Positions 1-46,336 of a stretch of DNA of 46,336 bases are shown in pieces. The position numbers were made by a program, and so were the translations under genes. The stretch's first letter is position 1. Every line of letters starts with the position of its first letter. The stretch comes from a virus. The stretch spans positions 1-46,336 of the IMG/VR virus record IMGVR_UViG_3300030451_001926; one strand, written 5' to 3'. The notes below the pieces were generated by a model, which had not been told where the DNA came from, did not search any database, and saw only the letters and a list, made by a program, of their open reading frames with translations.

Positions 1-30
1 AAGTATGTATGAGTATCTATTGCGAGATTT

Positions 31-96
31 TTATGGATGCGTGCACAAAGTAGGTAGATTGTGAATTATTTTTCACAAGGTTAGGGGATTGTGCAT
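31..96. repeat. Left arm of 66-bp terminal inverted repeat
   Basis: Bases 31-96 are the exact reverse complement of 46271-46336, with no mismatch over 66 bp; the match stops at 97. The arm contains a smaller hairpin at 59-78 (7-bp stem TTGTGAA/TTCACAA, 6-nt loop), a GTGCAC palindrome at 41-46 and two direct GATTGTG copies at 57 and 87. If the window ends are joined, the arms form a stem with the 30 bases 1-30 as loop. Function is unknown: replication origin, packaging or telomere-like site, bidirectional terminator, or an assembly effect. Confidence 0.95.
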
Positions 97-103
97 AATT
101 GAA

Positions 104-138
104 AAGACCGGCGCTGGCTTTAACAGAACACCGGTCTT
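104..138 (+). terminator. Stem-loop, possible terminator or leader hairpin
   Basis: AAGACCGG at 104-111 pairs with CCGGTCTT at 131-138 around a 19-nt loop. No U-tract follows; instead a strong Shine-Dalgarno-like AAAGGAGG stands at 143-150. It may be a terminator remnant, an RNA leader structure or a protein-binding site. Confidence 0.4.
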
Positions 139-442
139 CCACAAAGGAGGAAAAAAACATTCTACAAAATAGAAAGTAATTTATCCAATATATATATTAG
201 CAAACAAAAAAAGTTACACAACTTGAGTTGCAATTATTTTTAAAATCTGTATTGTGCTTGATACAAGTATCTACACACACTGGCTTTCAGAATGGGTGTA
301 GGGTTCAGAACTTTATCAAGTGGACTAGCCAGACCATAATCGTCCGTCATAGGGACATTCCTCGGCATATTTAATTTTTGGTTGGGCGGGGCCGACACAG
401 GGTAAGTTATCCCTAGAAAAACAAACTTCAAAGAGTGTGTGC

Positions 443-448
443 TAATAT
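443..448 (+). promoter_or_regulatory. Possible -10 box of leaderless promoter
   Basis: TAATAT lies 6 nt upstream of the ATG at 455, which has no Shine-Dalgarno sequence. This spacing fits a transcript that begins at or next to the start codon. There is no clear -35. Confidence 0.35.
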
Positions 449-454
449 GTTCAA

Positions 455-646
455 ATGTCCCTAGATTACATTTACAAAGGTATGAGATTCAAAGTAAACG
501 GTAATCAAATTATTTGGTTGGTTGGGGGACAAGTCCAAGATGTTTGGTCGGTAGAAAAATTTAGAGCAGAGGACATCAAAACAATTGTCATAGAGAGAAT
601 GATTAGTATGCATTTTCTTTATGAACAATATCTAGTTCGACTATAA
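455..646 (+). CDS. Hypothetical protein, 63 aa
   Basis: I do not recognise this protein. It starts with MSLDYIYKGMRFKVNGNQI and is mixed beta/alpha in character, with no membrane segment or Cys pair. It has no ribosome site, but a TAATAT box 6 nt upstream suggests leaderless expression. It is the first gene before the HNH/TerL block. A small terminase subunit would be expected somewhere near here, yet 63 aa without a clear HTH is too little to call it one. Confidence 0.45.
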   Translation: MSLDYIYKGMRFKVNGNQIIWLVGGQVQDVWSVEKFRAEDIKTIVIERMISMHFLYEQYLVRL

Positions 647-719
647 TAAAAAATGTGTTTTTAGATTTAAATGTTAATATGGATTTGTCGGCTCCACTAA
701 CCGATATCCTCCCATCACT

Positions 720-741
720 GGCTATTCCTAACGGGATAGCC
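720..741 (+). other. Stem-loop upstream of HNH gene
   Basis: GGCTAT at 720-725 pairs with ATAGCC at 736-741 around a 10-nt loop. It sits about 10 nt before the AGGAG ribosome site (751-755) of the HNH gene, so it could be a terminator remnant, a translation-modulating hairpin or an mRNA 5' structure. Confidence 0.35.
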
Positions 742-769
742 TTATCTAAAAGGAGTCCAAGCACACCTT

Positions 770-1165
770 ATGAATAGAGTTGAATGGGACCCAGAAAATG
801 AAACATACGCAGAGTTTAAAAAACGCCGAAGTGCAAGTTTTGGGATTTCGGGGATGGGGCAAAAAAAACGAGAGGGCACAGGTAAAAAAAATCTTTCAGA
901 GCTTAGGGAGAAAGCTTTACAAAGAGCAAATTACAAATGCGAGTGGCCGGATTGTAATTCCAAGAAATGGCTAGAGATGGCTCATCTACGAGCAAAGGGT
1001 ATGGGTGGACGCGACAGACTAATATCAGATGACCCAATGAATGTTTGTATGCTTTGTAAAGAGCATCACGATATATTTGACGGGAGACAGCGTGTAGGCT
1101 CACATAGAGAATACACTAACTTATTAAAAGGGTTTTTGGTATTAAAATGGCGACATGACAAATAA
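770..1165 (+). CDS. HNH endonuclease beside terminase
   Basis: This 131-aa protein has the HNH zinc-nuclease pattern: C57 and C62, H72 (in EMAHLRAKGMGG), N91 (DPMNVCMLC), C93 and C96, then H99 and H100. The two Cys pairs would hold a structural zinc, and H72, N91 and H100 would form the metal-dependent catalytic site. Its position directly before and overlapping the large terminase gene is common among HK97-like phages, where such nucleases assist genome cleavage at packaging; that role here is inferred. AGGAG at 751-755 lies 14 nt before the chosen ATG, a long spacing, but the reading frame and N-terminal sequence look real from this start. Confidence 0.8.
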   Translation: MNRVEWDPENETYAEFKKRRSASFGISGMGQKKREGTGKKNLSELREKALQRANYKCEWPDCNSKKWLEMAHLRAKGMGGRDRLISDDPMNVCMLCKEHHDIFDGRQRVGSHREYTNLLKGFLVLKWRHDK

Positions 1166-2387
1166 GTATGTTCCTACATTACCGCCATTGCATAAAGGAC
1201 AGCTAGAAGTAGCAAAATCTGATGCGCGATGGAAAATATTATGCGCAGGTAGACGATTTGGTAAAACACGACTAGGTGTTCAAATGTGTATGGAGGTTGC
1301 ACTCAATGGTGGTAGAGCTTGGTGGGTTGCTCCTACATTTTCAATAGCTAGAGTTGGTTGGCGTGATATCGCTGCAAGTGCAAAATCTTTTCCTAGAGAA
1401 ATAGAACCAAATGTATCTTTAGCTAATATGCAGATTGATTTAGCTAACGGAGGTTCTATTGCTGTTAGGTCTGCTGATAATCCTCAAAGACTTCGTGGTG
1501 AAGGTTTGGACTTTCTAGTTATGGACGAGGCTGCATTCGTAAAACCCGAAGTATGGGCAGAAGTTCTAAGACCTACACTTACAGAAAGAAAAGGTTCTGC
1601 TTTATTTATATCTACTCCTATAGGTAGAGACAATTGGTTTTATGATTTATGGGAAACAGCAGAGGATGCAGATAACTGGCAGAGATTTAGATTTGCAACT
1701 ACTGACAATCCTATGATTGACCCCGAAGAAGTTGAGGCAGCTAAAACAGAAGTGGGCTCTATTGTTTTTGCACAAGAGTATTTAGCTGAGTTTGTTGATG
1801 CAGGTCAAGGTATGCTTAAACCCGAATGGTTGCATTATTTTTCTATGGTGCCAGACGCAGCAGGAAATATGAAATGTATTGTTGAGGGTTCAGAATATTA
1901 TTTAGCTAGTTTAGAAAAGTTTGGTATTGTTGATTTAGCTACAACAACCAATAAAGATAGTGACTTTACAGTAATTACTTCTTTTGCAAGAACACCGGAT
2001 AACAGATTACTAGTTATTGATATGACTAGAGCTAAGTTAGAAGGACCAGACATCATTCCTGCAATAAAACGAGCAATTGATAAAAATAAGCTAAAATATG
2101 TAGGTATAGAACGCCAAGGTTTTCAAACCACGATAATCCAGATGGCGCAACGAGCTGGTATTCGTGTAAGAAATCTTAAGACAGATAAAGACAAAGTTAC
2201 ACGCGCACTTCCTTTATCAGCTCGTATGGAAGCAGGTGATTTGTTTTTACTACGAGATACACATTGGCTTCCAGAAGTAGAAAGAGAAATAATGACTTTT
2301 CCTGCTGGAGCTCATGATGATATTATTGACACTCTGTCTTACGGTGTTCAAATGCTACAAGATAAACAAGGCTGGAGCGCGTATTAA
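1155..2387 (+). CDS. terL: Terminase large subunit
   Basis: The 410-aa DNA-packaging motor has an N-terminal ATPase and a C-terminal nuclease. Walker A is CAGRRFGKT at residues 30-38, Walker B is LVMDEAAF (D124, E125), and the coupling motif is LFISTPIG at about 150-157. The RNase H-like nuclease has candidate metal ligands D260 (GIVDLATT), E319 (GIERQG) and D388/D389/D392 (HDDIIDTLSYG). The length is typical of the family. The ATG lies inside the end of the HNH gene and the stop overlaps the portal ATG, so the three are translationally coupled. It would dock on the portal and fill the procapsid. No small subunit is recognisable nearby. Confidence 0.95.
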   Translation: MTNKYVPTLPPLHKGQLEVAKSDARWKILCAGRRFGKTRLGVQMCMEVALNGGRAWWVAPTFSIARVGWRDIAASAKSFPREIEPNVSLANMQIDLANGGSIAVRSADNPQRLRGEGLDFLVMDEAAFVKPEVWAEVLRPTLTERKGSALFISTPIGRDNWFYDLWETAEDADNWQRFRFATTDNPMIDPEEVEAAKTEVGSIVFAQEYLAEFVDAGQGMLKPEWLHYFSMVPDAAGNMKCIVEGSEYYLASLEKFGIVDLATTTNKDSDFTVITSFARTPDNRLLVIDMTRAKLEGPDIIPAIKRAIDKNKLKYVGIERQGFQTTIIQMAQRAGIRVRNLKTDKDKVTRALPLSARMEAGDLFLLRDTHWLPEVEREIMTFPAGAHDDIIDTLSYGVQMLQDKQGWSAY

Positions 2388-4999
2388 TGGCTGAAGAGAA
2401 GTCAAGATTTTCAAAAGCATTAGATTGGTTAAATGCACCAACTGATGCAAGAATTAGAAGAGACGAAGAATTAAAAGGTCTCATAGTTAATCAAACAGAA
2501 TATTCATTTTTAAACCAAGCAGTAATGGGTTACAACACCCAGTCTGGTTATTTCGACCATAATAAATTAGCAGAACTTGGAGATGGTACAGGTAACTCTG
2601 CTGTTATTGCATGTCTTAATGTTTTAGCTACAGCTTTTGCAGAACCATCACTTTTAGTGTCATCAAGAAATTCTGAAGGTGATTATACAAGAGATATGAA
2701 TCACGAAGCAGTAAAACTATTTAGAAGACCTAATCCTTATATGACACAACAGTTACTTGCTAACTATATTGTGACATCTATAAATGCAAATGGTGATGCG
2801 TTTATTTATAAAAACAGAAACGCAAGAGGACAAGTTGTAGAGTTAGTTCCTTTAATGCCTCACTTAGTAGAAGCAAAAGGTAACGAAAACGAATTAATCA
2901 CTCATTACCAATATCAACCTCAAGGTGGTGTTCAAGGTGAAGACAGTGTTAAGATTCCAAAAGCCGATATGATTCATTTGCGTCAGAATGTTGACCCAAA
3001 TAACATGAGGCGAGGTCTTGCTCCACTTAGAGGCGTTCTAAGAGAAATAGCAGGAGACGAAGCCGCTGGACAATATACAGCAGCTTTGTTACATAACATG
3101 GCGGTGCCCGGAGTTATTCTCTCACCAAGAGATGATGCTATGGGTGGCCCAACTAGAGAAGAAGCAGAAGCTATTGCTGATATGTATAAGCAAAAGTTTG
3201 GTGGTAAGAACAGAGGTGCGCCTATGGTCTTGTCCGGTGCTATGAATGTTGAAATAGTATCTTTTTCTCCAGACCAAATGAAGTTAGCCGAATTGAGAAG
3301 AATACCGGAAGAACGAGTATCTGCTGTACTTGGCGTTCCAGCTGTTCTTGCAGGTCTTGGTGCCGGTCTTGATTCAGCAACTTATTCAAATACAAAAGAA
3401 CTAAGAGAGTTCTTTACCGAGTCAAAAATGGTCCCAATGTGGAACATGGTTGCGCAAGAATTGACTCATCAATTGTTACAACCGGAGTTCAATGCTAACG
3501 AAAACCAATATTGTGAATTTGATGTTGGTAGCGTAAGAGCTTTAGCTGATGACAAAGACAATCTCTATAAACGCATGAATACTGCTGTACAAGGGGGTTG
3601 GGTAACAATTGGCGAAGCTAGAAAAGTTGTAGGTCTTGAGGCAGATAACAGACACGATGTTTATCTAAGACCACTCAACATGATACAGGTTACAGAAGAT
3701 GGTAGTCCACTTCTTAACGACCAACCTAACGAAGCTACTCCAAGTGATGATGATGAGAAAAAATTAACAACTATTGACTTACCGCCAGAAGTAGAAAGAG
3801 AAGATATTCCAAAACCTACACCTACTTATCTAAATGAAGAAAAATATATTGCAGAAATGCCTAATGGAGCTTACTGCGTTATAAGTCATGAAGACGGTGA
3901 AGTAATTAAATGTTTTGATACAAGAAAAGAAGCAGAAGAATTTCTTAACAATAAAAAAGACGGCTTGATTGAAGAAATTAAAGTATCTTTAGAAGAAGCA
4001 GAAATAATGTACGAACGAGGTGATGAATTGCATAGTCCTGAAGAAAAACAAAAAACAAACTTTCCTAGAAGTGGTGATGACCAAAAAATAAGTTTATCAA
4101 ACTCACAACACCCACAGTTTCCAAGTTATGCTTATGTTAAAGACTTAAAAGAAAACTGGCCAGAGATTTGGAGACGAGCAGGTACAGGTGGTAATCCTCC
4201 TACATCATTTACTGGTAATGATGCTTTCAATAAATGGACAGCCTACAAAGGCGGAGATAGAAGTGAATCAACTCTTAACTGGGTAAAAAGACGAGAGCGT
4301 TTTATGAATCGTCACAAAAAAAATAACAGACTTAACGGAACAATAGCTGTTATGAAGTGGGGAGGTATAACAGCAGGTGGTGTATCTCAAATGAAATCTG
4401 TTGTAAATGAATACAAAAAAGTAGTTAGAGAACGCAGAAAAAAATCTCTTGATATTGCTGAAGATATTATTATGAAGCAATTGTCTGCAAGAGTTAGAAA
4501 AGCTTTACAGAAAAAAGTAGAAGACCATAACAAAAAAAATCCAAAGCATAGAGCTACTTTAAGAATGCTATCAGCAGTATTTAGAAGAGGTGTTGGTGCT
4601 TACAGAACATCACCGGGTTCAGTAAGAGGTAATGTTACATCAGCTGACCAGTGGGCAATGGCCAGAGTTAACGGGTTTTTAAGAGCTTTGAGAACAGGTA
4701 AGTTTAGAAGAAAACCTTATGACCAAGATTTACTTCCAAGTTCACATCCTCTATCTTCTAAAAGTTCTGGCAACAAAGCAGAATCAGTAAGAGTTGGTCA
4801 AGCTGTAAGCTGGTCTATAAATAAAGACCCAGACCCACCATCAGTTGTGCATGGTATAGTCACTTCAGTCAACAATGCTGACAAAGAAGCAACAATGGTT
4901 GTGTGGGCTAGGTTAGAAAATGGTGAACATCAAAAGACCGATAGGAAAGTAACGATGCCTATTAGTAAGCTCAGAATCATATCAGACTTTAGACAATAA
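2387..4999 (+). CDS. Portal protein with long C-terminal extension
   Basis: Residues 1 to about 445 look like an HK97-type portal, the dodecameric ring at the capsid vertex through which DNA passes: for example VIACLNVLATAFAEPSLLV, IPKADMIHLR and the RRIPEERVSAVLGVPAVLAG segment typical of this family. The protein runs to 870 aa, about twice the usual size. After an acidic Pro-rich linker (about 450-490) come a short GAYCVISHEDGE module, a segment around 590-690 rich in W, R and K (ENWPEIWRRAGTGGN, MKWGGITAGG), a basic stretch, and a final beta-rich module at about 795-870 (VRVGQAVSWSI, WARLENGEHQ) resembling small Tudor/KOW-like folds. It may be a natural fusion to a head morphogenesis or scaffold-like protein; the extension's role is unknown. 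Confidence 0.88.
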   Translation: MAEEKSRFSKALDWLNAPTDARIRRDEELKGLIVNQTEYSFLNQAVMGYNTQSGYFDHNKLAELGDGTGNSAVIACLNVLATAFAEPSLLVSSRNSEGDYTRDMNHEAVKLFRRPNPYMTQQLLANYIVTSINANGDAFIYKNRNARGQVVELVPLMPHLVEAKGNENELITHYQYQPQGGVQGEDSVKIPKADMIHLRQNVDPNNMRRGLAPLRGVLREIAGDEAAGQYTAALLHNMAVPGVILSPRDDAMGGPTREEAEAIADMYKQKFGGKNRGAPMVLSGAMNVEIVSFSPDQMKLAELRRIPEERVSAVLGVPAVLAGLGAGLDSATYSNTKELREFFTESKMVPMWNMVAQELTHQLLQPEFNANENQYCEFDVGSVRALADDKDNLYKRMNTAVQGGWVTIGEARKVVGLEADNRHDVYLRPLNMIQVTEDGSPLLNDQPNEATPSDDDEKKLTTIDLPPEVEREDIPKPTPTYLNEEKYIAEMPNGAYCVISHEDGEVIKCFDTRKEAEEFLNNKKDGLIEEIKVSLEEAEIMYERGDELHSPEEKQKTNFPRSGDDQKISLSNSQHPQFPSYAYVKDLKENWPEIWRRAGTGGNPPTSFTGNDAFNKWTAYKGGDRSESTLNWVKRRERFMNRHKKNNRLNGTIAVMKWGGITAGGVSQMKSVVNEYKKVVRERRKKSLDIAEDIIMKQLSARVRKALQKKVEDHNKKNPKHRATLRMLSAVFRRGVGAYRTSPGSVRGNVTSADQWAMARVNGFLRALRTGKFRRKPYDQDLLPSSHPLSSKSSGNKAESVRVGQAVSWSINKDPDPPSVVHGIVTSVNNADKEATMVVWARLENGEHQKTDRKVTMPISKLRIISDFRQ

Positions 5000-5043
5000 A
5001 AAACTAAATCCCTAAATCATAGTATAAAATAGTTAAAACGCAC

Positions 5044-5073
5044 ATCTTAATAATCTATTGTACAATTTAAGAT
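5044..5073 (+). promoter_or_regulatory. Hairpin with possible -10 box before protease gene
   Basis: ATCTTAA (5044-5050) pairs with TTAAGAT (5067-5073). A TACAAT hexamer at 5061-5066 lies in the loop, 17 nt upstream of the ATG at 5084, and a GAAGGA ribosome site follows at 5075-5080. This 84-bp gap is one of the few in the head region and may hold an internal promoter. Confidence 0.3.
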
Positions 5074-5083
5074 TGAAGGATGT

Positions 5084-6451
5084 ATGAACAACGAATCTAA
5101 AAATATTGATATAGAGTTGAAAGATGACTCTGGTCAAGTAGAAGCAGTTTTCAGTATATTCAATTCCCTTGACAGTGACGGGGATGTTGTTATGCCGGGA
5201 GCTGTCAAATCAGGTTTTAAAAATAACCAAGTCCCGATGGTATGGTCTCACAAATGGGATATGCCAATTGGTAAAGGGACTATAAATCAAGATAAAGACA
5301 AAGCAGTATTTAAGGGTGAGTTCTTTATGGACACTGAGTCTGGTAAAGAAGCTTATAACCTAGTTAAGAATATGGGCGATATGCAACAATGGTCATTTGG
5401 ATATAAAGTAAATGATTCAGAATTTGCAAAAGCTGATGGTCAAGATTCCGACGCTAGATACCTCAAAGACCTTACTGTATATGAAGTTTCCCCAGTTCTT
5501 GTTGGTGCTAATCAAGATACATATACTCTTGCTATTAAATCCAATACAGAACTATTAAAAGAAATCGCTAACGACCCAGAAGAAGGCTCTGAAGACGAGT
5601 GTTGTGGAAGTTGCGAAGGCGAAGAAAAAGCAGCTGTTGCGAAAGATATGTATGATAATCCAGCTGAAGCTATGGAAGCTTCAAAAGATATGAGCTGTGC
5701 TATCGGCGTACATACTCATAAAGATAAAAACGGCAAAAATGTTTTTATGCCTTGCAAAACACACGAAGAGTACGAAAAAGCAATTGGCAAGGGTTATGAC
5801 GATGACGATGATGATGATAAAAAAGGTTACGGAGATGACGAAGATGAAATGAAGTCATGTAAATACCATGACGGAGGGAGATGTATGAAAGAATATGATG
5901 AAGATGGTAAAAAATCATCAGATGAAGTTTTAGAGGATTCACAGGAAGACAGCAAGTCTTTCTCTGAAGAAGTCATAGATGTGCTTGCTGCATTGGATGA
6001 CTTAGTCGCAAGAGCAAAAGCAATAGCTATGTTACGCGACAAAGATGGAAGGAAATTAGGCGTTAAAGCCACCGAAGCACTTCGTGCAGTCGCAGACGAC
6101 TTAAACGATGCTTGGACCGAGATTGATGAGTTCATCGGACATGTCGGAACTGAGGGTGCTTTGGAGTTAGAAGTAGAAGAAGAACTTGTGGAAGATGAAC
6201 CAATCGAAACAGAAGAGGTAGCTGAGGCTTCAACTGATACTATTGATGTTGAAACAGAAGCCGAAGAAGTTACTGAGGAAGAAGCACCAGCAGAGGAACC
6301 TGCTGTTGAAGAACCAGAAGATGAGATTGCTGAAGAAGAAACTCCAGAAGATAACACTGATTCCTCTGACGATATAGATTTTGACGCAGAGTGGGTAAGG
6401 GCACAGGAATTAATTGCTGAGTCCTTAGTCGAAGAAATAGAAGAAGTATAA
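5084..6451 (+). CDS. HK97-type prohead protease with acidic, scaffold-like tail
   Basis: Residues 1-150 are a U35-type prohead protease: catalytic His56 in MVWSHKWDMP, Ser104 in QQWSFGYKV and a probable third residue E134 in VYEVSPVLVGAN. It would mature the capsid by cutting the delta domain of the coat protein. The family is usually about 200 aa; here 455. The added part contains a Cys cluster (DECCGSCEGEE, about 174-184), a module with HTHKDKNGK and MPCKTHEEYE, a poly-Asp run near 240, a helical segment (about 290-345) and a very acidic Glu-rich end. This layout suggests protease and scaffold in one chain; no separate scaffold gene is visible. The ribosome site is GAAGGA at 5075. Confidence 0.85.
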   Translation: MNNESKNIDIELKDDSGQVEAVFSIFNSLDSDGDVVMPGAVKSGFKNNQVPMVWSHKWDMPIGKGTINQDKDKAVFKGEFFMDTESGKEAYNLVKNMGDMQQWSFGYKVNDSEFAKADGQDSDARYLKDLTVYEVSPVLVGANQDTYTLAIKSNTELLKEIANDPEEGSEDECCGSCEGEEKAAVAKDMYDNPAEAMEASKDMSCAIGVHTHKDKNGKNVFMPCKTHEEYEKAIGKGYDDDDDDDKKGYGDDEDEMKSCKYHDGGRCMKEYDEDGKKSSDEVLEDSQEDSKSFSEEVIDVLAALDDLVARAKAIAMLRDKDGRKLGVKATEALRAVADDLNDAWTEIDEFIGHVGTEGALELEVEEELVEDEPIETEEVAEASTDTIDVETEAEEVTEEEAPAEEPAVEEPEDEIAEEETPEDNTDSSDDIDFDAEWVRAQELIAESLVEEIEEV

Positions 6452-6459
6452 GCAATTAT

Positions 6460-6473
6460 AGATTGGAGAATCT
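6460..6473 (+). promoter_or_regulatory. Ribosome site presented in hairpin loop before capsid gene
   Basis: AGATT (6460-6464) and AATCT (6469-6473) flank GGAG (6465-6468), which is the Shine-Dalgarno sequence for the ATG at 6480. The ribosome site would be displayed in the loop of a 5-bp hairpin, possibly keeping it accessible for high expression of the coat protein. Confidence 0.4.
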
Positions 6474-6479
6474 AAGAAA

Positions 6480-7703
6480 ATGAGTAATCAAAAAGAGCTC
6501 ATGGACAAAATTGCTGCTAAAAGAACAGAATTAAAGTCTGTTTTTGAATCCGCTGAAGACGGCAAGTACACCTCTGAACAAAAAGAGGAAATTAAGTCAA
6601 GAAATGACGAACTTGCTGAATTAGTAGAAGACCTTTCTATTGAGAAGAAAAAAGCTCAAAACGAGAAAGCTCTTGAAGAAGATTCAAAGCCAGTTGCAGA
6701 AATGCCACTAGCTTCAGGACAAGCAGAAGTTAAATCTGTTGGGCAGCTCTTTACAGAGTCCGATGCTTACAAAAATTATGTAAGCACAGGTGTTAAGGGT
6801 ATTGACTCAAAGATTGAGACCAAAACAACTTTAACAACTACAGGATATCCACCTGAGACCTTGCGTCAACCGGGTATCTTGGAAACACCTCTTAGAGACC
6901 CAAATGCTGTTATATCATTATTTGATGTAATCAACACAGACCAAAATGCTTTCTCTTACTTAGAAGAGACAACATTTACAAACAACGCAGCAGAAGCTGC
7001 TGAGGGTTCTGCTGTTGGAGAAGCAGCTTTGGCTTTCACTGAGAGAACAGAATCAATCCGTAAAATGGGTGTATTTATCCCAGTTACAGATGAACTATTA
7101 GCAGATGAAGCTGGTATTCAAGGTTACTTGAACAGCAGACTTCAAACAATGATTCGTTTGAGATTAGACAGTCAGCTCCTTTCCGGAGACGGTACTGCAC
7201 CTAATATCGAAGGATTGTTAGATGCTGGTAAATCATCAGTTGGTTCATCTGACTTCAATAGTTACTCCGGTAACTTAGGAAGAGTTGGAGCAATTTACAA
7301 TGCCATTACTGACATTAGAGTAAATGGATTAACAGAGCCAGATGCAATTATTATGCATCCTAACGACTGGAACCAAGTTGTAACATCAGTTACTGATGTA
7401 ACTACATCTGGTTCACAAAACCCATTGTTTGTAGTCGCAGGCGGATTTGGTACAGATGCTGCACCATCCATCTGGGGTCTAAAAGTTATCCCTACCACAG
7501 CTATTTCCAACAACACAGCGCTTGTTGGTAAATTCGGCGGTGGTGAAGCAGCTAATGTTGTTATGAGACAAGGTATCGAACTTGCTGTAACTGACAGCCA
7601 CTCTGATTTCTTTATTAAGAATCAGCTTGCTATCAGAGCTACAATGAGAGTCGGTTTCCCTGTTTACAGGCAAGCAGCTTTCCACAAACTACTAAATATG
7701 TAA
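6480..7703 (+). CDS. Major capsid protein (HK97 fold)
   Basis: This 407-aa protein has the HK97 coat layout. An N-terminal coiled-coil delta domain (about residues 1-85, many K and E) is followed by a junction near VKSVGQLFTESDAYKNYV, and then the folded coat domain with ETTFTNNAAEA, KMGVFIPVTDELLADEAG and an A-domain-like end (NQLAIRATMRVGFPV). The delta domain normally acts as internal scaffold and is removed by the protease encoded just upstream. A strong terminator directly follows the gene, as expected for a highly expressed product. No second copy is present. Confidence 0.93.
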   Translation: MSNQKELMDKIAAKRTELKSVFESAEDGKYTSEQKEEIKSRNDELAELVEDLSIEKKKAQNEKALEEDSKPVAEMPLASGQAEVKSVGQLFTESDAYKNYVSTGVKGIDSKIETKTTLTTTGYPPETLRQPGILETPLRDPNAVISLFDVINTDQNAFSYLEETTFTNNAAEAAEGSAVGEAALAFTERTESIRKMGVFIPVTDELLADEAGIQGYLNSRLQTMIRLRLDSQLLSGDGTAPNIEGLLDAGKSSVGSSDFNSYSGNLGRVGAIYNAITDIRVNGLTEPDAIIMHPNDWNQVVTSVTDVTTSGSQNPLFVVAGGFGTDAAPSIWGLKVIPTTAISNNTALVGKFGGGEAANVVMRQGIELAVTDSHSDFFIKNQLAIRATMRVGFPVYRQAAFHKLLNM

Positions 7704-7729
7704 TATCTAGTAGTTGGATATTTGAAGAG

Positions 7730-7757
7730 AGCCGGTTAAACCGGCTTTCTTCTTTTT
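7730..7757 (+). terminator. Rho-independent terminator after capsid gene
   Basis: AGCCGG (7730-7735) and CCGGCT (7741-7746) form a GC-rich stem, extendable by two base pairs, around a TTAAA loop. A T-rich run TTTCTTCTTTTT follows to 7757. This is the clearest intrinsic terminator in the window and separates the head genes from the connector genes. Confidence 0.85.
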
Positions 7758-7763
7758 ATAGGG

Positions 7764-7769
7764 TAAAAT
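7764..7769 (+). promoter_or_regulatory. Possible -10 box restarting transcription after terminator
   Basis: TAAAAT lies 9 nt before the ATG at 7779, which lacks a Shine-Dalgarno sequence. It follows directly on the terminator, so a promoter here would restart transcription of the connector block. Confidence 0.35.
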
Positions 7770-7778
7770 GATTTCATT

Positions 7779-8030
7779 ATGTCAGAATATACAAAACCAG
7801 AAAAAAGCATTTGGAAATTAGCAGACGGTAAGATTTGGGAAGGCCCTCAGTCAGAGTTGCCTAAATCTAACGCTTCACTAATAGCAAAAGCTGGACACGA
7901 GTATCCAACCGCTTGGCTTAAAGAGCAAGGTTGGGGAAAGAAAGCTCCTGCTAAAAAAGCCCCTGTTGAAAAAGCAGCAGCAAAAAAACCTGCTGAAACC
8001 AAAGCTGTTAAAAAAGCAGAAGATAAATAA
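7779..8030 (+). CDS. Small Lys/Ala-rich head-region protein
   Basis: This 83-aa protein has a folded-looking N-terminal half (SIWKLADGKIWEGPQ, then SLIAKAGHEYPTAWLKEQGW) and a histone-H1-like basic tail of K-A-P repeats (KKAPAKKAPVEKAAAKK and on). The basic tail suggests nucleic-acid or acidic-protein binding, for example a head decoration or DNA-binding virion protein, but I do not recognise the family. It lies directly after the capsid gene terminator and before the connector gene. The start has a TAAAAT box 9 nt upstream and no ribosome site, so leaderless expression is possible. Confidence 0.7.
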   Translation: MSEYTKPEKSIWKLADGKIWEGPQSELPKSNASLIAKAGHEYPTAWLKEQGWGKKAPAKKAPVEKAAAKKPAETKAVKKAEDK

Positions 8031-8042
8031 AAGGAGTCCTAA

Positions 8043-8687
8043 ATGGCTCTTTGTAGCGTTAGTGATGTAGAACAATTTCTGCAAGTAGATTTAAACTCTA
8101 CAGTAGAAGCTTCAGTCACAAATACTTTTATACCTTATGTTGATTCTGCTATTAAAAGATTCTTAGGATATGATGTTGAAACAGCAACACATACAGAAAC
8201 TTTTGATGGCAATGAACAACAAGATTTATTTCTTAGACACATACCTATAGCTTCTATAACTTCTGTTACTGAAGACGGAAATACACTTACTCAAGGTAAT
8301 GAGGATGATTATGTATATTACGACAATGGAAGACTAAGAAGAATAGTAGTTCGTTGGTCTGGTATAAAACCAAAAAATATTTCAGTAACATATGTAGGAG
8401 GATATGCTGCAAATGCTATACCTCCTGTAATTAAAAACACTTCAGCAAAAGCAGCAGCAAGAATGCTTATGACTGCTTTACAAATAGGCTCTAAAGCAGA
8501 TACTGGTCAAGTAGGTTCACATCTAGCTGATAACACAGCTTCATCAACATTTGATATACCAATTACTGAACGAATTGGTGACTACGATGTAGCGTATGCA
8601 GATGTAGTAATTCAAAATTTAACACCTGTTCTAACTCAAGGGGATATGCTAATATTAAACCCTTTCAAGAGCAGATTCTTTGTATAA
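8043..8687 (+). CDS. Head-tail connector (gp6-like adaptor)
   Basis: This 214-aa protein begins MALCSVSDVEQFLQVDLNS and continues with TFIPYVDSAIKRFLGYD and IASITSVTEDG, the pattern of HK97 gp6-like adaptors that bind below the portal as a ring and start the connector. SD AAGGAG (8032-8037) is well placed before the ATG. Its position after the capsid gene fits the usual siphovirus order. Its last codons overlap a TATAAT hexamer that probably drives the next gene. Confidence 0.8.
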   Translation: MALCSVSDVEQFLQVDLNSTVEASVTNTFIPYVDSAIKRFLGYDVETATHTETFDGNEQQDLFLRHIPIASITSVTEDGNTLTQGNEDDYVYYDNGRLRRIVVRWSGIKPKNISVTYVGGYAANAIPPVIKNTSAKAAARMLMTALQIGSKADTGQVGSHLADNTASSTFDIPITERIGDYDVAYADVVIQNLTPVLTQGDMLILNPFKSRFFV

Positions 8688-8688
8688 T
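8683..8688 (+). promoter_or_regulatory. Consensus -10 box, probable leaderless promoter
   Basis: A perfect TATAAT lies 6 nt before the ATG at 8695, overlapping the stop codon of the connector gene. The next gene has no Shine-Dalgarno sequence, so its mRNA may start at the ATG. No good -35 is visible; TTTCAA at 8663 is only 14 nt away. It would give the 8695-10758 cassette its own transcription. Confidence 0.5.
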
Positions 8689-8694
8689 TAAAGT

Positions 8695-9342
8695 ATGGTA
8701 CATAGAAAAGCTCCTTCCCTAGAGGAAGCTAGGGAGCTCTTTCTGTCAGACCCTAATAAAATGTTACAAACATGGGCGGATGAATGGGGAGTGACGCATG
8801 AAAGAGTTAGGCAATTAAGAATAGAATCTGGTGTTCCTCAGCGTGGTGCATATAACGAAGAAACTGCACAAGCTATATTAGAAATTATCAGTACAGGAAG
8901 AGGTGGTCTTACAACGCCTAGAACTTATGAAGGTCAACCTATTGGATTAGAAAGATTTAAAACATGGATAGAAGAAGAAGAGGGATTAGCAGAAAGAGTA
9001 TCCGAAGCTCAAAAAATTGCTCTTAAAAATTTAAAAGACCCTGTTGAAAAAGAATGTAAATACTGTCGTGAATGGAAACCTGTAGAAGATTATAAAAGAA
9101 ATCAAAAATATCTTGATGGATTAACTAGATTTTGTAAAGAATGTATAACTGTTTTAAAAGAAAAAAAACAAGATATTGGTGAAGAAAAGTTAAAAATATG
9201 TTTGGCTTGCAAACAAGATAAACCTGTATCAGAGTTTTCAAAAAACCCTAATGCTCCAGATTCTTTAAGAATGTTTTGTAAAAATTGTCATAAAGCACAA
9301 AAAAGAAAACAAAGAAGACAAGCAAGGAAATTCAATGCCTAG
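8695..9342 (+). CDS. HTH plus double zinc-finger protein
   Basis: This 215-aa protein has an N-terminal helix-turn-helix at about residues 22-46 (TWADEWGVTHERVRQLR), similar to the DNA-binding region 4 of sigma factors. Two matching zinc modules follow: C121/C124/C147/C150 and C169/C172/C195/C198, each spaced CxxC-x22-CxxC with a conserved (D/E)xxxxN...D core. It ends in a basic KRKQRRQARK tail. Such fingers occur at the start of some phage HNH or endonuclease VII-type proteins, but no nuclease domain is present. A DNA-binding regulator is the likely role. It opens a non-structural cassette of three overlapping genes between two connector genes. Confidence 0.75.
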   Translation: MVHRKAPSLEEARELFLSDPNKMLQTWADEWGVTHERVRQLRIESGVPQRGAYNEETAQAILEIISTGRGGLTTPRTYEGQPIGLERFKTWIEEEEGLAERVSEAQKIALKNLKDPVEKECKYCREWKPVEDYKRNQKYLDGLTRFCKECITVLKEKKQDIGEEKLKICLACKQDKPVSEFSKNPNAPDSLRMFCKNCHKAQKRKQRRQARKFNA

Positions 9343-9580
9343 ATATGAACATCAATGTATAAAGCATAAATGTTATTTTGAATTTGAAGTAACTTACTCT
9401 ATACACGAAGACCCTTTAATCAAATGTCCTAAGTGTGAATCTCACACTAAAAGACTGATTGGTAAGAATGTTATGTTTGAGACTCCTGTGGATGTAGAAT
9501 GGGAAAAAGACCCAAAGGATTTAACAGAAAAATCTTTCAGACAATACAACAAAGCAAAGAAAGTAAAGTATAGATGGTAA
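9335..9580 (+). CDS. Small zinc-ribbon protein (FmdB-like)
   Basis: This 81-aa protein starts MPRYEHQCIKHKCYFEFE, with C8 and C13, and has CPKC at residues 31-34 followed by HTKRLIG. This is the layout of short FmdB-type zinc ribbons, though the first half lacks the usual CxxC and may use H11 instead. The function of the family is not well defined; some are called putative regulators. The gene overlaps both neighbours (8 nt with the HTH gene, 7 nt with the AIPR-like gene), so the three form one translational unit. Confidence 0.65.
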   Translation: MPRYEHQCIKHKCYFEFEVTYSIHEDPLIKCPKCESHTKRLIGKNVMFETPVDVEWEKDPKDLTEKSFRQYNKAKKVKYRW

Positions 9581-10758
9581 AAGATGAAGGAACTGTAGAA
9601 AAAATATCTGGTAAAGGGAAGTATTTTTTACACTACGATAAATTTTCAGTACTAGAAGACCCTGTCAATAAAAATAATTTTTTGATAAATATATATGTTC
9701 CAGTAAGAGATTTACTATTTGACAGACCTTCTATAAAACAAACAATACCTATACATCCTAATTGCAATACAGTAGATATAAATGAACAAGTTAATATAGA
9801 TATACTTAAAAATATAAAACAAGAATTTGGTGAAAAAGGAACATTCCACTTAAAATCACAAGGTATAAAAATAGTTTGTAAAGATTTAGAAATATCAGAG
9901 ACTACTAATAGAGTTAGTTTTAAAATATCTAATTTACTACACGAAGGTATTGTTGATGGTGCAAACTTATATCAAACTATTAACAAAATGAAAATAGAAG
10001 AAATATCAAAACATTCTTATGTGAAAGTAGAGTTTTATGTAATGAAAGATACATCTGTATCAGATGATATAGTATCAACCCTAGATTCAAAACTATCTGT
10101 GGACAAACAAATAAATCTAACTAAAAAAGAACTTCATTGGTTACAAGAGATTATTGATGAAACAGATTACAAAGATAAAATTGATGTCATAGATGTACTG
10201 TGTTTAATTAACTTGTTTAGAAATAACTATTATGACGCAGAAGTCAATAATCAACCAATTGAATCATATTGGAATAAGCAAAGGGTAAAAGAAATGTATA
10301 AAGAAAATCCTAATACTTTTATACAATTTAAAACTATTGTCAAAGATATACTTTTCTTATATGACTATGTAAATTGGAAAACCCAAGAATTATGGCCAAA
10401 TAAAAAAGGTAGTTTAAGTAGTCTTGGTTTAACTACTAAGTACAATCAAAAAGCATACGAGTTTCATGTACTTGATAAAAAACTAGATTATAAATTGCAT
10501 GATGCAGTTATTTGTATTTTGTTAAATGGATTTAGACCATTTGTTATATTTAATCCAGATACAACAGCTAGATGGTCAAAAGATTTTGATAAAATGCTAG
10601 AACTGTTTGATGCAATACTTATGAGCCTTATTGTTATTATAAAAGACTACAGCTCACAAATGGGGCACAATCCACACTTGTTAGGAAAAAATAAAATGCT
10701 TTATAGCATTATTTATAAAGAATTTATGATGGGTGATTTGCTAAACCAATTTTTGTAA
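9574..10758 (+). CDS. AIPR-like protein (abortive-infection family), tentative
   Basis: This 394-aa protein is unrelated to virion proteins. Its first 140 residues follow the order I associate with AIPR (abortive phage infection) proteins: VNIDILKNIKQEFGEKGTF, then FHLKSQGIKIVCKDLEI in place of the usual 'NNGI' strand, then LHEGIVDGANLYQTINKMK in place of 'IVNGQQT'. The rest is alpha-helical, Lys- and Asn-rich, with a hydrophobic helix near 350 (FDAILMSLIVIIKDY). AIPR proteins occur in bacterial anti-phage loci and beside restriction systems; the mechanism is poorly known. Carried by a phage, it could act in exclusion of competing phages or in counter-defence. The base composition is even more AT-rich than its neighbours, which suggests acquisition. 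Confidence 0.5.
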   Translation: MVKDEGTVEKISGKGKYFLHYDKFSVLEDPVNKNNFLINIYVPVRDLLFDRPSIKQTIPIHPNCNTVDINEQVNIDILKNIKQEFGEKGTFHLKSQGIKIVCKDLEISETTNRVSFKISNLLHEGIVDGANLYQTINKMKIEEISKHSYVKVEFYVMKDTSVSDDIVSTLDSKLSVDKQINLTKKELHWLQEIIDETDYKDKIDVIDVLCLINLFRNNYYDAEVNNQPIESYWNKQRVKEMYKENPNTFIQFKTIVKDILFLYDYVNWKTQELWPNKKGSLSSLGLTTKYNQKAYEFHVLDKKLDYKLHDAVICILLNGFRPFVIFNPDTTARWSKDFDKMLELFDAILMSLIVIIKDYSSQMGHNPHLLGKNKMLYSIIYKEFMMGDLLNQFL

Positions 10759-10768
10759 ATTTTTGATG

Positions 10769-10774
10769 TAAAGT
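10769..10774 (+). promoter_or_regulatory. Possible -10 box before head-tail joining gene
   Basis: TAAAGT lies 6 nt before the ATG at 10781; the only SD-like bases (AAAGG at 10775) touch the start codon and are too close to work. This fits a leaderless start that restarts transcription of the structural block after the cassette. Confidence 0.3.
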
Positions 10775-10780
10775 AAAGGT

Positions 10781-11116
10781 ATGCCTTTACGACACAAACT
10801 ATTACCAGAGACTGCAACTATACAAACCGTAACAGATAGTAATATCGATGAACGAGGTTTGCCTAGTGATAATTGGTCAAATACTTATACGAATGTAAAA
10901 TGTAAATTTATTTCTGCTGGTGCTGAAGAAGATAGAGAAGGTAGAAATACTACTATTGAAAGTTTTAATGTTTATGTAGAAAAAGGTGTGACTGTAACAC
11001 CCGGCGATAGATTAAAACGAGGTGATGAGTTTCACGAAATTATAATGGTTCAACCTGTATTAGATAGATACGGAGTTGAATGCTATAAGGTTATACAAAC
11101 ATTTGTATCTAAATAA
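10781..11116 (+). CDS. Head-tail joining protein
   Basis: This 111-aa protein matches the size and beta-rich pattern of phage head-tail joining (SPP1 gp16-like) proteins: an N-terminal ETATIQTVTDSNIDERGLP with a W at about residue 31, and a C-terminal GDRLKRGDEFHEIIMVQPV. These form the stopper ring under the adaptor. Its place between the gp6-like adaptor and the gp10-like gene is as expected, if the intervening 8695-10758 cassette is ignored. The stop overlaps the next ATG (TAATGG). Confidence 0.7.
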   Translation: MPLRHKLLPETATIQTVTDSNIDERGLPSDNWSNTYTNVKCKFISAGAEEDREGRNTTIESFNVYVEKGVTVTPGDRLKRGDEFHEIIMVQPVLDRYGVECYKVIQTFVSK

Positions 11117-13167
11117 TGGGTAACATATACCATTATCCTAAAGTTCCCTTAAAAGACCAACCGGGTCAAGGAAAAAAAGGCGCTCAAGAAAAAACAACCG
11201 CAGGTATTATTAGAACCCATCTTTATCGATTTGGTAAAACAACAGGTACTTTGAGGTCTATGCCCGGAATAGCAGGAACAAACTTTTCACAAACTTTAGC
11301 AAATGCAAGAAATAAAGCATACCCAATTGCTCGTTACATAGGTAACTATGAAGCTTTTAGAAAAAAAGGAAAACAGGAGAGTGGCGGGATTCTTCAACAA
11401 GGTATAACAAGAGGTGGGCGAATACTTTCTGGTATGTTAACAGGTAGAGCTATAGATATGGTTGTAAGACCTTTTGGAGACTTCGGATTAGGTAGAGGTT
11501 TGGGAATGATAGTAGGTCGTCAAATGCGTATTCAATTAGGTAGACAATTGCAAAAAAGAGATAACCCAATTGATAAAATGATGAAAAAAATTACTAAAGG
11601 TGTTTCTGCAAAAGCAACAGCTAGTGTAAATGGACCAAAAGCAAATGCGCATATCAAAAAAAATAAAAAAATTGCAAGAGTAGGTCAAAAAGTACTAACA
11701 GAAACATTTTTAAATGCTCAAGCTTTTGCTCCAGATGTGTCATCTGGACAGTTTGTAGTAGGTGGTAAAGGTCTCAAAAGAAATACTGGTATGTTAAATA
11801 AAGGACTAATGATGGATGCAGAAAACTTTGCTGCTCAAGGAATCGCTTACAGAGATAATCATGGTCGTAAATACTTTAGAGATGTTTTTGGTTTTAGAAA
11901 GCCGGGAGAAGCTAGAGCTTTTTTGACAAACAGTATTGAAATGATGCCCCTCAGAGCTACTGGTCCTCGTAATACAAAAACATACTTTAGAGGAGAAGTA
12001 AGTGCTGGTGGTTCTATAAAAGGTTTTCCTTGGATATGGGCAGTAGAGTACGGTGGTAATATTCCTGTAATATATCCTAGAGAAAAAAAAGGTAGAGCAA
12101 AAGCTAAAGATGCAAAAGAAAGAAGAGGTAGAAGAAAAGGTTCAGCTGTTCCAATGAATTTTGATTCTCAAGGTAATCCTATATATGGTCAAAGATTGTC
12201 AGATTTAGATGGTCCAGCTAAAACAAAAGCTATTAGAGAATTTGGTATGAAATACGCAGAACCAGATGAAACTGTACCTACACCTTATTATATAAAACCA
12301 AGTTTCTTTATGCATAGAGCTGCTCATAAAGCAGTTGCAAAAACTGCTGGTAATGCCATGGTAAAATCAGCAAAAATTGCTAGTCCAGCTGATAAATACT
12401 ATACAGCTTGGTTAAGAAATGCTAAATCTAAAAAATATAAACAACAGGGTATTCAAAATATGGCTCAAAAAGCTTTACCTTACTCAAGAATGCAAGCTAC
12501 TGCTAGTAGGTTAGCTATGCGTCAGATTTACCAACACGATAGACCGGGTGATAGAGCTCGTGCTAATACTCAATATGCTATTCCGGGACCAAGAGTTGAT
12601 AGTGCACATGGTGGGTTTTATTCTAAAGAACTACAAGATGCAATAGGTATAAAATATGCACCAGATGATTTTGCATTTTCATTTAATTTTCCTATTAAAA
12701 CAACTGATACACCTAGAGTATTAAAAGTTGCTTTAGATGAATATTTAAGAGCAGGTGGTGGTTCACAAAGTATGACAAGAAATTCAAGAGCAAATCTTAT
12801 TAAAACAATAGCAAAAAAACTTGGAGAAACTCCCGGAAGAAAACGAGCTGGTGACAAAGCATTAACAGACGATGCAACGCGATATGTTAATTTATTTAGA
12901 AGTTATCAAAAAGCACAAACTGCTGTAAATACAGGAAATCAAGCTAACAGAACAAGAGAGTATTTAGATAAATTATTTGATTTAAGCGTTAGTGTAACTC
13001 CGGGAAATAGGAGAGCAAGAGTATCATTAAGAAACAAAAATGTTAAAGCTAGAAAAGAAGATTCATTAAAAAGACAAAAAGCTGCTAACAAACGCAAACA
13101 AGATTTAGGTGACCAAATATTTAGCGATATAGATTTACGAGATATTATTGATGAAATAAGAGGATAA
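11116..13167 (+). CDS. Large basic gp10-like neck/minor tail protein
   Basis: The 683-aa, strongly basic protein sits where an HK97 gp10-like neck protein (normally 110-160 aa) would be. Two segments support that reading: WAVEYGGNIPVIYPRE (about 312-327), like the 'VEFGT.P.yP' turn of the family, and TPYYIKPSFFMHRAAHKAV (about 394-412), like its C-terminal 'PFLRPA' helix. The rest is extra: an N-terminal region with a Gly-rich basic segment (IDMVVRPFGDFGLGRGLGM), a KKGRAKAKDAKERRGRRKG insert and a long C-terminal half with many Lys and Arg. It may bind DNA or line the neck. The family assignment is uncertain. Confidence 0.5.
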   Translation: MGNIYHYPKVPLKDQPGQGKKGAQEKTTAGIIRTHLYRFGKTTGTLRSMPGIAGTNFSQTLANARNKAYPIARYIGNYEAFRKKGKQESGGILQQGITRGGRILSGMLTGRAIDMVVRPFGDFGLGRGLGMIVGRQMRIQLGRQLQKRDNPIDKMMKKITKGVSAKATASVNGPKANAHIKKNKKIARVGQKVLTETFLNAQAFAPDVSSGQFVVGGKGLKRNTGMLNKGLMMDAENFAAQGIAYRDNHGRKYFRDVFGFRKPGEARAFLTNSIEMMPLRATGPRNTKTYFRGEVSAGGSIKGFPWIWAVEYGGNIPVIYPREKKGRAKAKDAKERRGRRKGSAVPMNFDSQGNPIYGQRLSDLDGPAKTKAIREFGMKYAEPDETVPTPYYIKPSFFMHRAAHKAVAKTAGNAMVKSAKIASPADKYYTAWLRNAKSKKYKQQGIQNMAQKALPYSRMQATASRLAMRQIYQHDRPGDRARANTQYAIPGPRVDSAHGGFYSKELQDAIGIKYAPDDFAFSFNFPIKTTDTPRVLKVALDEYLRAGGGSQSMTRNSRANLIKTIAKKLGETPGRKRAGDKALTDDATRYVNLFRSYQKAQTAVNTGNQANRTREYLDKLFDLSVSVTPGNRRARVSLRNKNVKARKEDSLKRQKAANKRKQDLGDQIFSDIDLRDIIDEIRG

Positions 13168-13179
13168 GTAATTCAGTGA

Positions 13180-13185
13180 TATAAT
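13180..13185 (+). promoter_or_regulatory. Consensus -10 box before tail terminator gene
   Basis: A perfect TATAAT lies 9 nt before the ATG at 13195 in a 27-nt gap, with no Shine-Dalgarno sequence in between. A leaderless or very short-leader promoter is likely. No convincing -35 is seen. Confidence 0.45.
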
Positions 13186-13194
13186 AGCTTCACT

Positions 13195-13689
13195 ATGGGT
13201 ATAAAAAAAACCGGTGTATTACACGACGAATCACAAAAGTTTCCGCCAGACGGAGAAATAATATTTAGAGAATGGGCTGTAAATAATACTGCAATAACTA
13301 ATATTTGTTCTACAAGAATAGCTACTAGATTACCTAGAAATGCTACATTACCATTTTTAACATTCTTTGTTTCTGGAGGAAGTATGTTAGACAATGCAAG
13401 CGAAGCTTCTATAGGAGCTATAACTATTCAACTTAATTGTTATGCAGGTAGATGGGGTGGAGGCACTAGTTCTCAACCAGATTACGCAACTGCTTATTCT
13501 TTAGCTAATGGAGTAGCTGAAGCAGCTCATAAAACCGCAAGAACTATTGTTCACACTACAAGTACATCAACAAAAGGTGTTATTTATGGATTCGATATTG
13601 CAGAAATGCCTGCTCGTGTAGAAGAGACTGACACAGGATTAGGACATTATGAGCTATCATTAATTATGTATTATCGAGGACTAGATTGA
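13195..13689 (+). CDS. Tail terminator/completion protein
   Basis: This 164-aa protein has the alpha/beta pattern of siphovirus tail terminators (lambda gpU / HK97 gp10-next type): a first helix with EIIFREWAVNNTAI, a strand pair RLPRNATLPFLTFFV, a mid strand GAITIQLNCYAGRWGG, a helix with ATAYSLANGVAEAAHK and a final strand GLGHYELSLIMYYRG. It would cap the tail tube and contact the neck. The gene order (neck, this gene, tail tube) supports the call, but the sequence itself is weakly diagnostic. Confidence 0.6.
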   Translation: MGIKKTGVLHDESQKFPPDGEIIFREWAVNNTAITNICSTRIATRLPRNATLPFLTFFVSGGSMLDNASEASIGAITIQLNCYAGRWGGGTSSQPDYATAYSLANGVAEAAHKTARTIVHTTSTSTKGVIYGFDIAEMPARVEETDTGLGHYELSLIMYYRGLD

Positions 13690-13690
13690 T

Positions 13691-13966
13691 ATGAGCAAAA
13701 AGATAAAAGTTAAAGTTAATCCTTTGTTGTTGGATAAATCAACAGTTAGGGACACAGTCTCTAATGTTGTATTTAACCACAATGATTGGGTGGAAGTAGA
13801 TATGGACATCTGGGAGCGCCTCAAAGATGCAAAATATAAACAGGGTAAAACAAAAGTCTCTGTTTTAATTGCAGATGAGGAAGAACTAGATGACTCTCCT
13901 GTAGAGGAAGACAATGAACCTACAGAAGAGGTAGTGGAAGACTTCTTTATAGCTGAAGAAGAGTAA
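13691..13966 (+). CDS. Small protein with acidic tail between tail terminator and tube
   Basis: I do not recognise this 91-aa protein. It has a basic start (MSKKIKVKVNPLLLDKST), a mid part with NHNDWVEVDMDIWERLKD, and a very acidic last third (EEELDDSPVEEDNEPTEE). The size and position suit a head-tail or tail assembly accessory. It starts 1 nt after the preceding stop and may be read by coupling. Confidence 0.6.
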   Translation: MSKKIKVKVNPLLLDKSTVRDTVSNVVFNHNDWVEVDMDIWERLKDAKYKQGKTKVSVLIADEEELDDSPVEEDNEPTEEVVEDFFIAEEE

Positions 13967-13980
13967 CGACAAAGCAGATT

Positions 13981-14010
13981 CGACTCTTTATTGAGTCGGC
14001 AGAGCTCTGC
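13981..14010 (+). terminator. Two adjacent hairpins before tail tube gene
   Basis: CGACTC (13981-13986) pairs with GAGTCG (13993-13998) around a 6-nt loop, and the 12-bp palindrome GCAGAGCTCTGC follows at 13999-14010. No U-tract comes after, so it may be an mRNA processing or stability element rather than a terminator. It sits in the 80-nt gap before the highly expressed tail tube gene. Confidence 0.45.
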
Positions 14011-14046
14011 TGATTAAGTATAAGACTAGATATATAGGAGACAGAA

Positions 14047-14730
14047 ATGTCATATAGTACAAGCGGTACAATTAGTGAAGTATTAATTGGAACTGGTGTT
14101 CTCTATATTAAAGACGCATCTACAAGTAACTTAGTGTTTCCGGGTGATGATAGTAGTAACTTTAAAAACCCTACAACTATGACACCTGCTTGGGAGCAAG
14201 TTGGATATTCCGAAGATGGCTGGACATTAGAAGTTGATAAAACTTTTGAAGATGTCATGGTTGCTGAAGAATTAGACCCAATTAAAACTCTTAAGTCAGC
14301 ACAAGAAGTTAGATTAACAGGTGAATTAGCACAAGCTTCCCTAACAAACTTTTCGTTTGCTATGGGTGGTGGTTCAACTGCTTCCGGTGAAATCGGAGCA
14401 GGTGCTAGTGGTGCAGCAGGTACAACAGCCTCTGGATACCACACATTTAAACCACCTACATCAGATACCTTCACCGAGTATGCATTAATTTTGCATGCTG
14501 ACGGTCAAGCAGGTTCTGACAGACAATTCTGGATGCCAAGAACAGTGAACACAGGTTCATTCGCAATGGCTCACCAGAAAGCTCCAGCTAAAGTTACTTT
14601 GGCTACTGAGTTTAAATTGTTAGTTCCAGAATCCAGCGGATTAAATGTTGGTTCTGATAGTGCAGGTAATTATTACTTGTTCGTAGTCGTCGAAAATAGA
14701 AACGACAGCGACGAATTAGACATTAACTAA
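14047..14730 (+). CDS. Major tail protein (tail tube)
   Basis: This 227-aa protein is placed and built like a siphovirus tube subunit. It starts with GTISEVLIGTGVLYIKD, followed by PAWEQVGYSEDGWTLEVDKT (the strand/turn common in tube proteins), VRLTGELAQASLTNFSFAMG and a C-terminal beta domain with FLLVPESS-like strands and ending in NDSDELDIN. The subunits would stack into hexameric rings around the tape measure. AGGAG (14036-14040) is a strong, well-spaced ribosome site, and the gene has its own upstream hairpins, both in line with high expression. Confidence 0.8.
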   Translation: MSYSTSGTISEVLIGTGVLYIKDASTSNLVFPGDDSSNFKNPTTMTPAWEQVGYSEDGWTLEVDKTFEDVMVAEELDPIKTLKSAQEVRLTGELAQASLTNFSFAMGGGSTASGEIGAGASGAAGTTASGYHTFKPPTSDTFTEYALILHADGQAGSDRQFWMPRTVNTGSFAMAHQKAPAKVTLATEFKLLVPESSGLNVGSDSAGNYYLFVVVENRNDSDELDIN

Positions 14731-14756
14731 TTCAATTAAGATAGGAGATATTAAAA

Positions 14757-15110
14757 GTGGTAAAAGACTTTGATGAGGCTTTAAAAGCCGATAAACAAGA
14801 AACATTGCAGATTAAAGTGGCTGGTAAGCAATATGAACTGCCAGCTACTTTACCTGCAAGAACGGTTCTTACACAGATGAGATATGCTGGAGAATCTGGG
14901 GACCAAGTTCCAATGAATATGATTCCAGAGTGGATTGCATCTTTAGTAGGTCAAGAAAATTTTGACCAAATGCTTGGAGATGGAATGACTTGGAATCAAA
15001 TGAATGATTTATTAGTTTATCTACTTGAAGCTTACGGCTTACAAGGAACTGCTGACGAACTTGCAGGAGAAGCAGAAGATGAACAAGGGGACGAAGAAGC
15101 CCCAAAATAA
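14757..15110 (+). CDS. Tail assembly chaperone, short form (gpG-like)
   Basis: The 117-aa zero-frame product starts at GTG after TAGGAG (14742-14747). It has a small N-terminal fold (QETLQIKVAGKQYELPATLP) and a helical part (MNMIPEWIASLVGQENFDQM, then LLEAYGLQG) and an acidic end. It lies between the tube and tape measure genes, where the lambda gpG/gpGT pair belongs. Its last codons carry the slippery heptamer at 15101-15107, directly before the UAA stop. Such proteins bind the tape measure during tail assembly and are absent from the virion. Confidence 0.85.
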   Translation: MVKDFDEALKADKQETLQIKVAGKQYELPATLPARTVLTQMRYAGESGDQVPMNMIPEWIASLVGQENFDQMLGDGMTWNQMNDLLVYLLEAYGLQGTADELAGEAEDEQGDEEAPK

Positions 15111-15439
15111 CATGGACCTTTCAAGATATTCTTGAACTCTGGGGTCCAATAGAATCAGATTTTCTACGCTTTTATCAAATAGAAGAACCTTTAAATGTAA
15201 GGTGGAATAAATTTATTAGACTTATTGCATTCTTACCACAAGACGAATCTACATTTTTTAGAATATTGACACATAGGCAGTTGGATGTAACTGATGATGG
15301 TCAAGTAGTTCGTAAAGAACAAGTAGATGTAATTTCAGCAAGAGAAGCTTTAAGAAAACAACACAAGAGGCAAGGAAGAGTGCGAAACAGAATATCATTA
15401 AACGAATTTATAGACCAAACTGGAGGCGGTGTTAGATAA
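14757..15439 (+). CDS. Tail assembly chaperone, frameshifted long form (gpGT-like)
   Basis: The product joins 14757-15107 to 15107-15439 through a -1 shift, giving 117 + 110 = 227 aa. The second part starts ITWTFQDILELWGPIESDF and ends DQTGGGVR; it has no start codon or ribosome site of its own that would explain its 110 open codons. The T-type extension normally recruits tail tube subunits to the tape measure, so the ratio of short to long form matters. The stop is 2 nt before the tape measure ATG. This is a textbook arrangement of siphoviruses; the exact slip site is inferred from sequence. Confidence 0.85.
15101..15107 (+). promoter_or_regulatory. Slippery site for -1 programmed frameshift
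   Basis: CCCAAAA is positioned in frame as C CCA AAA, exactly the X XXY YYZ form, and is followed at once by the zero-frame UAA (15108-15110). Slippage by -1 opens a frame without stops up to 15437. Confidence 0.85.
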
Positions 15440-15441
15440 CA

Positions 15442-18400
15442 ATGGGTAGGGGACCTAGTACAGGTGTAGGCGTAGAAGCTTTAACAATTGGTTTAGATAT
15501 GAGTCTAGGCGATGCTGATAAAGCAGTCGCTAACGAGCTCAAAAAAAGTACTAAAAAACTTGCTAGTGTTTTTACTACTAGTATTGGTGCAGGTTTTGCA
15601 AGTATTGCCGCAGGTGCTGTAGGTGCAGTTGCAGCATTAGGTGCTGCTATGGCTTTAACAGTAGGAGCATCAAGTAAGTTTGAAGATTCTTTTGCTGGTA
15701 TTAAGAAAACAGTAAATGCTAGTGATGCTGAGTTTAAACAATTAGCTTTATCTGTAAGGCAACTTGCAACTGAAATACCTATTGCAACAGCACAGTTAAA
15801 TCAGATTGGTGAACTTGGTGGTCAGTTAGGTGTTCAAACATCTGGACTTCCTATATTTATTGATACAATTGCTAAATTAGGTGTAGCAACCAGATTATCG
15901 ACTGAAACTGCTGCTCTATCTTTAGCTAGGCTTCAAACTATATTTCAACTTCCAGAAGAAGATATTGACAACTTAGCTTCTTCATTAGTTGACTTAGGTA
16001 ACAACTTCGCAGCTCTTGAAGATGAAATACTTTCTACTGCATTAAGACTTGCAGCAGGTGCTAAAGTAGCTGGTGCAACAGTTGCAGATACTTTAGCAAT
16101 TGCTACTGCTCTACAAGCAGTCGGTGTTCAATCACAAGCTGGTGGTACTGCTATGGCTCGTGTATTTCAAGCTATAACAGTTGCTTTACAGGGTGGTCAA
16201 AAAGAATTACAAGTATTTGCTCAAGTTACTGGCTTAGGGGTTGAAGGATTTAAGGCATTAGCTAGTGAAAATCCTGCTGAAGCTTTAAATATATTTTTAA
16301 TGGGTCTAAAGCAAGCTGCTGATGAAGGTAGAAACTTAGTAGAAATATTAGACGAATTAGGTCTCAAACAGCAGAGAACTATTCGTGCTTTGTTAGCAGT
16401 TTCTGAGGCTGGTGACTTGTTGACAGACACATTAACAACTGCAAATATTGCTTATGACTTGAACATAGCTTTACAGGAAGAAGCAAATAAGCGATTCGAG
16501 ACTGCTAAATCTCAAACTAAATTATTTAAAAACGCTATCACAGAATTAAGAATAGAAATAGGTAACTTCTTTTTACCAGCACTTAAAGATATTCTTGCTG
16601 GTTTAACAGGTACAGCTTTGGCAATGGGAGACAATGAGAAATCAACTGAAGGAATGTCTAATGCTCTCAAAGCTTTTGTTGCAATAGTAACTGTAGCTTC
16701 TACGGCAGTAATGGCCATAGTTGGAAATCTCGCTATGTTCAGAGTTATGGGAATTATGGTTGGTAAATCAACAACAGAGGTAGCGAAAGCTTTTGCAAGT
16801 TTATCACTTGCTACAAAAGGATTTGCAACATCAGCAATATTTGCTGGTAAAGCGATTATGTTTTTACAAACAGCAATGTTTCCAATTTTAGCGATTTTAG
16901 CAGCCCTTACTGTTGGTTTTATGGTATTTCAAGCTAAACAATTAAAAGCTAAAAGACAGGTAGAAGCTTTTACAAAAGCGGAGCAAGCTAGATTATCTGT
17001 TATGCAAAAATTAGAGGAAAGTCAAACAAGATTAAATGAAGCACAAAAAGCTGCTGAAGAACAAGGTATAGACCCAGAGGATAGTGCTGCTGTTCAAGCT
17101 GAATTAAGAAGACAAAAACTGCTTGAAGAAAATTTAGAAAAACTACAAAAAATATCTAATATGACATTTTTAAATATAGCTGGAGGAGAAGACCTTAGTA
17201 TTGACGAAGCAGACGCAATAGTAAATGATTTTGACAAAATTATAGGTAAAAGAGAAGAATTAAATGCAATTGTTCCTAAAACAGATGCCAAACTCTTTGC
17301 TTTAAATCCTTCACAAATGAATCTTGCCGAACAATTTGCAGAATTGTTTGATATAGACATAAAATTAGCTGAAGAGATAGTGGCTGGTGGTTTTGATAAG
17401 ATTCAAGAATTTACAAGCCTTCAATCTATGTCAGACCCAGACGCTTTTAAAGAAGCATCAAAAATACTTACAGAATATATAAAGTCTGTTGAAAATGGCG
17501 CTCAAAGAGGCAGAATGGGATTTGGTGATTTATCAGAAGCAGAGCAAGAAGCCCTAGAACATACTAGAAAATATACAGACGGAGCTTTAGAAGCAGCTCA
17601 AAGATTTGGTGCAGCAAGTCGTCATGATGAGGAAATGATTCAATCTCGAACTGCTGTTCTAGACCAATACAATGCTATTGCAGCAGAAAATGAAAATTTA
17701 GTTCCAATAGATATAACTTTATTTGAAAATGACCCAGAAACAGCAGTAATGGTGTTTACTACTGTTCAAGACGCACTTAAAAGAACCAATGAGAATGTAG
17801 AAGAAACAACAATATCAGCAACTGACTTAACTAACGCATTTTTAGCAGCTAAAGATGCAGCAGTAGATTTAGTTACAACTATAGATGATATAGACCCACC
17901 AGAAATTATTGATATTGATGATATAAGAAAAGGCGTGCAGATGGCAAAAGATTTAGAAGTTGTTTTAGGTTCTGGAGTATTTCAATTACTACAAGCTGGT
18001 TACCCAGCTCTTGCTTTAGATTTTGCTCAAGGTGGAATAGAAGCAGAAAACATGGGTAAAATTATTTCTATAGTAAATAGCGGAATAGAAGAAAACGCAG
18101 ATATTCTTCAAGATATGGAGGATAATGTTTTAACTAGTAATCAAGAAATTGCTGCACAAGCACAAAATTACAATTCTATTAAACAAGAAACTTTAGATTT
18201 TATTAAAGATGAATATGGCTTATCACTCTCTACTTTAGATAATGAAGAGGATAGAGCAGCTATACAAAGAGTTTTTAATTCAATGGAGAAAGAATCTAAA
18301 GCAGACAAAGCAGATTATTTAAGCTTAACAAAAGAAGTACTTCATGCAGAAAGAAGCATTATAGATGCTAAAAGAGAGATAAAAGATTTAGAAGACGAAA

Positions 18401-19881
18401 TAGCAGCAATGACAGCTGATTTAGTTTATGACAGCATCACTATAACAAATGCTAAAAGAGATGAAGTAACTCAAGCAGAAGCTTTAGCTGCTTTAAATGA
18501 AGCTTTAGCTGAATTTGGTAAAGAGGGTGTACAAACTAATAGTGAAAAACTTCAAATATTACAAGCAGAACTAAACATTCAAAGATTAACAGACAAAATA
18601 GAGAACAAAAGGTCTAAGCGTCAGCAAAAATCTATTAGAGATAAAAAGAAAGAAGTAGAGTTTTTAAAGAAAGCTGTTGAGCAAGGTGTAGTTGACCAAC
18701 TTGACTTAGATGTTGCACAAGAAGAGCTTGATGATATGCAGGCTCCTATGGATGAAAAAGAAAAATCTATGTTAACGCTTCAAAAAGAAATAGCTGAAGC
18801 AGAATTAGAAATTTTAAAAACTAGAAGTAAAGGTTTAGCGCCAGAAGTTATTGCCGCTATAGAAAATTATAATAAATCATTAGAAGTTACTGCTAAAAGA
18901 GATGAAGAAATAGCTAAAAAAACAGAAGAAGTAGCTAGAAAAACACAAGATTTACAGATTGAACAAGCACAAGTTGCAGAAAGATACGATGAAATATTAG
19001 AAAAGTATCCAGACTTCAAAGAAAAATCTATGGAAATAGCAAGCATGATTGGTATACCTCAACAAGTTATGAAAAGTGCTTTAGATGGAATGGGTAAAAC
19101 TGTTGACCAATTTATTAGCTATGTAAACTTTGCAAAAAATTATAGAGATAAAACTCTTGGATATACAGAAGGGGACCCAAACAATTTTGTTAATCGAAAT
19201 ATGGTTAACAGTTACGAAGAATCAGATGCTTTTAGAAGTCAACAGTATAGAGCTTCAGAATATAATTTTTCTGGACTTGGACCATTTAGTTTTAATCAAA
19301 TGTACAGTCAAGCACTTGGTAATGTAGAACCATTTACAGTAAATATTCCACCTGCAACAGAAACATACACAGGACCAACTATTGGAAATATGCCTGATTT
19401 GACAGGTTTTGAACCATACTATAGTGGTGGAAAAATAAAATATCCTCAAAATATTTCTTTTAACAGACCAGAAGGACAGCAGTTTCCTCCATATTATCCG
19501 GGAGAAAGTTTTGCCATACAAGATTTTTTCAAGTATATATTTTCTTCAGCTTCTAGTGGTATTAATAGTATTTTTCCAGAAGGATTTACACCTCAATTCT
19601 ACATGGGTAGAGCTTATGGAGGTACCGTTCCTATAGGTAAAGCTTCAGTTGTCGGTGAGATGGGACCGGAAACAATTATGTCAACTCCGGGTGGTACTTC
19701 TGTATTTGCTAATAAAACAGGTGGTTATGGAAGCGGTGTTAATATTCAAAATATGAACTTAAATATTACAGGATTACCAGCAGACCCAATAACCGCTAGA
19801 AAAGTTGCGCAAAATATCCAAAGAGAGCTTCTTAAATTAGAAAAAGGTGGTCAAGCAGGAACGGGATTAATAAATAGATAA
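15442..19881 (+). CDS. Tail tape measure protein
   Basis: At 1,479 aa this is typical of a tape measure protein, which sets tail length; about 0.15 nm per residue would give a tail of some 220 nm. The N-terminal part (about 20-370) looks like a TP901-type tape measure domain (FEDSFAGIKKTVNASDAEFK, QLNQIGELGGQLG, GGTAMARVFQAITVALQGG). Hydrophobic segments occur at about 45-75, 405-440 and 465-495 and may insert into the host membrane. Long charged coiled coils follow (about 1000-1200), then a Gly/Pro-rich end with the common EMGPETIMSTPGGTSVFANK motif. No muralytic domain is evident. It starts 2 nt after the chaperone frame stop. Confidence 0.92.
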   Translation: MGRGPSTGVGVEALTIGLDMSLGDADKAVANELKKSTKKLASVFTTSIGAGFASIAAGAVGAVAALGAAMALTVGASSKFEDSFAGIKKTVNASDAEFKQLALSVRQLATEIPIATAQLNQIGELGGQLGVQTSGLPIFIDTIAKLGVATRLSTETAALSLARLQTIFQLPEEDIDNLASSLVDLGNNFAALEDEILSTALRLAAGAKVAGATVADTLAIATALQAVGVQSQAGGTAMARVFQAITVALQGGQKELQVFAQVTGLGVEGFKALASENPAEALNIFLMGLKQAADEGRNLVEILDELGLKQQRTIRALLAVSEAGDLLTDTLTTANIAYDLNIALQEEANKRFETAKSQTKLFKNAITELRIEIGNFFLPALKDILAGLTGTALAMGDNEKSTEGMSNALKAFVAIVTVASTAVMAIVGNLAMFRVMGIMVGKSTTEVAKAFASLSLATKGFATSAIFAGKAIMFLQTAMFPILAILAALTVGFMVFQAKQLKAKRQVEAFTKAEQARLSVMQKLEESQTRLNEAQKAAEEQGIDPEDSAAVQAELRRQKLLEENLEKLQKISNMTFLNIAGGEDLSIDEADAIVNDFDKIIGKREELNAIVPKTDAKLFALNPSQMNLAEQFAELFDIDIKLAEEIVAGGFDKIQEFTSLQSMSDPDAFKEASKILTEYIKSVENGAQRGRMGFGDLSEAEQEALEHTRKYTDGALEAAQRFGAASRHDEEMIQSRTAVLDQYNAIAAENENLVPIDITLFENDPETAVMVFTTVQDALKRTNENVEETTISATDLTNAFLAAKDAAVDLVTTIDDIDPPEIIDIDDIRKGVQMAKDLEVVLGSGVFQLLQAGYPALALDFAQGGIEAENMGKIISIVNSGIEENADILQDMEDNVLTSNQEIAAQAQNYNSIKQETLDFIKDEYGLSLSTLDNEEDRAAIQRVFNSMEKESKADKADYLSLTKEVLHAERSIIDAKREIKDLEDEIAAMTADLVYDSITITNAKRDEVTQAEALAALNEALAEFGKEGVQTNSEKLQILQAELNIQRLTDKIENKRSKRQQKSIRDKKKEVEFLKKAVEQGVVDQLDLDVAQEELDDMQAPMDEKEKSMLTLQKEIAEAELEILKTRSKGLAPEVIAAIENYNKSLEVTAKRDEEIAKKTEEVARKTQDLQIEQAQVAERYDEILEKYPDFKEKSMEIASMIGIPQQVMKSALDGMGKTVDQFISYVNFAKNYRDKTLGYTEGDPNNFVNRNMVNSYEESDAFRSQQYRASEYNFSGLGPFSFNQMYSQALGNVEPFTVNIPPATETYTGPTIGNMPDLTGFEPYYSGGKIKYPQNISFNRPEGQQFPPYYPGESFAIQDFFKYIFSSASSGINSIFPEGFTPQFYMGRAYGGTVPIGKASVVGEMGPETIMSTPGGTSVFANKTGGYGSGVNIQNMNLNITGLPADPITARKVAQNIQRELLKLEKGGQAGTGLINR

Positions 19882-19961
19882 TGAGCTATTCACACGCTAA
19901 CTTTCATATGCACAAAGCTACTCACGATAACGAGTATGTTGAATGGGAAGAAGAAGAATGA
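19881..19961 (+). CDS. Tiny His/Glu-rich peptide, 26 aa
   Basis: The ATG overlaps the tape measure stop by one base and the stop overlaps the next ATG, forming an unbroken chain of coupled starts. The product is rich in His (five) and ends in a run of Glu. Unknown function; its tight coupling on both sides is the reason for calling it. Confidence 0.45.
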   Translation: MSYSHANFHMHKATHDNEYVEWEEEE

Positions 19962-20080
19962 TTGATAATAAAGATTCTGATATTTTAACACCGTGCAAAT
20001 CCCAATATGCTTGTGGTAATTATTTTTATGGGCCAGACCATGATGAATGTGAACTATGTAGAACAAAGGATATGTGCTAA
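19958..20080 (+). CDS. Small Cys-rich protein, 40 aa
   Basis: This small protein has cysteines at 13, 19, 31, 34 and 40 (PCKSQYAC, ECELC, KDMC), a likely zinc site. It overlaps the previous tiny gene (ATGA) and its stop overlaps the next ATG (TAATG). It is one of several tiny Cys-rich proteins in this genome. Function not recognised. Confidence 0.5.
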   Translation: MIDNKDSDILTPCKSQYACGNYFYGPDHDECELCRTKDMC

Positions 20081-21357
20081 TGGCTAATACACATCAAGTA
20101 ACAATTGGTCATTTAAGTTTTACTTCGCCGGGAAGTTTATCTTATAGTGCGGGAGTAGATGGAAGAATGTACACAATAGATGGTACTCTTGCTCATACAA
20201 ATACAACTAATGGAAGCGATACAGGTTTAAATCTATCTGAAAACTTATACATAAGAGATGAACTAATGTCTATGGCTAATTATGACCATGTTTATCCTTT
20301 TACATACACAGGAGAAACTACTATGAAAGGTTTTGTAAAAGTAGAATCAGCAGATGTATCAGTTAATAGATTTGCAGGAGCAGGTATGAAGTATTCTATA
20401 TCTTTACAGTGGTTAGGCAATCCGGGTGAAATAAGATTTGAGTCACAATTTTCTGGAGCTTTACTTGACAATAATCATAGTGTAAGCACAACTGACTCGC
20501 AATTTTTTGCACCACCTAATGGTGCTTATTCCATTCATATACCTGCTGTAGGAACTGGAACTCCTCCAGCAGTTGAAACAAGAACAGGAAGTTATGGCTC
20601 TGGTACAGTTGATATGAAGTTTTTTAGCGGCTCTAACTTAAGAGCAAACAATATAGAATTTGAGTGTAATCCAGAAGATTATCTAAAAGGAGCTGTAAAG
20701 ATATCCACAAACGGAAAAGTGAGAAATGGTTTATATAGTCCTAACACTAATGTTGACCAAGCTGTTATAGAAAATGGATTAGTAAAAATAGAATTAATTA
20801 ACAGCAATACACAATCTAGGTTTAAAACATCACTTTGGGATTCAGATGGATGGCGTAGTGAAAAAGAATATGCTGTATCAAAAGGTTCTTCAGAAACAGA
20901 GTGGGATGGTTGGAATACTGTGACAATAATTAAAAACTATCCGGAATGTGCAACAGTTAGGTTTACTTCTCAAGCAAACACAGATGGTAGTGGTAGATTA
21001 GTATTTGATGTATCTTTACGAAGAGGTTCAAGATACTTTAGTTTAGTGGTAAGTTCTTATGGAACTGCTGACGAAATACATATAGAAAGAACAACAGCAG
21101 AAGCTGCAACAGCTGGCACAGGTTATATTGTAGCAACTACTAATGATTCTGAAGGTAACAAGTATATATTAGGTTCTCCTAATACAATAACAAACGACTT
21201 GACTAATGGAGGTATCCATCTTACTGCTACACAAATGAAGGCTTTTGTAGGTTATGTTTTTAATGGCGCATCTGCTGCTGGACAAAATACTGCTGACAAT
21301 ATGCGTGATGCATATTTAGACTTTGTTTATGAGTATGTAAGGACAATAAGAGCATGA
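20080..21357 (+). CDS. Distal tail (Dit-like) protein, tentative
   Basis: The 425-aa beta-rich protein directly follows the tape measure block, where the distal tail protein belongs. It starts MANTHQVTIGHLSFTSPGSL and contains KYSISLQWLGNPGEIRFESQ and FDVSLRRGSRYFSLVVSSYG strands. Dit hexamers join tube and tip and anchor receptor-binding parts. At 425 aa it is longer than simple Dits (about 250), which fits an evolved Dit with an inserted carbohydrate-binding-like domain, but no motif proves it. I prefer ATG 20080 to an in-frame GTG at 20074 because it overlaps the previous stop like most genes here. Confidence 0.5.
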   Translation: MANTHQVTIGHLSFTSPGSLSYSAGVDGRMYTIDGTLAHTNTTNGSDTGLNLSENLYIRDELMSMANYDHVYPFTYTGETTMKGFVKVESADVSVNRFAGAGMKYSISLQWLGNPGEIRFESQFSGALLDNNHSVSTTDSQFFAPPNGAYSIHIPAVGTGTPPAVETRTGSYGSGTVDMKFFSGSNLRANNIEFECNPEDYLKGAVKISTNGKVRNGLYSPNTNVDQAVIENGLVKIELINSNTQSRFKTSLWDSDGWRSEKEYAVSKGSSETEWDGWNTVTIIKNYPECATVRFTSQANTDGSGRLVFDVSLRRGSRYFSLVVSSYGTADEIHIERTTAEAATAGTGYIVATTNDSEGNKYILGSPNTITNDLTNGGIHLTATQMKAFVGYVFNGASAAGQNTADNMRDAYLDFVYEYVRTIRA

Positions 21358-24350
21358 GCGTAAATGAAAAGCTTATGGCTCCCGGCACATTTGAAGTAAA
21401 TCTAAATCTTGAAACAACGCCTAACTCTGTAATTAACTCTATAACTCCTTGGGGCAATATTGTATTAACTCCAACCAGAATATCACCAGAAGAATTTACT
21501 GATGCTCAAATAAGAGACATGGCTCGATATGTTGGTATTGTACAAGCGCAAACTATATCAGAAGAAGCTATCACAGTAGAGGGAATTGGTATTCTTGGAT
21601 ACTTAGGTGATACAGATTCAAGAGGTATGGTTCTTGCAAGAAATGCTGGTGTTGGTGCTGTAAGAAGTTATGTAAATGATAATCTAAATGATGTCATTGA
21701 TAGAAGTACTTCAACTCCGTACGGAATACTAAGAGATGAATCTGCTGCGCAAAGAGCAGTTAGAAAAGGTACAGTAACAGAAGTATCTTTTGATGATACA
21801 GTATTGCTTCTTAATTTTGATGGTAGTAACGGAGACACATCTACTTCAGATGGTTCTGCTTTTACATCTAACCAAGTTATAACATTTAACGGTACAGCAG
21901 ATATATCAACAGACCAAAATAAATTTGGTGGTAGCAGTCTTCATCTTACAACTGATGGTTATCTTCTAATAGCAGACAGACCAGAATTAGATTTAACTTA
22001 TCATGATTTTACAATTGAGTGGTGGGAGTATAGAACATCTACAAGTGGTAATCCTACACTTCTTGCAAGAAACAATGATACATTCTCTCCTTTTATAGTT
22101 GGTAAAGCAGTTTCTGGAAAAAACAGAGCTTACATAACACATGACGGTACAAGTTTCAGTGCTACTGATGGTCTTGATATAGATATGGGTACAATTGATT
22201 TGAATCAATGGAATCATTTTGCTTTAGTAAGAAAAGGAAATCAGTTTAGAGCTTTTAAAAACGGGGCTATACAAAATACAGATACAAAACCTGACTTATA
22301 TGTAAGAGTTAGCTCTGATTCTATGCAAATAGGAAAAGCACAGAATGGTAATTTCTTTGAAGGGTATATTGATGGTTTAAGAATAGTAAGAGGTACAGCT
22401 TTATATTTTGATGCATTTACTCCTTCTACATCTGCTCCCACAGCTACAACTGCAAATAAAACTTATACAGGTAAACACTATATGGAGTCTGCTTATAAGT
22501 CACTTAAAACAATATGCACTTCAGTAGATGCAGAATTTAAAATGCAGAATGATGGAACTATTGATGTAGGACCTCCAAGTTCTATATTTACTGGTCACGG
22601 AAATCAAACACCGACAGGTATTATTGTAAGAAGATTATCTGGACCCGACCCAGAAATAACTGGTTACTCTGGTGTAGATTTAACTACAGAGTTTAACGCA
22701 GAAGATTATGTGAGTCGAGTCGAGCTAATAGCTTCTAATTACGGTGCAGAAATAAACTTAGGGCAAGCAGATGCTAAAAGTGTGCCTTACAAAGATTTAC
22801 ATGGTAATGCTTTAGAAAGAATACAGATATTATCAGAAAATGAAATACCAGAGTCTATGCGTGATATTAGAGCTGAGGCGTATCTAAATGAATATAATAA
22901 AATACAAAAAACTTTGAATGTAGGTTTAGAAAACTATGATACATCTGGCGACATAACTACAGGAGATGTTATTTTTGTGTACGACCCAGATGTAGGCTTT
23001 GAAGATACATCAACAGATGCTGCTTTAGAAAATCGTAGCAGACACGAAATAACCTATCAAGGACAAATACTTCATCCAATAAAAATTAGAGTTATGGGAT
23101 TATCTTTTCCTATTGTAGATACTATGGGTGTCTTCTATAGAGATGGAGATGGAAACTATACAGATTTAACAGACTATGTAGATTTTGAAGCAGGAACTAC
23201 ACAAATAGAAGTAGGAACAACAAAGAAAAATATTAATCAAGATTTAAGAGGTTCAGCTTCTGTTATAGCTATAGGTGGAGCAAATGAATATACTGTTCCA
23301 GATGCACCAACATCTTTAGCTGCTGCTGTAGGTACTTATCAAGATGGTAGCGGTAGACCTTTTGCATTCGCAAGATTAACTTGGAACGAACCTACAAATA
23401 CAGACGGCTCAAGAATAATTGATGGCAATATGTATCGTGTTAGATACAGACAAGTAACAGATGTTGACGGAAACAATCTTATAGATAGTAATGACAATCA
23501 AGTAACTGATTATGAATATTTAACAGTAGAGTTTGGAACTAATGCAGTAGTTATAAAAGGTCTAGGAACAAACAACAGTTATGAGTTTGGTGTTGCAGCG
23601 ATTGACAACTCTGGTTTCTCTGGTGGGTTTGCAACTATTACTTCTACTCAAATGCCTAATGATTCTACAGCTCCTCCTCAACCTACTGCACCAACAGGAA
23701 GTTTTGGTTCAATTGCAGCCAATGCTGATAATGTACAGATACAACATAAATTAGGTGCAGCAAAAACAGTTGCTGGTGCTGTTATAAATAGTCCTACTAA
23801 CTTTACTTTACCTAGAGACATAGACCACTTAAATGTTTATAGAGGCACTAGTTCTGGATTTACAATTAGTGCTAGTAATTTTGTAGGAGAGATACAAGCA
23901 AGAGCTGGTCATATCGATGGGAACATTACTGCAATAAATTCTTTTGGAACTTCAACGGCCGGAACTGCTTTTTATAAAGTTACAGCAGTAGATGTTGCTG
24001 GTAATGAATCAGAAGCATCTACAGCAGCACAAGTTACTGAAACTTTAATTGATACTCAATTTATAAGCGACGCATCGATTACAACTGCAAAAGTTGGTAA
24101 TGCTCAAATAACAGACGCAAAAATAGATACACTTACTGCTTCAAAACTTACAGCAGGAACAATCACTGGTAAAGAAATTATTATAGATACAGACAATACA
24201 GACAACTCAAATCCAGTACTTGGAACTATAAGAAGTAATAATTATGTTAATGGTACTGCTGGTTGGATTATAAAGTCTGACGGTACAGTAGAGTTCGAGG
24301 GTGGAGAGTTCCGTGGTACACTTAGAGCTGGGGAGATACACATAGGATAA
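21354..24350 (+). CDS. Tail tip/hub protein with LamG-like and FN3-like domains
   Basis: This 998-aa protein has an N-terminal part (1-140, NVDN-type turns, ITPWGNIVLTPTRISPEEF) that continues after about 360 (KHYMESAYKSLKTICTSVDA, then ALERIQILSENEIPESMRD); together these resemble a tail hub or tail-associated protein. Between them (about 145-350) is a LamG/concanavalin-like domain (HDFTIEWWEYRTSTSG, NQWNHFALVRKGNQFRAFKNG, FFEGYIDGLRIVRG), a typical glycan-binding fold. Later there are fibronectin III-like domains (about 650-755 and 790-895) and a C-terminal fibre-like part that leads into the next gene. It is probably the central fibre or baseplate hub, and the LamG insertion may add receptor contact. 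Confidence 0.7.
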   Translation: MSVNEKLMAPGTFEVNLNLETTPNSVINSITPWGNIVLTPTRISPEEFTDAQIRDMARYVGIVQAQTISEEAITVEGIGILGYLGDTDSRGMVLARNAGVGAVRSYVNDNLNDVIDRSTSTPYGILRDESAAQRAVRKGTVTEVSFDDTVLLLNFDGSNGDTSTSDGSAFTSNQVITFNGTADISTDQNKFGGSSLHLTTDGYLLIADRPELDLTYHDFTIEWWEYRTSTSGNPTLLARNNDTFSPFIVGKAVSGKNRAYITHDGTSFSATDGLDIDMGTIDLNQWNHFALVRKGNQFRAFKNGAIQNTDTKPDLYVRVSSDSMQIGKAQNGNFFEGYIDGLRIVRGTALYFDAFTPSTSAPTATTANKTYTGKHYMESAYKSLKTICTSVDAEFKMQNDGTIDVGPPSSIFTGHGNQTPTGIIVRRLSGPDPEITGYSGVDLTTEFNAEDYVSRVELIASNYGAEINLGQADAKSVPYKDLHGNALERIQILSENEIPESMRDIRAEAYLNEYNKIQKTLNVGLENYDTSGDITTGDVIFVYDPDVGFEDTSTDAALENRSRHEITYQGQILHPIKIRVMGLSFPIVDTMGVFYRDGDGNYTDLTDYVDFEAGTTQIEVGTTKKNINQDLRGSASVIAIGGANEYTVPDAPTSLAAAVGTYQDGSGRPFAFARLTWNEPTNTDGSRIIDGNMYRVRYRQVTDVDGNNLIDSNDNQVTDYEYLTVEFGTNAVVIKGLGTNNSYEFGVAAIDNSGFSGGFATITSTQMPNDSTAPPQPTAPTGSFGSIAANADNVQIQHKLGAAKTVAGAVINSPTNFTLPRDIDHLNVYRGTSSGFTISASNFVGEIQARAGHIDGNITAINSFGTSTAGTAFYKVTAVDVAGNESEASTAAQVTETLIDTQFISDASITTAKVGNAQITDAKIDTLTASKLTAGTITGKEIIIDTDNTDNSNPVLGTIRSNNYVNGTAGWIIKSDGTVEFEGGEFRGTLRAGEIHIG

Positions 24351-25624
24351 TGGCGATAGCAGACGGATTTCATGTAGATACTACCGGAAACCTTTGGTTA
24401 GGTTCTGACCGAGAAACCTTTGACTCAACAACTCGTTCAGAAGCAAAATTTTATGTACAAGCAGATGGAACTATGGTTGCAAAAGCAGGTGCTAGTTTTG
24501 CTGGAGACCTAAGTGCAGCGGGTGGAACTTTTTCTGGAAATCTCAGTGCAGCTGGTGGAACTTTTTCTGGAAATCTCAGTGCAGCGGGTGGAACTTTTAC
24601 AGGAACACTTTCTGGTGTAGACGGAACCTTTACCGGCACTATATCAGCTAGTAATGTTACCGGTGGAACTTTAGATTTTTCAAGTGTTACTGCCGGTAAT
24701 TTAGATTTTAGTAGTTTAAGTGTTACTTCTACTCAAATTATAAATACAATAGCAGAAGATGCGATACTCGGCAAAATAAGTGACGGTGCTATATCTCAAG
24801 CTAAATTAGGTAACATAAGCGCTGATAAAATTACTTCTGGAACTATAAACGCGACATTTATAGATGGCGGTGTTTTGGATATGGATTTCAATATCAATGG
24901 ATTGAATCTTAATGCAGACCACTCTATAAGTGCAGGAGGTAAAATAGAAGCAACAGGAAATGCTAGTGGACTAACTGATGCAGGTGATGTAATAGCATCT
25001 GGTAATGTACAAACCGGAGATAGATTAGAACATAAAGGAGCGACAAGCACTACTTATATTGATATAGGGCAAACTTCATCTTTCTTTTTCAGACCTAACG
25101 GCACTACCTCTGGATTATTATTGTCTGCTAATGGAGAAAGCTATATTAGAAGTGATTTTAGACCAAATCTAAATAATACTTATGGTTTAGGTAGTTCTGT
25201 TTATAAATGGACAGATGTTTGGGCAGTAGATGGAACTATTAACACTTCAGATATAACACTTAAAACTGATGTAGAAACTACTACTCTTGGTTTAGATTTT
25301 ATAGATACACTTACACCAATAGAGTTTAAGTGGGCAGATGGTGGTGTTAGAACACATTTAGGTTTTTCTGCACAAGATGTAAAACAAAAACTTATAGATG
25401 CTAAAGGTGCAACACAAAACTATGCAATGTATGTTCAAGGCTCTTACGATACACAAAATGATGTAGTTGATGAAGAAGGCAATTTAGTAGAAGAAATACC
25501 AGAAGACTTTGAAACTTATGGATTAAGACCACAAGAGCTTATACCTGTATTGACTAAAGCAATACAAGAACTCTCAGCAAAGAATGATGCACTAGAATCA
25601 AGAATAGCTGTATTGGAGGGATAA
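24350..25624 (+). CDS. Tail fibre with S74 self-cleaving chaperone domain
   Basis: The 424-aa protein has four tandem 11-residue repeats at 54-97 (LSAAGGTFSGN type), a beta-helical shaft, and a C-terminal Peptidase_S74 intramolecular chaperone from about 295. The probable catalytic Ser300 and Lys305 lie in NTSDITLKTD, followed by LGLDFIDTLTPIEFKW and a coiled-coil end (LQPQELIPVLT-type, then ALESRIAVLEG). Such domains drive trimer folding and then cut themselves off. The N-terminal NLWLGSDRETFD segment looks like an attachment region. The gene overlaps the tip gene (TAATGG) and is followed by a small accessory gene. Confidence 0.82.
   Translation: MAIADGFHVDTTGNLWLGSDRETFDSTTRSEAKFYVQADGTMVAKAGASFAGDLSAAGGTFSGNLSAAGGTFSGNLSAAGGTFTGTLSGVDGTFTGTISASNVTGGTLDFSSVTAGNLDFSSLSVTSTQIINTIAEDAILGKISDGAISQAKLGNISADKITSGTINATFIDGGVLDMDFNINGLNLNADHSISAGGKIEATGNASGLTDAGDVIASGNVQTGDRLEHKGATSTTYIDIGQTSSFFFRPNGTTSGLLLSANGESYIRSDFRPNLNNTYGLGSSVYKWTDVWAVDGTINTSDITLKTDVETTTLGLDFIDTLTPIEFKWADGGVRTHLGFSAQDVKQKLIDAKGATQNYAMYVQGSYDTQNDVVDEEGNLVEEIPEDFETYGLRPQELIPVLTKAIQELSAKNDALESRIAVLEG
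24509..24640 (+). repeat. Four 33-bp tandem repeats in fibre gene
   Basis: The repeat unit encodes LSAAGGTFSGN; copies 1 to 3 are nearly identical at DNA level and copy 4 is diverged (LSGVDGTFTGT). They probably form turns of the fibre shaft and could change copy number. Confidence 0.85.
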
Positions 25625-25932
25625 TGGCTGAAGAAGTACAAAAACCAAAACCTAAAAAACCCGCATTTGAATACAAAATATTAGGACACAATGATAAATT
25701 GTCTATGTTGTTAGAAGCTATGCTCGAATTAGAAAGTGCTTTGTTTAATCACAATATAAATATGCTTGACGAAACACATTCTGAATATCATGCATGGAAG
25801 GGTACTAATGATGAAATAATAAAAGAAATAAACAGAATTAGATATATATATGAAAAGATGGGAGGAGGCTGGGAAAATATACAAGAAGGAAATATTGAAC
25901 CACAATTTAACGAATACGGCGACCCTCTATAA
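25624..25932 (+). CDS. Small fibre-region accessory protein
   Basis: The 102-aa protein has a Lys/Pro start (EEVQKPKPKKPAFEYKILG) and a helical core with LSMLLEAMLELESALFNHNI and EIIKEINRIRYIYEKMGGG. It lies between two fibre genes and overlaps both (TAATGG). The size and setting suggest a fibre chaperone or connector, but I do not recognise a family. Confidence 0.6.
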   Translation: MAEEVQKPKPKKPAFEYKILGHNDKLSMLLEAMLELESALFNHNINMLDETHSEYHAWKGTNDEIIKEINRIRYIYEKMGGGWENIQEGNIEPQFNEYGDPL

Positions 25933-27065
25933 TGGCACAGACAAATAATGTTCATACATCGGCAGAAATGGCTACAAGCCAAAGCTTTACTAATTCATTT
26001 CAAGGATTTCAAACTTCAAACTACACAACTAAGATACAGTCTTTCCAAGACATTATGTATCTTGATGGTAAATCTATATTTTCTGATGGTGCATTATCAA
26101 TAGGTACTTCTACCAGTAATCCTGTATTCTTTGGTGCAGATTCAACAGCTTATTTAAAAATAGAGACTGATGGAAAAATTAATTTTCTTTCTGGCAAAAT
26201 GTCTATCAATGGAGATACAGGTTCTGTTGGACAATTTTTAAAAACAGATGGTAATGGTAATATATCTTGGGCAACAGTTGACTTTACACAGTTTGCTTTT
26301 TCTAATGTGGCTGTGTCTGGAGAAACAACAGTACAAGCTAGTTCTACAAGTGATACCTTAACTTTTGCTGAAGGTTCCGGTATAAATATTACAACTTCTG
26401 GTAGCACAGTAACTATTGCTAGTGACAGCACAGCACACAATGCTTTTAAATTTATATCTGCTACAACTGGTGCTGGTAGTGCTTCTGGTAATAATATAGT
26501 TGCAGATGCACAGAATGATACTTTAACAATAGAAGCTGGAACTGGGATTCAGCTAACCACAGACCCTAACAACGATAAATTAACTATTGCAGCTAGTCAG
26601 ACCGGAGAAGCAAACCAAAACGCTGTTACCTCTATTGCCGTTTCTGGACAATCAACTTTATCTGCTGGACAAGCAAGTGAAACAATAAGCTTTGATTCTG
26701 TAACAGATAGAAATATTGTAGAAATTACAACTGATACTTCTACAAAAAAAGTTAACTTCAAAACTAAATTACCAAGAACTTTAAGTATGAGTGGTAGAAT
26801 ACCAACAAGGTTAAGTGACGGAACTTTATCTGGAATGCCTATTAAAAATCACTTCATAAACAGAACTGTGTCTGGTGGAGAAGTAAGTGGTGGTGGTACT
26901 TCAGTAGGTTTTAGTACAAGAGCTGTTGTTGCTAAAGAAACCGATGGAACTACACATAAGATAATGATGCCGGCTTCTACAGACAATTCTCTTTTACTTA
27001 AGCTTAGAAAACCAGACGGTAACTCGCAAGACTTTGAAATAGATATGACAGAAAGTAATTTATAA
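25932..27065 (+). CDS. Tail fibre protein
   Basis: This 377-aa protein is low-complexity, Ser/Thr/Gly/Asn-rich and beta-strand-like, as fibre shafts are. It includes a MYLDGKSIFSDGALSIGTS start region, NGDTGSVGQFLKTDGNGNISW (a turn common in fibre shafts of marine phages) and a C-terminal part with SMSGRIPTRLSDGTLSGMP and KIMMPASTDNSLLLKLRKPDG, which could be a small tip domain. Its stop is directly followed by the ATG of the giant fibre gene. Confidence 0.72.
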   Translation: MAQTNNVHTSAEMATSQSFTNSFQGFQTSNYTTKIQSFQDIMYLDGKSIFSDGALSIGTSTSNPVFFGADSTAYLKIETDGKINFLSGKMSINGDTGSVGQFLKTDGNGNISWATVDFTQFAFSNVAVSGETTVQASSTSDTLTFAEGSGINITTSGSTVTIASDSTAHNAFKFISATTGAGSASGNNIVADAQNDTLTIEAGTGIQLTTDPNNDKLTIAASQTGEANQNAVTSIAVSGQSTLSAGQASETISFDSVTDRNIVEITTDTSTKKVNFKTKLPRTLSMSGRIPTRLSDGTLSGMPIKNHFINRTVSGGEVSGGGTSVGFSTRAVVAKETDGTTHKIMMPASTDNSLLLKLRKPDGNSQDFEIDMTESNL

Positions 27066-30000
27066 ATGGCCGCAGTACATCCATTAAAGTATATATTAAA
27101 TAACGACGGTACTATTGCCGAGTTTTCAGAATATTTAGATGCTGACTTTCTTGCAATAGAACACGGTGGTACAGGAGCTCAAACAGCTTCAGCTGCACGA
27201 ACTGCTCTAGGATTACAGATAGGTGTAGATATTCAAGCCTATGACGCAGAATTAGCTGCGTTATCTGGACTAACTCCAACTGACTCTAATTTTATAGTAG
27301 GTGACGGAAGCACTTTTGTAACGGAGTCTGGCTCAACAGTAAGAAACTCTTTAGGATTAGGAACTTCTGATTCTGTAGAATTTAGCACTTTACAAACAGC
27401 AAACCTAACTATAGGCGGACCTTCCCTAACATTAGAGGGTGCAACAAATGATTCTTTTGAAACAACACTAACTGTTACAGACCCTACAGCAGATAGAACA
27501 ATAACATTTCCTAATGCTACAGGTACAGTCGCACTTACTAGTGATATAACAGCTATAGATGTAGATTTTGCAGGCGATAGTGGTACTGGTGCGGTTACTG
27601 ATGCACAGACATTTACTATAGCTGGTACATCAAACGAAATAGAAACTAGCGCTTCTGGTCAAACACTTACAATTGGTTTACCAAATAATGTAACAATAGC
27701 TAACAATTTAACTGTTACAGGAAACTTAGATGTTAATGGTACAACTACAACTATTGATTCAACTAACACAACTGTAACTGATACATTAATTGAATTAGCA
27801 AATGGAACTTCTGGTTCTCCTTCAAATGATGCTGGTATCGTAATAGAAAGGGGAAGTGCTGATAATGCTTTTATAGGTTTTGATGAAAGCGAAGACAAGT
27901 TTATTGTTGGTACTGGAAGCTTTACAGGTTCAAGCACAGGAAATTTAACTATCTCAACAGGGACATTGGTTGCTGCTTTAGAAGGTAATGCAAGCACCGC
28001 TACAGCCTTAGCTACAGGTAGAACAATAGGAATGACAGGAGATGTTGTTTGGACATCTGCATCTTTTGATGGTTCTGGAAATGTAACTGGTACTGCGACA
28101 ATACAAGCAAATGCAGTTCAAATAGGAAACATAGATTTCTTAGTAGATGAAAACGATATGTCATCGGATTCAGATGTTAAAGTTCCTACACAGCAATCAG
28201 TTAAAGCTTATGTAGATACAGAAACAGCGAATGTTGCTTCTGACACTATGACACTAACAAATAAAACATTTGATGTTGAGGGAACTGGTAACAGCATATC
28301 TAACATTGATGTAGCAGATTTTAAATCTGGTGTACTAGATACTGATATATCTTCTGTTAGTGGTAGTGATGATACATTAGCTTCTGCAAAAGCAATCAAA
28401 ACTTATGTTGATGCACAAATAGCTACTGAAGATACTTTAGCTGAATTAAACGATACAAATATAACTTCCCCTGCTGATGGGGCTTTACTTTTTTATGATA
28501 ATGATAACTCAGTTTGGATTGACAATGTTGTATCTGGAGATATAACAATTGCAGATACAGGTGTTGCTACAATCGGTTCAGGCGTAGTAGAAAATGCAAT
28601 GCTTGAAAACTCAACTATGTCTGTGGGTGGTGTAACACTTACTCTTGGAGCTACAGACGCAACACCAGCTTTTAACTTATCTGACGCAACTGATTATCCT
28701 ACTTCCTCATTAAGTGGAACAATTACAAACGACCAACTTGCTGGTTCAATAGCGAACGCCAAGTTAGCTAACTCTAGTATAACAGTTACAGATGGCTCAT
28801 CATCAACAGCAATATCTTTAGGTGGAACTGCAACTTTTGCAGCAGGAGAGGGTATAGATGTAGGCGAATCATCTGGAACTATTACATTTTCTGGTGAAGA
28901 TGCAACAACATCAAATAAAGGTGTAGCTAGTTTTTCTTCTGATAACTTCGCAGTATCATCTGGTGCTGTAACTATAAAAGATAGTGGTGTTAGTAATGAT
29001 GAATTAGCTGGTTCTATTGCAAATGACAAGTTAGTTAACTCTGCTGTAACTATTAATAGTAACTCTCTATCATTAGGTGCATCATTAACTTTAGATACTG
29101 ATGATATCGGAGAAGGTTCTACAAATAAATACTACACTGACGCACAAGTACAAGCAGTATCAATAAACAATGTTGTTGAAGATACTACACCACAACTAGG
29201 TGGTAACTTAGATATTAATTCAAGCAATATTACAGGTACAGGAAATATTGATACAACTGGTGATATTACAATTACATCAACAAATACTGGCTCATCTGCT
29301 GGACCTATAATTAATTTAGTTAGAGATAGTGCTTCACCTGCTGATGCAGATTACTTAGGTCAAATAAAATTTAAAGGGGAAGATGATGGTGGTGCTTCTA
29401 CTGTTTATGCAAAAATAACTGGTAAGATTGATGACGCTTCTGCTGGAACTGAAGATGGTCTTATTGAATTTGCTACTATAAAAAATGGTTCAAGCAATAT
29501 AGCTGCAAGATTAAAAACTACAAACTTTCAACTATTAAATGGTACTGGATTAGAAGTCGCTGGTAGTGCGACAATTACTGGAGATTTAACAGTAAATGGA
29601 ACTACAACAACAATTGATACTACAAACACAGTTGTAACTGACACACTTATTGAACTTGGAAATGGTACTTCTGGAACACCTGCAAACGATTCTGGTTTAG
29701 TTATAGAAAGAGGAAGTGCTGATAACGCTTTCATAGGATTTGATGAAAGCGAAGATAAATTTAAACTTGGTACAGGTTCATTCACAGGTGCTTCAACAGG
29801 AAACTTAACAATCTCAACGGGAACTTTGATAGCAAATATTGAAGGTAACATAACTGGTAGCTCTGGTTCTACAACTGGTAATGCTGCTACAGCAACTACC
29901 TTAGCTTCTGCACAAAACTTTTCTTTAACTGGTGATGTTACTGCAAGTGCTGTTAGCTTTGATGGTTCTGGTGCAGTAGCACTAGCAACAACAATAGCTT

Positions 30001-31538
30001 CTGGTGCTGTAGATAACGACATGCTTGCAGGTTCTATTGCAAATGCAAAACTAGCAAATTCATCAATTACTGTTACCGATGGTTCTAATTCTACTGCTAC
30101 TGCATTAGGTGGAACTATTACATTTTCAGGAACTTCTAATGAAGTAGAGGTTGCTGAAAGTTCAGGAACTATAACAGTAGGTTTACCTGCATCACCAGAA
30201 ATAACTACTTCTCTTGGTATAGGTGGTGGTTCTACAAATGGTATTGTGTTATCACAAGGTGCTATAAAAATTAAAAATGGTGGAACACAATCATATATAG
30301 ATTTTTATTGTGAATCTAATAATGCACATTATGCAAGATTACAAGCTCCTGCACATGCAAGCTTTAGTGGTAATCCAACAATTACATTACCGTCCTCAAC
30401 ACAGACATTAGTTGGTAAAACATCTACTGATACTCTAACAAATAAAACACTTACTAGCCCAGTACTGAACACAGGTGTAAGTGGTACTGCAATAAAAGAT
30501 GAAGACAATATGTCTTCCGACTCCGCAACACATTTAGCAACACAACAATCTATAAAAGCATATGTTGATACAGAAACTGGTGCAGGTTTAATTACAGGTC
30601 AGACAGCAGAAACTTCTATAGCGAATGATGATTTAATTCTTATTTACGATACTTCTGCATCTGCATTGAGAAAGATGACTAAATCTAATTTTGTTTCTGG
30701 ATTATCAAGCAGTGGTAGTATGTCTAACTTTATAATAAGTGATGGCTCTACTACACAACAGATTGATGATGGAGAAACATTTACATTTACAAGTGGTGGT
30801 GGTATTACAGCTACAGTAAGCGCTACAAATACAGTTACGCTTGGAGCTAGTTCTACACTTATAACAGGACAGACAGCAGAAACATCAGTTAACACTTCTA
30901 ATGACTTAGTTCTTATTTATGATGCCTCAGCTACTGCTTTAAGAAAAATGACAGTATCAGACCTTATCGCAAGTGCAGGTTCTGGAAATATGTCAAGCTT
31001 TACATTAACAGGAGATAGCGGAAGTAACCAAACAATTGGAGATGGAGAAACATTAGACATTGCTGGTGGTACAGGTATATCTACTGTTGTAGGCGCTACA
31101 GACACAGTAACAGTCAATGTTGATGCTACTGTCATTACTGGACAAACAGCAGAAACAAGTATAGCTGATGATGACTTAGTTTTAATATACGATACTTCTG
31201 CTACCGCACTAAGAAAGATGACAAAGGCAAACTTAGTTTCTGGATTGAGTGGTGGCGGTGGTGCGGCAGATGAAGTTGTTGATGGAGACAATGATACAAA
31301 AATACAAGTAGATGAAGGGGATGCTGATGATGACACAATAAGATTTGATACAGCAGGTACAGAGAGAGCCACAATGGATGCTGGTGGTATGAACTTAACA
31401 ACTAATGGTGGTGTTTTTAATCATCACAGAACACAAGCATCAACATATACAATTGCTTCTGGAGAGGGAACAGTTATGGCGGGACCTGTTACAATAACTG
31501 GAACAGTAACAAATGCTGGTACAATGGTGATATTATGA
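27066..31538 (+). CDS. Giant tail fibre, 1,490 aa
   Basis: This protein is made of Thr/Ser/Gly/Asp-rich beta modules. A 90-residue module with [20 protein letters not shown] and [16 protein letters not shown] occurs twice (about residues 218-308 and 842-930). [25 protein letters not shown] segments recur around 370, 460 and 1160. Three copies of [23 protein letters not shown] lie near the end (about 1178, 1265, 1358). The last 35 residues ([19 protein letters not shown] and on) match the C-terminus of the small array proteins that follow. It is probably the main side fibre, with the downstream small proteins as exchangeable tips. Modules of this type are common in fibres of marine phages. Confidence 0.8.
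27708..27985 (+). repeat. Fibre module, copy 1
   Basis: This stretch encodes the 90-residue module [12 protein letters not shown]...NLTISTGTL. It is repeated with high similarity at about 29580-29850, roughly 1.87 kb downstream in the same gene, so recombination between the copies could delete or add a shaft segment. Confidence 0.8.
29580..29850 (+). repeat. Fibre module, copy 2
   Basis: This is the second copy of the module at 27708. The central part ([16 protein letters not shown]) is identical in protein, and the DNA differs mainly at third positions, so the duplication is not recent. Confidence 0.8.
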
Positions 31539-31744
31539 GTACACTACAAGTGGACACAATAAATGAAAATACCTCTGGAAATGGAGTCAATATTGATTCA
31601 TTTTTTGTAGGTGATGGTATATTGATGTCCCCAAAAACGATTTCTGCTACAAGAACTATTGCTTCTGATAAAAATGGTTTTTTAATTGGTCCAATAGATG
31701 TTTCCGGAACAATAACAATAGCAGGCAACTTGGAGGTTTTATGA
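31535..31744 (+). CDS. Array protein 1: short stalk/tip protein, 69 aa
   Basis: This protein begins [20 protein letters not shown], the N-terminal motif of the array (V(D/N)TI.E.T..NGV.IDG), and ends [20 protein letters not shown], which matches the last 35 residues of the giant fibre just upstream. It thus consists only of the shared N-terminal anchor and a shared beta end, with no variable domain. ATGA overlap with the giant fibre stop. Confidence 0.7.
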
Positions 31745-31959
31745 GTGTTTATATAGTAGATACAATTAAAGAAGGTAATCCCAATAAAGATATTGGGTTG
31801 ACTATTGAAAATACTTTGCTTCAAGATAACATAATTCAAACAGACCAAACTTCTAGTAAAAATATGACTATTGGTGCTTCTTATAATGCTTTAATACCTA
31901 ACGAATACATTGTAAATAGTGTGCTAACTATTGAAGGATTAGCGGTGGTGGTAGATTGA
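31741..31959 (+). CDS. Array protein 2: divergent short stalk protein, 72 aa
   Basis: It starts [20 protein letters not shown], a diverged form of the array motif, and has the same length and strand pattern as array protein 1 (SSKNMTIGASYNALIPNEYI in place of ASGKNGLxIGPxDI). It overlaps both neighbours by 4 nt. Probably a paralogue that has drifted. Confidence 0.65.
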   Translation: MSVYIVDTIKEGNPNKDIGLTIENTLLQDNIIQTDQTSSKNMTIGASYNALIPNEYIVNSVLTIEGLAVVVD

Positions 31960-32474
31960 GTACATTAAATGTAAATACAATAGGTGAAAGAACATCTGGT
32001 AATGGTGTTCAGATAACTGGTCATATAATACAAGTAGTAAGTGCTACTGATGCTGCATCAAGCAATGGTGATGCTACACCAAGATATGGTATTCAAAAAA
32101 CTAGTAACAGTTTTGAAGATACAGGTTTATCTGCAAGCATTACACCTAAAGCAACATCAAGTAAAATATTAATTTTAGTTAGACACAATCCTTTGACTTA
32201 TGCACCGGGAACAATTCCTTTTGGTGAATATGGATTATTCAGAGGTTCAACGCAAATAGATAGAGCTTCTGCTGGTATGAAAGCAGATGACCACCCTAGC
32301 GATAATAACGCTTATATAACAACACCTATAATTTTTGAATATGTAGATAGCCCTAGTACAACATCAGCAACTACTTATAAAACACAATGTAAATATATTG
32401 GCTCTAGCTCTGGATACACTTGGTCTGGATATTATGGTTTATCTTCTATAACATTACTGGAGATAGGTGGATAA
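31956..32474 (+). CDS. Array protein 3: putative adhesin, class I
   Basis: This 172-aa protein starts at TTG 31956 within the previous stop (TTGA). Residues 1-30 carry the array motif (MSTLNVNTIGERTSGNGVQI). The rest is a variable beta domain with FEDTGLSASITPKATSSKIL and a closing YVDSPSTTSATTYKTQ ... SSITLLEIGG. The same landmarks (TPK..SSKI, DSPSTTS..TYKT, MEIG-type end) recur in array proteins 8 and 10. It is likely a receptor-binding tip on a common anchor, and it is followed by a small acidic partner gene. Confidence 0.65.
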   Translation: MSTLNVNTIGERTSGNGVQITGHIIQVVSATDAASSNGDATPRYGIQKTSNSFEDTGLSASITPKATSSKILILVRHNPLTYAPGTIPFGEYGLFRGSTQIDRASAGMKADDHPSDNNAYITTPIIFEYVDSPSTTSATTYKTQCKYIGSSSGYTWSGYYGLSSITLLEIGG

Positions 32475-32770
32475 TGGAAATAAGTAAAATGGATGCGATA
32501 TTTAGTTTAGTTCCTAATGCTAAGTGCAGTTTGTTAGGTGGCGAAATAGTTTCTTGGGATAGTGAAGAAGCACAACCAACTGAAGAAGAAATAACTGCTG
32601 AAATGGAAAAATTACAAGCAGAATATGATTCAAATGAATATCAAAGAAATAGAGCTGCTGAATATCCATCAATAGCAGACCAACTTGATGACATATACCA
32701 TAATGGAATTAATGCTTGGAAAGCTACTATTAAAACAACAAAAGACAAATATCCGAAACCGAGTGAATAA
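32474..32770 (+). CDS. Array accessory A: acidic fibre-assembly-like protein, 98 aa
   Basis: I choose ATG 32474, which overlaps the preceding stop. The protein has a short strand part (PNAKCSLLGGEIVSWDSEE) followed by PTEEEITAEMEKLQAEYDSN and a helical end with SIADQLDDIYHNGINAWKAT. The same plan is seen in the proteins at 34986 and 36497. By size, position after an adhesin, and the helix with Q-L-D-x-(L/I/M)-(Y/W)-H, it resembles tail fibre assembly chaperones. The pairing with the adhesin is inferred. Confidence 0.65.
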   Translation: MEISKMDAIFSLVPNAKCSLLGGEIVSWDSEEAQPTEEEITAEMEKLQAEYDSNEYQRNRAAEYPSIADQLDDIYHNGINAWKATIKTTKDKYPKPSE

Positions 32771-32982
32771 TGGCTAGTGAATTAGAAGTAAATGCTTTAA
32801 TAGAAAATACAACTGATAATGGTATCAATATAGATAGTTTATTGTTTTCAGGAAGTATTTTAATACAAGATGAAAACATACCAGAGCAAACTATTGCTAG
32901 TGGTAAAAATGCACTGATTATTGGACCAGCAAAGTGTCCAAATAAGTTAACAGTTGTCGGAAAAGTCCAAGTGGTAGGATAA
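32770..32982 (+). CDS. Array protein 4: short stalk protein, 70 aa
   Basis: It starts MASELEVNALIENTTDNGIN and ends with IASGKNALIIGPAKCPNKLT, so it has the same two shared modules as array proteins 1 and 5 and no variable domain. TAATGG overlap with the accessory gene upstream. Confidence 0.68.
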   Translation: MASELEVNALIENTTDNGINIDSLLFSGSILIQDENIPEQTIASGKNALIIGPAKCPNKLTVVGKVQVVG

Positions 32983-32983
32983 A

Positions 32984-33193
32984 ATGAGCACATTAAAAGT
33001 AGATACAATAATTGAGAGAACAACTAACAACGGAATTGCAATAGATAGTTTTGCTGTAAAAGATGGTATTATTAATCACGACAATACTATTTCTGGTACA
33101 GTAACAATCGCAAGTGGAAAAAACGGATTAGCTATTGGACCAGTAGATATAACAGGAACTGTCAATGTTTCGGGGAACTTTAAAATATTATGA
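32984..33193 (+). CDS. Array protein 5: short stalk protein, 69 aa
   Basis: It starts MSTLKVDTIIERTTNNGIAI and ends with ASGKNGLAIGPVDITGTVNV. It is the closest in sequence to array protein 1 and to the C-terminus of the giant fibre. It starts one base after the previous stop and its own stop overlaps the next ATG (ATGA). Confidence 0.7.
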   Translation: MSTLKVDTIIERTTNNGIAIDSFAVKDGIINHDNTISGTVTIASGKNGLAIGPVDITGTVNVSGNFKIL

Positions 33194-33741
33194 GTGAAAT
33201 AAAAGTAAATACAATATCAGAAAAGACTGCTGCTAATGGTGTGACTATTGATGGCGTTTTAATTAAAGATGGTAATGTAGATGGAGTTGATGTTTCTGGT
33301 GTTCCTTCAGCAGTAAGTAGTACTTACACTTGTACAATTACTTATGATACAGATATAACTGAAACTGTTTCATCTAATTATGAAACACAAAATATTACTG
33401 CATATTATTACTCAGTTGGTAAGTTGTATCATTTTTGGCTACCAACAATTACTAGAAGTACAGTATCTGAAAACTCAGACTTTATTATTAACCATGTTTC
33501 ATTACCTGCTACAAGCTCATCAACTAATATGACAGTTAATCTTGTTCAAGGTTATAACTTGCAGGGTAGATATGCAAATACTGATTACACTAATGGTTAT
33601 CCTGCCGCAGTTGTATCAAGTAATGCTACTACTGCCGCTACACAATTTTATGGAACACAGGGTACTTCTGGTCAAGGTAAGTTAAGAGTTTATGGCGAAA
33701 GTGGTACTTGTAATATATCTGGATGGTTTATAGGAGCATAA
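33190..33741 (+). CDS. Array protein 6: putative adhesin with unique C-terminal domain
   Basis: In this 183-aa protein, residues 1-35 carry the array motif (NTISEKTAANGVTIDGVLIK) with the extra KDGNVDGVD. The C-terminal domain (about 50-183) is unlike the others: Thr/Ser/Tyr-rich strands such as TYTCTITYDTDITETVSS, YYYSVGKLYHFWLPTITRS and RVYGESGTCNISGWFIGA. It is plausible as a receptor-binding beta sandwich. It is followed by accessory B. Confidence 0.62.
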   Translation: MSEIKVNTISEKTAANGVTIDGVLIKDGNVDGVDVSGVPSAVSSTYTCTITYDTDITETVSSNYETQNITAYYYSVGKLYHFWLPTITRSTVSENSDFIINHVSLPATSSSTNMTVNLVQGYNLQGRYANTDYTNGYPAAVVSSNATTAATQFYGTQGTSGQGKLRVYGESGTCNISGWFIGA

Positions 33742-33947
33742 TGGAATATTTAATATTATCAGAATACAAACACATTAACGAAACTAATTTAGAAACAATG
33801 CACAAGAAAGTTTATACACCAGATATGGATGTATCTGGAGAAAGCCAAGAAGTACAAGACTTAGCAGATGAACACTGGACACAGGAAGTAAAAGATGCGT
33901 GGGCAGCTAAATTATTAGCAGACCAACCACCAGAGCAGGATGAATAA
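33741..33947 (+). CDS. Array accessory B, 68 aa
   Basis: I choose ATG 33741, overlapping the preceding stop. The sequence starts MEYLILSEYKHINETNLETM and has an acidic helical end (DLADEHWTQEVKDAWAAKLL). It is not similar to accessories A, C and E, so it may be a different kind of partner for array protein 6. Unknown family. Confidence 0.6.
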   Translation: MEYLILSEYKHINETNLETMHKKVYTPDMDVSGESQEVQDLADEHWTQEVKDAWAAKLLADQPPEQDE

Positions 33948-34501
33948 TGAGTAAGATTAATGTAAATACAGTTAATGAATTTACAAGTGGAAATGGTGTA
34001 ACTGTTGATGGATTGTCTATTAAAGATGGACAAGTTACAGATTTTATGTTTGATATATGGCGACAAACAGCAGATAGAACAGGTAGTGCTACAGACTATG
34101 AATTAACATCTAACTGGGAAAGAGTAGATGATTCAACTATTGGTTTTATTGGAACAGGTATGTCAGAGAGTTCAGGTATATTTACATTTCCACAAACAGG
34201 TATTTATAAAATTACATTTTCATTAGAAGCATACAATAATAGCAATACTGATGGTGTTGAAGCACAGATACACGCAACTACAGATGGTAGTTCTTATAGC
34301 CAAATTATTAAAAGAACAATAAGTATTCGTTCAACTGGAGATACTGAAGAAGGGTATGCAATAACTTCTTTTGATTGCACAGATACAACAACACATAAAT
34401 TAAAATTTGTTGCTGCTGATTTTAAGTCATCTACTGTTATGAACGGAAGTTCAACTAACTCTGAAACCTATGTGATATTTGAAAGACTAGGAGCAACATA
34501 A
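33947..34501 (+). CDS. Array protein 7: putative adhesin, class II (C1q-like)
   Basis: This 184-aa protein has the array motif (NTVNEFTSGNGVTVDGLSIK) and KDGQV, then a beta domain with FIGTGMSESSGIFTFPQTG followed by IYKITFSLEAY. This 'GIFTFPxTGxYxI' pattern is typical of C1q/TNF-like jelly rolls. It ends with SETYVIFERLGAT. Array protein 11 (35934) has the same domain, and the two share long DNA stretches. Trimeric C1q-like tips are known in phage fibres; receptor binding here is inferred. Confidence 0.65.
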   Translation: MSKINVNTVNEFTSGNGVTVDGLSIKDGQVTDFMFDIWRQTADRTGSATDYELTSNWERVDDSTIGFIGTGMSESSGIFTFPQTGIYKITFSLEAYNNSNTDGVEAQIHATTDGSSYSQIIKRTISIRSTGDTEEGYAITSFDCTDTTTHKLKFVAADFKSSTVMNGSSTNSETYVIFERLGAT

Positions 34502-34986
34502 TGAGTAGTGAAATTTCAGTAGATACAATAAGTGAATATACAACTAGCAACGGTGTTTATATTGCTGGTCATATTTTACAAGTAGTTCAAGGTACATTTT
34601 CTACACAATCAAGTAGTACAAGTAGCACACACCAAGATACTGGTTTGAGTGTAGCTATAACACCAAAATCTACTTCTTCTAAAATTTTAGTACTTATGCT
34701 ACATCATACAAAAATACAGAGAAGTACTACAAGTGCTAATGCTACTGTAAAAATATTAAGAGATTCAACAGAGATAGAAAGTGCAAATCACTTCTTCACT
34801 GATGCAGGTGGTAACGCAGCATCTACACAAAACTTAACTGCAAGTATTTTAGATAGTCCAAGTACTACTTCTGAAATAACATATAAAACAACATTTGGTG
34901 TTGACAATGCTGCTAACTCAGAAACTATTTATATTGCTTGGGGTAATAGAACAGATAGGTTAATAGCAATGGAGGTAGGTGCTTAA
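34501..34986 (+). CDS. Array protein 8: putative adhesin, class I
   Basis: This 161-aa protein starts MSSEISVDTISEYTTSNGVY and continues IAGHILQVVQGTF, like array protein 3 (ITGHIIQVV). The variable domain has HQDTGLSVAITPKSTSSKIL, ILDSPSTTSEITYKTT and a RLIAMEVGA end. It is followed by accessory C. Coupling is by TAATG on both sides. Confidence 0.65.
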   Translation: MSSEISVDTISEYTTSNGVYIAGHILQVVQGTFSTQSSSTSSTHQDTGLSVAITPKSTSSKILVLMLHHTKIQRSTTSANATVKILRDSTEIESANHFFTDAGGNAASTQNLTASILDSPSTTSEITYKTTFGVDNAANSETIYIAWGNRTDRLIAMEVGA

Positions 34987-35273
34987 TGGCTGACAAAACA
35001 CAAGCAATATTGGCGTTAGAGCCAAATGCAAAGTTTACAATGGTAGGAGATGAAATAACATCTTGGGAAAGTGATGATATAGAACAGCCTACTGAAACAG
35101 AAATCAATGCAAAAATTGCAGAATTAAATATTTTAGAAGATAGAAAAATAGCTTACGGAAATATTACTGACCAACTTGATAAACTGTGGCACGATATAAA
35201 CGATGATAAGCTAGATAAAACAGGAACTTGGTTTCTTGCAATCAAAAAAGTTAAGGACGATAATCCAAAATGA
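34986..35273 (+). CDS. Array accessory C: acidic fibre-assembly-like protein, 95 aa
   Basis: This protein has the same plan as accessories A and E: a first part with LALEPNAKFTMVGDEITSWE, PTETEINAKIAELNILEDRK in the middle and a C-terminal helix NITDQLDKLWHDINDDKLD ending KKVKDDNPK, a tail that is nearly identical in accessory E. The level of identity between C and E suggests gene duplication with the array. Likely a chaperone for the neighbouring tip; inferred. Confidence 0.68.
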   Translation: MADKTQAILALEPNAKFTMVGDEITSWESDDIEQPTETEINAKIAELNILEDRKIAYGNITDQLDKLWHDINDDKLDKTGTWFLAIKKVKDDNPK

Positions 35274-35782
35274 GTCAATTAAATGTAGATACACTAGGAG
35301 CACAGACAGGTAGTTTGATATCTTTAGCGTCTAATAATTTTAATAACTTTGGAATTATTCAAGCCTCTTCTTTTGGACCAATAGGTGGTACTGGTAATCA
35401 ATTAGAAACTACAGATACTGGTTATGAAGATGTACCAAACCATACAATTACATTAACACCAAAAGTTGCTACCTCAAAAATATTTGTTCTTATGTCCACA
35501 GGTTATTGGGCAGCTGATGTTCCGGGAAATATAAAATTAGTTGAAAACTCTAGTGGGTCTTTTGTAGATGTTCACGAGATGAAGTTTCAAGGTATGTCTG
35601 CTGGTCAAGCTAGCATCGGTGGAAATACTGTTGTTTGTGGTTTAATTGACCATAACACTACTAACGCAGTAACAATGAAAATGCAAGGTGCAAGAGCAGA
35701 TAGTTCTGGCTCAAATAGATTTAGAATAACTTGGTATGACCAAGAAGCATTTGGTATTGCTCTTGAGATAGGAAACATATAA
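35270..35782 (+). CDS. Array protein 9: putative adhesin, class I variant
   Basis: This 170-aa protein has a shortened anchor (MSQLNVDTLGAQTGSLISLA) that lacks the NGV.IDG part. Its C-terminal domain is class I: HTITLTPKVATSKIFVLMST and ALEIGNI at the end. It overlaps accessory C (ATGA) and is followed by a shortened accessory. It shows that the anchor and the variable domain evolve separately. Confidence 0.62.
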   Translation: MSQLNVDTLGAQTGSLISLASNNFNNFGIIQASSFGPIGGTGNQLETTDTGYEDVPNHTITLTPKVATSKIFVLMSTGYWAADVPGNIKLVENSSGSFVDVHEMKFQGMSAGQASIGGNTVVCGLIDHNTTNAVTMKMQGARADSSGSNRFRITWYDQEAFGIALEIGNI

Positions 35783-35937
35783 TGGCTGAATTAAGTGATG
35801 CAATAGTAGCAATAATAGATGGTGGAGATGTTACATACACATTTGATGGTGCAAAGATTTTAACTTGGGTATCAGATACAGTTGATAAACCAACACAAGA
35901 AGAACTAGAAGCAAAATTAGCGGAGCTTAACGAATGA
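35782..35937 (+). CDS. Array accessory D: shortened form, 51 aa
   Basis: This gene reads MAELSDAIVAIIDGGDVTYT and ends PTQEELEAKLAELNE. It has the N-terminal half of accessories A, C and E but lacks their C-terminal QLDxxxHD helix. It overlaps array protein 9 (TAATGG) and the next array protein (ATGA). It may be a degraded copy or a minimal partner. Confidence 0.6.
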   Translation: MAELSDAIVAIIDGGDVTYTFDGAKILTWVSDTVDKPTQEELEAKLAELNE

Positions 35938-36497
35938 GCCAAATTAATGTAAATACAATAGCAGAATACGCATCTGGAAATGGTGTAACTGTAGATGGTG
36001 TTGTATTAAAAGACGGTAATGTTCCATCAGGTCTTACAGAAGTAGATGCTTGGCAACTTACAGCAAATATAACTTCTGATGGCGATATAACTTCTAATCT
36101 TCAAAGGATGGTAGGTACTGCTGTAGGTTATAAAGGAACAGGTATGACAGAGAGTTCAGGTGTATTTACATTTCCAAGCACAGGTTTATGGCTTGTTACA
36201 GTTCAACCAAATTTTGAAATTAATAACGACCCATCCTGTGAAATTTCTATACAAGCGACAACAGATAATTTTTCAAGTGTAAATACAAGAGTTGCATCTG
36301 CTGCAATAGGTAACAGAAGTTCTACTGGTGCACATTACTACAATGTTGAAGTATCACAAGTTATTGATGTAACAGATACTTCAAATGTAAAAGTTAAATT
36401 TGCAGCAGGAAGTTTTGCATCAGGTTCTACTGCTTATGGTGGAACAACAGCATCTTATAGTACAAGTTTTAGATTTATTAGATTAGGAGATACATAA
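35934..36497 (+). CDS. Array protein 10: putative adhesin, class II (C1q-like)
   Basis: This 187-aa protein has the array anchor (NTIAEYASGNGVTVDGVVLK) with KDGNV and a C1q-like domain with YKGTGMTESSGVFTFPSTG then LWLVTVQPNFE, and a SFRFIRLGDT end. It is a paralogue of the protein at 33947, with blocks of near-identical DNA in the anchor and in the GTGM..FPxTG part but different loops, a pattern of diversification at one face. It is followed by accessory E. Confidence 0.66.
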   Translation: MSQINVNTIAEYASGNGVTVDGVVLKDGNVPSGLTEVDAWQLTANITSDGDITSNLQRMVGTAVGYKGTGMTESSGVFTFPSTGLWLVTVQPNFEINNDPSCEISIQATTDNFSSVNTRVASAAIGNRSSTGAHYYNVEVSQVIDVTDTSNVKVKFAAGSFASGSTAYGGTTASYSTSFRFIRLGDT

Positions 36498-36802
36498 TGT
36501 TACAGAAAGCATTAGCTCACTTCAATACAGACAAACACCAATGGTATGGTTGGAAAGATATTGCAGATGGCGAAGTATATTCTAACCTAAAGTTAAATGA
36601 TGAAACTGCTGTAATGCCTACTGAGGAAGAAGTAAATGAAAAGATTGCAGAACTTACAGTAATACAAAATAGACAAGATGCTTACGATAGTATTACTGAC
36701 CAATTAGATAAAATGTATCATGACATTACTGCTGGTAAACTTGATGAAACAGGTGAGTGGTATAAAGCTGTTAAAAAAGTCAAAGATGATAATCCAAAAT
36801 GA
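36497..36802 (+). CDS. Array accessory E: acidic fibre-assembly-like protein, 101 aa
   Basis: The N-terminus differs (MLQKALAHFNTDKHQWYGWK), but the remainder follows accessories A and C: PTEEEVNEKIAELTVIQNRQ, SITDQLDKMYHDITAGKLDE and KKVKDDNPK at the end. Start and stop overlap the neighbouring adhesin genes. Probable assembly chaperone for one of them; inferred. Confidence 0.68.
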   Translation: MLQKALAHFNTDKHQWYGWKDIADGEVYSNLKLNDETAVMPTEEEVNEKIAELTVIQNRQDAYDSITDQLDKMYHDITAGKLDETGEWYKAVKKVKDDNPK

Positions 36803-37896
36803 GCGAATTAAAAGTTGATAAAATATCCACTAATGATGGTAATAATGTTGCTTTAGGTAATTCTTTAAAATTAAAGTCATATACTACTTCACAAAAAAAT
36901 GCACTTACTTCTGTTGCTGGAGATATGGTGTATGACACTGATTTAGGTAAGCCACAAATATACAATGGAACACAATGGAATACTTTTGGAGAAGAAGATA
37001 GAGCAATAGATATAGATTTTCTTGTAGTTGCTGGTGGTGCTTCTGGTTATCACTCATACGGTGGTGGTGGAGGAGCAGGAGGTTTTCGTGCATCTTGGAA
37101 TAATGAAACTTCTGGTCGTGGTGCAAGCTCTGAAACTGCACATATCTTAGCTGCTGGTCAAAGCTATGAAGTATCAGTAGGCGGTGGAGGCTCTGGTAAT
37201 GGTGGTACAGGTAATAATAGTTCTTTTGCAGGGATAGAATCAACTAGAGGTGGTGCAGCAGACAGTAATGCTGGTAATGATGGAGGCTGTGGCGGTGGTG
37301 GTCGTTGGGCTAGTAATTCTGGAGGCTCTGGAACAACAGGTCAAGGTTATGATGGCGGTGCTGCAAACGGTGCTGCTGCTAATGATGGCTTATCTGGAGG
37401 AGGTGGCGGAGGAGCAGGTGCTGCTGGTGCAACAGCTTCAGCTGGATATGGTAGTAACGGAGGAGCAGGTGCAATTTCATCAATTATAACTACTAGCCAA
37501 GCAACAACTCATAGTGTAGGTGAAGTTTCTGGCTCAGATGTTTATTATTCTGGAGGAGGCGCTGCTGGATTATACAGACCAGACCCACCTTCTACTGGTA
37601 GGAAAGGCTCTGGAGGTTTAGGTGGCGGTGGTAATGGTGGTATCAACTCTGCTGCTGGTAATAATTTATCTCCAGAAAATGGAACTGCTAATACTGGCGG
37701 TGGCGGTGGTGGTCAAGGAAATGCTCAATCAAGTGCAGGTAATGGTGGCTCTGGAGTTGTAATACTTAAATGGCTTACAGCAGATGCAACATTAGGTGCA
37801 ACAAGAACAGGTTTAACAGATACTGGGGTACAAACTGATGGAGATTATAGTTATATAGTTTTTACAGCAGGTACAGGGAATATTACATTTACTTAG
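36799..37896 (+). CDS. Array protein 11: glycine-rich adhesin
   Basis: This 365-aa protein has an anchor variant (MSELKVDKISTNDGNNVALG) followed by LKSYTTSQKNALTSVAGDM and GKPQIYNGTQWNTFGEEDRA, then IDFLVVAGGASGYHSYGGGG, the entry of a glycine-rich domain. Residues 75-330 are packed with GGGG and GGxGG clusters, similar to glycine-sandwich adhesins such as the T-even-type gp38 tip and to glycine-rich domains in marine phage fibres. The C-terminus is a small strand pair (YSYIVFTAGTGNITFT). Such domains fold as polyglycine II sheets with variable receptor-binding loops. Its anchor is repeated in the gene at 38287. Confidence 0.75.
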   Translation: MSELKVDKISTNDGNNVALGNSLKLKSYTTSQKNALTSVAGDMVYDTDLGKPQIYNGTQWNTFGEEDRAIDIDFLVVAGGASGYHSYGGGGGAGGFRASWNNETSGRGASSETAHILAAGQSYEVSVGGGGSGNGGTGNNSSFAGIESTRGGAADSNAGNDGGCGGGGRWASNSGGSGTTGQGYDGGAANGAAANDGLSGGGGGGAGAAGATASAGYGSNGGAGAISSIITTSQATTHSVGEVSGSDVYYSGGGAAGLYRPDPPSTGRKGSGGLGGGGNGGINSAAGNNLSPENGTANTGGGGGGQGNAQSSAGNGGSGVVILKWLTADATLGATRTGLTDTGVQTDGDYSYIVFTAGTGNITFT

Positions 37897-37903
37897 GAGA
37901 AAT

Positions 37904-38287
37904 ATGGCTCATTACGCATTTTTAGATGAAAACAATAAAGTAGTAGAAGTTATTACAGGAAAAGGTGAAGATGATACTGATACCTTACCAGAAGAATTTG
38001 ATAGCTGGGAAGATTGGTATGCAGACTTTAAAGGATTAACTTGTAAAAGAACTTCTTACAACACAAGAGCTAATACACATACTAACGGTGGAACACCATT
38101 TAGAGGGAACTATGCTGGCTTAGGATATACTTATGATGAAGATAATGATGTTTTTATACCACCAAAGCCATACCCAAGCTGGACATTAAATTCTAACTGG
38201 GAGTGGGAAGCACCTGTTGATTATCCAGATAGTGTTAATTTACATTATTGGAACGAAAATCTAGGTGAGTGGGAAGAGATTACATAA
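37904..38287 (+). CDS. Array accessory F: fibre-region protein of a marine phage family
   Basis: This 127-aa protein starts MAHYAFLDENNKVVEVITGK and ends with YPSWTLNSNWEWEAPVDYPD and LGEWEEIT. I recall proteins with this MAHFA.LDE start and YPSW.L end near fibre genes of cyanophages and other marine phages; their role is not established. GGAGAAAT precedes the ATG as ribosome site. Its last bases overlap the next ATG. Confidence 0.65.
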   Translation: MAHYAFLDENNKVVEVITGKGEDDTDTLPEEFDSWEDWYADFKGLTCKRTSYNTRANTHTNGGTPFRGNYAGLGYTYDEDNDVFIPPKPYPSWTLNSNWEWEAPVDYPDSVNLHYWNENLGEWEEIT

Positions 38288-38484
38288 TGTCTACTAGCGA
38301 AGTAAAGTTAAATACATTATCAAAAAGCTCTGGTAATAATATATCTATGGATTGTGCATTAGGTATAAAATCATACACAACTACTCAAAGAGATGCTTTA
38401 ACAAGTGCTGCTGGCGATATTATATTTAATGAAACAACTGGAAAGCCACAATTTTACAATGGTTCTACTTGGAAACAATTTTAA
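38287..38484 (+). CDS. Array protein 12: short anchor-only protein, 65 aa
   Basis: I choose ATG 38287, at the end of accessory F. The sequence MSTSEVKLNTLSKSSGNNIS, IKSYTTTQRDALTSAAGDII and GKPQFYNGSTWKQF matches the first 75 residues of the glycine-rich adhesin at 36799 but stops where the glycine-rich domain would start. It closes the array and may be a truncated adhesin or an anchor awaiting a tip. Confidence 0.66.
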   Translation: MSTSEVKLNTLSKSSGNNISMDCALGIKSYTTTQRDALTSAAGDIIFNETTGKPQFYNGSTWKQF

Positions 38485-38515
38485 TAGCATAATATTTATC
38501 TACAACTTTTCGTGT

Positions 38516-38521
38516 TATAAT
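38516..38521 (+). promoter_or_regulatory. Consensus -10 box after the fibre array
   Basis: A perfect TATAAT lies 8 nt before the ATG at 38530, with no Shine-Dalgarno sequence between. It is in the 45-nt gap that separates the fibre array from the next block. It would start a new, probably leaderless transcript. Confidence 0.5.
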
Positions 38522-38529
38522 ATGTAACT

Positions 38530-38721
38530 ATGGATATACCAATATTCCCAGACGGGACCAAAAGAGAAGATGCTATCAATGAGTTAATTGATGACGAGCA
38601 ATTTAAAGAGACTGTTTTAAAGCAGTTTAATTATATGCGAATCAAAGGAATCAACCTTGTTCAAGACGCAGATGATTTGGTAAATATGTACCTTAAAATC
38701 TGCAAACAGTTTGACGACTAA
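38530..38721 (+). CDS. Hypothetical protein, 63 aa
   Basis: It starts MDIPIFPDGTKREDAINELI and is helical and acidic (NLVQDADDLVNMYLKICKQF). No family recognised. It follows a TATAAT box by 8 nt, and has no ribosome site. Confidence 0.55.
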   Translation: MDIPIFPDGTKREDAINELIDDEQFKETVLKQFNYMRIKGINLVQDADDLVNMYLKICKQFDD

Positions 38722-38762
38722 AAAGAACTCATCTAAAAGCCAATAACCTACAATTAACCTGT

Positions 38763-38768
38763 TATACT
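38763..38768 (+). promoter_or_regulatory. Possible -10 box
   Basis: TATACT at 38763 lies 30 nt before the ATG at 38799, in the 77-nt gap. Unlike the leaderless cases, a clear GGAGG ribosome site (38790-38794) follows. A -35 is not obvious. Confidence 0.3.
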
Positions 38769-38798
38769 GTGTATATATAAGAACGACTTGGAGGTCAA

Positions 38799-39002
38799 AT
38801 GGCAGATAATGTTAAATTAGAGGATATGAATATAGAACAGCTTAGAAACGCTGTTACTTCTCTTATCCAACAACTACAACAATCAGACGCTACTATTCGT
38901 GATTTAGGTGCAAAAGTTGCAAATAAAGAAATCGAAAATTCAAGACTTAGAACAGTTTTAGAAGCTAGTAGACCTGCACCTGCTCCACAAGAAGAAGAAT
39001 AA
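38799..39002 (+). CDS. Small coiled-coil protein, 67 aa
   Basis: It has a helical heptad pattern (LRNAVTSLIQQLQQSDATIR, then VANKEIENSRLRTVLEASR) and a Pro/Glu tail. GGAGG at 38790 is a strong ribosome site. Function not recognised; an oligomerising structural or regulatory protein is possible. Confidence 0.6.
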   Translation: MADNVKLEDMNIEQLRNAVTSLIQQLQQSDATIRDLGAKVANKEIENSRLRTVLEASRPAPAPQEEE

Positions 39003-39006
39003 ACTA

Positions 39007-39237
39007 ATGAGTTTAGAAAATTTCGCTGAAGAAGAACACAGCCAATCTAACAGGGTTGCGTGGAGAGATAGAACACCAGAAAATCGAGAAGCTTGGAAAG
39101 AAGCTTTAGAAGGTATAGACAAAGGTTATCCTATAAGCACTATTGCTAGATGGTTAATGAAAGAAAAAAATTGTCCTTTATCAATTCATACACTTCGTCA
39201 TCAACTTAAAGAAACACACGATGTCAAGTCTGGATGA
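39007..39237 (+). CDS. Small putative HTH protein
   Basis: This 76-aa protein has a helical C-terminal half, GYPISTIARWLMKEKNCPLS then IHTLRHQLKE, that resembles a helix-turn-helix of the kind seen in small phage DNA-binding proteins. It overlaps the metallophosphoesterase gene by 17 nt, so the two are likely made together. DNA binding is inferred. Confidence 0.55.
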   Translation: MSLENFAEEEHSQSNRVAWRDRTPENREAWKEALEGIDKGYPISTIARWLMKEKNCPLSIHTLRHQLKETHDVKSG

Positions 39238-40438
39238 TTATACCAAAGCTGTAAGAAGCGTACAAAACGCCAAAGCTGACAAGAAAGAACACCCTAAAGG
39301 ATGGGAGCCCGGCGTAGTTTTAGACGGAGGTAAAAGTTATGTTGCCTCTGGTCCTGTTAAATCTGAAAAAGAAGCAAGAAAAAAATGGGACGATTATATA
39401 GAGTTACTTGGCTTTCCTGCTGATGAATTTGAAATTATAGAACCTGTTCATGTCAGAACATGGGATATGCAAACATCAGAAGGTGTTCAAAGAATGTTTT
39501 ATTATAAAGCAGATGTCCGCTCTAGGAAACATATTGAAAATGATAAAGATTTTGATAAGCTTGTTGCAGAAATTAAAAAAGCAAAAAAACCTGCTAGAAA
39601 AACAAAAACCAAAGAAAATGGAAGTATGGTAGTTTGTCTTTCAGACTGGCAACTCGGTAAACGAGATGGAGATGGAACAGAGGGTATTATAGCTAGAGCT
39701 ACTCAAATGATTCCGGATGTAATTGATAGAATGAAAGAATTGCGTAAAGCGGGTAATCCAATAAACAAATTATATGTATTTGGATTAGGTGACCTCGTCG
39801 AAGGGTGCGGAGACCATTACGCCATGCAACAGCATCAAATTCAAATAGACCAGCGTCGCCAAGAAATGGTAGCTAGGAGATTAATTATTAAAGCTCTTAT
39901 GGCTTGGTCGCCACATTTTGATAAAATTGTTGTTGCAGCTGTTCCGGGCAATCATGGAGAAAACAGAAAAAATGGTAAAGCATATACTACTTTTGGTGAC
40001 AATATGGATGTATCTGTATTTGACCAAGCACAAGAAGCTTTATCGATGAACAAGATATACAATCATATATCTTTTGTAATACCAGATAATGAGTTATGGC
40101 TTACATTAGATATTGATGGTGTGATTGTAGGATTGGCTCATGGTCATCAATTTCGTACCGGTGGTCGATACTCACATCAAAAAGCAGTAGCTTGGCTATC
40201 CGGACAAGCATTTGGTAAAACAGATATAGGAGATGTAGATATTCTTCTATCTGGTCATTTTCATCATTTGTTTGTTATTAATGAGGGACAAAGAACTCTT
40301 ATGCAAGCTCCTTCTGTTGATGGTGGCTCAGAGTGGTTTGAAAACTTAACTGGTAAAAACTCTTTTTCGGGAGTTTTAACATTTACTGTTAAAAACAAAG
40401 AAAACAAACTTCCGTGGGATAATATGCAAGTATTATGA
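39221..40438 (+). CDS. Calcineurin-like metallophosphoesterase
   Basis: The phosphoesterase motifs are in order in this 405-aa protein: D142 in CLSDWQLGKR, GLGDLVEG (D191), VPGNHGE (N244, H245), GLAHGHQF and LLSGHFHH. They bind two metals and hydrolyse phosphodiesters. The first motif has D-W-Q where D-x-H is usual, so one metal ligand is changed. The N-terminal 130 residues are a separate, basic domain (KSEKEARKKWDDYIELLGFP). Metallophosphoesterases occur in many phages, including actinophages; roles in DNA metabolism or 2',3'-cyclic nucleotide removal are possible. The gene lies between an HTH protein and the lysis genes. Confidence 0.82.
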   Translation: MSSLDDYTKAVRSVQNAKADKKEHPKGWEPGVVLDGGKSYVASGPVKSEKEARKKWDDYIELLGFPADEFEIIEPVHVRTWDMQTSEGVQRMFYYKADVRSRKHIENDKDFDKLVAEIKKAKKPARKTKTKENGSMVVCLSDWQLGKRDGDGTEGIIARATQMIPDVIDRMKELRKAGNPINKLYVFGLGDLVEGCGDHYAMQQHQIQIDQRRQEMVARRLIIKALMAWSPHFDKIVVAAVPGNHGENRKNGKAYTTFGDNMDVSVFDQAQEALSMNKIYNHISFVIPDNELWLTLDIDGVIVGLAHGHQFRTGGRYSHQKAVAWLSGQAFGKTDIGDVDILLSGHFHHLFVINEGQRTLMQAPSVDGGSEWFENLTGKNSFSGVLTFTVKNKENKLPWDNMQVL

Positions 40439-40650
40439 AGGATGTAACACCAGCAGATATGTTTAAAGCAATAAACGATTTAAAAAAAAATATTAGAGAT
40501 TTAACAAATAAATCTGAACTATCTCAAATTAACAGAGATAAAATATGGTCAGAAATAACAGCAATAAAAGGTAAAAGCTCAAGAATAGAGAAACTCATAC
40601 TATTATTAGCAGTAATACAAACTATTACATTAATACTAGGAGTTACATGA
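40435..40650 (+). CDS. Coiled-coil protein with C-terminal membrane helix (XhlA-like)
   Basis: This 71-aa protein has a charged helical part (DMFKAINDLKKNIRDLTNKS) and one C-terminal membrane segment (KLILLLAVIQTITLILGVT). This is the layout of XhlA-type lysis accessories that work with a holin. It overlaps both the metallophosphoesterase and amidase genes by 4 nt (ATGA), which supports a role in lysis. Confidence 0.6.
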   Translation: MKDVTPADMFKAINDLKKNIRDLTNKSELSQINRDKIWSEITAIKGKSSRIEKLILLLAVIQTITLILGVT

Positions 40651-41474
40651 GTTTTTATTTAGTAGAAAACGAAAACCCAAATGCTAAAGTGCGTGGTAAC
40701 GGCAAAAAAGGTCAATACTATTCATCACGCTCAAAACCAATACAAGGTATCGTAGTTCATACCGCAGAAGGTGGAACGAAAGCAGTTAACATTGCACGAT
40801 ATCTTTCAACTACTGACAGAACAGCTTCTGCTCATGTAGTAATTGATGATAAAGAGATAGTGGACTTAGTGCCGGATGAATACACAGCATTTCATTGCAG
40901 GGGGTCAAACAGTAAATCCCTTGGGTTAGAGATTGCCTACTTTGCTGATAAATGGGGCGAGGACCCTGTTTATGAAGAAGCAGTAATCGCCCTATCAGCG
41001 AGTTGGTGTGCAGAAAAAGCAGAACTGTACGATATACCGATGGAGAGAGTTACAAAAGAAGAGTGGGATGCTGGAAAGAAAGGGTTTATTTCTCATGCGG
41101 AATGTGACCCTGCAAGAAGAACTGACCCCGGTGCAAATTTTGATTGGGATAAATTCTTTTCTTACATGAAAGGAATGGTTGTCGATGACCACGATACTGA
41201 ATATGAAGTGGTAAAAGAAGAAACAAAAATTTATGATTTTTCTCAAGTGCCAGCATGGCCGGGAAGAGTGTTTAAGAGAAATGCTCCTCTCATAAGAGGA
41301 AGAGATGTCGAACAATGGCAAAATGCTGTTGGTGGACTAAGTGGGGATGGAGTTTATGGTGGTAGGTCTGAACAGGCTTGCATAAAATTCCAAAAAGAAC
41401 ATGATTTGAAAGCTGACGGTGTAGTTGGCAAGATAACATGGGATACTACATTCGCATATCAAAAAGATAGTTAG
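40647..41474 (+). CDS. Endolysin: N-acetylmuramoyl-L-alanine amidase with PG-binding domain
   Basis: Residues 30-175 of this 275-aa protein form an Amidase_2/PGRP-type domain, with zinc ligands H38 (IVVHTAEGG), H150 (ISHAECDP) and D160 (RRTDPG). H63 and the Y/E pattern (SLGLEIAYFA) also fit. Residues 215-275 form a PG_binding_1 domain (DVEQWQNAVGGLSGDGVYGG and GVVGKITWDTT). It cuts the amide bond between MurNAc and L-Ala to open the cell wall. It has no signal peptide and needs a holin, which is encoded next (41483). Confidence 0.9.
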   Translation: MSFYLVENENPNAKVRGNGKKGQYYSSRSKPIQGIVVHTAEGGTKAVNIARYLSTTDRTASAHVVIDDKEIVDLVPDEYTAFHCRGSNSKSLGLEIAYFADKWGEDPVYEEAVIALSASWCAEKAELYDIPMERVTKEEWDAGKKGFISHAECDPARRTDPGANFDWDKFFSYMKGMVVDDHDTEYEVVKEETKIYDFSQVPAWPGRVFKRNAPLIRGRDVEQWQNAVGGLSGDGVYGGRSEQACIKFQKEHDLKADGVVGKITWDTTFAYQKDS

Positions 41475-41482
41475 GAGATATT

Positions 41483-41722
41483 TTGGCAAAAGCTAAAAAG
41501 AAATCACTAAAAAATAGTTATTGGAAAGATGTAGCTATTAGAGCCGTTAGAACTGGAGTGCAAGTTTTTGCAGGTGTTCTTATGGCTAATCAAGCAGGAA
41601 TGTTTGAAGCAGATGTTTTGATGGCCGGTATGATTGCCGGAGCATCAGCCCTTGTTGCTGTAATCCAGAACGCACTGGAAGACGCACCATTTGACTTTAT
41701 GTCAAAGATACCAAAGGGTTAA
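41483..41722 (+). CDS. Holin (r1t-like)
   Basis: This 79-aa protein starts at TTG 41483, 6 nt after AGGAG. A basic start (MAKAKKKSLKNSYWKDVAIR) is followed by two hydrophobic segments (TGVQVFAGVLMANQAGMF and MAGMIAGASALVAVIQNAL), in line with r1t-type holins, which often have the W-K-D-x-A-x-R-x-x-R-T pattern. It would form the membrane pores that release the amidase. It lies 8 nt after the amidase gene. Confidence 0.75.
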   Translation: MAKAKKKSLKNSYWKDVAIRAVRTGVQVFAGVLMANQAGMFEADVLMAGMIAGASALVAVIQNALEDAPFDFMSKIPKG

Positions 41723-41724
41723 GT

Positions 41725-41790
41725 TCTCAGAAATGAGAGCACTCGCAAGAGTGCAGGTGTGCGTGGACTTCGGGGCGGTAAAACCGCTCC
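41725..41790 (+). ncRNA. Structured RNA element with three hairpins
   Basis: Three hairpins lie in 66 nt. SL1, 41725-41738, is TCTCA-GAAA-TGAGA. SL2, 41739-41754, directly abuts SL1 and is GCACTC-GCAA-GAGTGC. SL3, 41772-41790, is GGGGCGGT-AAA-ACCGCTCC. SL1 and SL2 have stable GNRA tetraloops. The stretch is GC-rich against the AT-rich background and contains no ORF. No U-tract follows SL3, so it does not look like a simple terminator. It could be a small RNA, an mRNA stability element or a recognition site for a phage protein. Confidence 0.45.
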
Positions 41791-41806
41791 GTTGTCGTTT
41801 CTAAGA

Positions 41807-41812
41807 TAAAAT
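41807..41812 (+). promoter_or_regulatory. Possible -10 box of leaderless promoter
   Basis: TAAAAT lies 6 nt before the ATG at 41819, with no ribosome site. It follows the structured element at 41725-41790. Confidence 0.35.
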
Positions 41813-41818
41813 ATGTAA

Positions 41819-41920
41819 ATGAAGAAAAGAACACATACAATGCCTAAAGAGATTTATCCAAATTTAAATCGTAAACAAAGGCGTGCTTTAGCTGCATTGG
41901 CTGCTGGTAAAAATAGATAA
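41819..41920 (+). CDS. Tiny basic protein, 33 aa
   Basis: The peptide starts MKKRTHTMPKEIYPNLNRKQ and ends in an Ala/Leu helix (RALAALAAGKNR). It is strongly basic. The stop overlaps the ATG of the nuclease gene. The TAAAAT box 6 nt upstream suggests a leaderless start; ATG at 41840 is an alternative start. Function unknown. Confidence 0.5.
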   Translation: MKKRTHTMPKEIYPNLNRKQRRALAALAAGKNR

Positions 41921-42258
41921 TGTTTTACTATAAAGTAGAATTATTAAGAGTAGTAGATGGAGATACTGTAGATGTCAGAATTGATTTGGGTTTTAATGTG
42001 TGGCATAAATGCCGTGTACGACTTATGGGCATTAACGCTCCAGAGTCACGAACAAGAGATAAAGAAGAGAAAAAACGAGGGCTTGCTGCGAAACAGTGGC
42101 TTATTGATAGATTAGAATACAAAGAAGTTGAAATGCAATCTCATGGTACAGGCAAGTATGGTCGTGTGCTTGGAGAACTGTTTGTTGATGGTGTAAACAT
42201 AAATCAACTTATGGTAGAAAAAGGACATGCAGTAGACTACGATGGCGGGTCTCGATAA
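41920..42258 (+). CDS. Staphylococcal nuclease-like (thermonuclease) protein
   Basis: This 112-aa protein has the SNase OB-fold motifs: VVDGDTVDVRID (D13, D15), RVRLMGINAPESR (R34, E42) and GKYGRVLGELFVDG (R82), matching the catalytic Asp, Arg, Glu and Arg of the family. It ends with HAVDYDGGSR. It hydrolyses DNA and RNA with calcium. No signal peptide is seen, so it acts in the cell unless released at lysis. A role in host DNA breakdown is plausible. TAATG overlap with the tiny basic protein. Confidence 0.85.
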   Translation: MFYYKVELLRVVDGDTVDVRIDLGFNVWHKCRVRLMGINAPESRTRDKEEKKRGLAAKQWLIDRLEYKEVEMQSHGTGKYGRVLGELFVDGVNINQLMVEKGHAVDYDGGSR

Positions 42259-42278
42259 CAATCTTAAAACTTTTATGA

Positions 42279-42284
42279 TATAAT
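42279..42284 (+). promoter_or_regulatory. Consensus -10 box before secreted protein gene
   Basis: A perfect TATAAT stands 20 nt after the nuclease stop. An AGGAG ribosome site (42296-42300) follows 11 nt after it, so the mRNA would have a very short 5' leader ending at a non-standard start codon near 42306. Confidence 0.5.
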
Positions 42285-42305
42285 AGCCCTTGCACAGGAG
42301 CGAAT

Positions 42306-44918
42306 ATCAGAAAAATACAAACATTTCTTAGATTATTAGTAGTAGGCTTACTTATTTGGCCTTTTCCTATTGCTATTGCAGATGAAGTTCAAGTAAACGA
42401 AGGCTTTGAAGATTCTACTTATGAAGCAGGTTTTACAATATCTGCTACTTCAGACCCTATACAAATATATTCTGCTGAAATAAATCAGTATGGAACAACA
42501 GGTGCTTCTGCTGGTGTATGTCACATGAACAATGGTTGTACTGCTGAATACACATTTGAGTTTTCTAGCGATATAAAGGTTTATGAAGTAGGTTTTATAG
42601 TAGGTGCAGTAAATCAAGCTTACGCAGTTATCTGGCACTATTCAGACGGAACAACAGAAACAGAAAACAAATCTGCACAAAGTAATGCAAACCTATCAAC
42701 TATGTATGATGACTTTTACAAATCTTTTACTGATTACAATGCAGATGAAAACAATACAGATAAATTTATTACTAAGTTTGTATTAGATATTCATGATTGG
42801 TCATTATTTGATACTTTTTATTTTCAATATGATGACTCAGTAGCTACAGGTAGTTTTGCTACAACTACAACAACTTTACCTCCTCCAACACCAGATAACG
42901 CAAGTAGTGTATCAGTAAATTATGGTGGTACAGATGTTGAATTTAGCTGGGAATATACAGATGGAAGTGTTGACGCACATGCGTTTCATATAAATTACAG
43001 TTACGATAATCAAAACTTTACAAGAGTAATTATTACAGATACATCATTAAGGGAATATGATTTAGACAAATCAAATATACAAACAGGAACATTCTATTGG
43101 ATATTTAGTGTATGTGGAGATTTAGATAATGGAGAATCTTGTACTGACAGTGATAACAATAATTTTGAAACAACACAATGGGTAGCAACTCTTGGACCTC
43201 CAATGAATCCAGTAGTAAGTCAAGAATATAATGTAGGTGTAAAAGTTGATTGGGATGCTCCTAACACAGGTAATGTCAGTGCCGAATCTTATGAATTGTA
43301 TTATAGAACAAGTGCTGAGAATGAAACTAAGGTCGAAAACATTACAGAAACAGAGTATACTATTCCTTATAATGCTATCCCTAATGGAGAATATACTTTC
43401 AGCATTCGAGCCATTTCTACTACTAACAGCGTTAATAGTGGCTATAGTACTGAACCGACACTAACAGTCTTTGACCAAAAAGCTCAAGATGATTGGGAAG
43501 AAGCTGAAAGACAGCGTAAAGAGCGTGAAGCTGAAGAAGCTCGCCTAAGAGAACTACAACGCCAAAGAGATAAAAACTTATCCGAGACAGGATATTCTGA
43601 AACTGACCAAGAAAGGTCTGATAGAGAGTATGCTGAGGAACAAGCTAGATTAGCTGAACTTCAAAGACAGCGTGATAAAAACTTATCTGAAACAGGATAC
43701 TCAGAAACTGATGATGAGCGTTCTGACAGAGAATATAAAGAAGAACAAGCTCGTTTAGCTGAGTTAGAAAGACAGCGTAATGCTAATCAAGCTGAAACTG
43801 GATACTTTGAAACTGACGAAGAAAGAGCTGCTAGAGAAGCTGCTGAACTTGCAGCTGAAAAAGCTCGTATAGAAGAAGAAATTAAAAATACTGTAGTTAT
43901 ACCAGTTGAGACAGATGAAGATGGTAATGTTGTTGAACTTACTGATGAAGAACAAAAAGCAGTTGAAGACTTAGTTGATGCTATTATTGAAATACAAGAA
44001 ACTGTAGATTTTACGGAGTATGAAGTTGAAGAAGAAACCTTTGAAATTAAAGATATTGTTGTCGTTACTACTACTACAACGACTACGACCACGACTACAA
44101 CAACTACTACAACGACTATCCCAGATAAACCTGAACAGCCTGAGACCGACTCATTTGATAGTGAAGAGGGAACTGAAGAGGTACAACTTACAGACGAAGA
44201 AATAGAAGTTCTTGTTGAAGAAGTAGAAGAAGCTATTACTGAAGTTATTGAGGTAGAAGAGCTTACTGAAGTCTTTGAAGAAAATGATGTTGAGATTATC
44301 GAAGAAGAAGAACTAGAGACTTTATCTGAAGAAGAAGTCGAAGAGTATGTTGAAGCAGTTGAAGAAGCTGTAGCAGAAGTTGTAGCTGAATTAGAAACTG
44401 AGGAACTTGTAGAAGTAGTAGAGCAAGTTGCTACTGCTGATGTACAAAACCTAGCCACTGCTGATATTCAGACTAAAGCTGTTGTTAAAGCAGTTGTTCA
44501 AGAAGTTACCAAAGTAGAAACTGTTGCTGAGTTAGATGAAGAAGAGAAAGAAGCTGTTGGAGAGTTGCTAGGATTTGAGGAAGAAACTGCGGCAGAAGAT
44601 GTTGAAATTATTGCAGAACAGGCCGCTAAAGAAGAAGCAGTTGCAGAAGCTGTTGAAGAGTATGTAGATAGAGCTATAGAAAACAAAGATGTTGAAAATT
44701 ATACTCTTGCAGATACCGTTACAGAGGTACAAGTAGAGCTATTTTTGGAAAACCCAGTAGGTCAGCTTTTAGATGTTAATATAGGAGAGTTGGATATCAG
44801 TTCACTTGGAGACGATATGACGAGTGACCAGAGAGAGAAAGCTCAAGAAGTTGTCGTTCCGGTCATTATCGCATCACAAATAATTGCACAAGCAGGTGCA
44901 GTATTGAGGAGATTTTAA
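42306..44918 (+). CDS. Secreted FN3/poly-Thr/acidic repeat protein, probable ATC start
   Basis: The reading frame clearly extends upstream of the first ATG (42525): bases 42306-42383 encode a signal peptide (IRKIQTFLRLLVVGLLIWPF, then PIAIA), with cleavage near ADEVQV. No ATG, GTG or TTG exists in frame between a stop at 42276 and this region; AGGAG at 42296-42300 points to ATC 42306. From there the product is 870 aa: a beta N-domain, two fibronectin III-like domains (about 190-300 and 302-395), three 35-residue charged helical repeats (about 415-520), a run of 17 Thr (588-604), a long Glu/Val-rich acidic part and a hydrophobic end (VVVPVIIASQIIAQAGAVLR). Such poly-Thr linkers are common in exported proteins of low-GC marine actinobacteria. 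The role may be surface display, exclusion or lysis; unknown. Confidence 0.7.
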   Translation: MRKIQTFLRLLVVGLLIWPFPIAIADEVQVNEGFEDSTYEAGFTISATSDPIQIYSAEINQYGTTGASAGVCHMNNGCTAEYTFEFSSDIKVYEVGFIVGAVNQAYAVIWHYSDGTTETENKSAQSNANLSTMYDDFYKSFTDYNADENNTDKFITKFVLDIHDWSLFDTFYFQYDDSVATGSFATTTTTLPPPTPDNASSVSVNYGGTDVEFSWEYTDGSVDAHAFHINYSYDNQNFTRVIITDTSLREYDLDKSNIQTGTFYWIFSVCGDLDNGESCTDSDNNNFETTQWVATLGPPMNPVVSQEYNVGVKVDWDAPNTGNVSAESYELYYRTSAENETKVENITETEYTIPYNAIPNGEYTFSIRAISTTNSVNSGYSTEPTLTVFDQKAQDDWEEAERQRKEREAEEARLRELQRQRDKNLSETGYSETDQERSDREYAEEQARLAELQRQRDKNLSETGYSETDDERSDREYKEEQARLAELERQRNANQAETGYFETDEERAAREAAELAAEKARIEEEIKNTVVIPVETDEDGNVVELTDEEQKAVEDLVDAIIEIQETVDFTEYEVEEETFEIKDIVVVTTTTTTTTTTTTTTTTTIPDKPEQPETDSFDSEEGTEEVQLTDEEIEVLVEEVEEAITEVIEVEELTEVFEENDVEIIEEEELETLSEEEVEEYVEAVEEAVAEVVAELETEELVEVVEQVATADVQNLATADIQTKAVVKAVVQEVTKVETVAELDEEEKEAVGELLGFEEETAAEDVEIIAEQAAKEEAVAEAVEEYVDRAIENKDVENYTLADTVTEVQVELFLENPVGQLLDVNIGELDISSLGDDMTSDQREKAQEVVVPVIIASQIIAQAGAVLRRF
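43549..43863 (+). repeat. Three 105-bp tandem repeats
   Basis: They encode 35-residue units with the core QRDKNLSETGYSETD, then ERSDREYAEEQARLAEL. Copies 1 and 2 are closest; copy 3 is diverged (RNANQAETGYFETDEERAA). Boundaries are approximate. They are likely a coiled-coil stalk. Confidence 0.8.
44067..44117 (+). repeat. Poly-threonine codon run
   Basis: Seventeen successive Thr codons are written with all four ACN codons in mixed order, so the run is kept by selection on protein rather than by simple triplet slippage. It forms a flexible, possibly glycosylated linker in the secreted protein. Confidence 0.9.
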
Positions 44919-45245
44919 GTGATTAAGAAAGTTATTAAATTTTTATACGATATATTAGGTATGCCTTACTATGCAGTCATCAAGGCAATTAAAGCAGTCA
45001 TAGTTTCTGTAAAGTATGCTATCAAATATATTATCAAGTTTATAAAAAACATTCCTAGTATTTTAAAATACATAGGTAAATGGTTAGTTGACGCTATCAA
45101 AGAATCTATCGCGCAGATATTTACATTGTTAGGTTTCTTTATAGCATGGTTTACCTTAACAGGGTCTGCACAAGACATTGTAGGTATCGCAATCATAGTA
45201 TCAACAGTAATTTGGCTTCTTACGATATATATTCGGGAGGAATAA
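44919..45245 (+). CDS. Basic membrane protein, holin-like, 108 aa
   Basis: It starts at GTG 44919 directly after the preceding stop. A long amphipathic Lys/Ile part (VIKFLYDILGMPYYAVIKAI and following) is followed by two probable membrane segments (IAQIFTLLGFFIAWFTLTG and IVGIAIIVSTVIWLLTIYI). It could be a second holin, a pore-forming toxin-like protein or a membrane anchor for the secreted protein encoded just upstream. No family recognised. Confidence 0.6.
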   Translation: MIKKVIKFLYDILGMPYYAVIKAIKAVIVSVKYAIKYIIKFIKNIPSILKYIGKWLVDAIKESIAQIFTLLGFFIAWFTLTGSAQDIVGIAIIVSTVIWLLTIYIREE

Positions 45246-45505
45246 TGCCAGAAGGCCTAACTAAGTTCCAAAAGATAAAGATTATAATAATGCGTATGTT
45301 CGCAGTCTTTATTGCTAATGGACTAGCTGTTATTGGTGCAGGAAGCCTTATAGGAGTAGATACTGTAAGTGCTGTATTATTAGCAGGAAGTTTAGGCGTT
45401 ATAAAAGTATCAGAAGCATTAGCACGCGCTTATATTGATGATGGTAAAATAACATTAGACGAAATAAACGAATCGTTTGCTATGATGGATAAAAAGAAAA
45501 AATAA
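45245..45505 (+). CDS. Small membrane protein, holin-like, 86 aa
   Basis: I choose ATG 45245, which overlaps the previous stop and has GGGAGG (45235-45240) upstream. The protein has two hydrophobic helices (MRMFAVFIANGLAVIGAGSL and SAVLLAGSLGVIKVSEALAR) and a Lys-rich end (MMDKKKK), a common holin layout. With 41483 and 44919 it is one of several holin candidates. Confidence 0.65.
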   Translation: MPEGLTKFQKIKIIIMRMFAVFIANGLAVIGAGSLIGVDTVSAVLLAGSLGVIKVSEALARAYIDDGKITLDEINESFAMMDKKKK

Positions 45506-45591
45506 TGTGTTACATAGATAAAAAAGAGGATGGTTCATTCATACAGATATGCAATTGCAAGTATGGTAGTGAACATTGTGAGAATAACTAA
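45505..45591 (+). CDS. Tiny Cys-rich peptide, 28 aa
   Basis: MCYIDKKEDGSFIQICNCKY, then GSEHCENN: four Cys in 28 residues. Both ends overlap neighbouring genes (TAATG). Function unknown; a zinc-binding or redox peptide is possible. Confidence 0.45.
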   Translation: MCYIDKKEDGSFIQICNCKYGSEHCENN

Positions 45592-45782
45592 TGAACCACG
45601 ATAAACCAAACGGATTAACACAAAAGGAGCTAAGTCTTTTAATTTTGGAAGGTCAAGATAAAATAAACGAACGAATCGATTTATTACACGAAAAAGTAAA
45701 TCAAAAAATATCAAGAGCAGAACTAAGTGGCTGGTTAGTCGCAGTATCTGCACTAGTGGTGCTAATTCAAGCAGTAATGTAG
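45591..45782 (+). CDS. Coiled-coil protein with C-terminal membrane helix, 63 aa
   Basis: It has a charged helix (ILEGQDKINERIDLLHEKVN) and one C-terminal membrane helix (LSGWLVAVSALVVLIQAVM). The plan is the same as that of the protein at 40435, which lies before the amidase. Probably an XhlA-like lysis accessory or membrane anchor; inferred. Confidence 0.6.
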   Translation: MNHDKPNGLTQKELSLLILEGQDKINERIDLLHEKVNQKISRAELSGWLVAVSALVVLIQAVM

Positions 45783-45804
45783 TCAACAACCCAAGGGGGT
45801 AATC

Positions 45805-45948
45805 GTGACAGAAATAATTTTAGTTTTAACAGTATCTCTTATATCTATTGGTCTTTTGACATGGATAGCTGTAATGGGTACAAGATTTTTTAAATACTTC
45901 GGAGAAGTAGTTGAGGAGATTTTAAATGAGCAGAAGAAGAATAAATAG
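45805..45948 (+). CDS. Small membrane protein, 47 aa
   Basis: It starts at GTG 45805, behind AAGGGGG (45794-45799). One membrane helix (EIILVLTVSLISIGLLTWIA) is followed by a basic/amphipathic tail (ILNEQKKNK). Function unknown; it continues the series of small membrane proteins. Confidence 0.5.
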   Translation: MTEIILVLTVSLISIGLLTWIAVMGTRFFKYFGEVVEEILNEQKKNK

Positions 45949-46078
45949 ATGTATTGAGTGCAAAAAGCCACTCAAGCATATACAGACAAATCAATGGATG
46001 TGTGACCAATCACCAAGTAATTGTAAAATGTCAGTAAAAGTTATATTTTTAAATAATCCGGAAGATGAAGAAGAATGA
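45926..46078 (+). CDS. Small zinc-ribbon-like protein, 50 aa
   Basis: It overlaps the preceding gene by 23 nt in another frame and has its own GAGGAG ribosome site (45914-45919). Basic start MSRRRINRCIECKKPLKH with C9/C12 and later C26/C33, a short zinc-ribbon pattern, and an acidic end. Unknown function. Confidence 0.55.
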   Translation: MSRRRINRCIECKKPLKHIQTNQWMCDQSPSNCKMSVKVIFLNNPEDEEE

Positions 46079-46140
46079 ATTGGGAAATATTAGTAGGCAG
46101 TTTGTTTTATCTTTATTTATGTCTTTATTTATCTAAATGA
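46075..46140 (+). CDS. Tiny hydrophobic peptide, 21 aa
   Basis: MNWEILVGSLFYLYLCLYLS and a final Lys: almost entirely one membrane helix. Coupled by ATGA overlaps on both sides. It is short enough that chance cannot be excluded. Confidence 0.35.
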   Translation: MNWEILVGSLFYLYLCLYLSK

Positions 46141-46286
46141 ACAACGCAGAGTGTCCTGTATGCCGTCATACGCTATTTGAAAAGAACGCTGGGCTATATT
46201 GTTACAATGCAAAGTGTCCAGCGTTTGGACAAAAGGCTATAGCGTGTTGTGAGGGTGGGCCAATAGAAGAATGCACAATCCCCTAA
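46137..46286 (+). CDS. Small Cys-rich zinc-ribbon-like protein, 49 aa
   Basis: MNNAECPVCRHTLFEKNAGL has C6 and C9; C22, C27, C37, C38 and C46 follow (YCYNAKCPAFGQ). This looks like a zinc ribbon. The last 16 bases, including the stop, lie inside the right arm of the terminal inverted repeat. It is the last gene in the window. Confidence 0.55.
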   Translation: MNNAECPVCRHTLFEKNAGLYCYNAKCPAFGQKAIACCEGGPIEECTIP

Positions 46287-46336
46287 CCTTGTGAAAAATA
46301 ATTCACAATCTACCTACTTTGTGCACGCATCCATAA
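46271..46336. repeat. Right arm of 66-bp terminal inverted repeat
   Basis: This is the exact reverse complement of 31-96. It begins within the final gene and includes the hairpin TTGTGAA/TTCACAA at 46289-46308, which could act as a transcript end for the operon. It reaches the last base of the window. Confidence 0.95.

Follow-up and report, generated by a model that had tools for sequence, protein, structure and literature searches.

A dense array of miniature adhesin-like genes in a marine phage, with tips exchanged together with half of the following accessory

This locus raises a simple question. What are a dozen short genes, beginning alike and ending differently, doing behind the giant tail-fibre gene of a phage, and how do their endings change? 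The genes lie in a 46,336-bp virus record, analysed over its full length and referred to here as the window. The record (GC content 36%) belongs to a marine virus of bacteria. It encodes a terminase, portal, head protease and HK97-type capsid, together with a tape-measure-like protein (PhageMin_Tail) and tail proteins. This combination of head, tape-measure-like and tail genes suggests a long-tailed phage. A DNA-level search found no close isolate, and near matches were only ~100 bp of Pelagibacter phage fibre. Receptor-binding genes of marine phages are mostly unannotated, and the swap pattern described below suggests a way in which these viruses could alter their targets of attachment.

Layout of the array and its N-terminal motif

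The giant tail fibre (1490 aa) is encoded at 27066..31538 on the + strand. Its C-terminus is like the ends of the short stalk genes, and its gene overlaps the first gene of the array, g01, by 4 nt. Twelve motif genes and six accessories follow, at positions 31535-38484, all on the + strand. Start sites were revised for c04 (32474), c08 (33741) and g18 (38287). A preliminary description of this DNA had every gene coupled to the next by overlapping stop and start codons. This is so for 15 of the 17 internal junctions, where the overlap is 1 or 4 nt, but not for g05/g06 and g16/c17, which have gaps of 1 nt and 7 nt, respectively.

An HMM for the motif was built using 20 N-terminal segments, all from other contigs, and run on 162 six-frame ORFs of the window. 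Exactly the twelve array genes were recovered, always at the N-terminus. Matches were strong (E<2e-8) for eight genes (g01, g03, g05, g06, g07, g09, g10 and g14, with g07 scoring highest) and weak (E 0.004-0.022) for four (g16, g18, g12 and g02). Because the HMM was built independently of the window, a chance or non-coding pattern is ruled out. Hence, the earlier count of twelve genes sharing one N-terminal motif stands, and the dense array of motif genes with interleaved accessories is real.

In g01 (31535..31744; 69 aa), g05 (32770..32982; 70 aa) and g06 (32984..33193; 69 aa), the motif is followed by a short stalk end that resembles the giant fibre's own C-terminus. The weak motif of g02 (31741..31959; 72 aa) also precedes a short end, and g18 (38287..38484) is a B-type anchor/stalk without a tip. 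Searches of phage isolates with the 69-aa stalk protein, and with g07, gave no match. Similarly, HMO-2011 gp37, used as an anchor probe among isolates, matched only itself.

Downstream of the array is a conserved flank (38530..40438, + strand), containing d63, d67, d76 and a metallophosphoesterase/exonuclease gene (MPE), that marks the equivalent slot in relatives. There, the d63-d67-d76-MPE genes are about 55-95% conserved and the adjoining array is replaced. The slot contains oxygenase-like and other genes in relative L034, fewer and larger adhesins in L035, and other arrays in L036 and L037.

Tips, accessories and their correspondence

Three genes of the window have class I tips, of the TNF-like lectin type in g03 (31956..32474, with a TTG start): g03 itself, g10 (34501..34986) and g12 (35270..35782), whose tip is class I-like. 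A search for relatives of g12 yielded none. The predicted model of g10, made with a 43-row alignment (pLDDT 88), is a jelly-roll. Compared with the TNF-like lectin PLTL, it gave Z 15.6 over 127 residues (rmsd 2.0), and with BC2L-C, Z 14.9 (rmsd 2.0-2.1 across the two lectins). In the monomer model, the first 20 residues are disordered. The g10 tip is thus predicted to be a jelly-roll of the TNF/C1q type, most similar to TNF-like lectins from bacteria. The class I profile also matches the PHROG 6942 tail fibre and, with E 4e-16, the C-terminus of 'orf22', a protein found 18 times in the solved assembly 9efk.

The tips of g09 (33947..34501) and g14 (35934..36497) were named C1q-like by pattern and mutual homology; the two proteins are 44% identical over their whole length. 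Neither matched any Pfam family, including C1q, up to E 1, and phrog_25122 matched g14 only. In relative L034, a C1q-like tip is fused to the C-terminus of the giant fibre (32% identity over 159 residues). The g16 gene (36799..37896) combines a D-type anchor with a Gly-rich tip (Gly_rich_2, PF21722; 58.8 bits, above the cut-off of 24.3), and g07 (33190..33741) has a unique tip. Comparison of the tips therefore bears out the earlier claim that different C-terminal parts follow the conserved N-terminal segments.

Do these small proteins belong to the virion? They could instead act as soluble lectins or as some other factor, secreted or intracellular, and their PHROG matches are indeed mostly of 'unknown function'. 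However, the same tips end long fibres (the L034 giant fibre, the PHROG 6942 tail fibre and orf22 of 9efk), the genes adjoin the giant fibre gene, and homologues in isolates are annotated as tail fibres. We regard a role outside the virion as very improbable. Note that a narrower proposal of the preliminary description, which seated the array proteins on the giant fibre, was not supported.

The same description listed six accessories, three of them clear paralogues. Both counts are correct. The full paralogues (phrog_9114/1787) are c04 (32474..32770), an XkdW/Tfa-like protein partnering g03, c11 (34986..35273), partnering g10, and c15 (36497..36802), which has a C1q-type N-half and partners g14. 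To these we add c13 (35782..35937; 51 aa), which consists of the N-half only. In the c11 model, a small alpha-beta-beta N-half is joined to three helices. Sequence similarity of c11 to Pfam XkdW was below the curated cut-off (17.3 bits against 24.6; E 0.004), and c15 had no match to this family. Residues 2-54 of the c11 model weakly resemble PBSX XkdW (2hg7; Z 5.1, rmsd 2.9, 52 residues, 25% identity). This match came from a second aligner only; Foldseek found no significant PDB or viral match for the c11 model, and no Tfa. The c08 accessory (33741..33947) comes from another family, with a weak match to phrog_6228. Finally, c17 (37904..38287) belongs to phrog_7759, homologues of which come after Gly-rich adhesins. 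A Gly-rich gene of >200 aa precedes 43 of 49 family members, compared with 135 of 908 long genes generally.

Across 195 non-redundant loci we surveyed 117 accessory genes. Almost all with an upstream neighbour (112/113) were within 50 nt of an upstream gene on the same strand. Tips were clustered, unsupervised, into four superfamilies (103 pairs), and accessory N-halves were clustered separately. The N-half type matched the tip superfamily in 102 of the 103 pairs. For 90 non-redundant pairs, mutual information between tip class and N-half was 1.140 nats, of a maximum 1.179. Shuffled data gave a mean of 0.104 and none of 10,000 shuffles reached 1.140, though the shuffles ignore descent. For this reason, eleven contigs sharing both anchor and accessory C-half, described below, are a better control, albeit a partial answer. 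When accessories had C-halves at least 80% identical and N-halves in different clusters, the tip superfamily differed in 31 of 34 pairs. Accessories of the c04/c11/c15 type thus combine a variable, tip-matched domain with a conserved one. The preliminary description had given each tip its own partner. This is correct at the level of tip class, but only the N-half of the partner is part of the exchanged unit.

Exchange of tips across phages

The preliminary description envisaged gain, loss and exchange of cassettes across related contigs. Our comparison found such changes; a fixed array was not seen. For example, L100, which lies on the same contig as L045, and L093, on the same contig as L046, have anchors about 92% identical (83/90 nt). 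Past the anchor, the tips are unrelated (C1q-like versus class I), and so are the accessory N-halves. Identity resumes at about codon 52 of the accessory and continues to its end (178/180 nt). The pattern recurs in eleven contigs that have one anchor (85-100% DNA identity) and one accessory C-half (82-91%), yet three tip superfamilies. In each, the N-half type matches the tip superfamily. Hence, with the DNA on both sides shared, tip and N-half change together. The pattern is seen once more between L253 and L255, with another tip and another accessory family. As judged from these alignments, what is exchanged is a tip together with the N-half of the next accessory, a unit that crosses the boundary between genes. 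The constant blocks bounding this cassette are the first ~34 codons of the adhesin and the C-terminal half of the accessory.

A different joint is found in g09. Compared with positions 4696-5283 of contig L038, g09 is unrelated up to nt 102; the tip, from codon 35 on, is then about 94% DNA-identical to the end. Similarly, compared with contig L039, g09 is unrelated to nt 102 and then about 89% identical to the end. L038 comes from an otherwise unrelated phage. Since the crossover joins two unrelated anchors, homologous recombination at the anchor cannot explain the g09 event.

Our data are mostly metagenomic contigs and the junctions are in conserved repeats. The swaps might therefore be assembly chimeras, formed at repeated anchor and chaperone DNA. 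Several observations make this a slim prospect. First, the g09 joint is in non-repeat DNA. Second, one joint was found in separate contigs, L038 and L039. Third, random chimeras are not expected to match tip and N-half across the joint in all but one of 103 pairs. Finally, the isolates HMO-2011 and HTVC115P carry comparable arrays.

Within the window, copies of the anchor DNA are only 61-78% identical. By comparison, anchor identity between phages, taken at equivalent positions, is 85-100%. Hence, exchange between co-infecting phages is likelier than shuffling within a genome, and intra-genome recombination is not supported as the main route. The earlier proposal that diversity arises by recombination between anchors survives in part. 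Tips do swap behind conserved anchors, but shuffling inside one genome does not fit, and recombination at anchors does not account for the g09 joint.

Are anchors specific to positions? We considered two gene positions, those with the best sampling, in a phage group that neighbours the window's own. Among Gly-rich genes of this group, amino acid identity was 0.89 between C anchors and 0.90 between D anchors, compared with 0.59 between C and D anchors within a genome. The order of C and D was fixed wherever both were present. Tips of these genes behave otherwise, 34 of 82 having their best match behind a different anchor type; anchors thus stay while tips move. Position-specific anchors, at these two positions, argue against interchangeable alternatives for one site.

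The preliminary description saw the array as a store of tips. If silent, such a store would express one tip at a time, by phase variation, with the rest as alternatives, and the many alternative tips behind related anchors are what it would need. We found no support for this reading and consider it the least probable of all. Anchors of the two positions are not interchangeable, and the array genes all face one direction, with overlapping stop and start codons. No resolvase or invertase, tyrosine recombinase or integrase was found in the window record, which may be a fragment. With the same proviso, reverse transcriptase (PF00078) was absent, as previously noted, while a positive control matched; a diversity-generating retroelement is not supported for the record. 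Inverted repeats were sought as a sign of a Mu-type invertible segment. None in the window was convincing and none flanked the cassettes. With no invertase gene in the record either, a Mu-type invertible fibre segment is not supported.

Position-specific anchors also suit another arrangement. The short proteins could be end-to-end links of one composite fibre, as for T4 gp34-35-36-37. The stalk-only proteins of 69-72 aa would then be connectors, and only the last members would carry tips. Stalk-only proteins do end like the giant fibre. In addition, counterparts of these short proteins are 97-99% DNA-identical in two phages with swapped neighbouring tips, as expected of structural links. Furthermore, the motif occurs in tandem inside single proteins (L038 3731-4357 and L036 7052-7834), in the fashion of a stalk unit, and so could be read equally as an anchor or as a stalk repeat. 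Conversely, many globular tips of one array would fall inside such a chain, and related phages differ widely in gene order and number. We consider a serial fibre unlikely, though it has a better claim than silent storage, assembly chimeras or non-virion factors.

Proposed mechanism and comparison with known systems

The reading that we favour, with a probability of roughly 0.68, is that the array encodes co-expressed miniature adhesins, their specificities being renewed by inter-phage recombination with tip and cognate chaperone half as the cassette. Each adhesin would be a trimer, with a constant N-terminal docking or stalk segment and a variable C-terminal receptor-binding tip that may be TNF-like lectin, C1q-like, Gly-rich or unique. 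Tips of this kind may bind sugars. A dedicated two-domain chaperone, encoded behind many of the adhesins, would recognise the tip class through its N-half, with the constant C-half trimerising and driving folding. Note that c13 lacks the C-half that this chaperone model needs. All adhesins would be co-translated and displayed together, probably giving each virion several specificities. New specificities would arise by recombination of two phages sharing a cell. With one crossover in anchor DNA and another in chaperone C-half DNA, presumably by homologous recombination, tip and matching chaperone domain would be replaced in one step, so that a new tip brings a helper able to fold it.

It was already known that phages exchange fibre tips and entire fibre-chaperone modules. 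What we add is a rule for how exchange could stay functional: the moving unit starts within the adhesin gene and ends within the chaperone gene, so that the tip and the domain that would recognise it travel together and both ends stay constant. The rule could be used to predict, for marine phages, which chaperones are cognate and where cassettes begin and end. In the literature searched, where subscription journals were thinly covered, we found neither a cassette spanning the adhesin-chaperone boundary nor a match of tip class over ~100 pairs. Modular tail-fibre exchange and hypervariable fibre islands of marine phages have been described before, and the dense arrangement of miniature adhesins with split-chaperone cassettes is a new form of this known theme.

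Phage Mu changes its tip and chaperone by means of an invertible segment, and no such segment was found in the window. The Mu chaperone Tfa is reported to be like the array accessories in being small, modular, tip-matched and encoded behind the fibre (PMC9608196, PMC7289586). However, neither sequence searches nor Foldseek gave a significant match of the accessories to Tfa. A structural precedent for the split-chaperone logic, by analogy, is Pam3 gp24/gp25, for which a structure is solved. There, a short trimeric fibre with a TNF-like and Gly-rich tip has its chaperone encoded downstream (PMC9608196). The variable N-terminal domain of gp25 binds the tip, and its conserved C-terminal domain trimerises (PMC9608196). 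Unlike the array, Pam3 has a single fibre gene, with an N-terminal helical docking domain, and its chaperone N-domain is a larger beta-sandwich.

Other systems differ in the unit or in the setting. In Alteromonas phages V22 and A5, a fibre and its cognate chaperone are common to distantly related marine phages (PMC7289586, PMC10579305). These move a whole module with one fibre, whereas the array moves a tip and half a chaperone, in many genes. Metaviromic islands of marine phages are hypervariable and contain tail fibre, C1q, XkdW and tail-fibre assembly genes; the available part of that source does not describe cassette boundaries or a tip-chaperone match (PMC3909814). The branched tail-spike complex of Ackermannviridae unites several receptor-binding proteins, each docking through a conserved N-terminal domain, and has exchangeable specificities (PMC11414711). 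Compared by description, its spikes are few, large and enzymatic and dock onto each other, and they have no tip-matched half-chaperones. The isolates HMO-2011 (a Puniceispirillum phage) and HTVC115P (a pelagiphage) have about ten short tandem tail-fibre genes, with C1q and class I tips and an XkdW-like accessory. They belong to a different phage group, with other anchors, and their arrays were annotated gene by gene.

More tentatively, and at somewhat less than even odds, the array may be an addressable combinatorial system. Anchors would be position addresses, tips would move almost freely from address to address and from phage to phage, and a tip-chaperone code would keep tips foldable. With the N-half in the same two-gene cassette and C-halves as landing sites, recombination would seldom produce dead fibres. 

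Tip exchange behind anchors was also assessed over many contigs. A screen by N30 identity, split by motif, gave 15% versus 14% discordant pairs and did not separate motif genes from others. The reason is that many of the 'other' genes begin with fibre anchors too, such as MAYIGKTP, MAIIKPNNN and MPGSIKIDDG. A table by cluster was more telling, with many tip clusters per fibre anchor and one for most other genes. Anchor family MSEIQVNTI had 7 tip clusters in 12 contigs, MSSELKVDTISEKTS had 8 in 16 contigs, and MANGKIKADTLEHS had 10 in 10 contigs.

Putative nucleases near adhesin arrays

In L037, a relative's contig sharing the right flank of the window, a putative GIY-YIG-like homing endonuclease ORF was identified by eye within the adhesin array (6515-6967). 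The ORF is directly 3' of a homologue of c17, an accessory gene of the window. Homing endonucleases of this type could stimulate recombination in the array. Also by eye, a putative HNH-like, Cys-rich ORF was noted in a contig of an unrelated phage (L041, 8616-9053), between a long fibre on one side and an adhesin array on the other.

The array slot and downstream region in other phages

In a near relative, L034, the array slot is filled by an island of putative enzyme genes, not adhesins (11318-18442). By eye only, these were assigned as oxygenase-like, ferredoxin-like, and other enzyme genes.

Downstream of the arrays, L036 (16579-19368), L037 (16109-18511), and L038 (7957-9864) each encode a long protein with the common end MTSDQ(K/R)EKAQEVVVPVI. 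Such proteins are present in several phages that otherwise differ, and the L038 version is very acidic.

Half-length accessory and antisense ORFs

Accessory gene c13 (window 35782-35937) encodes the N-terminal half only. The C-terminal half may have been lost, or may be provided by a paralogue.

Inside the giant fibre gene, long antisense ORFs occupy the minus strand (window 28694-29029, 29528-30022, and 30917-31372). These have the look of repeats read backwards and not of genes.
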